This document shows positions 1 to 36,768 of a DNA stretch of 36,768 nucleotides, one piece after another. Position 1 is the first letter of the stretch; each line of letters opens with the position of its first letter. The notes beneath the pieces are model-generated. The model worked only from the letters and a program-made list of their open reading frames with translations. It had not been told where the DNA came from and ran no database searches. Origin of the DNA: Hyphomonadaceae bacterium (GTDB taxonomy: Bacteria; Pseudomonadota; Alphaproteobacteria; Caulobacterales; Maricaulaceae). Made by a program: the position numbers and the translations under genes. Location: assembly GCA_013001295.1 (NCBI GenBank), contig JABDMW010000026.1, positions 1-36,768 of the forward strand. The letters run 5' to 3'.

Positions 1-2
1 GT

Positions 3-3000
3 GTCGACGATGATATGGACGGGTTCAATGACGGGGATTTGGATGAGGACAATGTTCTCGATTTGAACGAATCCTGGATTTATGATGGCAGTTACACGGC
101 AACCCAAGGCGACATTAACGACAATGGTGGCGGCAATGGACTGATTGACAACACGGCAACGGCAACAAGCGATCAGGCCGGCCCGGTCAACGCCAGTGCA
201 GCGGTGCCGATCGAACAAAATCCGGAAATAACGATCATCAAGGAAGTGACGGCGGTAGCAGGTGACGAACTCGATTTAGAAGTTAATGCTGTTGGCGAAG
301 TTATTGATTATCGCATAACTGTAACAACAGGGATGGGTAATGTCTCTTTAAGCAATGTCATTGTCGACGATCCTTTACTAGCTGATCTAAGTTTTATCTC
401 TGGTGATACGAACACCAATTCCTTGTTAGATCCAGGCGAATCCTGGATTTACGAAGGTAGTTATGAAGTGCTTCAATCAGATATTGACAGTAACGGCGAT
501 GGCGACGGCGATATTGATAATACGGCGAGCGCAACCAGCGATCAAGCCGGGCCGGTTGAAGCCAGTGCAGAAGTTCCTTTATTCATTCCGGATCCTGTGA
601 TTGACATTGTGAAAGACGGCACCTTGAACACAGGTGGTGACGGGATTGCCAATGTTGGCGATACGATTGATTACACGCTTGTTGTGACCAATGACGGCAA
701 TGTGACTTTGGACACTGTTGTTGTTACGGATCCGGATGCCGATCCGCTGTCGATAGTGCGCGGTGTTGATCTTATTGGTGACAATGATGATCTGTTGGAA
801 GTGGGTGAGGAGTGGAGCTACACAGCGACGCATACCCTGACCCAGGCTGATATTGATGCGGGTGAGTTCACCAATATTGCGGATGTGGATGCCTTGGATC
901 CGAATGATACGCCGGTCAATGATGATGATCCGCATACGGAGGTTCTGCCGATTGTACCCGCCATAGATATTATTAAGGACGGTGAGTTCTTAGACGAAAA
1001 CATGGACGGATTTGCCGACGTCGGCGAAACTATTCAGTATACTCTCATGGTCAGCAATGAAGGCAATGTCAGCCTAACCGATATTGTCGTTTCCGATCCA
1101 GACGCGGATCCGGGCACAATTCTTGCCGTTGAGGCAGGTGGATTCAATGTCGGTGATGCCGATATGGATGGCGAGTTGGATGTGGACGAGACTTGGTCTT
1201 ACACTGCGCAACATACTATCACGCAAGAAGAAATCGATGCCGGCAGCTTTACCAATATTGCAACGGTTTGTGCCGATGATCCGACATCTGACGATGCCAT
1301 GGATCTGGTGTGTGATGAAGATGATCACGAAGAAGAGCTGCCACGCAATCCTGTGATTGACATCGTCAAGGACGGTACATTCGCGGATGAAAATGCCGAC
1401 ACCTATGCCGATGTTGGCGAGACCATTCAATACACCCTGGCGGTCAGCAATATCGGTAATGTAACCTTGGACGACATTGTAGTTACCGATCCTGATGCAG
1501 ATGCGGGTTCTATTGCTGCGGTCGAAGCTGGCGGGTTCAATGTCGGCGATGTTGATATGGACGGAAAGTTGGATGTCAATGAAACCTGGCAGTACACGGC
1601 GGTCCATACCATCACGCAGGAAGAAATCGATGCGGGCAGCTTTACCAATATCGCAACGGTCTGTGCCGATGATCCGACATCTGACGATGCCATGGATCTG
1701 GTGTGTGATGAAGATGATCACGAAGAGGAATTGCCACGCAATCCTGTGATTGACATCGTCAAGGACGGTACATTCGCGGATGAAAATGCCGACACCTATG
1801 CCGATGTTGGCGAGACCATTCAATACACCCTGGCGGTCAGCAATATCGGAAATGTAACCTTGGACGACATTGTAGTTACCGATCCAGACGCGGATGCGGG
1901 CTCAATCGTTGAGGTATTAGACGGCATGTATAATATTGGCGATACCGACGATGACGGCAAGTTGGATGTCGGTGAGACATGGCAGTACACTGCAGTCCAT
2001 ACCATCACGCAAGAAGACATCGATGCAGGCAGCTTTACAAACATTGCGACGGTCTGTGCCGATGATCCGACATCTGACAATGTCCTGGATTTGATTTGCG
2101 ATGAGGACGACCATACGGAAGAATTGCCCTCGCCTCCGGAAGGTTGGTTCGGCACTCCCGGGTTCTGGAAGAACCACTGTGAGTTTTTTGACGGCATTCT
2201 TGACAACGAACCTAAACAGGCGGGCCAAGAATATTTCCCTGAAGGTGAAATGACCATTGTTGTTGCAGACGACGCACCGTTCTATGCAGGTGAAACCGGT
2301 ATCTGGATCAACTTCAATGACGATGGTGATGATATGACACCCGAAGTCGTCGACGAAGGCGAATTCTGGTCTGTTGACTGGTTGAAAGATGCTCTGGAGG
2401 GTGGCGCCGGAAAGGGTCCACGCAACGGTGTAGATACCTTAGCGCGTGATTTGGCCGCACTTGTTCTAAACATTGCTGCTAGTCCGGATGCCGGATCAGA
2501 TAACAATCCCGATACGGTCGATCCCATCCAATTGATCCAATGGGCGCAAGAATGGCTTGATGCATATGGTGACGGCATGGTGCGCACAAATTCAGAAGTC
2601 TGGAAAGAGCCACAGTTTGATGGGCCTTCAGCATCAGATCTGCACACCTTCATTGATCAACTGAACAATACAGGTAGTTTTGATGGGAATGAAGAGTTTC
2701 CTGGTGGAACATTTGGAGAGGATCGTGATCAGGAAGACGAGGAACTTGTCGAAGAAGCGGTCGAAACTAGTGCAGCCAGTGATTACTATGTGCCAGGTGA
2801 GCTTTATACCATCAAATATTCTGCGCCCGTAGATGAAGCGGCGACAGGAACCAAAGAGGGCTCGACAGTTTCCAAGGATGTTGGCGGTGTCACGATCGAA
2901 GATTATTTTGCCATGATGGCGGATGCCGAATTTGGTTCATCTACGCAGATCGCTTCGGCTATCGAAGCCAGCCAGCCGGTGCCGCAATACAGCCCGAGCG

Positions 3001-3170
3001 AATTGTTTATGAGTAACTTTGCGGCGCCAACGCAGGACGGCGTTGCTGAATCTAAATTTGATGCTTCTGTCAACTTTCTGGCAACACTGGATGATGCTTT
3101 CTCGGTACAAGCCCTGGCCGAGCATGAGCATCTGTTTTATGACGCAATTGACCTCATTGATGCGGCATAA
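3..3170 (+). CDS. Large DUF11-like repeat surface/secreted protein, 5' end outside window
   Basis: The reading frame is open from the first bases of the window, so the gene is cut at its 5' end; about 1,055 residues are visible. It holds one partial and five full units of about 130 residues with the pattern (V/A)IDI(V/I)KDG...DVG(E/D)TI(Q/D)YTL.VSN.GNV(S/T)L..(I/V)VV(S/T)DPDAD and an Asp-rich stretch near the end of each unit. This matches DUF11/DUF7507-type beta-sandwich repeats of bacterial surface proteins. From about nucleotide 2130 the repeats give way to a different C-terminal region starting with GTPGFWKNH, a motif I associate with such extracellular proteins. The tail is acidic and ends in DAIDLIDAA, with no visible sorting signal or transmembrane helix. 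The composition is very acidic, fitting extracellular calcium-binding adhesin-like roles. The role is inferred from family only; ligand and export route are unknown. Confidence 0.8.
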   Translation, partial: VDDDMDGFNDGDLDEDNVLDLNESWIYDGSYTATQGDINDNGGGNGLIDNTATATSDQAGPVNASAAVPIEQNPEITIIKEVTAVAGDELDLEVNAVGEVIDYRITVTTGMGNVSLSNVIVDDPLLADLSFISGDTNTNSLLDPGESWIYEGSYEVLQSDIDSNGDGDGDIDNTASATSDQAGPVEASAEVPLFIPDPVIDIVKDGTLNTGGDGIANVGDTIDYTLVVTNDGNVTLDTVVVTDPDADPLSIVRGVDLIGDNDDLLEVGEEWSYTATHTLTQADIDAGEFTNIADVDALDPNDTPVNDDDPHTEVLPIVPAIDIIKDGEFLDENMDGFADVGETIQYTLMVSNEGNVSLTDIVVSDPDADPGTILAVEAGGFNVGDADMDGELDVDETWSYTAQHTITQEEIDAGSFTNIATVCADDPTSDDAMDLVCDEDDHEEELPRNPVIDIVKDGTFADENADTYADVGETIQYTLAVSNIGNVTLDDIVVTDPDADAGSIAAVEAGGFNVGDVDMDGKLDVNETWQYTAVHTITQEEIDAGSFTNIATVCADDPTSDDAMDLVCDEDDHEEELPRNPVIDIVKDGTFADENADTYADVGETIQYTLAVSNIGNVTLDDIVVTDPDADAGSIVEVLDGMYNIGDTDDDGKLDVGETWQYTAVHTITQEDIDAGSFTNIATVCADDPTSDNVLDLICDEDDHTEELPSPPEGWFGTPGFWKNHCEFFDGILDNEPKQAGQEYFPEGEMTIVVADDAPFYAGETGIWINFNDDGDDMTPEVVDEGEFWSVDWLKDALEGGAGKGPRNGVDTLARDLAALVLNIAASPDAGSDNNPDTVDPIQLIQWAQEWLDAYGDGMVRTNSEVWKEPQFDGPSASDLHTFIDQLNNTGSFDGNEEFPGGTFGEDRDQEDEELVEEAVETSAASDYYVPGELYTIKYSAPVDEAATGTKEGSTVSKDVGGVTIEDYFAMMADAEFGSSTQIASAIEASQPVPQYSPSELFMSNFAAPTQDGVAESKFDASVNFLATLDDAFSVQALAEHEHLFYDAIDLIDAA
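1221..1883 (+). repeat. Tandem 393-bp direct repeat within the surface protein gene
   Basis: The stretch 1221-1490 recurs at 1614-1883 with a constant offset of 393 bp (131 codons). I see fewer than ten base differences, most of them silent, such as ctg/ttg Leu and ggt/gga Gly. The neighbouring units are related at protein level but clearly more diverged in DNA. This pattern indicates a recent unit duplication or gene conversion inside the repeat array. Confidence 0.85.
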
Positions 3171-3196
3171 GACCGACTCGTTTAGCGACGAGTTAG

Positions 3197-3225
3197 AAAG
3201 GGGCGGGCCCATACCGCCCCTTTTT
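3197..3225 (+). terminator. Rho-independent terminator after the surface protein gene
   Basis: A perfect 10-bp stem (AAAGGGGCGG with CCGCCCCTTT) has a 7-nt loop and runs into a T-rich tract. It begins 27 bases after the stop codon. A smaller ACTCG/CGAGT hairpin precedes it at about 3175-3192. Confidence 0.9.
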
Positions 3226-3335
3226 GTTTGTTCATAACTGCTCTTCAGAACAACAGATATTGGTTCCTGCAAAACGTCGACCCGAAGCCGAGCGAATTTA
3301 CCGGCAGTAAATTTTGGTGAAGTCCAGTTGCGAGA

Positions 3336-4418
3336 CTATTTCCATTTTTGAAGAAGGTCAGCAACGGTTGTGGGATGGCTATTGCTCGGTGCTCGGTTCG
3401 CATGATTGGAAAAGCGGGGCGCGGGCATGGCTTCGAGACTACCGCGTTCGCTGGAATAGGTTTTGCGTGATTTCATGTGGGGATGCTCGGCAGCTTCGTC
3501 GGGATTGAGAACCGGAGCAAAGCAAATATCTGTGCCTTCCATTAATTCACACCATTCATCGCGCGTCCTGGATTTAAAGATTGTGGCCAGTTTTTCTTTT
3601 TGTTCCGGCCAGACACTTGCATCCATCTGATTGGCGAAACTTGCATCATTCGTTAGTTCCAATTTCTCAATCAACAGCGCATAAAATTTAGGTTCAAGAG
3701 ATCCGATTGTAATAAAGCCGCCGTCTTTACACGAATAGCTGTCATACCAGTGCGGACCATCAAGAATGCTTTTGCCACGTTCGTTTTGAAGCGCGCCAAA
3801 TTGTTTCGCAGTCAAAAGTAGGTTCATCATATGTGCCGATCCATCGATCATGGCTGCATCCACGACGTCACCATTACCGCTCTCGCGCGCTTTCATGATG
3901 GTCGCAAGCATGCCGATGGCGAGGTAAAGGGCACCGCCAGCGACATCGCCAACCAATGACGGCGGCGCGAAAGGTGGATCTCCCGGTCTGCCGGAATACC
4001 AAAGGGCACCGGATAATCCGATATAATTCAGATCGTGACCGGCAGCGTGCGAGAGAGGACCGTCCTGTCCCCAGCCGGTTACACGGCCATAGGCAAGCCT
4101 TGGGTTGATTTTATGACAAATTTCAGGACCAAGTCCCAGTTTCTCCATCACTCCAGGGCGCATGCCTTCTATCAGCCCGTCGGACTTTTCGATCAATTTG
4201 AAAAAAAGCTTTTTGTCATCTTCATTTTTTAAATTAAGGCTAATGGAGTTTTTGCCGCGTTTTGTGATGGTCGTCTCGCCACTACTGGCAAATTGTGCTG
4301 TTCCGGGGCGTTCAATCACGACGACATCTGCTCCCAGATCGGCGAGCAGCATCCCGCAAAACGGGCCGGGTCCAATGCCTTCAATCTCGATAATTTTGAC
4401 GCCGGATAAAATACTCAT
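3336..4418 (-). CDS. CoA-transferase family III protein, alpha-methylacyl-CoA racemase-like
   Basis: A 360-residue protein of the CaiB/BaiF superfamily, close in length to bacterial alpha-methylacyl-CoA racemases. The N-terminus carries the Rossmann-like CoA-binding start (LSGVKIIEIEGIGPGPFCGM, then LADLGADVVVIERPG). Three residues match by eye the catalytic trio of the Mycobacterium tuberculosis enzyme MCR (His126, Asp156, Glu241): His128 in AAGHDLNYIGLSG, Asp158 in LVGDVAGG and Glu242 in GSLEPKFYALL. The family epimerises the alpha-methyl carbon of 2-methylacyl-CoA thioesters in branched-chain lipid or sterol breakdown. The gene is divergent from the GMC oxidoreductase gene, with 115 bp between, and near a crotonase gene, which fits acyl-CoA metabolism. 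A true CoA transferase is less likely given the racemase-type His/Glu pair. The ATG has no clear ribosome binding site. Confidence 0.85.
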   Translation of the reverse strand: MSILSGVKIIEIEGIGPGPFCGMLLADLGADVVVIERPGTAQFASSGETTITKRGKNSISLNLKNEDDKKLFFKLIEKSDGLIEGMRPGVMEKLGLGPEICHKINPRLAYGRVTGWGQDGPLSHAAGHDLNYIGLSGALWYSGRPGDPPFAPPSLVGDVAGGALYLAIGMLATIMKARESGNGDVVDAAMIDGSAHMMNLLLTAKQFGALQNERGKSILDGPHWYDSYSCKDGGFITIGSLEPKFYALLIEKLELTNDASFANQMDASVWPEQKEKLATIFKSRTRDEWCELMEGTDICFAPVLNPDEAAEHPHMKSRKTYSSERGSLEAMPAPRFSNHANRAPSNSHPTTVADLLQKWK

Positions 4419-4533
4419 TGCATTTGCATATCATGTGAAGATCAGATGTGAAGCGGCAATTTAATTTCGCACTTGCTCAAAATATACATGCTGTGGTTAG
4501 TACTGCTGACAATGAAGAGTGATGCAGGATTAA

Positions 4534-6216
4534 ATGACTGATCGAGAGTATAATTATATTATTGTCGGAGCCGGCTCTGCAGGTTGTGTGCTTGCGAACC
4601 GCCTGAGCGCTAATCCTGCAAACCGGGTCTTGCTGATTGAGGCGGGGGGCAGCGACAAAAACTTAATGATCAAAATGCCGACGGCTTTGTCTTTTCCAAT
4701 GGCCAACCCCAAATACAATTGGGGATACAATGCGCAGCCGGAACCGACTTTGAATGATCGCACAATATCCTGCCCGAGGGGACGCGCAATGGGTGGGTCA
4801 TCATCGATAAATGGCATGGTATATGTACGCGGGCATGCTCTGGATTTTGATGAATGGGAACAAGCGGGTGCCAAAGGGTGGAGCTATCAATCCTGCCTGC
4901 CATATTTCAAGAAAGCAGAGACGTGGATGGACGGCGAAGACACCTACAGGGGTGGAAACGGGCCAATGGGTGTGTGCAATGGCAACAAAATGAAAAATCC
5001 GCTCTACACGGCTTTTATACGGGCTGGTGACGAAGCTGGATACGGAACAACCGAGGATTACAACGGATATCGGCAGGAAGGGTTTGGTCCCATGCACATG
5101 ACGGTTAGGGGCGGTGTGCGCGAATCCACATCGCGCGCGTATCTCGACCCGGTCAAGTCTCGGGGAAACCTGGATATAATTGATCAAGCATTGGTACAAA
5201 AGCTCATACTGAACGGAAAGAAAGTCGTTGGCGTTCAATTTGAGCGCAATGGGAAAACGGCTTCTATAATGACGAGCGGCGAAGTCGTTCTGAGTGCCGG
5301 CGCAATCGGGAGTCCGGCTATTTTGCAAATGTCGGGCATTGGGCCAAAGAAAGTATTGAACGACGCCGGTGTCGATCAAGTGCATGAGCTACCGGGTGTT
5401 GGTGAAAATTTACAAGATCATCTCGAAGTGTACTTTCAGTTTCGTTGCAAACAGAACATATCACTCAACAACAAGCTGGGCTTGTTTCCCAAAGCCCTGA
5501 TCGGCATACGCTGGGTGATCTTTAAAACAGGTTTGGGCGCGACCAATCATTTTGAGAGCTGTGCCTTTATTCGTTCAAAACCGGGTATAAGGTCGCCTGA
5601 CATTCAATACCATTTCTTGCCTGGTGCAATTCGGTATGACGGCACGCCATCGATCAAAGGCCACGGATTTCAAGTTCATGTGGGGCCAAATAAACCCAAA
5701 AGTCGGGGTCACATTCGGATTGTGTCTCCGAACGCACTAGATGCCCCAAAAATCACATTCAATTATTTGACTCAGCAAACTGATGTATCTGATTGGCGCG
5801 CATGTATCCGGCTGACGCGGGAAATCATGTCGCAACCGGGAATGGACCCGTACCGGGGTGATGAAATCCAACCTGGAATAGAAGTCCAGTCCAATGATGA
5901 GATTGATGAATGGGTGCGCAACAATGTCGAAAGCGCTTATCACCCCAGTGGCACCTGTAAAATGGGCGCGACCGATGACCCAATGACCGTCGTTGATCCT
6001 GACTGCAGGGTGATCGGTATTGAAGGGTTGCGAGTCGTCGATGCTTCTATTTTTCCGTCGATCACGAATGGTAATTTGAATGCGCCGATCATTATGATTG
6101 CCGAAAAGGCATCAGACATCATTTTAGGGAAAGATCCTTTGCCGAATTCAAATGTTGATGTCTGGATTGCCCCGGATTGGCAAACCCGCCAACGGGAAGG
6201 CGATCCAATTCGGTAA
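4534..6216 (+). CDS. GMC-family FAD-dependent oxidoreductase (choline/alcohol dehydrogenase-like)
   Basis: A 560-residue GMC oxidoreductase. The FAD dinucleotide motif GxGxxG is at residues 12-17 ([15 protein letters not shown]), the GMC signature with [18 protein letters not shown] is near residues 85-105, and the C-terminal active-site block has His470 ([10 protein letters not shown]) and Asn514 ([16 protein letters not shown]). The 44-residue His-Asn spacing matches choline oxidase-type enzymes. The family oxidises primary alcohols to aldehydes with FAD in the cytosol or at the inner membrane; automatic annotation would often call it choline dehydrogenase or AlkJ. No betaine aldehyde dehydrogenase or choline transporter gene lies nearby, and the neighbours are acyl-CoA enzymes, so a lipid-derived or branched alcohol is as likely a substrate as choline. 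The ATG follows an AGGA sequence. Confidence 0.88.
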
Positions 6217-6271
6217 TAAGCGCAATACTTGCTAAATATGTGATTGATCCACACCATCTCTCAGGTAGTCT

Positions 6272-7075
6272 GTGTCAATGGATTCAGAAATTCTCCAAAT
6301 TACCACGACTGCGTCCGGGGTTTGTCGCGTGACACTCAACGACCAGAAGCGGCGCAACGCATTGTCAACGTCCATGCTGTCGGACTTGACTGGTGTCATC
6401 CAAACCGCTTCTGGTGATCATGCGGTGCGCGTCATCGTCATTGCTGCCAAAGGTCCTGCATTTAGCGCGGGGCATGATCTGAAAGAAATTCGAGCCGCGC
6501 GCGATACTGATGACAAGGGGCGCGATGCCTTCACGCACATGTTGACCGCGTGCGCATCGCTGATGCAATCGATAGTCAATGCGCCAAAACCCGTCATCGC
6601 AGAAATTGCCGGGGTGGCGACAGCAGCCGGGTGCCAGTTGGTCGCGTCTTGCGATTTGGCCATTGCTGGCGAGGACGCCCGATTTGCCACGCCTGGCGTG
6701 AATATCGGCCTATTTTGTTCAACACCGATGGTCGCATTATCACGAAACATCAACAATAAGCAGGCTTTGGAGATGCTTCTCACGGGCGATATGATAGACG
6801 CACGCAAGGCTGTTGATATTGGATTGGTCAACAGGGCCGTTCCAAACGATCAATTGACGCAATGTACAATGGACCTCGCGGAAAAAATTGCCGCGAAATC
6901 GTCAAAAGTATTGGCGATTGGTAAAAGCGCATTTTATAAACAGCGCGAAATGGATCTGGCCTCGGCCTATGAGTATACGTCCAAAGTTATGGCTGAAAAT
7001 ATGCTAAACGCCCAAGCTGAAAAGGGCATCAATGCATTCCTCGACAAGGAAAAGATGGATTGGTCGGACGACTGA
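6272..7075 (+). CDS. Enoyl-CoA hydratase/isomerase family protein (ECHDC3-like), catalytic Glu pair absent
   Basis: A 267-residue crotonase-fold protein. The CoA-binding and oxyanion-hole elements are present (SAGHDLKE at about residues 65-72, GVATAAGCQL at 114-123). The two glutamates of mitochondrial enoyl-CoA hydratase, Glu144 and Glu164, align with Gln122 (AAGCQL) and Gly142 (TPGVNIG). The GLFCSTPMVAL stretch and the missing glutamates recall the ECHDC3 subgroup, whose reaction is not well defined, so a standard hydratase function should not be assumed. It follows the GMC gene by 55 bp on the same strand and may be cotranscribed. The GTG at 6272 lies 6 nt after an AGG sequence; an in-frame ATG at 6278 is the alternative start. 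No terminator is obvious before the convergent tamB end. Confidence 0.85.
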   Translation: MSMDSEILQITTTASGVCRVTLNDQKRRNALSTSMLSDLTGVIQTASGDHAVRVIVIAAKGPAFSAGHDLKEIRAARDTDDKGRDAFTHMLTACASLMQSIVNAPKPVIAEIAGVATAAGCQLVASCDLAIAGEDARFATPGVNIGLFCSTPMVALSRNINNKQALEMLLTGDMIDARKAVDIGLVNRAVPNDQLTQCTMDLAEKIAAKSSKVLAIGKSAFYKQREMDLASAYEYTSKVMAENMLNAQAEKGINAFLDKEKMDWSDD

Positions 7076-7134
7076 TTAAAGAACCGAAATTTTTTTGAAT
7101 CAAAACGATATATAAATCGCTCTGGTTTAGTCGT

Positions 7135-10100
7135 TTAGAAATCCTTTTTCCATTTCAGTGACAGACTTTGATTGTAGTCTGCTTGTATCCGGGATCGCAA
7201 AGCAATGTTTTTTCGAATTTCCCAGTCAATAATTGCACCCGACTGGTCAAGTCCCGCGCCTGAAAAAAGTTGCAGATAGACGTTTTTGGCCAGATATCGT
7301 CCACCGGAAACCTGTGTCCCTCCATTCGGCTTGTAGTCAATATTGAGCTGATTAAATCCAAACGCATTGCGAACGCCGCCCAATAGATCAAAACCGCTGC
7401 CAACACCCGAAAACTGGGCTAAGGCGCCCGCCAATTGAGCGGATTCAATGATCGAAAGTTCCGAAACGGAACGACCAAACAATAGAGCTGAGAGAATTTC
7501 GTCTTCCGGGCGTTCCGGTGTACTGGACAAATCTATTTTTGGATTTTCCATTGTCCCGCTGATATCAACCCCCGCCTTCAGATTCTGGGTTTCAGTTTCT
7601 GCCTTCAAGTTCATTTTGGCCTGCGATAGTGGACCGTCGAATTCAATCGTTCCGTTTTCGAATGCCAAATTCTTACCGGCTATCTTATAACCGCCACGGA
7701 TAATCGTTGCCGTTCCCACAAATTCGGGATCCGTAAGAGTCCCGTTCACATCTGCGTCCACAGCCATTTCTACATCGATGCCACGGCTTCGGATAAAAAT
7801 ATTTCGGGGTGCCTTGACTTTAACATCCAAAGCGACGCGGCTCACCGGCTTTTCCAGGAGCAAGCCGGCCTGTTCCTTCGGTCGATTGATCTCTTCGACT
7901 TCAATTTCAACAACACTTGCTGTTCCTGTGACGAATTGTCGAAGTTCCGCTTTTCGAATGTCTATATTTCCAGACAACAAGCTGTCGGTTACACCATTTT
8001 GAAAAATAAGATTGCCGTCGAGCCAGGCGTCCACATCGCGCCGGTCCAAAGCCTTGAAATTTGTAGCTTGTAGATTGAGCTCCCCGAGCGGTCGCCCGAA
8101 TTCTCCGAATGTGAATTTGCCGTTGGCAGACATCCGCCCACTATTGCTGTCCGATGCGGTCAAAGAATTGATTTGCAAACCGTCATTGGAAAATGCCGCA
8201 TCGAAATTTGCATTTCGAATACGGGTGCCAAGTTCAGGGAATTCAAACCCGATGTCTTTACCGTTCGCCTGTCCGATAAGCCGCGGTTCAGTCGTCGTTC
8301 CTGAAATTGTAAGGTTGGCATTTAAATTACCCAGCAATTCGTCATCAGACGGCGTGATCAGGCCAAAAATAGACGCGGCGGGGCCGGATGCGGCCAATTG
8401 CCCAGATATAGGGTTCAACATGTTTGGCCTCAGCGAATTCAGTTGACTTCCGACCACTACCGGAAAATTTCCGTTTCCATTTATCTTAAATCCATTGATC
8501 GCTTGCCCATCAAGTTGCCAATTAATGGCACTTTCGTTCAAAACCAGATCAAGTCTGGTTGTTAATCCTTGTCCTTTTTCAACTTCGAAACCGCGCCAGT
8601 CCGTAAGGGAAAAATTTGCCGTTCCGGATGGGTGAGGGGCTTTAGTGTTTAGATTAACAAGCGCGCTAATTCGACCTTTTGTATCGCCGAGGCTGCCCGG
8701 CAAGCGAAGAGTGGAGACAGGCAAATTACCAATGATTATTTTTAGTGTGTCATGATCAACCAGACCGGAATAGTCCACTTCAATCTTGCCGTCCGAAACA
8801 TCTAAAGCGGCTTTCAGGTTTGGACGCCCGCTGTCAAGACTGAGGACGACCGGTTCGGAACCGGTGATTTTGATATTGCCATATTGACCGACTGGCGTGC
8901 CGCTCGCAGTTATATCGCCGAAGGAAGACCGGTTCAATTGAAACGGCAGCGCGAGTGCAAATTTAGGGCTGGTCACCTTATCGCCATGTCGACCATCCAC
9001 TTCAAATCGACCGGACAGACGATCCAGCGTTCCACTTGCCTGGATACGAATCGCGTCAAATCCAATATTTTTGTAGGCGACATTTCGGGTGTCGACTGAC
9101 AATTCCAGGCCTTGTTTGCCATCCTGAGGCGTCAGCGAGATACTGAGTTGCTCTTTTTGCTTTTGACCTTCAGCCAGATTAATAATCATCTTGCCTGTCG
9201 CGAGGTTATCAGGTGCGATTGCCAGAAATCCGCTCGCCAATAATTGGTCCAGCCTGACATTCAGATTTTTGAATCCTAGCCCGCTTTCGTTTCTCGTAAC
9301 ATTGGTTGTTGCGAGAAGGTCACCGAATTTGGTGCTGGCGTCCAATTGCAATGGCCCTTCGAGATTGTCACGGATTTGATCGAATTCTGCTCTGAAATGA
9401 GGATTGTTAAGCACATTGCCGCCAACTTGTACTTGACTGGATTTGGCGTCGATTTTGAGCGTAGGGTTCTGCGTCGTTCCCATAATCGTATAGCTGATTT
9501 GGGCTGTATCGTTGAGTTTCACTGTTTGATAAGAATAGGGCGCACTTATGTCGGCTTCGCCATCTATGTTGATGTTGTCGCTATACCGTCCCGACAGTGT
9601 TGTTTGCAGTTTATCACCTGAAATATCCGCGTGCAAAATATCAATGCCGCCGGAAACCGGCTTCAAATTGACGTCGTATATAATTGATTGACCTAGGATT
9701 TCATCCAGCGGTGCCATTAGTTGGGCATTGGGTCTATACCGTCCGTTCGAACTTATCTTCAGAGCCGTCGTCGCCGATTGTTCCAATTGGAATTTGGCAG
9801 CGACTGAACCGGAAGGCAATGCGCCAAATTCGAGCATTTCGAGATCGGCATTGCCGGTAAGCTCCATTCCTTTTTCCCGGGTCAATATTCGCCCGCGCCC
9901 TTCGATCTTATTACCTGAGGACGTCAGATTAAACGAGCTTACATCCAATACGCCCTTGGTATTGAAATATGTACCGACGGCACGAATTTTGGTCGGTGTG
10001 GAAAATGTGACGGGGTATGACTGAACGGGCGCAAACGCGTTTGCCTCGAAACTGACTTTGTAATGGATATCATTCTCAGCCGCTAGCGTTAGCTCAGCAG

Positions 10101-11289
10101 GTCCGCTCAATGAATCGGCTGTAACGATAGAAGTTTCGACATTGTTCACACCCACAGTTCCGTCAAATTTGATGACTGGCGATAATGTCAGGCGACCTTT
10201 GGCGACGCCGGTGCCGCTTTTAAAATCATCCGGCAATTTTGCCAGCTTGAAGGCATTGTCTGCATTTAACGCAATATCTAAAAATTCGGGAATAAGCCCG
10301 GTTTCAGGCCGTTCACCTTTTGCAATTAATTTGACTTCAGGCGTGCGGATGTTGGCAGTAAATGGTGTGCCCGGCTTCGTCCCGAATTCTCCATCTATAT
10401 TTAGTATGTCGCCGATGCGGTGACGCCAGTCATTAAAAACCGGCCAATTTTCTAATTTGAGTTCGCCCTCATACTTTCCAATTTCATTCAACCAATTCAG
10501 CGACGTGCGGGCGGCCAATTGTTCGCCGAAGGTAATTTCAAGTTCGCCTGACCCTTCTTGCAGGGTTCCTTTCAATGAGCCATCTCCTTTCAGATCCCGA
10601 TCGTTCGGCGCGTTTAACAGTTTTACAAATGCACCGCCGGAAGAGCCGAACACTTCAAACTGCCCGTTGAGCAATCCATGCTCATCTCTGGTCAATTCCG
10701 CGTTTAATCGATCACCGGAAACATCAGTACGTTTAATGTCGATACGTGAGTTGAGACTTCCGTTATTTTCAGTATGAAATTGACCATTTGCCGTGAGAAG
10801 GGCTTGCTCCCCGATAAAAGATTCGTTCAATTGTATACGATTGAGTTTGAATGTTTCTAACAAAAAGCCTTTACCGTTTTTGGAGTCAGTTTCCGTTTTT
10901 GGATTGAGGAGCGGCTTGCGGTCCAAGATGAGTTCATCGATCTGAAGGTTGGACACTGTGATGGGCCCCCGAATAATTGACAGAGGATGCCATCTAATGC
11001 CCGCATTTTTCGCTTCCGCCCAGATACCGTCCTGGTCCCTGATTTTGATGTTCGCAATATTGAACCGGCTCAACAAATCCCCGGAAATGCCCGAGACTTC
11101 AATCGCTTCGATTTGATCGAAGCTTTGCTTGTTTATCTGGTTTTCAGCAAGCCGGGCAGCAAATGAGGTCATAAAGAACAGGCGTATTCCAATCAGCAGG
11201 ACGAGTATTACAAGTACGATGAATGTAAGCCTCGCCCATATGGTGCTCCGGCGCGGCTTGTTCTTCGTATTTTTAGATGCGTTCTTCAT
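7135..11289 (-). CDS. tamB: Translocation and assembly module inner-membrane component TamB
   Basis: A 1,384-residue protein with one N-terminal membrane anchor (about residues 17-40, rich in Leu/Ile/Val) followed by a very long beta-rich region expected to form the periplasm-spanning groove. The C-terminal DUF490/TamB domain shows the hallmark PEDEILSALLFGRSVSELS, then QLAGALAQFSG, near residues 1260-1300. TamB links the inner membrane to TamA in the outer membrane and is implicated in outer-membrane protein insertion and phospholipid transport. Length fits the family (about 1,200-1,500). The tamA stop and the tamB ATG share one base (TGATG), so translation is probably coupled. The longer reading frame begins one codon earlier at a TTG, but the ATG at 11289 is preferred. 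Confidence 0.93.
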   Translation of the reverse strand: MKNASKNTKNKPRRSTIWARLTFIVLVILVLLIGIRLFFMTSFAARLAENQINKQSFDQIEAIEVSGISGDLLSRFNIANIKIRDQDGIWAEAKNAGIRWHPLSIIRGPITVSNLQIDELILDRKPLLNPKTETDSKNGKGFLLETFKLNRIQLNESFIGEQALLTANGQFHTENNGSLNSRIDIKRTDVSGDRLNAELTRDEHGLLNGQFEVFGSSGGAFVKLLNAPNDRDLKGDGSLKGTLQEGSGELEITFGEQLAARTSLNWLNEIGKYEGELKLENWPVFNDWRHRIGDILNIDGEFGTKPGTPFTANIRTPEVKLIAKGERPETGLIPEFLDIALNADNAFKLAKLPDDFKSGTGVAKGRLTLSPVIKFDGTVGVNNVETSIVTADSLSGPAELTLAAENDIHYKVSFEANAFAPVQSYPVTFSTPTKIRAVGTYFNTKGVLDVSSFNLTSSGNKIEGRGRILTREKGMELTGNADLEMLEFGALPSGSVAAKFQLEQSATTALKISSNGRYRPNAQLMAPLDEILGQSIIYDVNLKPVSGGIDILHADISGDKLQTTLSGRYSDNINIDGEADISAPYSYQTVKLNDTAQISYTIMGTTQNPTLKIDAKSSQVQVGGNVLNNPHFRAEFDQIRDNLEGPLQLDASTKFGDLLATTNVTRNESGLGFKNLNVRLDQLLASGFLAIAPDNLATGKMIINLAEGQKQKEQLSISLTPQDGKQGLELSVDTRNVAYKNIGFDAIRIQASGTLDRLSGRFEVDGRHGDKVTSPKFALALPFQLNRSSFGDITASGTPVGQYGNIKITGSEPVVLSLDSGRPNLKAALDVSDGKIEVDYSGLVDHDTLKIIIGNLPVSTLRLPGSLGDTKGRISALVNLNTKAPHPSGTANFSLTDWRGFEVEKGQGLTTRLDLVLNESAINWQLDGQAINGFKINGNGNFPVVVGSQLNSLRPNMLNPISGQLAASGPAASIFGLITPSDDELLGNLNANLTISGTTTEPRLIGQANGKDIGFEFPELGTRIRNANFDAAFSNDGLQINSLTASDSNSGRMSANGKFTFGEFGRPLGELNLQATNFKALDRRDVDAWLDGNLIFQNGVTDSLLSGNIDIRKAELRQFVTGTASVVEIEVEEINRPKEQAGLLLEKPVSRVALDVKVKAPRNIFIRSRGIDVEMAVDADVNGTLTDPEFVGTATIIRGGYKIAGKNLAFENGTIEFDGPLSQAKMNLKAETETQNLKAGVDISGTMENPKIDLSSTPERPEDEILSALLFGRSVSELSIIESAQLAGALAQFSGVGSGFDLLGGVRNAFGFNQLNIDYKPNGGTQVSGGRYLAKNVYLQLFSGAGLDQSGAIIDWEIRKNIALRSRIQADYNQSLSLKWKKDF

Positions 11290-13076
11290 CAAAACGCCTG
11301 CCCGATACTGATATAGACTTGAACATCTGCGTCACCCGGTCGTTTGTTCAGTGGCACCGCAATATCGGCCCTGAGTGGGGCGAAGCTTGTGTGGTAACGC
11401 AATCCCGCACCTAGACCGTAACGGACAGTCTCGAATTCCGAAAAACTTTCGCGACCAACTGTACCTGCGTCTGCAAATACGGCAAACCCGTAAGGGCTTT
11501 CGCCCCGGTAGCGAAGTTCAAAACTGCCTTCGATCAATGAGCGTCCGCCAATATTTGCGTCAGTGGCGTCGAGCGGCGAGATGGTCTGGTAGCCAAATCC
11601 GCGTACCGATCCACCACCGCCGGCATAATAGCGGCGGTTAAGGGGTACGCTGTCCTGACCAGCCCCAAAAATGGTTCCCGCTTTGGCCCGCCCGGCAGCA
11701 ACGATACTGCCGGATATCCGTTGATAGAGGCTGGCGCCCAGCTCCACCGTTGTGAAAAGTCCATCAGCCGCGCCGAAATTATAACTCGGGATCGCATCTG
11801 CTTCCAATAAATATCCGACTGACGGATCGAGCAGGGAATCCCGTGCGTCGTAGGTCGCATGCCCCAGGCCTTCAATCAGATAGGCGCGGACATCCTGACC
11901 GTTCTCCAAATATTGTGACGCCTCAAATCCAAGCCCGGCGGAGACTTTGTAATGCCTATTAAATTTTTGAGTTATTACAGCCTTACTCGTTAATCGCTCA
12001 CCGGTGAAAGCGTCAGTCTCTTCGCGGGCGATTTCAATACCGGCATCCAGCGAGCGGTCAACCCGCCATGCATAGGGGATTTTATAATTTAACCCCACGC
12101 TGATTTGATTGGTTTTGATCGTGGATTTGAGTTGAACGGTTTCAGCGTACAGAAATGGATTGCGGCGCTCGTAAATCAAATCCACACCGCTACCATCGGA
12201 AGTTGACACACCGATTTCACCGCTGATTGTGTTGCGCTTGCCTTGATCAATATGAAGCAAGACATTTCGGGTTACCGAGCCGTCTTCATTTCGTATGTGT
12301 GCCTCATCGAGTTCAGCAGAGGCGCCTTTGAATGCATTGGTCGCCAGGACGCGGCTGGTCAGATCGTGCAATTGTTTTTCGTTGTAAAGCCCGCCCGTCT
12401 CGAACGGCGCGACCATTTTTGGCCAATTCCCGGAGAGCTGGGCTGAACCGGATTGAATAACTTTCCCGAATTTTGTTTTATCGCCGGCAGCAATATTGAA
12501 CCTGACTTTCATGGTCTTGGATTGATGATCGACAACAACCTGGCGCGGCAGTTCGGTCGCATCAGCGAATCCACGTGATCGAAGCGTGTTAATCACATTC
12601 ATCTCATCGCTGACCACATCAGCGGCCAAGGCGGGGCCGGTGGGTTTCAATTTTAAGCTCTTATATAACTCAGAGGAAATATCCGGCTGTATACCGTCAA
12701 AGAAGATTTCAACATCGGAAACCGTGAACTGAGTTCCCGGTGTGATAAGAAGGACAGGTTGTCTTTTGTCGGGTTTTTCGCTTTTGTCTGTTTCCGACGT
12801 ATCGATGCGAAATTCAACGGTGGCGCTATAGTATCCTTGCGAGCGCATAACCGATGCCGCCTCGCGGGCTGCCTTTTCGGCACGCCGCCGGGCCTGGGCT
12901 AATGATCGGGGTGAGTCTTCAACTGTTCCAATGACACTATATACGAGTTTACGAAGTGAATCCGGCATGTCACCTTCTACACTGGCGAGGGGCTCTGCCG
13001 CATATACATGAGGAGCGAAACTCGAAGCTATTACGACAAGCGACGAGATCAGCGTCAGTTTCAAAGATCGGTTCAA
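11287..13076 (-). CDS. tamA: Outer-membrane assembly protein TamA (Omp85/BamA superfamily); coding ends at 11289
   Basis: A 595-residue Omp85 protein whose stop codon occupies 11289-11291. It has an N-terminal signal peptide (MNRSLKLTLISSLVVIASS, cleavage probably after VYA), POTRA-like domains over about residues 30-260 and a C-terminal 16-strand-type barrel. The conserved lid-loop motif VRGF appears in GGGGSVRGFGYQ near residue 490, and the protein ends with an aromatic residue (ISIGQAF) as barrel proteins do. With TamB it forms the TAM complex for insertion of selected outer-membrane proteins. The start is a TTG, supported by an AGGA sequence 7 nt upstream; no ATG fits before the signal peptide. 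The two tam genes form an operon read towards lower coordinates. Confidence 0.93.
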
Positions 13077-13220
13077 TTTAATGTCCTAAGAAGTATTGTC
13101 GCGCGGCAAAAATCTTAACATTGCCGGAATTCAAGGCAAAGTCGATACGGGAATGTACTTATTTAACAGGCGGAATTTTCTACAGTGCAATGCTTCGGAT
13201 GAATAGTGCCTTGCACTGCT

Positions 13221-13236
13221 GATTACGTATTTATGC
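13221..13236 (+). promoter_or_regulatory. Candidate FixJ-type box (weakest of five)
   Basis: GATTACGTATTTATGC shares GATTACGTAT with the minus-strand sequence of the usp upstream box. It starts 93 bp upstream of the lipoprotein start. A CCTTGC sequence lies just before it at 13209-13214; a CCTTGC also flanks the terC and usp boxes, but on the other side. Confidence 0.35.
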
Positions 13237-13313
13237 TTATAGATTATCAACAACAACAACCTTATCTCGACTCTGCAGGCAGTGAAAGCCTTAGAAAATT
13301 TATGGAGATAATT

Positions 13314-13676
13314 TTGAAGAAACTTTTGATTATATCGACGACGGCAATCGCGTTATCGGCCTGTACCACAACAGGTAATGTTGAAAAGAACACTGCGATC
13401 GGTACTGCGGCCGGAGCTGCAGCGGGTGCAGTTATAGGAAACAATGTTGGCAAAGGCGACGCCAAAACCGGCGCCATTATCGGCGGTGTTGCCGGTGCTG
13501 TTGGTGGCGCTGTCGTCGGGCGTCAAAAAGATCAGACAATGGGCGAGGGCACTAAGTTGCGTAAACCTGCGTTTGGTCAACGGATGTATTATGATCAGGC
13601 GGCTGGCCGGTATTACTTCATTGATGAAGAGACCGGAAAAACCTACTGGCAGAACGGCGCTTTGCGGACGAATTAA
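13314..13676 (+). CDS. Small glycine-zipper lipoprotein
   Basis: The likely start is the TTG at 13314, six bases after GGAG. It gives a classic lipoprotein signal (MKKLLIISTTAIALSAC) with the lipidated Cys at residue 17 and a mature N-terminus CTTTGN. The open frame reaches upstream to 13206, but a start there would put about 36 unlikely residues before the signal peptide. Residues about 27-65 are two Gly/Ala-rich zipper helices (GTAAGAAAGAVIGNN and GAIIGGVAGAVGGAVVG), as in YMGG-like/17-kDa antigen-type envelope lipoproteins. The C-terminus is hydrophilic with aromatic residues (RMYYDQAAGRYYFIDEETG). It probably sits in the outer membrane; the molecular role is unknown. It is divergent from tamA and followed 66 bp later by another lipoprotein gene. 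Confidence 0.8.
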   Translation: MKKLLIISTTAIALSACTTTGNVEKNTAIGTAAGAAAGAVIGNNVGKGDAKTGAIIGGVAGAVGGAVVGRQKDQTMGEGTKLRKPAFGQRMYYDQAAGRYYFIDEETGKTYWQNGALRTN

Positions 13677-13742
13677 GTCACTCAATCAACTAATTTATTA
13701 CCAAGTCGGCCGTTTGATGCGGCCTTATCACAAGGAATTATT

Positions 13743-14255
13743 ATGACTATTTTTACAAAATCTAAAATTGTTGCTTCACTGGTCACAGGATCAATGATCT
13801 TAATAGGCGGTTGCGCCACACAGAACGGAGCTTCGGAAGCTCCCGCTTATAAATTGACTAAAAATGATATCCACTTTCCGAAACGGACTGTCTCGGATCT
13901 TGATCAAGCGCTTGTCACCAATTTTAGAGCGGATTTGACAGTCGACGGAAACTGCCTTTATGCGACCAACGTTAGAGGGAAGGCTCCGAGCAAAAAATAT
14001 GTGCTGACGTGGCCAATGTCCGCAACAATGGAATATATGGGGAAAGACCTAACGGTTGTTTCTTCCGCCGCCGGCACGGGTGCGCAAGCACGCAGTTCCG
14101 CTACAATTGGCGACAGAGTTGAATTCACGGGTGTGCTGAAAGAAATACCTTTCAAGCACCGTGTGGGCTACCATGCGCCAACGGAATTTAGAAATTGCAA
14201 AGCGCCCGGGATCGCACGGGTCGCAGCTTGGAAAACTGTTCGCAAGGCTCAGTAA
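13743..14255 (+). CDS. Putative lipoprotein of unknown function
   Basis: A 170-residue protein with an N-terminal signal and lipobox (MTIFTKSKIVASLVTGSMIL, then IGGCATQ), so a lipid-modified Cys near residue 24 is expected. I do not recognise the mature domain. It contains two further cysteines (DGNCLYAT and FRNCKAP), which could form a disulfide in the periplasm, and a region rich in small residues (SSAAGTGAQARSSATIGDRV) preceding a beta-rich end. The ATG follows AAGGA with a 6-nt spacer, a strong start. It lies downstream of the glycine-zipper lipoprotein in the same direction and ends in a clear terminator, so the two may form one transcription unit. Confidence 0.75.
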   Translation: MTIFTKSKIVASLVTGSMILIGGCATQNGASEAPAYKLTKNDIHFPKRTVSDLDQALVTNFRADLTVDGNCLYATNVRGKAPSKKYVLTWPMSATMEYMGKDLTVVSSAAGTGAQARSSATIGDRVEFTGVLKEIPFKHRVGYHAPTEFRNCKAPGIARVAAWKTVRKAQ

Positions 14256-14300
14256 TCCTTTGTGCTAAAGCGCGGCACTATTGCGGCGTGTTGAATAAGA

Positions 14301-14330
14301 AATACCGTCAGCTTAGCTGGCGGTATTTTG
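14301..14330 (+). terminator. Rho-independent terminator after the lipoprotein gene
   Basis: A 12-bp inverted repeat (AATACCGTCAGC with GCTGGCGGTATT, one G-T wobble) has a TTA loop and is followed by TTG. It lies 45 bp after the stop codon. Confidence 0.85.
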
Positions 14331-14469
14331 TGCCTGATCGGATATGGATTGCCTGCATATAGTATCGAAATCCACGACAAAACTTTTTAAGCGTCATTTT
14401 AAGCTTTTGTAACGGCGTATATTGTGAGTCCGAGTTGAGCTTTAATAATTTTCTTTATAGGTCGAGAGT

Positions 14470-15342
14470 ATGAGATACCAAAATATTGCGATACTATTGC
14501 TGGCACTATCGTTTTCAACATCCGGCGTTGCTAAGGAAAATTCCAAAAAAAATTCGAAAGTTGTGAAATTCCAAGCCGGGCATAAAACAGTCATGCCGGG
14601 CAAAACATTGAAGCTCTACTCCTCATTTGGGGAGCGCGCAACTATAGACGGGGTGCCGGTTTCAAACACCTGGAAGGCGCCCGATCATGCCGGCAATCAT
14701 ACGCTAGTTGTCACAGACCATAACGGAAATATCAAACGCCGCGAAACAGTATTTGTATTGGAACCTAGCACCAAAATTGATGCGCGGGGTTATCTGGGAA
14801 ACTACCGTATTGGATTTTACCCAAAAAACACGCCCAAAGGGTTTATTAAGCTTGAAAAAGATGAGGTGAATTTACCTGTTTCAAAAAATTTTAAAATTGG
14901 TCAATTTTTGTGCAAACAGCAGCCGGCTGAATGGCCCAAATATGTGCTTGTCTCTGATAAAAATCTACAGCGGCTCGAAACTTTGCTCGCTCAATTGAGA
15001 GAAGACGGTCGAACGAATGCATCGACCTTATTCGTAATGAGTGGATTTCGAACGCCGTATTACAACACCGCGATCGGGTCTGCAAAATATTCGCGCCACA
15101 TGTATGGGGACGCAGCTGATATTTATATTGACTCGATGCCGCGTGACGGCAACATGGATGATGTCAATCAGGACGGCACAATCGATAAGGATGATGCCAA
15201 CTTTATCTATGATTATGCAGAATCACTTTACGCTGAGACAGGTATTATTGCCGGTGGACTTGGTGCTTACAAATCAAATGCTGTGCACGGGCCGTTCGTT
15301 CACATAGATGCCCGGGGGCGCGTAGCGCGTTGGGGTCGTTGA
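14470..15342 (+). CDS. Secreted M15-type (DUF882-like) peptidase with a dockerin-like calcium loop
   Basis: A 290-residue protein with a signal peptide (MRYQNIAILLLALSFSTSGV, then AK). Residues about 30-100 form an N-terminal beta domain. The C-terminal half carries the Peptidase_M15_3 pattern: SGFRTPYYN at 191-199, His210 and Asp217 in YSRHMYGDAAD, and His278 in GPFVHIDARG, the expected zinc ligands. Such enzymes act as D,D-carboxypeptidases on peptidoglycan stem peptides in the periplasm. Unusually, an Asp/Asn-rich loop at residues 231-242 (DVNQDGTIDKDD) fits a dockerin/EF-hand calcium-binding loop, inserted between the metal ligands. The L,D-transpeptidase gene starts 23 bp downstream. Removing the terminal D-Ala would give tetrapeptides, which L,D-transpeptidases use as donors, so the pair makes functional sense. 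Confidence 0.82.
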   Translation: MRYQNIAILLLALSFSTSGVAKENSKKNSKVVKFQAGHKTVMPGKTLKLYSSFGERATIDGVPVSNTWKAPDHAGNHTLVVTDHNGNIKRRETVFVLEPSTKIDARGYLGNYRIGFYPKNTPKGFIKLEKDEVNLPVSKNFKIGQFLCKQQPAEWPKYVLVSDKNLQRLETLLAQLREDGRTNASTLFVMSGFRTPYYNTAIGSAKYSRHMYGDAADIYIDSMPRDGNMDDVNQDGTIDKDDANFIYDYAESLYAETGIIAGGLGAYKSNAVHGPFVHIDARGRVARWGR

Positions 15343-15365
15343 CCGAACTACAGATGGGGAAAATA

Positions 15366-16970
15366 ATGAAAAAAATTTATATTTTAGCCGGGATCGTGCT
15401 GGCTGCTGGATTCATGTTGCTCGGTATAGGTCTACGGGAATCCATCATTATCCAACCCGCAGCGCAAACAAACATCGTGGAAAAGGAGCCTAAAATTCGC
15501 CAACTTCTGGCTCCGGACAGTGTTAATGAACTGTACGAACCGAGTATCGAACCACTCGTTGCGGATACTTCGGATAAATATCTTTGGGGGAATAACCAGA
15601 ATTACGCTGATCTGATAATTACGCTGGAAAACTTGTCACTGCACGGGTTAAACCCTGATCACTACCATTTGGAAAAGTTAAAAACTCTCCAAGAAGATAA
15701 ATCAGAGCGAGACATATGGGCAACAGATGCCTGGCATTCCGCCGCCGCTCACATGATCTACGGAAAAATCGACCCGGTAACGGTTGAACCTGATTGGACG
15801 GCTGTGCGGAGAGACGTTAACATAACCGAACGGATGCAATACGCACTTGCATCAGATAATATAGCAGACAGTCTTGAAGACCTTGCGCCAAAACAACCGG
15901 AATACGTGGCTTTGCGCGAAGAATTATCCCGCCTGAGAACTTTGGCAGAAGCACCGATTGCCTTGGTGCCCGCGGGGGAGGCCATAAAAAAAGGAATGAA
16001 AAGTGGGCGGGTACGCGCGTTGCAGGAACGCCTTGTCCAACTTTCCTTGTTGCTCGATGAAAACGTCAATGGCGAAATGGACGAACAGACTGTCAATGCA
16101 TTGAAAGTATTTCAGTTTCAATCGGAACTGGACAATGACGGCGTTGCAGGAACCGCGACAATTGCGGCTCTCAATCTCGGCGTTCAGGATAAGATCAATC
16201 AAGTTCGCGTCAATATGGAGCGGGCCAGATGGTTGCCCGACTTTCTTGGTAAAAAGCATGTTCGCGTCAATATTGCCGCCTTTAAGACAACGGCTTGGAA
16301 CAATGGAAAAGTAGAAAGGACGCACCTGGCCATTGTCGGCAAATCTTTCCGCAAAACCCCGGTTTTTTCTGACGAGATCGAATATATGATATTTAATCCC
16401 TGGTGGGAAACACCCCCGAGTTTAGCTCGCGCTGATAAATTACCGGCTTTCCGCCGCGATCCCGGGGCTGTCAAACGGCTTGGCTTTCAAGTATTGGACA
16501 GGTCCGGCAATCTGGTCGATTCAACGACTATTGATTGGAACAGTGTAAGCGCCAGCAATTTCCCTTACCGAATTCGGCAGGCGCCAGGCGAATTGAATGC
16601 TTTGGGAAAAGTAAAAATTATGTTTCCCAACCCGCACAATGTATATCTACATGACACGCCAACCCGTGATTTGTTTGCCAAACAACAACGGGCATTTTCC
16701 TCGGGATGTATTCGAACCCAGGACCCGCTGGATCTTGCCACGTGGTTGTTGTCTGATACCAAGGAATGGACCGCAGAAAACATCAATAAAGCGGTTGCCA
16801 GCGGCAAGGAAACACGTGCGAATTTAACGGCTAAAATTCCTGTTCATATTCTTTACAATACGGTTGTCTGGGATGAAACGGGTGGGATAAAATTTCTAGA
16901 CGACATTTATGACCGGGACAGTGCTATTCTATCTGCATTGGACGAGCTGCCTAGTTCCTCGAAACTATAA
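15366..16970 (+). CDS. YcbB/LdtD-type L,D-transpeptidase with peptidoglycan-binding domain
   Basis: A 534-residue protein using the ATG at 15366, which follows GATGGGGA and begins a normal signal-anchor (MKKIYILAGIVLAAGFMLLG). The frame extends 12 codons upstream into the previous gene, which is less likely. Order: scaffold region (residues about 45-200), PG_binding_1 helix bundle (about 212-270, KSGRVRALQERLVQLSLLLD), then the YkuD catalytic domain with a capping insertion (about 298-480). The active site is visible as His429 (NVYLHDTPTRDLF) and Cys448 (FSSGCIR). These periplasmic enzymes make 3-3 cross-links or attach ligands to meso-diaminopimelate and tolerate most beta-lactams except carbapenems. 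It follows the M15 peptidase gene closely and precedes a CNNM-like gene by 34 bp. Confidence 0.92.
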   Translation: MKKIYILAGIVLAAGFMLLGIGLRESIIIQPAAQTNIVEKEPKIRQLLAPDSVNELYEPSIEPLVADTSDKYLWGNNQNYADLIITLENLSLHGLNPDHYHLEKLKTLQEDKSERDIWATDAWHSAAAHMIYGKIDPVTVEPDWTAVRRDVNITERMQYALASDNIADSLEDLAPKQPEYVALREELSRLRTLAEAPIALVPAGEAIKKGMKSGRVRALQERLVQLSLLLDENVNGEMDEQTVNALKVFQFQSELDNDGVAGTATIAALNLGVQDKINQVRVNMERARWLPDFLGKKHVRVNIAAFKTTAWNNGKVERTHLAIVGKSFRKTPVFSDEIEYMIFNPWWETPPSLARADKLPAFRRDPGAVKRLGFQVLDRSGNLVDSTTIDWNSVSASNFPYRIRQAPGELNALGKVKIMFPNPHNVYLHDTPTRDLFAKQQRAFSSGCIRTQDPLDLATWLLSDTKEWTAENINKAVASGKETRANLTAKIPVHILYNTVVWDETGGIKFLDDIYDRDSAILSALDELPSSSKL

Positions 16971-17004
16971 TCTGTTCACTTCTCGGCGGAAAGTTTAACA
17001 TAAT

Positions 17005-18045
17005 ATGTCATTTGAAATGCTCACCCCTGATACTGTTTACGCGCTAAAATGGTTCGGCATCTTTTTCTGCATTAGTCAGTCCGCTATGTTTTCCGGATTG
17101 AATCTAGCTTATTTCAGCGTTAGTCGGTTGCGGCTTGAAGTCGAAGCAGGAACGGGCAACAAACATGCTTCGCTTGTTCTGGCGATGCGAACGGACTCCA
17201 ACTTCCTGCTCACCACGATTCTTTGGGGTAATGTCGGGATCAATGTGCTTCTAACATTGTTGTCCAATTCAGTTATGGCGGGTGTAGGAGCTTTCCTGTT
17301 TTCGACAATCTTGATCACCTTATTCGGGGAGATTTTTCCACAGGCTTATTTTTCCCGCAAAGCTCTGACAGTCGGCGCTAGGCTCGCTCCGGTATTGAGA
17401 ATCTACCAGTTCATATTGTACCCGGTTGCAAAACCCATCGCTTTATTACTTGATTTTTGGCTTGGAAAGGAAGGAGTGGAATTCCTTCGCGAACGCGGGC
17501 TCAGAGAATTGGTTCGACAGCATATGGCCGCGGAAGAAACAGATCTTGGTCGTATCGAAGGACTCGGCGCATTAAATTTTTTATCTATCGACGATGTTCT
17601 GGCCTCCAAAGAGGGTGAACCGCTTGACCCATCCAGCATCATCTCTTTGCCATTCAAAGAAGGGGGTGCTCAGTTTCCCGGAGATGCCAGTTCGAAAGAT
17701 GGTTACTTCCTGCAACGGCTTCAGAAATCTGGAAAAAAATGGGCGGTCTTGACGGATATTGATGGCACACCTCAGCTTGCCGTGGATACCGATGCTTATT
17801 TACGCAGCGCATTGCTGGGTACCGGTTCATTCGATCCCGAAAAATATTGCCATCGGCCAGTGATCATTGAAGATTCTTCAGTAAGGCTTGGGCAAATTCT
17901 GCAGCGTTTTGAGGTACAAGCAGCGTATTCTGGTGACAATGTAATTGATCGTGATATCGTTCTATTATGGACAGATCAAAGGCGTGTTATAACCGGTGCC
18001 GATATTCTTGGTCGACTGCTAGCAGGGATCACTAGGGTCACCTGA
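17005..18045 (+). CDS. CNNM/CorC-like DUF21 membrane protein with weak CBS region
   Basis: A 346-residue protein. The N-terminal DUF21 domain (residues about 10-150) has four hydrophobic segments. Its motifs resemble the CNNM branch including animal CNNMs: MFSGLNLAYFSVSRLRLEVE, a GNVGINVLLTLL segment and FGEIFPQAYFSR. The cytoplasmic part (about 185-346) is where a CBS pair is expected, but the canonical sequence is poorly kept (recognisable bits are KKWAVLTDIDGTPQLAVD and RRVITGADILGRLL). CNNM/CorC proteins are linked to magnesium and other divalent cation transport. It is encoded in the same direction as the L,D-transpeptidase, with a short gap and a weak ribosome binding site. A role in metal efflux is inferred from family only. 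Confidence 0.8.
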   Translation: MSFEMLTPDTVYALKWFGIFFCISQSAMFSGLNLAYFSVSRLRLEVEAGTGNKHASLVLAMRTDSNFLLTTILWGNVGINVLLTLLSNSVMAGVGAFLFSTILITLFGEIFPQAYFSRKALTVGARLAPVLRIYQFILYPVAKPIALLLDFWLGKEGVEFLRERGLRELVRQHMAAEETDLGRIEGLGALNFLSIDDVLASKEGEPLDPSSIISLPFKEGGAQFPGDASSKDGYFLQRLQKSGKKWAVLTDIDGTPQLAVDTDAYLRSALLGTGSFDPEKYCHRPVIIEDSSVRLGQILQRFEVQAAYSGDNVIDRDIVLLWTDQRRVITGADILGRLLAGITRVT

Positions 18046-18256
18046 CTCATCACGAAATAGACGATATTAAATTGCTCATATTGAAGTTGTTAAAGATAAA
18101 GCAACGTATATCTTTTTCGTGTGTGATTTTGCATTAAACACGGAGATAAGTAACTGGCTAATTGGCGGTTAAAATTATGATTTTGGATGTATGTCACGGA
18201 ATAGTATTGTCTGTCCTGTCTGATTAAAATACATGGGTTTTTAAAGGAGAATAATC

Positions 18257-18490
18257 GTGGCCAATGTAAAAAAAATTATCGCCATTACTATCGGCGGACT
18301 GGCGGTTTTGTTTGCTTTGCAAAACACAGCTTCTGTACCCGTGTCATTTCTGCTTTGGGAAATAGAAGCTCCCAGAGCATTCGTCCTCTTACTGACATTT
18401 ACATTTGGGGTTGTCGCCGGGTTGTTGCTAGCACACGCCATGCAAAAAGATGCTGTGAGAAAAGCCAAGGCTAAAACAACCAAGGAATAA
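18257..18490 (+). CDS. LapA-domain (DUF1049) small inner-membrane protein
   Basis: A 77-residue protein starting at GTG, with an excellent ribosome binding site (AAAGGAGA, 6-nt spacer). Two transmembrane segments (about residues 7-21 and 38-60) flank the typical stretch FALQNTASVPVSFLLWEIEAP, followed by a basic tail (RKAKAKTTKE). This is the LapA architecture: in E. coli LapA works with LapB in controlling LpxC turnover and lipopolysaccharide assembly. No lapB is adjacent here, as is often the case outside enterobacteria. In the 211-bp upstream gap there are AACGTATAT and GATAAGTAAC sequences vaguely like the boxes found elsewhere in the window, too weak to list as sites. Confidence 0.82.
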   Translation: MANVKKIIAITIGGLAVLFALQNTASVPVSFLLWEIEAPRAFVLLLTFTFGVVAGLLLAHAMQKDAVRKAKAKTTKE

Positions 18491-18967
18491 AAATGTTTTT
18501 GGTGAATAATGCCGGAAGTGCGTTCGCGTCGCAAATTTAGGCAGGTCATTTAATTCCAATTCGATGTATTTATTTTAAATTGCGTCTCTTTTTGTAATTT
18601 GGTTAGAAGTACAATTCATATTTAAATCCCAGATAGACGATGCCGGCTCGCCGGCACCGTCACGCACTCCTAAATGATGTGGGGCAATTCGAAGTGCGGA
18701 GACCTGTCAATGATTCCTCGGTAGATCGGTAGGCTTACCGGTCTGCGCGATAACCATTGCCAGGCTCCCTATTCTATTTGGTTAAAATGAAAAGATATCA
18801 CAATTAGTATATATACTTAATCGAGCTCTTTTGCCTTGCACGCCATTGAGTTTCGCTTTTAGCTTGGCCGACTTTCGGTCCATTTGAAATTCCATTCTAC
18901 CTTAGCATATTAGCTAGATTTAAACCGGTTTATTTTTTACGCGGCGTTATATTCAGAGAGACGAAAC
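18491..18967. other. 477-bp intergenic region before terC
   Basis: I find no convincing reading frame here. It holds two hairpin-forming sequences without T tracts: TGCCGGC/GCCGGCA at 18641-18656 and GATCGGTA/TACCGGTC at 18724-18743. A palindromic regulatory box lies at 18802-18823. The large size, AT-rich right half and structure suggest a regulated promoter with a long leader. Confidence 0.6.
18802..18839 (-). promoter_or_regulatory. Candidate FixJ-type box and conserved 38-bp block upstream of terC
   Basis: The core 18802-18823 reads CGATTAAGTATATATAC followed by TAATT on the minus strand. Its centre GTATATATAC is a perfect 10-bp palindrome with near-symmetric ATTA/TAAT arms. The whole block to 18839, ending in CCTTGC, matches 20538-20575 at 32 of 38 positions with no gaps. 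The core ends 144 bp before the terC start. Confidence 0.6.
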
Positions 18968-19747
18968 ATGATTGAACTTTTTTCCCAGCCTGAAGCATGG
19001 GCAGCTCTTTTGGCATTGGTTACGCTTGAGGTCATCTTAGGTATTGATAACCTAATTTTTATTTCGATCGTAACGAATAAACTGCCTGAGCATCGGCGGC
19101 CGAGAGCGCGGCGTATTGGCATTGGACTTGCGCTCGTAATGCGACTTTTATTGCTAAGCACCATAGCCTGGATCGCGGGGTTAAATACGATCATTGTTGA
19201 TTTTGGAATCACAGGCCCAATTGGTACGAACGGGAGCCCCAGTTTCGAAACTTCATTTTCCTGGCGCGATATTATACTGATAGCGGGCGGAATATTTCTA
19301 ATTTGGAAAGCGACAACAGAAATACACCACAAAGTCGACCCAGGGCCTGCCAACACAGTATTTCAAGTGGTCAAAAATATCGGGTTTACAGCGGCGATCG
19401 TTCAAATCATTTTACTGGACCTCGTTTTTTCTATTGATAGCATCCTTACGGCAATAGGAATGACATCACATTTACCGGTCATGGTGATTGCCGTTATAAT
19501 AGCTGTCGCTGTTATGTTTTTGGCCGCAGGCCCGGTGTCCCGCTTTATCAACAATAACCCAAGTGTCGTGATGCTGGCCCTGGGATTCTTATTGATGATC
19601 GGAATTGTTTTGATAGCTGATGGTATGGGCCACCATATCCCAAAGGGTTATATCTATACCGCAATGGCATTTTCCATGTTTGTCGAGTATCTAAATATGT
19701 TGGCTCGAAAACGGCCAATCTTAGGCGATGGAAAAGAAATGATATAA
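18968..19747 (+). CDS. TerC family integral membrane protein
   Basis: A 259-residue polytopic protein with about seven hydrophobic helices. The two family motifs carry conserved acidic residues inside the membrane: Glu21/Asp27 in [13 protein letters not shown] and Asp151/Asp157 in [12 protein letters not shown]. TerC proteins were named for tellurite resistance; several members are now linked to manganese export and to metal loading at the membrane. It lacks the C-terminal CBS/CorC extension of longer relatives, so it is the short YceF/YgjT-like form. It is followed 110 bp later by a PsiE-like gene and preceded by a long upstream region with a FixJ-like box, suggesting a stress-regulated transcript. 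The start ATG follows GAGAGACGAAAC. Confidence 0.9.
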
Positions 19748-19857
19748 AAACGATATTAGCGAAATTGTAGAATAATGACTTTGCTCGTGTGGAACTTTCT
19801 GGCCAAACATTTGGTTTTCAGCATTCTATTTTCAAAAAAACAATAGTGAGAATTACC

Positions 19858-20313
19858 ATGTCTAACAACGAGAAATTGAAATCCTTGAGTTCCACTGATA
19901 AATTTTTAAGTGCGGCACATCGATTTGAGTTTGTTATCATAACAATACTATATTTTACGATTACAATCATAAGCGTACTTGCGATTACGCGTCTCGGTGC
20001 GGCGGTCTATGATAGAATTTTTGGGCCTTGGGACGATAACACAGGCCAGGGAATACAGATACTTTTTGGTATGGTAATGACGGTGCTCATATCTCTTGAG
20101 CTCGGAAACTCTATGCTTCGGAACCTCAAGAGACGAACAACTGTCATTCAAGCACAGGAGATCATTCTCATAGGCCTGATTGCCATTGTTCGAAAGATTA
20201 TGCTGGTCGATATCAACGTTGTGACGCCAACTTTAATCGCTTCGTTGGCTATTGCTACTATAACGCTTGCTGCAGCCTACTGGTTGACGAAGGAAGCGGC
20301 ACATAACCATTAG
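19858..20313 (+). CDS. PsiE-like (phosphate-starvation-inducible family) membrane protein
   Basis: A 151-residue protein from the ATG at 19858; the frame extends upstream to a GTG at 19789, giving 23 more residues of atypical sequence. Four hydrophobic helices are seen (about residues 24-45, 60-85, 98-115 and 121-142). Segments FGMVMTVLISLELGNSM and EIILIGLIAIVRKIMLVD match the PsiE (PF06146) pattern. E. coli PsiE is induced by phosphate starvation, and its biochemical function is unknown. The gene lies 110 bp after terC in the same direction and probably shares its promoter. The start choice is moderate because the ribosome binding site is poor. Confidence 0.75.
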   Translation: MSNNEKLKSLSSTDKFLSAAHRFEFVIITILYFTITIISVLAITRLGAAVYDRIFGPWDDNTGQGIQILFGMVMTVLISLELGNSMLRNLKRRTTVIQAQEIILIGLIAIVRKIMLVDINVVTPTLIASLAIATITLAAAYWLTKEAAHNH

Positions 20314-20759
20314 CGATGTCGGGCTTTGCTACTTATTGATAAACCTATTCTATCATTGGAAACAATAAACGGTGTCTACGTGCCGGCACTACTTCATATC
20401 CGAGATGAGCGATTTATGAGTCGAGATAAGAATAACGTGTATGCGAACGCTATTCGTTCGCCCGGTGGGCCACGTCGACCTAAGAAAAAACCTTGACCAA
20501 TACTTTCTCGAAAGCTGGGCAAAAAAGAGGAAACCCTAATTAGTATATATACGTAATCGGTCGGTTTTACCTTGCCTCAACTTTAATTATCGCGTCTTGT
20601 TTTCATAAACCGCTGCCTGCTTGCGCTCTATTAAACAGGGTTGAAAGTGTCTGATAAATTCAATCGACCGCCGAAACCTTTGATCTGCACGCTGAAAACG
20701 ATCCGCATTTTGACCAGCTGGAGATTGTATAAATGCAGTGAATTTTGTCGGAGTTTTCG
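20314..20759. other. 446-bp intergenic region before the usp gene
   Basis: No supported gene is present. It contains a perfect 7-bp hairpin (GCGAACG/CGTTCGC, 20443-20461) without a T tract and the second copy of the conserved 38-bp block (20538-20575). Together with the terC upstream region, it looks like a long regulated leader. Confidence 0.6.
20538..20575 (-). promoter_or_regulatory. Candidate FixJ-type box and conserved 38-bp block upstream of the usp gene
   Basis: On the minus strand the core 20538-20559 reads CGATTACGTATATATAC then TAATT, differing at one position from the terC box (A to C in TTAMGTAT). The downstream CCTTGC is at the same 16-bp distance in both copies. The core ends 200 bp before the usp start. 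Confidence 0.6.
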
Positions 20760-21593
20760 ATGATAAAAACCATACTTGTTTCGCTCAATAATATCGAATG
20801 TGTCAGGAGTTCAATGCGGGCTGCGGTCACATTGTCGCAGAGATATGACTGCCATATCATCGGACTTTTTGTGGTTCCATCTGTAACTTTTTATTCGGGG
20901 CCAATGGGACTCGGTGCGAGCGTAAAACCGATTAGCGCAGGCACGTATTTTGCTAAACGTGCCGAAATAGCCAAGCCTGCATTTGAAAAAATATTAAGTA
21001 AACACAAATTGCGTGGTGAGTGGAAACAGGTAGATTCGCATGGAAAGACAATTCCAGACACTATCACACAATATGGGCACGCTGCGGATTTGGTTATTAT
21101 CGGCCATCGGAATCCGGGAGGTGGGCACGTAGATGCAGATGTCGAAACTTCGGCCTATATTGTCAAGGCCGTCGGTCGGCCGGTCCTTGTCGTACCACAC
21201 TCGAACAGGAAAAAATTTGTCGTAAAAAGAGCTATACTTGGATGGGACGGCTCACGTGAAGCAAGTCGCGCTGCTTTTGATGCGATTCCACTGCTGCATG
21301 ACGTGCAGAAATTGACAGTAACCTGTGTCAATCCACGTTTAGAATCCGATGTATCAAATCAGGCCCCGGGTCAAAAAATTAGCGCCGCTATGAACTATCA
21401 CGCCATACCGACGGAGATCGATATTCTTAAAACGCACAATAAAATTGGGTTAGCCTTGGTTAAAAAAGCTTCCGCATCAGATCTCCTGATAATAGGGGCT
21501 TACGGACATTCTCGGTTGCGTGAAACTATTCTGGGCGGCGTCACTGAAACAGTCCTTAATAATCTCAGCGGGCCCGTTCTGTTGTCGAATTAA
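20760..21593 (+). CDS. Tandem-domain universal stress protein (UspA family)
   Basis: A 277-residue protein using the ATG at 20760, 6 nt after GGAG; a TTG five codons upstream is the alternative. It has two Usp domains in tandem, residues about 1-150 and 155-277. The second keeps the ATP-binding pattern GAYGHSRLRETILGGVTETVL followed by NLSGPVLLSN; in the first the equivalent loop (GHRNPGGGHVDADVETSAYI) is divergent, so only one site may bind nucleotide. Such proteins are cytosolic and are induced by starvation, low oxygen or envelope stress. It lies 61 bp before mgtE in the same direction. A box shared with the terC upstream region suggests common regulation. Confidence 0.9.
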   Translation: MIKTILVSLNNIECVRSSMRAAVTLSQRYDCHIIGLFVVPSVTFYSGPMGLGASVKPISAGTYFAKRAEIAKPAFEKILSKHKLRGEWKQVDSHGKTIPDTITQYGHAADLVIIGHRNPGGGHVDADVETSAYIVKAVGRPVLVVPHSNRKKFVVKRAILGWDGSREASRAAFDAIPLLHDVQKLTVTCVNPRLESDVSNQAPGQKISAAMNYHAIPTEIDILKTHNKIGLALVKKASASDLLIIGAYGHSRLRETILGGVTETVLNNLSGPVLLSN

Positions 21594-21654
21594 AGAAATG
21601 CAAACCGGCTATTGGCTCTAAAGTTATAAGTGGAGCCAAAGAAAAGAGGAGATT

Positions 21655-23031
21655 ATGACGACACTCATTTTGGATCCTGAACAAGAGGAAGCTTTACTAA
21701 TTGGGAAAATAAGAGATTCACTTGAAACTGGACACAACGATCTCCTTTTATCCGCAATTACCGAAGTTTCGGATAATGAACTTCGTCACGTCTTTTTTCG
21801 ACTTGAGGTAGAGGAGCAAGATAATCTTCTAAATAAATTGACTCCAGATGTGTCCGCAAGGTTGCTCGGTGATTTGCCGGATCAGGAAGTCGCCAAATTT
21901 ATGGAACGTCTTGAGCCAACTTCGGCTGCGACTGCGATCAGTGCTTTGTCGTCGTCTGATCAGGCCGATATCATCGACGAGTTGGGAGACGATACCGCCC
22001 AAGAAGTTCTTTTGAGTTTGTCTACCGAACAAGCCTCTGACATTGAGACAATTTCACGATATAAAGATGACACGGCCGGACGCCTAATGAATCCATCACC
22101 GGTCGTCTTCCATGTCACTGAAACCGTTGGGGACGTTCTCAAGCGCATCGCAGATGATGAGGAGGCCCTGGCTTCTGTCGGCGGTGAGTATCCCTGTATT
22201 GTTGATGATGATGGAAATTATGTCGGCGTGTTGTCTCTGAGAAGCCTGTTGACCGTGAAGCGTTCTATTCAGCTTAAGGCTATCACCAAGGCTTATGAAT
22301 CAATCTCGGACGCAGCAACTTTAGATGATATTCAAGATTATTTTGACCGAAATGAGTATGCGGGCGCGCCAGTCGTAAATACGGAAAATCGGCTAATGGG
22401 CATTCTTCTAGAAGAAACGTTTGCCGAAACTCTGTCATTCAAACAGCAGGACGACGTACTCAAAATTAGTGGAGTCCTGGGCGATGAATTGCGCTCAATG
22501 CCGCTTATTTATCGTTCGCGAAAACGCCTGGCCTGGCTTTCTGCAAATATTGTTCTGAATATCATCGCCGCCAGTGTGATCTCTGCTTACGAAGAAACCC
22601 TGACCGCCGTAATAGCTCTTGCGATATTTTTACCCATGGTTTCAGACATGAGCGGATGCTCCGGTAACCAGGCCGTTGCAGTTTCGATGCGGGAAATCTC
22701 GCTCGGTTTGGCGCGACCGACCGATGCTTTTAGAGTCTGGATGAAGGAAATTTCAGTCGGCGTTATCAACGGTATAATTTTGGGTATCATTATCGGATTT
22801 GTCGCATTTATTTGGAAAAGTTCACCGGCACTTGGCCTGGTTATTGGTGCCGCGCTTGCAATTAATACAATGATCGCTGTTTCAATTGGCGGCGTTGTCC
22901 CGTTGTTGTTAAAGCGTTTTAACGTCGATCCGGCGGTTGCATCTGGTCCGTTACTTACAACAATTACCGATATGGCTGGGTTTTTTCTGGTGTTAGGTCT
23001 AGCGACAATGGCTTTGCCTTATCTGATCTGA
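21655..23031 (+). CDS. mgtE: Magnesium transporter MgtE
   Basis: A 458-residue protein of standard MgtE length. Order: N-terminal superhelical domain (about residues 20-130), two CBS domains (about 135-255; LMNPSPVVFHVTETVGDVLK, PCIVDDDGNYVGVLSLRSL, GAPVVNTENRLMGIL), a linker helix, then five transmembrane helices (about 285-458). The pore-region signature is present as MVSDMSGCSGNQAVAVSMRE, where the family usually has a GGNAGTQ-like sequence. MgtE is a Mg2+-gated Mg2+ channel in the inner membrane. The ATG follows a strong GAGGAG. Just upstream, TTGGCTC (21612-21618) can pair with GAGCCAA (21633-21639), but the 61-bp gap is too short for an M-box riboswitch. It probably forms an operon with the usp gene. 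Confidence 0.92.
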   Translation: MTTLILDPEQEEALLIGKIRDSLETGHNDLLLSAITEVSDNELRHVFFRLEVEEQDNLLNKLTPDVSARLLGDLPDQEVAKFMERLEPTSAATAISALSSSDQADIIDELGDDTAQEVLLSLSTEQASDIETISRYKDDTAGRLMNPSPVVFHVTETVGDVLKRIADDEEALASVGGEYPCIVDDDGNYVGVLSLRSLLTVKRSIQLKAITKAYESISDAATLDDIQDYFDRNEYAGAPVVNTENRLMGILLEETFAETLSFKQQDDVLKISGVLGDELRSMPLIYRSRKRLAWLSANIVLNIIAASVISAYEETLTAVIALAIFLPMVSDMSGCSGNQAVAVSMREISLGLARPTDAFRVWMKEISVGVINGIILGIIIGFVAFIWKSSPALGLVIGAALAINTMIAVSIGGVVPLLLKRFNVDPAVASGPLLTTITDMAGFFLVLGLATMALPYLI

Positions 23032-23222
23032 GGAGCATGCCGTTATTCTTAAGCATCCTAAGAAGTTTGATGCCGAAATCACAAAGGTAGCGGAACATAG
23101 ATTGCCAATGCGCGCGCCAATTACATATGAACGCAAAAGTCTTATAAAATAAATTCAACCTATAGAATGTTTTTGAGCCTTTTAATGGTTGCGTCATTAA
23201 TCTTCGCTCGACCGGAACCAGA

Positions 23223-23438
23223 TTAGATTTTTAAATCCACGATACGGACGCGCTGAAGCCATCTGAGAGCTGATGCGGTTCGTCGAGGGACGAAACCGAG
23301 CTGATCGCTTATGTCGTCGACCAAAATACCCTTCTCTCCTGCGCGAGACACGCAGAGATAAATCGACAAGCGATCCGGATCTGAAAGAGCGGACAATATC
23401 TCGACGCTGTCAATCGTCTCCTTGCTTGGAGCTAACAT
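23223..23438 (-). CDS. Small ArsR-like winged-helix protein, probably truncated by an in-frame stop
   Basis: The ATG at 23438 has a strong ribosome binding site (AGAGGA, 7-nt spacer) and gives 71 residues. Sequence VEILSALSDPDRLSIYLCVS followed by ILVDDISDQLGFVPRRTASA and LRWLQRVRIVDLKI matches the helical core of ArsR-type regulators up to the recognition helix. The frame then meets TAA. Read through that codon, it continues for 20 residues (SGSGRAKINDATIKRLKNIL) to a TAG at 23160-23162. That tail looks like the missing wing and final helix of an ArsR protein. It may therefore be a recently inactivated gene, a shortened but functional one, or a sequencing artefact. No metal-binding cysteine pair is seen. 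It follows the lone receiver gene by 78 bp on the same strand. Confidence 0.6.
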   Translation of the reverse strand: MLAPSKETIDSVEILSALSDPDRLSIYLCVSRAGEKGILVDDISDQLGFVPRRTASALRWLQRVRIVDLKI

Positions 23439-23516
23439 TTTGGTTTCCTCTGTATTTGGTAAATCTCGTTTTCCACCGAATTTTTGCAACATATCCGCGA
23501 ATTTCAAGTACAGCGA

Positions 23517-23900
23517 TTACATTGCTATTTCCGTTTGCATGACAATTTCAGTTATTTTTGCTTCGAGGATTTGAGGGTCCACGGGTTTCGCAATAACTGC
23601 GAGAGCCGCTGATTTTTCGGCCGCCAACATAAGATCATTCCGATACGTTCCGGTTATAACAATTGTAGGCCCAAATCGGTTTTGCTCTTGGAGAATTTCC
23701 ATTGCAGCAACACCGTTTAATCCATGTAATTCCAAGTCTATGACCAAACAGGATGGTGTAAGAAGCTCCGATTGGAGATATTCTTCTGCGTTCTCAAAAG
23801 AGTAAACGGAGTACCCGGACACTTCAAAAAAAGTGTGCAGAGAATTTCTAACGCCGTCATCATCGTCGACAATAACGATAGTCTCGGAAAGTCCACTCAT
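23517..23900 (-). CDS. Stand-alone receiver-domain response regulator
   Basis: A 127-residue single receiver domain. The acidic pocket (IVIVDDDDGVRNS), phosphoacceptor Asp55 (CLVIDLELHG), Thr83 (IVITGTY) and Lys105 (VIAKPVDP) are all in place, so it should be phosphorylatable. It has no output domain, as in CheY-, DivK- or Spo0F-like proteins and FixJ-associated lone receivers. The start at 23900 follows ACAGG; the frame extends 12 codons upstream, which is less likely. It lies between the ArsR-like gene and the FixJ/kinase pair, all on the minus strand, so it may act as a phosphate sink or relay for that kinase. Its own upstream region holds a FixJ-like box, suggesting feedback. Confidence 0.88.
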   Translation of the reverse strand: MSGLSETIVIVDDDDGVRNSLHTFFEVSGYSVYSFENAEEYLQSELLTPSCLVIDLELHGLNGVAAMEILQEQNRFGPTIVITGTYRNDLMLAAEKSAALAVIAKPVDPQILEAKITEIVMQTEIAM

Positions 23901-23973
23901 AAAAAACCTGTAAATCAAATGTGATAGTAATGACAATCACTTACTAACCACACATAATTCCGTTGAAATAGAT

Positions 23974-23990
23974 GGGGAATATACGTAACG
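23974..23990 (-). promoter_or_regulatory. Candidate FixJ-type box upstream of the lone receiver gene
   Basis: The minus strand reads CGTTACGTATATTCCCC, matching 15 of 17 bases of the box at 26323-26339. It lies 73-90 bp upstream of the receiver start, in the 101-bp gap after the FixJ-like gene, in the same orientation as the gene. Confidence 0.6.
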
Positions 23991-24001
23991 GGGCGTAAAT
24001 T

Positions 24002-24613
24002 TCAGATAATTTTTGCTGCGATCGCCATTCGAATGAGTTCGGCGAAACTTTTAGCACCGGTTCTTTTCATGATTCTTGATCGGTGGACTTCGACTGTTCG
24101 TTGGCTGATCCCCAATTCATAGGCGACGATTTTGTTCGGTTGACCCTCTGCTAATTTCTTGACGACATCTATTTCGCGTTTTGAAAGGAGTTTCATGGCT
24201 TCGCAGTCAATATCTGTATTACGTGAAGCGTCTTGCAATGCCTGTTCAATCTTGTTTTGACCACTTTTAATTGAGTCAATAAGTCTATCCGGGTCGATCG
24301 GTTTCTCTATAAAATCCGTTGCGCCCATTTGCATGGCTTTAACGGCGATTGGAATGTCGCCGAAGCCCGTAATCATGATGATAGACACAGGGGTTTTTGA
24401 CTCCGATAAAATCTGCGAAATTAAATCCAGACCATCTGTATTCGGCAGATTTTTATCAAGCAAAAGACAAAAGGGAGCTTCTCCGCTAAACCATTCCATT
24501 AATTCGGTACCGGACGTAAAAGTCTTCCACGCATAGCCATAAGCCTGCATTAGTGCGGCCAGGCTTTCACGGATCGCGATATCATCATCTACTATGATAA
24601 CGGGGCAGGACAT
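24002..24613 (-). CDS. FixJ-family response regulator (receiver + LuxR-type HTH)
   Basis: A 203-residue two-domain regulator. The receiver (residues 1-120) has Asp9-Asp11, phosphoacceptor Asp53 (LLLDKNLPNTDG), Thr82 and Lys104 (FIEKPIDP). The LuxR/NarL-type DNA-binding domain (about 140-203) reads LLSKREIDVVKKLAEGQPNK then ELGISQRTVEVHRSRIMKRT. The order, the length and the GATDFIEKPID motif are those of FixJ/TodT/StyR-type regulators. In rhizobia FixJ is phosphorylated by the oxygen sensor FixL and activates genes under low oxygen. Its start codon overlaps the kinase stop by one base (TAATG), so the pair is translationally coupled. Its targets in this window are probably the TTAMGTAT boxes; this is inference. 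Confidence 0.9.
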   Translation of the reverse strand: MSCPVIIVDDDIAIRESLAALMQAYGYAWKTFTSGTELMEWFSGEAPFCLLLDKNLPNTDGLDLISQILSESKTPVSIIMITGFGDIPIAVKAMQMGATDFIEKPIDPDRLIDSIKSGQNKIEQALQDASRNTDIDCEAMKLLSKREIDVVKKLAEGQPNKIVAYELGISQRTVEVHRSRIMKRTGAKSFAELIRMAIAAKII

Positions 24614-26100
24614 TACGGAATCCCAATCATATTGTCACGCGATAGCGGCAAGGAAAAAGTGAAAACCGCACCTCCCTCCGCGTGGTTACTCGCTGCGATC
24701 TGTCCATTATGTGCAGTTAATATTCGTCGACATATTGATAGGCCAAGCCCCATGCCATTAGACTTTGTTGAAGCGAATGGTTTAAACAAATTCTGTTCAA
24801 GTGTTTCGTCCAGGCCGGGCCCAGAATCTTTTATACTAATGGCAACAGAACCGTTTTCGACACGTGTTGAAATATTGATACGCCTTGGGTGCGTTTCAGC
24901 CATTGCGTCAACCGCGTTGCGCACCAGATTGTGCACAACTTGCTGGATTTGGATTTTATCTACAAATACGAATACATCTTCTTCATGGAGGTAGAAGAAA
25001 GTATTGATGCTCAAATCGCCGGTATCCATTAGCGCAAACAATGTCGCCTCTTCGACAAGAGCGTTGATTTCCTCACGCGAGCGTTCACTTGTATCCTGAC
25101 GCACCATCCTTTGCATGTTGCGAATAATGTCGCCGGCGCGGCTGACTTGCGCGGCAGCGCTATCCATCATCTGAATTTCTTTTCCACTGTATCCAGAATT
25201 GGCAAGGGATTTTGTCGAGGCTCTAATAAAAGTTAGGGCAGCAGATAAAGGTTGTTTGATTTCGTGCGCTATTGTCGACGCCAATTCACCCAACATGCCT
25301 GTTTGATCTAATTCTGAAACATTCGTCGTGTTTGTGATCAGTTCCCGCACGTTTCGCTCTCGGTTCGATAAATCATGAACAAAAACGACGATTTGTATTT
25401 TGTCTTCCAGCTTGACATTCCCGAGTACAACTTCGCAGGGGAATTTCTCTGAACCCGTTTTAACACCATCAAAATAATTTGTTACGGTGGTTTCAGAATG
25501 ATCTTTATATGTTGAATCTGATGCAAAAAGTCGGACATCCTCAATGTCGAGATCGGGAATTAAGTCAGTAATGAACGATTCCGACTGATTTGAGACCTTG
25601 AATAGTTTTTTTGCCGCACGGCTCATTTGATCCACGCTGCCATCGGCATTCGCTATTATGATTGCACTTTGAGAATAAGAAAAAATCGTTGCAGCAACGA
25701 TGTTGTTTCGTTCGGCTGTGACTTCTTGTGTGGAGATCAATCGACCCAAATAGAATACACGAGGGTTTTGAGCGCGAGCTGTCCGCACGCCGGACCACTC
25801 AATAGCTGCGATCGCCGCGCTCGGCACAACTAGGTCAATTCGGAACCGGTGCGGCGAGTGGGACAGTGCAAGGGAGTGCATGTCTCTCGTAATCAAAGGT
25901 ATTCCGACGTCAGGATTCTCAAGTTCCCAAATTTTCTTCCCGATACATGAGACCGTGTTATTAGTCTCCAAAAGTCCACGCGCAAATGCATTGGCAAAGT
26001 AAATCGTCCCGTCCATATTTGCGGCGACCACCGGTTCTGTCAGCAGTTCAAAAGCATCTGGCTCGATTGAGAATAAGGATGATTCTAGCTCGGGTTTCAT
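24613..26100 (-). CDS. Soluble PAS-domain sensor histidine kinase (FixL-like)
   Basis: A 495-residue kinase with no transmembrane segment, so it senses an internal signal. Order: PAS-like region (about residues 14-120, LLTEPVVAANMDGTIYFANA), second PAS (about 135-250, SQSAIIIANADGSVDQMSRA), HisKA with phospho-acceptor His279 (IAHEIKQPLSAALTFIRAS) and HATPase_c with N box VVHNLVRNAVDAMAE, G1 ISIKDSGPGLDE and the F/G2 region FKPFASTKSNGMGLGLSICR. The second PAS resembles FixL in its tail (FPCEVVLGNVK and FVHDLSNRERNVREL), but by eye I find no histidine aligned with the FixL haem ligand, so the ligand may be another cofactor or none. It is cotranscribed with the FixJ-like gene. Confidence 0.9.
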   Translation of the reverse strand: MKPELESSLFSIEPDAFELLTEPVVAANMDGTIYFANAFARGLLETNNTVSCIGKKIWELENPDVGIPLITRDMHSLALSHSPHRFRIDLVVPSAAIAAIEWSGVRTARAQNPRVFYLGRLISTQEVTAERNNIVAATIFSYSQSAIIIANADGSVDQMSRAAKKLFKVSNQSESFITDLIPDLDIEDVRLFASDSTYKDHSETTVTNYFDGVKTGSEKFPCEVVLGNVKLEDKIQIVVFVHDLSNRERNVRELITNTTNVSELDQTGMLGELASTIAHEIKQPLSAALTFIRASTKSLANSGYSGKEIQMMDSAAAQVSRAGDIIRNMQRMVRQDTSERSREEINALVEEATLFALMDTGDLSINTFFYLHEEDVFVFVDKIQIQQVVHNLVRNAVDAMAETHPRRINISTRVENGSVAISIKDSGPGLDETLEQNLFKPFASTKSNGMGLGLSICRRILTAHNGQIAASNHAEGGAVFTFSLPLSRDNMIGIP

Positions 26101-26151
26101 GATGTCAATTTGAAGGAATGAATGATAAAATCAATACCTAGATCAAAATGA

Positions 26152-26163
26152 GTGTAGCTACAC
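26152..26163. promoter_or_regulatory. 12-bp palindrome upstream of the kinase-regulator operon
   Basis: GTGTAGCTACAC is a perfect dyad 52 bp upstream of the kinase start. It could be an operator for this operon, perhaps for autoregulation or another regulator. Only symmetry and position support it. Confidence 0.4.
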
Positions 26164-26322
26164 ACTATGGTGAAGATGGCCAGAAAAGGATTTATTCGAC
26201 AAAGCAAAAAAATAATCATTTTGCACACTCTGAGGATTGATCAAACCTGGTAGACAGACCTATTTCGGCAAAAATTGATGTTTCGATTAATGAAGCAAAA
26301 CCAAACCGGCGGACGGCTTTGT

Positions 26323-26339
26323 CGTTAAGTATATTCCCT
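26323..26339 (+). promoter_or_regulatory. Candidate FixJ-type box upstream of the mechanosensitive channel gene
   Basis: CGTTAAGTATATTCCCT matches the minus-strand box of the lone receiver gene at 15 of 17 positions and has the same orientation relative to its gene. It ends 111 bp before the channel start. An inverted repeat follows 11 bp later. Confidence 0.6.
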
Positions 26340-26450
26340 TACTGGCTCAGAAGGTATGCTTACCTTTATCGTTCGGTTCAATGTTGAAATGTCAAACGGG
26401 ATCTGAAACCCGGGTGGTAGCATTACTTTATACTATTGGACCGGGGAAAA

Positions 26451-29400
26451 ATGGAAATGGTACGGAATATTCACCTATTTGCGATTTTGATTTTTATCAT
26501 TGGATCGATTTGCTTATCACCTTATTCTGTTTTTGCACAATCCCTGAACACAGACTTTTTGACTCAACAGCAAATCAGTGAAAAAATTTCTGATATAAAA
26601 AATAACGTCGAATTAAACTCTGAAGAGAAGGAAAGAATACTCGCACTTTATGAAACGGCGCAATTGCGACGCCAAGCCTACGAGACAAGGGTCGCGGAAA
26701 TTTCGGAATTAAAATCGCAGAGGGAAACGCTGGATGCTGATTTGACGTCCGTTATTGATCAACAATCAAGTTTGCGAACACAAATCGAAAATAAGGTCAC
26801 TGCGCCCTTGTTTTCGAATCTGCCCGAAAATGAGCGTTTAAGATCTTTAAAACAAAGTCTTGAGGAATCACGGAGCAAGTTATCAAAGTTGAATTTGAGA
26901 GCTATCTCCCTCGAGAAAAAGGCGGTTTCATCGCAGCAGACTTTAAAGGCAGAGCGTTCGGTTCTGAAGTCAATAAACGACGAACTCGAAATAAATTTGG
27001 CAGCGCTAAAACCGATTATTCAGACCGCAACGCGTGATACGTTAGTGGTTCGTCAATTCGCGAAAGAAAAAGACATTGAAGCGCTGGAACTGGAAACGAG
27101 CCTGTTGCCAAAACTCATTGCTTTAAATTCTGCTCAAATTGAACACGAGAAGGCGATCGCCGATTGGTTGGAGCTGCAAATAACGCCAATTGAACTCGCA
27201 ATTAGCCAAAGCGTTTTGTCGGATGTTCGCCGGCGTGTTCAAATAGCCGAACAACAATCCGAACAGCTTAAAAACGAACACCCTTTATTGGCAGAGTATT
27301 CTGCAGAGAATACCGATCTGCTCCATGCACTTTTTGAAATCGTGAAATCAATCGAAAATTTACCGAAAGAAATCCGGAGACTTAATCTGCAATTGGAGTC
27401 GGTCCAAAACGAGAATAGCGTAACCACTCAAATACTGGCCTCCGGGGTAAAGACAAAAGACATTGGGGCATTATTGGCAACTGTTCAGCAAAATCTGCCA
27501 TCTCGGTTTGATTTGAAAGATCAATTGAAATTACAAAGAAAGCAGTTGGTAAAAGCCGAGTTGAATAGAGTTTTATGGCAAGAAAGAACGCGAAAATTCA
27601 ATGTCGACCCGGTGACTTTGGATAATTATTTTGAAAATTGGAAGGTGCGGCATGTCAATGCTACTGACCTCACTGAATCCCAGAAACAAAAATTGCGACC
27701 GTTGCGAGATGCACGCAAAAAAATCGTTACCGATCTCACAAGCGCCTCGATCGAAAACCTGGAACTTCTTGCTTCAATGGTCGATTCTACCGAAACGCTT
27801 ATGGTGCAAACTACGTCGCTATCAAATGAGTTGCGGCAAAGTCTGATATGGCTTCCCAGCAACAATGCATTTTCGTCCAATTGGCAAGATGCAGGTCAGG
27901 CCGGACTACAATGGTATTTCTCTCCTAGGAATTGGATAATTGCCGCAAAAGATTTATGGCGCGGCGCAATTTCCCATTTCTTACGCACGGGTCTATTGAT
28001 CGGGCTAATAATTTTATTTTGGTTTCGTCGCTCCCGTATCAATATCAACCCCTTACTATCGCTAGATCAAAATAGGGCCGGTATTTCAAAGTTATTTATC
28101 GGTTCTTTTGCGGCGTTTCTAAGAAGCATTGAGCTGTCGGTACTTGTCCCCGCTTTTCTCATAGCCATTGGTCTCACGTTAAAATCTGGAGCGACAACGA
28201 ATTTTTCAAATGCGCTTTCCCATACCCTTATCATACTTGCTGGGCTAATTTTCGTATTGCGGTTTATGAGGGTTTCTTGTCGTGATGGGGCTTTATTTGA
28301 TAAAAACATTGATATCGGAAGACCTCTTCGCACTCAAATTAGAGCGAGCTTGATATGGTTTACGCCTTTGCAGATTTCATCTGTTTTCGTATTTCGACTA
28401 TCATCTTATAGTTCCAACACAATTGTTCATGACACTTTCGGGCTTATCGCATTTCTAATTTCTGCGGCTGGTTTGACTGTTATTGCTTGGAAAATTGTCC
28501 GAAGCGTTAATTCGAATAAAAGTGAACAAACCAGTTTTGTTCGCAAAATTTTCCCATTATTTTTGATTGGAACGCCAGTGGTTCTCGGAATAATCGCGTT
28601 GATCGGATATTTTCGTACAGCCTTTGAATTGCAGGGAAAGTTTTTCCTGACCATACTCATACTTCTGGTTGGCTATATTTTGATGCGTTCCGTTCATCAG
28701 GTGCTCCACCTGATCGGGGACCTCAAAAGAGAGATTGACTCCGTTAATGAAATTTCAAGCGCCAGAATTTCTGAAATTGCTCAAGGAAAAACTACGACTA
28801 ATATAACGGAAAAGAATGGCTTAAGGACACATTCCGAAAAAACAGATGCAATACAATTTCGAAATCTGATCAATTCATTTGTTTTCTTTGGAATTGCATT
28901 TGGATTATGGATCGTTTGGCAATCATTTATCCCGGCCCTCGGCGTTTTAGACGACGTAACTTTGATGACACAACAAATCGGTAGTGGTGAAAACCTTTTA
29001 CTAAAATCCATAACGCTTCAGGATATTTTCATAGCGGGTTTGATCCTCATATTGACAACAGTGGCAGCCCGTAACTTACCAGGTTTTTTAGAACTTTTAG
29101 TGTTACGTAATACTAATCTCGATGCCGGGGCGAAATATGCGGCTGTAACAATTATTGGATACGCTATTGTTGCAGTCGGATCTGTTGTTGCATTGAGCAA
29201 AGCTGGCTTACAATGGTCGCAATTACAATGGTTTGTCGCCGCGCTGTCATTGGGTATAGGATTCGGCATGCAAGAAATTGTCGCCAACTTTATTTCGGGA
29301 ATAATTTTGCTTTTTGAACGCCCGGTTCGAATTGGTGATTATGTGACAATTGGCGCCCAGAGCGGAACGGTAAGCCGCATTCAAATTCGTGCCGTCACAT

Positions 29401-29792
29401 TGCAAGATCTAGACCGGCGCGAGACGGTTATTCCCAATAAAAAATTGATAACAGATGACGTAACCAATTGGTCGCTCTCGGACTCGGTTGTCCGTCTCAG
29501 TATTACTGTAGGCATAGCGTATGGATCAGATACAACATTGGCCAGAAAACTGATGTTACAAGCGTTGCAAGAAAATGAAAATGTCTTGAATGATCCAGTT
29601 CCGGCTGTCCTTTTTTCCGGCTTCGGAGACAGTTCTCTTAACTTCGAAATGCGTGGGTTTATTTTTGGTTTTGAAAATCTAGCTAAAATCACGAGCGAAC
29701 TGCATTTAGCAGTCGATGCAGCTTTCCGAGAACACAAAGTCGAAATTCCGTTCCCTCAACGTGTTTTGCATCATGCAGATAGCAAGACATAA
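26451..29792 (+). CDS. Large MscK/KefA-type mechanosensitive channel (MscS superfamily)
   Basis: About 1,113 residues from the ATG at 26451, which follows GGGG; an ATG two codons later and a TTG at 26436 are alternatives. It has a signal peptide (HLFAILIFIIGSICLSPYSV, then FAQ), a long Gln/Glu/Leu/Lys-rich periplasmic region with coiled-coil character (about residues 40-460), several transmembrane helices (about 500-880) and a C-terminal MscS core. The core has the pore-lining helix with small residues (LSLGIGFGMQEIVANFISG), the beta-domain (LFERPVRIGDYVTIGAQSGT, then IPNKKLI) and the C-terminal alpha/beta domain. E. coli MscK and MscM share this layout. Such channels release solutes on osmotic downshock; MscK gating is also K+-dependent. 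The next gene starts 18 bp later. Confidence 0.9.
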   Translation: MEMVRNIHLFAILIFIIGSICLSPYSVFAQSLNTDFLTQQQISEKISDIKNNVELNSEEKERILALYETAQLRRQAYETRVAEISELKSQRETLDADLTSVIDQQSSLRTQIENKVTAPLFSNLPENERLRSLKQSLEESRSKLSKLNLRAISLEKKAVSSQQTLKAERSVLKSINDELEINLAALKPIIQTATRDTLVVRQFAKEKDIEALELETSLLPKLIALNSAQIEHEKAIADWLELQITPIELAISQSVLSDVRRRVQIAEQQSEQLKNEHPLLAEYSAENTDLLHALFEIVKSIENLPKEIRRLNLQLESVQNENSVTTQILASGVKTKDIGALLATVQQNLPSRFDLKDQLKLQRKQLVKAELNRVLWQERTRKFNVDPVTLDNYFENWKVRHVNATDLTESQKQKLRPLRDARKKIVTDLTSASIENLELLASMVDSTETLMVQTTSLSNELRQSLIWLPSNNAFSSNWQDAGQAGLQWYFSPRNWIIAAKDLWRGAISHFLRTGLLIGLIILFWFRRSRININPLLSLDQNRAGISKLFIGSFAAFLRSIELSVLVPAFLIAIGLTLKSGATTNFSNALSHTLIILAGLIFVLRFMRVSCRDGALFDKNIDIGRPLRTQIRASLIWFTPLQISSVFVFRLSSYSSNTIVHDTFGLIAFLISAAGLTVIAWKIVRSVNSNKSEQTSFVRKIFPLFLIGTPVVLGIIALIGYFRTAFELQGKFFLTILILLVGYILMRSVHQVLHLIGDLKREIDSVNEISSARISEIAQGKTTTNITEKNGLRTHSEKTDAIQFRNLINSFVFFGIAFGLWIVWQSFIPALGVLDDVTLMTQQIGSGENLLLKSITLQDIFIAGLILILTTVAARNLPGFLELLVLRNTNLDAGAKYAAVTIIGYAIVAVGSVVALSKAGLQWSQLQWFVAALSLGIGFGMQEIVANFISGIILLFERPVRIGDYVTIGAQSGTVSRIQIRAVTLQDLDRRETVIPNKKLITDDVTNWSLSDSVVRLSITVGIAYGSDTTLARKLMLQALQENENVLNDPVPAVLFSGFGDSSLNFEMRGFIFGFENLAKITSELHLAVDAAFREHKVEIPFPQRVLHHADSKT

Positions 29793-29810
29793 TTGAATTT
29801 GGAGTTGGCA

Positions 29811-30566
29811 ATGCCGGGTGATTTTAAAATTTATTTATTCGAAAGGGGCACGGCCGCGCCGAAAGAATTAGACGATTTTCCCAATCAGATTGAAGCGAAT
29901 GATTTCCTTTGGATCAATGCATCGAAGGTCAATATCGAGGTCGAGCAATATTTCTACGAAAATGAAACTATCGACATAAATGCCGTAGCTTTTTTGTTTC
30001 AGGAAAAGAAGATTTCGGAACTCGATTTTGGCGATGATTATTTTACAATTGCGACCAGCGGGTATCATTCAACTCCCGATTATTTTTCAATAAAAGAGTA
30101 TAGATTCAGGATTTTCGTGAACGAGGAACACGTGGTCATGCTGAATGACATTGGTTTTATGGGTTTAGAGGACATGAATATTGTAATGACGAAAGATCGT
30201 TCTTTGAAGTCGACCAGCAGTTTATTTGCCTGGTTATTAGAAATAATCGTTCGAAATCAGAGGCTCCAAATCAGTCACATAGTTAACAAATATGACACTC
30301 TTCTTAATCAATCGGCCAAGTTGGAAAACCGATTTCAAGGGTATGAGTTTGAAGAACTCGAAAATGAAAATAAGAAAACTCTAGCAATCTTGCGGCAACT
30401 CAATCAGGATTCGCAGAGTATATTGAGTGCTAAGTATAAATGGGTAGACCCTGAAAGCGCGCACCTGATTGCGAACTCTGTCGCTCGATTAACCAAGATA
30501 GAAGAAAATTTTGCACCAAAAATGGCTAAGAAAAAATCTAAATTTTTCGGGCGATTTATTCATTGA
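29811..30566 (+). CDS. CorA-like cytosolic protein without transmembrane helices
   Basis: A 251-residue protein; the ATG at 29811 follows GGAG by 6 nt and is preferred over the in-frame TTG at 29793. An alpha/beta N-terminal half (NDFLWINASKVNIEVEQYF, KEYRFRIFVNEEHVVMLNDI, NIVMTKD) is followed by long helices (about residues 135-240: LFAWLLEIIVRNQRLQISHI, then VNKYDTLLNQSAKLENRFQG). This order resembles the cytoplasmic funnel of CorA/ZntB cation transporters, including the helix with a fixed-spacing series of polar residues. The protein ends in a basic tail (KKKSKFFGRFIH) with no membrane helices and no GMN motif, so it cannot be a channel itself. It directly follows the mechanosensitive channel gene and may regulate it. 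The family call rests on my pattern reading only. Confidence 0.55.
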   Translation: MPGDFKIYLFERGTAAPKELDDFPNQIEANDFLWINASKVNIEVEQYFYENETIDINAVAFLFQEKKISELDFGDDYFTIATSGYHSTPDYFSIKEYRFRIFVNEEHVVMLNDIGFMGLEDMNIVMTKDRSLKSTSSLFAWLLEIIVRNQRLQISHIVNKYDTLLNQSAKLENRFQGYEFEELENENKKTLAILRQLNQDSQSILSAKYKWVDPESAHLIANSVARLTKIEENFAPKMAKKKSKFFGRFIH

Positions 30567-30899
30567 GCCTAATGTTTCATTCGCCTGATTGGCACCGGAA
30601 GCGATGAACTTATCGCATTTGAAGCTAAGTCAACCATGCAACAGGCTTTATATTTGAGGTGCTATTTCCGAATTATGCTTACACGCGGCGCTGGCGAAGG
30701 GGCCGCATTTTTGTGAACTGAACCTCGCTAATCCAAGTTTCGGGCCTTTGGGGCCTAAATCCCTTTCAAAGGTATTGGCATGCCAGTTAAAATGAACCGT
30801 CGGCTTAAAACCGGCGGAACTGATCAGGCTAGGGACAGTACACAATTAAAAAATGCACGGTAAAACAGAAAGTTAGTCAATATTTGGAGGGTATAAGAA
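30567..30899. other. 333-bp intergenic region between the CorA-like gene and tRNA-Asn
   Basis: No gene is supported. The only structure I see is a 7-bp hairpin (CCGTCGG/CCGGCGG, 30797-30817) without a T tract. The transcripts converge here. Confidence 0.55.
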
Positions 30900-30975
<76 letters not shown>

Positions 30976-30998
30976 ATAGTCATTCCTTAAGGCCGTGC

Positions 30999-31027
30999 TG
31001 ATAGCAGAAACAATATCAGCCCGACAA
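30999..31027 (-). promoter_or_regulatory. Probable promoter of the tRNA-Asn gene
   Basis: On the minus strand TTGTCG (31022-31027) and CTATCA (30999-31004) are separated by exactly 17 bp. The -10 element lies 23 bp before the mature tRNA 5' end. An inverted repeat GCTGATA/TATCAGC overlaps the spacer. Confidence 0.5.
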
Positions 31028-31096
31028 GCCTTATTTATGCATAAATCTATATTTTTTCGTAAATTTTGCAGCTTGGGTTTTAATTGCCATTTTCCC

Positions 31097-31125
31097 AAAA
31101 AAAAGTGGGAGCTAAGAAGCTCCCA
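31097..31125 (-). terminator. Rho-independent terminator of the SulP transporter gene
   Basis: On the minus strand an 8-bp stem (TGGGAGCT with AGCTCCCA, 4-nt loop) is followed by eight T residues. It lies about 140 bp after the SulP stop codon. Confidence 0.9.
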
Positions 31126-31264
31126 AAGGTGTTAGGTGAATGGTGGGGTGTCTTCCTTAGAAGACAAAGCCTTTATTAAACAACATGCTTAAGAAAAGGT
31201 TAACCGCGCAAAAAAAGATTCAAATTTGATTCAGACCTATGAATCGAATCGTAATTTTAACGCT

Positions 31265-32875
31265 TTAATGACCGGCACCGAACATTCCGGTTTGAACTGA
31301 ATAGTCAACCGCTATGCCGTAATCCGGGTCGTCATCCGAATCAACAATCAGTTGGCCGGCTTTATTGAGAAGGCGGTGGCAATCCCGTGATAAATGCCTG
31401 AGTTGCAGTTTTTTGCCATGGGTTTCGTATTTTGATGCCAAGGTTTCGATGGCCTGAAGGGCGGATTGATCCACGACCCGGCTGTTGAGAAAATCGATGA
31501 CGACGTTATCCGCGTCGTTTGCAGGGTCGAACATTTCGTTAAAGCCTTCGATTGAGCCGAAGAATAACGGACCTTCCAATTTGTAAATCTTGCTTCCATC
31601 TTCCTCTTCTTCGATTTTAGCATGAATACGTTTGGCGTTATTCCAGGCATAGGCGAGTGCAGAGACGATCACACCGACAATGACGGCGATGGCGAGGTCG
31701 GTCATCACGGTCACGACGGTGACAAGGATGATGACAAATGCATCTGTCAAGGGAATACGACGCATAATGGTCAGGCTTTGCCAGGCAAATGTCCCTATCA
31801 CGACCATAAACATGACGCCCACGAGGGCCGCGAGCGGGATTTGTTCGATCAGGCTGGATCCGACAAGAATGAACGCCAGTAAGAACAGCGCGGCGACAAT
31901 TCCGGAGAGCCGCGTACGGCCCCCGGATTTTACATTAATCATGGATTGGCCAATCATGGCGCAACCACCCATGCCACCAAACACGCCTGTGACGGTGTTG
32001 GCGACACCTTGGGCGACACATTCCTTGGAGGCTCCACCGCGTTTTCCGGTCATTTCACCCACCAGATTAAGGGTGAGCAGGCTTTCGATCAGGCCAATCG
32101 CGGCCAAAATCAGCGCGTAAGGGAGGATGATCCAAAGCGTCTCAAGCGTGAATGGCACCTCCGGGATATGCAGAACGGGGAACTCGCCTTTGATCGACGA
32201 GAGATCGGCGACGCGCGGAACGTCTATGCCTAACCCGATGACCATGGCGGCGACTATCCCGATACCGGCAAGGGGGGCGGGGATGGTTTTCGTGAATTTC
32301 GGAAGCCCCCAAATGATGATCATTGTCAAGCCCACAAGCCCAAGCATGGTGAGCAGCGGTAATCCCGTCATATAAACTTGTGACCCGTCCGGGCCGGCAA
32401 CCTTAAACTGGCTGAGTTGCGCCATGAAAATCACGATGGCGAGCCCGTTGACAAAGCCTAGCATCACGGGGTGAGGGACAAGCCGGATAAACTTTCCCAT
32501 ATGGGTGACACCGGCGATGATTTGCATAATCCCCATCAGGACAACCGTCGCGAACAAATATTCGACGCCGTGATGCATAACAAGTTCCACCATGACAACG
32601 GCCAGGGCGCCGGTCGCGCCTGAAATCATGCCAGGACGCCCGCCGATTAAGGCGGTGATCAATCCGACAATAAAGGCGGCGTACAAGCCAACAATCGGCT
32701 CGACACCTGCGACAAACGCAAAAGCGACGGCTTCGGGCACGAGGGCCAATGAGACGGTCAGTCCGGCCAGTACCTCAATTGATATGCGTCGCGGCGTAAA
32801 CCCATTGCGTGGACGGGCAATTTGATCCGCAAAGGGTAGGTTCTTGGCAAACGCCGAAAGGGAAGGTCTGTTCAC
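31265..32875 (-). CDS. SulP-family anion transporter with C-terminal STAS domain
   Basis: A 536-residue protein of the SLC26/SulP family. The membrane domain (about residues 30-410) starts with the signature RRISIEVLAGLTVSLALVPE and contains GLYAAFIVGLITALIGGRPG, GATGALAVVM and ECVAQGVANTVTGVFGGMGG. The C-terminal STAS domain (about 425-520) has the core GPLFFGSIEGFNEMFDP and VVIDFLNSRVVDQSALQAIE. SulP members carry sulfate, bicarbonate or other anions, often with Na+ or H+. No sulfate-assimilation or carbonic anhydrase genes lie nearby, so the substrate is open. The start is a GTG with only a weak GGA-type ribosome binding site. It is probably monocistronic, ending at the strong terminator at 31097-31125. 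Confidence 0.9.
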   Translation of the reverse strand: MNRPSLSAFAKNLPFADQIARPRNGFTPRRISIEVLAGLTVSLALVPEAVAFAFVAGVEPIVGLYAAFIVGLITALIGGRPGMISGATGALAVVMVELVMHHGVEYLFATVVLMGIMQIIAGVTHMGKFIRLVPHPVMLGFVNGLAIVIFMAQLSQFKVAGPDGSQVYMTGLPLLTMLGLVGLTMIIIWGLPKFTKTIPAPLAGIGIVAAMVIGLGIDVPRVADLSSIKGEFPVLHIPEVPFTLETLWIILPYALILAAIGLIESLLTLNLVGEMTGKRGGASKECVAQGVANTVTGVFGGMGGCAMIGQSMINVKSGGRTRLSGIVAALFLLAFILVGSSLIEQIPLAALVGVMFMVVIGTFAWQSLTIMRRIPLTDAFVIILVTVVTVMTDLAIAVIVGVIVSALAYAWNNAKRIHAKIEEEEDGSKIYKLEGPLFFGSIEGFNEMFDPANDADNVVIDFLNSRVVDQSALQAIETLASKYETHGKKLQLRHLSRDCHRLLNKAGQLIVDSDDDPDYGIAVDYSVQTGMFGAGH

Positions 32876-33004
32876 GATATCAGTCCATTTTTGGATTTAA
32901 AGAGTGCGCGTGAATCAACGCCGCAAGGGCAAACTGCGCGTGCCCGCGTTCATAGGGCAGTTCGCGGGCTTGTCAACGAGTAAAACCCGCCTTGATCGTC
33001 TGGC

Positions 33005-34015
33005 TCACAAGTCCCATTTTTGGCGATGGAAGTTCCAGGCGGTTTTGATGATGTTTTCCAAATTCGAGTGTTGAGGCATAAATTCCAACAATTCTTTTGC
33101 GCGGGTGCCGTCGGCGTAGAGCTGGGTCAGATCACCGTCTCGCCTCGGTGCCGCATCATAAGGTACAGGTTTCCCTGTAACCCGTTCAATTGTTTGAAGA
33201 ATTTCCAGATTGCTGATGCCAACGCCCGTGCCGATATTGACCTCGGCATTGCTAAGGCCATTGTCGAATGCCTGTTCCGATTTGATATGGGCAAGGGCGA
33301 TATCATTGACGTGGATATAGTCGCGGATGCAGGTGCCGTCCGGCGTGCCGTAATCGGTTCCAAATATTTTCATGCGAGGGCGCCGGCCTGCCGCCGCTTC
33401 CAGAGCAATCGGTATGAGATGGGTTTCCGGATTATGCTCTTCTCCGATTTCACCGCTGTCATCTGCCCCTGAGGCATTGAAATAGCGTAGGGTGACATAA
33501 TTCAGGCCATAGGCTTTGTGGAAGCTTTGGATCATGCCTTCGATGGCGAGTTTGGTTTTACCATACACGCTAAACGGATTTTGCGGTTCTGTTTCCAGCA
33601 GCGGCATATTGGTCGTTTCACCATATGTTGCGCAAGTGGAGGAAAAGATCAGTCGATCCGCGTCAGTCTCCCGCATGGCCATCAACAGATTGAGGGCACC
33701 GGTGACATTGTTATCATAAAATTCTGCAGGCTGTTTTTCGCCGATTCCGACTTCAATCGAACTTGCTAAGTGTATGACAGTTTTAACATTTTTGTGTTTT
33801 TGAAAGGCCGCATGTGTCGCTTTGCGATCCCGTAAATCAACATCGACATACTGTCCCCATTTGACCGCATGTTTGTGCCCGGCCGAAAAATTATCAAATG
33901 TAATTGGGGTGCCGCTATTGTCGTCGATCATTTTACACACATGGCTACCGATATATCCGCCGCCGCCTACAACGATGAATTCGCGCCCTTGTAAATTGTA
34001 AATAGACTTGGTCAT
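33005..34015 (-). CDS. galE: UDP-glucose 4-epimerase GalE
   Basis: A 336-residue extended short-chain dehydrogenase, the usual GalE length. The NAD-binding GxxGxxG motif is at 17-23 (VVGGGGYIGSH). The catalytic Tyr151 and Lys155 are in SVYGKTKLAIEG, with Thr127 (SSTCATYG) at the position of Ser124 in the E. coli enzyme. Typical sequences such as NNVTGALNLL, TLRYFNASGAD and DGTCIRDYIHVNDIA are present. It interconverts UDP-glucose and UDP-galactose for surface polysaccharide or galactose use. Its ATG overlaps the end of the AGCS symporter gene (ATGA), so it is translated from that transcript. No other sugar-nucleotide gene is nearby. A related epimerase acting on other UDP-sugars is possible. 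Confidence 0.92.
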   Translation of the reverse strand: MTKSIYNLQGREFIVVGGGGYIGSHVCKMIDDNSGTPITFDNFSAGHKHAVKWGQYVDVDLRDRKATHAAFQKHKNVKTVIHLASSIEVGIGEKQPAEFYDNNVTGALNLLMAMRETDADRLIFSSTCATYGETTNMPLLETEPQNPFSVYGKTKLAIEGMIQSFHKAYGLNYVTLRYFNASGADDSGEIGEEHNPETHLIPIALEAAAGRRPRMKIFGTDYGTPDGTCIRDYIHVNDIALAHIKSEQAFDNGLSNAEVNIGTGVGISNLEILQTIERVTGKPVPYDAAPRRDGDLTQLYADGTRAKELLEFMPQHSNLENIIKTAWNFHRQKWDL

Positions 34016-35538
34016 ACTGCCTCTGTTGAAATTGATGTTGGTTTAGCGGCATCAACGCGCGCCCAATACTCTTTTAAATCCTGTTTGACTTCCGGTGCCA
34101 TAATATACAACCCAATGATGTTCGGGATCGCCATGACGAAGATCAAAGCGTCGGCGAATTTCAGAATGGATTCGAGTTTAACTGCGGCGCCTACGACGAT
34201 GAAAAAGCAGAAAATAAGACTAAATACCAAAGCCTTATTCTTGCTTTCGCCAAAAATATATGTCCAACCTTTGGTGCCGTAATAGGCCCACGCCAGCATT
34301 GTGGAAAACGCGAACAGAACCGCAATGATGGAGAGCGGTACCGGCGCCCACGGCATTTTGTCAGCAAATGCTGCCGACGTTAGAGCAATACCCTCCAAGT
34401 CACCGCTCATGAGATACTCGGTTGGGAAGGTTGTGATGAGAACCAATCCGGTCAGTGTGCAAACAACGACCGTATCAATAAAAGGTTCCAGCAAGGCCAC
34501 GAACCCTTCAGTCAGCGGTTCGTCAGTTTGCACTGCGGAATGAGCAATTGCTGCGGATCCCAGGCCTGCTTCGTTGGAGAATGCGGCACGCTGGAATCCC
34601 AAAATCATGATCCCCAGAACACCACCCGTCACGCCTTTCGCGGTGAATGCACCTGTGATAATCGCGCCAATCGCCGCGGGAATTTGTGCGAAATTCATCG
34701 CCAATACGACAAAGGCGCCAGCCAAATAAATGAGTACCATAAATGGGACGAGTTTGGCTGTTATTCTGGCAATTGATCGAATGCCGCCGATGATGATCAC
34801 GGCCACCATAACTGCCATGACCAATCCAACAAGCCAGCCTTTATTACCCAAAATACCGGAACTCCCCCCGGTGACTTCAGCCAATTGCGCGAAGGCTTGA
34901 TTGGACTGCACCATATTGCCGATACCAAGGCAGGCGATGACGATGCTGACTGCGTAAAACAGGCCCAGGAATTTGCCGAGTTTACTCCATCCACGCTTTG
35001 CGAGACCTGCATTAAGATAATACATCGGGCCACCGGAAACGGTTCCGTCCGGATTGATTTTTCGGTATTTAACGCCGAGTGTGCACTCGACAAACTTAGT
35101 TGTCATGCCCAGTAGACCCGCGACGATCAGCCAAAAAATTGCCCCGGGCCCACCCATCGAAACCATCACGGCGACCATCGCAATATTGCCAATGCCTACT
35201 GTGCCTGAAACCGCCGCGGTTAACGCCTGAAAATGCGATATTTCACCCGCATGTTCGGGATCGTCATAGCGGCCGCGCACAATATCAATCGCATGCTTGA
35301 AACCGCGAACGTTTATAAAATTCAAATAAATAGTAAAGAAGGCCGCGCCAAATATCAGCCAGCAAACAACCAGTTTAATGTCAGTCCCCGGAAATTCATA
35401 AAAGATTATATTGGCGAGCGTGTCGGCCAAAGGTTTGACGGCATTGTCTATCTTGGTGTCGATACCTTCGGCATGGGCCAGCGACGGGAGCATCAAACTG
35501 ACAAAAAAGATTTGAAGACTTAGCCAAATTGTTCGCAT
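34012..35538 (-). CDS. Sodium:alanine/glycine symporter (AGCS family)
   Basis: A 508-residue AGCS (AlsT/DagA-type) transporter with about eleven transmembrane helices. Family sequences are clear: HFQALTAAVSGTVGIGNIAM, SMGGPGAIFWLIVAGLLGMT, YRKINPDGTVSGGPMYYLNA and GFQRAAFSNEAGLGSAAIAH. It is predicted to couple Na+ entry to uptake of alanine, glycine or related amino acids across the inner membrane. The N-terminus starts with an additional hydrophobic, signal-like segment (IWLSLQIFFVSLMLPSLAHA) before the first core helix, seen in many proteobacterial members. It is the first gene of a two-gene unit with galE, sharing 4 bp, an unusual functional pairing. Confidence 0.92.
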   Translation of the reverse strand: MRTIWLSLQIFFVSLMLPSLAHAEGIDTKIDNAVKPLADTLANIIFYEFPGTDIKLVVCWLIFGAAFFTIYLNFINVRGFKHAIDIVRGRYDDPEHAGEISHFQALTAAVSGTVGIGNIAMVAVMVSMGGPGAIFWLIVAGLLGMTTKFVECTLGVKYRKINPDGTVSGGPMYYLNAGLAKRGWSKLGKFLGLFYAVSIVIACLGIGNMVQSNQAFAQLAEVTGGSSGILGNKGWLVGLVMAVMVAVIIIGGIRSIARITAKLVPFMVLIYLAGAFVVLAMNFAQIPAAIGAIITGAFTAKGVTGGVLGIMILGFQRAAFSNEAGLGSAAIAHSAVQTDEPLTEGFVALLEPFIDTVVVCTLTGLVLITTFPTEYLMSGDLEGIALTSAAFADKMPWAPVPLSIIAVLFAFSTMLAWAYYGTKGWTYIFGESKNKALVFSLIFCFFIVVGAAVKLESILKFADALIFVMAIPNIIGLYIMAPEVKQDLKEYWARVDAAKPTSISTEAV

Positions 35539-35649
35539 GCCACACCGCCCTTAAATAGATTGTTTGAAAGTGACGATAAGGTTTTCAAACTTGTAGGCAA
35601 TAATTAATTGAGAGAGGAGTGGAATAGCGCTCGAATTTCAACCAATTAA

Positions 35650-36105
35650 TTACTTTTGAGGAATGTCTTTTATTTGTGCGCTGAACTGCTTCAGAATTTC
35701 GACAAATTGTTCGGTCGTTGTGCCATCAGTGAGAGGGGCGGTAAGCGTATCATTTAAGATTTTCGCAATTGCCCTATATTTTTTGGCACCGAGATGGGTC
35801 ATCTCCAATGACGACCTCCTTTTGTCATCAAGACTGGGGATTTTCTGGATAAGTCCTGAGTCGATCAACGAGTGGACCGCGCGGCTCACAATTGTCTTGT
35901 CCATCGGCGTGACGGCTGTAACCTCCGCTGCTGTCCGCCCCGGCCTGTCCGCAACAGCGGCGAGAACCCGCCATTGGCTTTGATTGAGTCCGGCTTCAGA
36001 TCTAACGACGTCGAGCGTATAGCGGCTGATTTGATCGGCAAGCACAACCGTCTGATACGGCCAGAAATGGTCAAGATCGATGTGTAATGAGCTTTCCTTC
36101 GTCAT
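35650..36105 (-). CDS. MarR-family regulator, probable repressor of the hpd gene
   Basis: A 151-residue MarR protein from the ATG at 36105; a TTG five codons upstream is possible but has no ribosome binding site. The winged-helix core reads QSQWRVLAAVADRPGRTAAE, then VTPMDKTIVSRAVHSLIDSG and the wing PSLDDKRRSSLEMT, flanked by dimerisation helices. It is divergent from hpd; the 91-bp gap contains two matching palindromes, so it very likely controls hpd and itself. The ligand would be expected to be an intermediate of tyrosine breakdown such as 4-hydroxyphenylpyruvate or homogentisate; this is inference from position. Confidence 0.88.
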   Translation of the reverse strand: MTKESSLHIDLDHFWPYQTVVLADQISRYTLDVVRSEAGLNQSQWRVLAAVADRPGRTAAEVTAVTPMDKTIVSRAVHSLIDSGLIQKIPSLDDKRRSSLEMTHLGAKKYRAIAKILNDTLTAPLTDGTTTEQFVEILKQFSAQIKDIPQK

Positions 36106-36127
36106 ACGCCAAGTGTGCAAGAAAAAG

Positions 36128-36167
36128 GTTGCAATTGCAACAATAATTATGTAGTTGTAATCGCAAC
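36128..36167. promoter_or_regulatory. Twin palindromic operator in the MarR-hpd intergenic region
   Basis: GTTGCAATTGCAAC (36128-36141) is a perfect 14-bp palindrome. GTTGTAATCGCAAC (36154-36167) repeats it with two changes. The copies start 26 bp apart, in line with two regulator dimers about 2.5 helical turns apart. Confidence 0.75.
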
Positions 36168-36196
36168 CAATCTATAAAGCGTGAATGGAGAATGAA

Positions 36197-36768
36197 ATGG
36201 CCGACCTTTTTGAAAATCCGATCGGATTAGACGGATTTGAATTTATCGAGTTTTCAGCGCCTGAACGCGGCCAACTTGAAAAAGTTTTTTCGGCGATGGG
36301 CTTCATCAAAGTCGCGACCCATCGCTCTAAGGATGTCGATCTATGGAAACAGGGCGATATTAATTTGATCACCAATTACGAGGAAAAATCACCTGCGGGC
36401 TATTTCTGCCACGAACATGGCCCGTCTGCCTGCGGTATGGGATTTCGCGTCAAGGACGCGGCAAAAGCCTATGCCGAATTGATCAAACGCGGTGCCGAGC
36501 CCGTGAGAAACCATCCAGGGCCGATGGAATTGTCAATTCCTGCCATTCGGGGAATTGGCGGCGCCGTAATCTATCTGATCGACCGCTACGGTGATGATCT
36601 GAACATATATGATATTGACTTCAACGAGATTGAGGGCGTGGATCAAAATCCCGTCGGTTACGGATTTAATGTCGTCGATCATTTAACCCACAATGTTTAT
36701 AAAGGCCGGATGGATTATTGGGCTGAATATTATGAGCGTTTATTCAATTTCCGTGAAATCCGCTATTT
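36197..36768 (+). CDS. hpd: 4-hydroxyphenylpyruvate dioxygenase, 3' end outside window
   Basis: The first 190 residues of an HPD enzyme, running off the right edge. The ATG at 36197 has GGAG with a 6-nt spacer. The N-terminal domain ([20 protein letters not shown]) and the start of the catalytic domain are present; [20 protein letters not shown] contains His162, equivalent to the first iron ligand His161 of the Pseudomonas fluorescens enzyme. The other ligands lie beyond the window. HPD converts 4-hydroxyphenylpyruvate to homogentisate, the second step of tyrosine catabolism, and can also lead to pyomelanin. It is divergent from the MarR gene. Downstream genes for homogentisate breakdown, if any, cannot be seen. 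Confidence 0.95.

Follow-up and report, generated by a model that had tools for sequence, protein, structure and literature searches.

A FixLJ-like pair with an altered heme motif beside clustered FixJ-type sites: a candidate direct regulon of stress, ion and channel genes in a Hyphomonadaceae bacterium

The 36,768-nucleotide stretch of a Hyphomonadaceae genome analysed here (hereafter the window) appears to encode a second FixLJ-derived two-component system, surrounded by genes for stress, ion and channel proteins, several of which are preceded by boxes resembling FixJ operators. These candidate operators may serve the FixJ of the window, the FixJ of another pair encoded elsewhere in the same genome (on contig C15), or both. 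A first-pass annotation of the window had proposed that the local FixJ homologue, responding to a cytoplasmic signal, controls the block. The two proteins of the pair are encoded as follows:

24002..24613, minus strand: FixJ-like response regulator, receiver plus LuxR-type HTH (Pfam)
24613..26100, minus strand: FixL-like kinase, modelled as PAS-PAS-HisKA-HATPase; the columns of the heme His and Arg are occupied by L190 and N207

The regulator carries, together with its receiver and LuxR-type HTH, the phospho-acceptor Asp. Its best NCBIfam model was FixJ (NF006900) with 188.5 bits, below the curated cut-off of 255, under which the C15 FixJ likewise fell (200 bits), and its best match among solved structures was FixJ, 5xso. 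In the helix compared among FixJ proteins, which we take to be the recognition helix, the sequences were ISQRTVEVHRSRIM for the window FixJ, ISPRTVEVHRANVM for S. meliloti and ISIRTVETHRARIL for the C15 FixJ; the window helix has 10 of 14 residues in common with S. meliloti and 10 of 14 with the C15 FixJ. These common residues would permit the same DNA code, and are no proof of it.

For the kinase, HisKA and HATPase were recognized by Pfam, the PAS matches remained below the Pfam cut-off, and the fold model (mean pLDDT 69) displayed a PAS-PAS topology. The best NCBIfam model was FixL, at 207.6 bits and thus below the cut-off of 850; the C15 FixL, at 385.6 bits, was also under this cut-off. The highest mean hydropathy over 19 residues reached 1.43, versus 2.45 in S. 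meliloti FixL, and the lack of a strongly hydrophobic stretch agrees with the cytoplasmic signal put forward in the first-pass annotation. The alignment of FixL proteins contains a conserved His column, presumably the heme ligand, and an Arg column; these two are occupied by His and Arg in all 11 aligned relatives, and by Leu190 and Asn207 in the window kinase, for which the His column is ambiguous (Val in one alignment, Leu in another), a further His lies downstream of the heme column, and the model is poor at the heme loop (pLDDT <50 at 194-204). Hence, the window kinase seems to have lost its heme-binding site, and with the ligand motif gone its input is probably some signal other than heme-bound oxygen. 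The motif is absent also from the kinases of two other genomes, G001 and G009, so that heme loss may have occurred more than once.

Around the pair, the window encodes the following genes, for which regulation by the pair can be considered:

13314..13676, plus strand: glycine-zipper lipoprotein gene, putative target (Pfam glycine-zipper families; the longer ORF 13206-13676 was scanned)
18968..19747, plus strand: TerC family membrane protein, putative target (Pfam TerC, 154 bits)
19858..20313, plus strand: PsiE family membrane protein, possible terC co-transcript (Pfam PsiE, 71.9 bits)
20760..21593, plus strand: universal stress protein, putative target (Pfam Usp, 54 bits)
21655..23031, plus strand: MgtE magnesium transporter, possible usp co-transcript (Pfam MgtE, MgtE_N, CBS)
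23517..23900, minus strand: lone receiver, candidate FixT-like feedback protein (Pfam Response_reg, 62 bits; one Cys)
26451..29792, plus strand: MscS/MscK-type mechanosensitive channel, putative target (Pfam)
29793..30566, plus strand: protein with a CorA-like domain that lacks a hydrophobic helix (Pfam CorA, 18.7 bits, under the cut-off of 27)

Judging from gene spacing, terC-psiE, usp-mgtE and mscS-corA-like are possible operons. The channel showed 27-33% identity in near-full-length matches of its family and 33% to the copy that the genome holds on C12. The profile match of the CorA-like protein concerns the front part of CorA, its maximal hydropathy is 1.12, and no membrane ORF was seen following its gene. 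As it falls below the cut-off and is without a hydrophobic helix, this protein is unlikely to transport alone.

Search of the window confirmed the coordinates of all four boxes that had been reported, namely those before terC, usp, the lone receiver gene and mscS, and yielded two sites that had been overlooked, one being a fifth copy of the core (13223-13230) and the other a site of the CCC type (13146-13161). The whole set is:

13146..13161, minus strand: FixJ-type site TAAGTACATTCCCGTA, between tamA (minus) and the glycine-zipper gene (plus); second-best window site with matrices devoid of window sites
13224..13239, plus strand: FixJ-type dyad TACGTATTTATGCTTA, 1 mismatch to TAMGTA-N4-TACKTA; matrix scores 14.0 to 15.5
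18802..18823, unstranded: terC box, containing the dyad 18804-18819; its centre and the terC start are about 157 bp apart
20538..20559, unstranded: usp box, containing the dyad 20540-20555; its centre and the usp start are about 213 bp apart
23928..23943, minus strand: weaker second site of the receiver gene, TAAGTGATTGTCATTA; scores 10.2 to 10.9 (26-site matrix)
23972..23997, unstranded: receiver box, in which TACGTATATTCCCCAT (minus, 23972-23987) overlaps TACGTAACGGGGCGTA (plus, 23982-23997)
26323..26341, plus strand: mscS box, in which positions 26326-26341 form the site TAAGTATATTCCCTTA; fixL and mscS diverge from either side of it; top-scoring window site

The terC and usp 22-mers differ at a single base and lie within 55 nt over which the two regions agree at 75%; the two boxes are palindromic, each being one mismatch from the dyad TAMGTA-N4-TACKTA. 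In the receiver and mscS boxes the second half contains CCC, and the likeness of their 17-mers described previously (15 of 17 positions) was reproduced on comparison. Read in the register 23982-23997, the receiver box is a dyad with 2 mismatches, and the site at 23928, which precedes the receiver gene, lies 44 bp from this box. The dyad at 13224 is upstream of the glycine-zipper gene only if this gene starts at 13314, as we infer from a GGAG and the lipobox-like SACTTTG.

The core TTAMGTAT alone is weak evidence, since the window has 5 copies where 1.77 would be expected, and at least 5 copies were present in 4 of 100 shuffles; the expectation is in line with the previous estimate of about two occurrences by chance. 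Allowing up to 2 mismatches, the dyad TAMGTA-N4-TACKTA, a consensus settled after viewing the sites of relatives as well as the window boxes and hence not blind, was found 7 times against 1.36 expected, a number reached by none of 100 shuffles; six of these are non-coding, and the one at 30431 lies within the CorA-like gene. The S. meliloti FixJ site upstream of fixK is given as TAAGTAATTTCCCTTA in a report that also describes 18-bp imperfect palindromes preceding fixK in Rhizobiales and Caulobacterales (PMC4999443). This 16-mer was found exactly in both S. meliloti pSymA records examined; 14 of its 16 positions are matched by the mscS box, and the site at 13146 differs from it by 3 mismatches. 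With 3 mismatches at most, it matched the window 3 times, where 0.24 matches were expected and none of 100 shuffles gave as many; the match at 16552 is intragenic.

At the scale of the 3.49 Mb genome, the dyad with at most 1 mismatch was encountered at 6 places, compared with 41 for the reversed control: the promoter of a Crp/FNR gene on C15, 13224, 18804 and 20540 in the window, C48:2113 (between two ORFs), and C40:136140 (at an ORF end). The window, which makes up 1% of the genome, therefore carries 3 of the 6, and the dyad is both rare and clustered here, without overall enrichment in the genome. The pattern TAMGTAHHNHYMCBNA, partly shaped on window sites, had 10 matches in the genome, 4 of them in the window (reversed control, 13), while the 16-mer TAAGTAATTTCCCTTA, with up to 3 mismatches, was not enriched genome-wide (14 matches versus 36 for the reversed control), its other matches with locus data being mostly intra-ORF. 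Two patterns were dropped as proof, the core TTAMGTAT at the genome-wide level (74 matches versus 219 for the reversed control) and WATATACKTAAYNR, which had 5 exact matches in the genome, 4 of them in the window, and is unusable for this purpose because it was built from the boxes.

An alternative is that the FixJ operators serve chiefly the heme-type FixLJ encoded on C15, so that the block would be a direct oxygen-response branch on which the local pair acts little or not at all. The C15 FixL retains the heme His and Arg columns, the Crp/FNR gene adjoining the C15 pair behind it has a promoter with the same dyad class, and the recognition helices of both FixJ proteins agree at 10 of 14 residues; yet the C15 module has a Crp/FNR relay of its own, 3 of the 6 dyads of the genome stand beside the window pair within 1% of the genome, and cross-recognition is compatible with local control. 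We regard exclusive or predominant use by C15 as unlikely.

The sites were also scored with matrices derived from outside the window. The first consisted of 9 sites, none from the window (3 rhizobial fixK-type promoters, 2 sites of G009, 1 of G016, and the Crp/FNR-gene promoters of G014, G026 and the genome's own C15), and its best five window matches (26326, 13146, 13224, 20540 and 18804) were all intergenic according to a mask of ORFs of at least 90 codons with 60 nt trimmed from each start; 13224, like 23928, is non-coding only through this trim, the longest ORFs (GTG 13206 and TTG 23936, respectively) including them. The second matrix comprised 26 outside sites, 17 of which had been picked from loci of the order by the first. 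In its symmetrised form the six best window matches were non-coding (mscS, 13146, 13224, usp, terC and 23928), whereas in its oriented form the sixth-best was genic. At a score of at least 12, the symmetrised matrix detected 5 sites in the 5187 intergenic bases of the window and 0 genic ones, whereas an own-genome background of twenty 20-kb stretches contained 2 over its 52,582 intergenic bases, and 4 within genes (Poisson P = 2e-6 for the intergenic excess of the window; 8e-4 with the upper background rate). None of 2000 symmetry-keeping column shuffles gave 5 strong intergenic sites (mean 0.25, maximum 3), and the top five were all intergenic in 2 of 2000 column-shuffled matrices. The receiver box was the weakest, with 7.5 in the 9-site matrix and 6.6 (symmetrised) or 10.2 (oriented) in the 26-site matrix, and in the 400-kb background between 18 and 58 sites did as well. 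When the matrix was set to the local base composition, 2, 2 and 3 window sites scored at least 17, 14 and 12, respectively, against shuffle means of 0.05, 0.35 and 0.95 (n = 40), which brings the lower sites within shuffle range.

A chance origin of the boxes, as AT-rich or promoter-like words, would suit the AT-rich nature of the block, the near-chance frequency of the 8-base core by itself, the weakening of the lower sites by local-composition scoring and the genome-wide pattern counts, which do not exceed their reversed controls; it is nevertheless very improbable, as matrices without window sites still recover the boxes, and far fewer are met in the intergenic background of the genome, in column shuffles and in sequence shuffles.

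A search across the order gave matches in 61 of 398 genomes, the own genome counted, from which 20 FixLJ loci of other genomes were hand-chosen, mostly from the top of the match list. In 18 of these 20 chosen loci the best site scored at least 13, and in 11 the observed score was unreached by any of 20 shuffles; L275 and L282 had no site (2 of the 20 loci scanned), and the site of L276 is intragenic, 4.5 kb from FixJ. Ten site-neighbouring genes, chosen by size and place, all encode Crp/FNR proteins; in FixLJ loci of the order, the site matrix picks out sites adjacent to Crp/FNR genes. Going by BLAST labels, FixJ has a lone receiver as its neighbour in 9 of the 20 loci, and a Usp gene is present in 12 of the 20 stretches. 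In G009, of the same genus, sites lie ahead of the kinase gene, in the gap from FixJ to the receiver, and immediately past the receiver. The check on conservation in relatives that had been suggested is thus answered in part, at the level of the site class, which accompanies FixLJ in the order. Least probable of all is control of the block by another NarL/LuxR-type regulator, of which the genome may offer many (the FixJ query had 24 matches at E <=0.001, pointing to many receiver proteins), or by a FixK-like protein at FNR boxes, given that TTGAT-N4-ATCAA with at most 2 mismatches was not enriched (37 seen vs 32.7 expected) and that, across the order, such sites are associated with FixLJ loci.

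Based on the above observations, we favour, with a probability of about 0.65, the view that the window pair is a rewired FixLJ variant acting as a direct switch on nearby stress, ion and channel promoters. It draws on features read directly from the DNA, namely (i) the site class, its clustering and its presence near the FixLJ of relatives, (ii) the altered heme motif, (iii) the conserved kinase and receiver residues, and (iv) the lack of Crp/FNR in the 26 ORFs of the window that were scanned. The earlier proposal of FixJ control over the block is partly upheld, in that the boxes resemble FixJ-class operators and cluster around the FixLJ pair. In mechanistic terms, and with binding and activation by the window FixJ, operon structure, signal and receiver role all inferred from these features, an apparently cytoplasmic two-PAS kinase that has lost its heme motif would phosphorylate the adjoining FixJ-like regulator, which would bind FixJ-type dyads (TAMGTA-N4-TACKTA or the variant whose second half contains CCC) and activate the promoters of terC(-psiE), usp(-mgtE), mscS(-corA-like), the lone receiver and tamA/glycine-zipper. 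The mscS box also stands some 234 bp from where fixL starts, so that autoregulation of fixLJ through this box is possible. Control would be direct, with no FixK relay at the locus, and the lone receiver would damp the kinase in a FixT-like manner.

FixT is described as a single-domain receiver inhibiting FixL, and the 4-Cys motif of the Caulobacter protein as missing in other FixT proteins (PMC7078487). The single receiver of the window is likewise encoded directly after fixJ, and its one Cys is compatible with FixT because other FixT proteins are without the 4-Cys motif. Its gene has an adjoining site, weak by matrix; S. meliloti fixT had no upstream site within 4 mismatches of the 16-mer TAAGTAATTTCCCTTA.

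Compared with the FixL-FixJ-FixK systems of Sinorhizobium, Bradyrhizobium and Caulobacter, the locus is alike in kinase/regulator gene order, in the receiver-HTH architecture, in operator class and in 10 of 14 recognition-helix residues, and differs in that the heme-ligand motif of its kinase is altered, no Crp/FNR gene was found in the window, and the sites directly precede stress, ion and channel genes. Universal stress protein genes under low-oxygen regulators have been described for Burkholderia lxa and M. tuberculosis DosR; for lxa, a FixLJ link is proposed, with control via a FixK-like Crp protein and low oxygen (PMC6127331). The window too groups a universal stress protein gene under FixLJ-type candidate control but, unlike lxa, combines an altered heme motif and the lack of Crp/FNR among the ORFs scanned with ion and envelope genes as partners. 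In a literature search covering titles and abstract openings in one collection, no description of such a FixLJ arrangement was found. The locus represents a small, testable candidate direct regulon, in which a familiar oxygen switch may be rewired to a new job, the sensor having seemingly changed its signal while the regulator kept its DNA code.

As to the origin of the block, the genes from TerC to CorA-like have a GC content of 38-47%, versus 50.9% (sd 3.1) for 241 own-genome ORFs of at least 200 codons, and a tRNA gene lies near the right edge of this low-GC block:

30900..30975, minus strand: tRNA-Asn (ARAGORN, Rfam)

The low-GC block is likely acquired. The 26 window ORFs scanned contained no integrase, and neither the window nor the scanned stretches of the own genome repeat any 16-nt piece of the tRNA-Asn, so that mobility is only suggested. 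More tentatively, and with somewhat less than an even chance of being right, a FixLJ without heme and FixK, riding on an acquired tRNA-Asn block, would constitute a one-step envelope, metal and turgor switch; oxygen and membrane stress would then meet at its promoters, because the operator class is common with the resident heme-type FixLJ.

Regarding the individual genes, PsiE and TamA had no match in the 13 other genomes of the genus (1 of 14, own only), and none of 13 other TerC loci, including those of two own-genome TerC paralogues (73% and 36% identical), had a site scoring at least 12. As a separate observation, in the neighbourhoods inspected, which were those of 43 (L107-L149) out of 80 loci, some FixJ homologues have TerC-family and Usp genes nearby, with a TerC identity of 22-24%.

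Two more predicted FixJ-type sites, neither of them within a long ORF, occur on other contigs of the genome that holds the window (G000:C23:11197-11212 and G000:C48:2113-2128), and may represent additional targets. On a contig of 6.4 kb, the same genome encodes another TerC (G000:C20:645-1403), which shares 73% identity with the one in the window; no FixJ-type site scoring 12 or more was found at this second locus.

In G009, another genome of the same genus, the FixL, FixJ and receiver genes share one locus (L063:26-4574), where predicted FixJ-type sites lie upstream of the kinase gene, both before and after the receiver gene, and ahead of an isochorismatase-like gene. The heme motif in the PAS of this kinase is replaced by CHHSHSDG...ECPIY.

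Within the window, a tRNA-Asn (30900-30975) adjoins the low-GC block (17005-30566), and this adjacency suggests that the block is an acquired island. The window also carries the following features:

15-3170, large protein in which DUF7507 and DUF11 domains recur
23223-23507 (-), small ORF downstream of the receiver, with a weak, below cut-off helix-turn-helix match (HTH_20)
33916-33941 and 36667-36692, 26 nt direct repeat toward the right end, copies 88% alike
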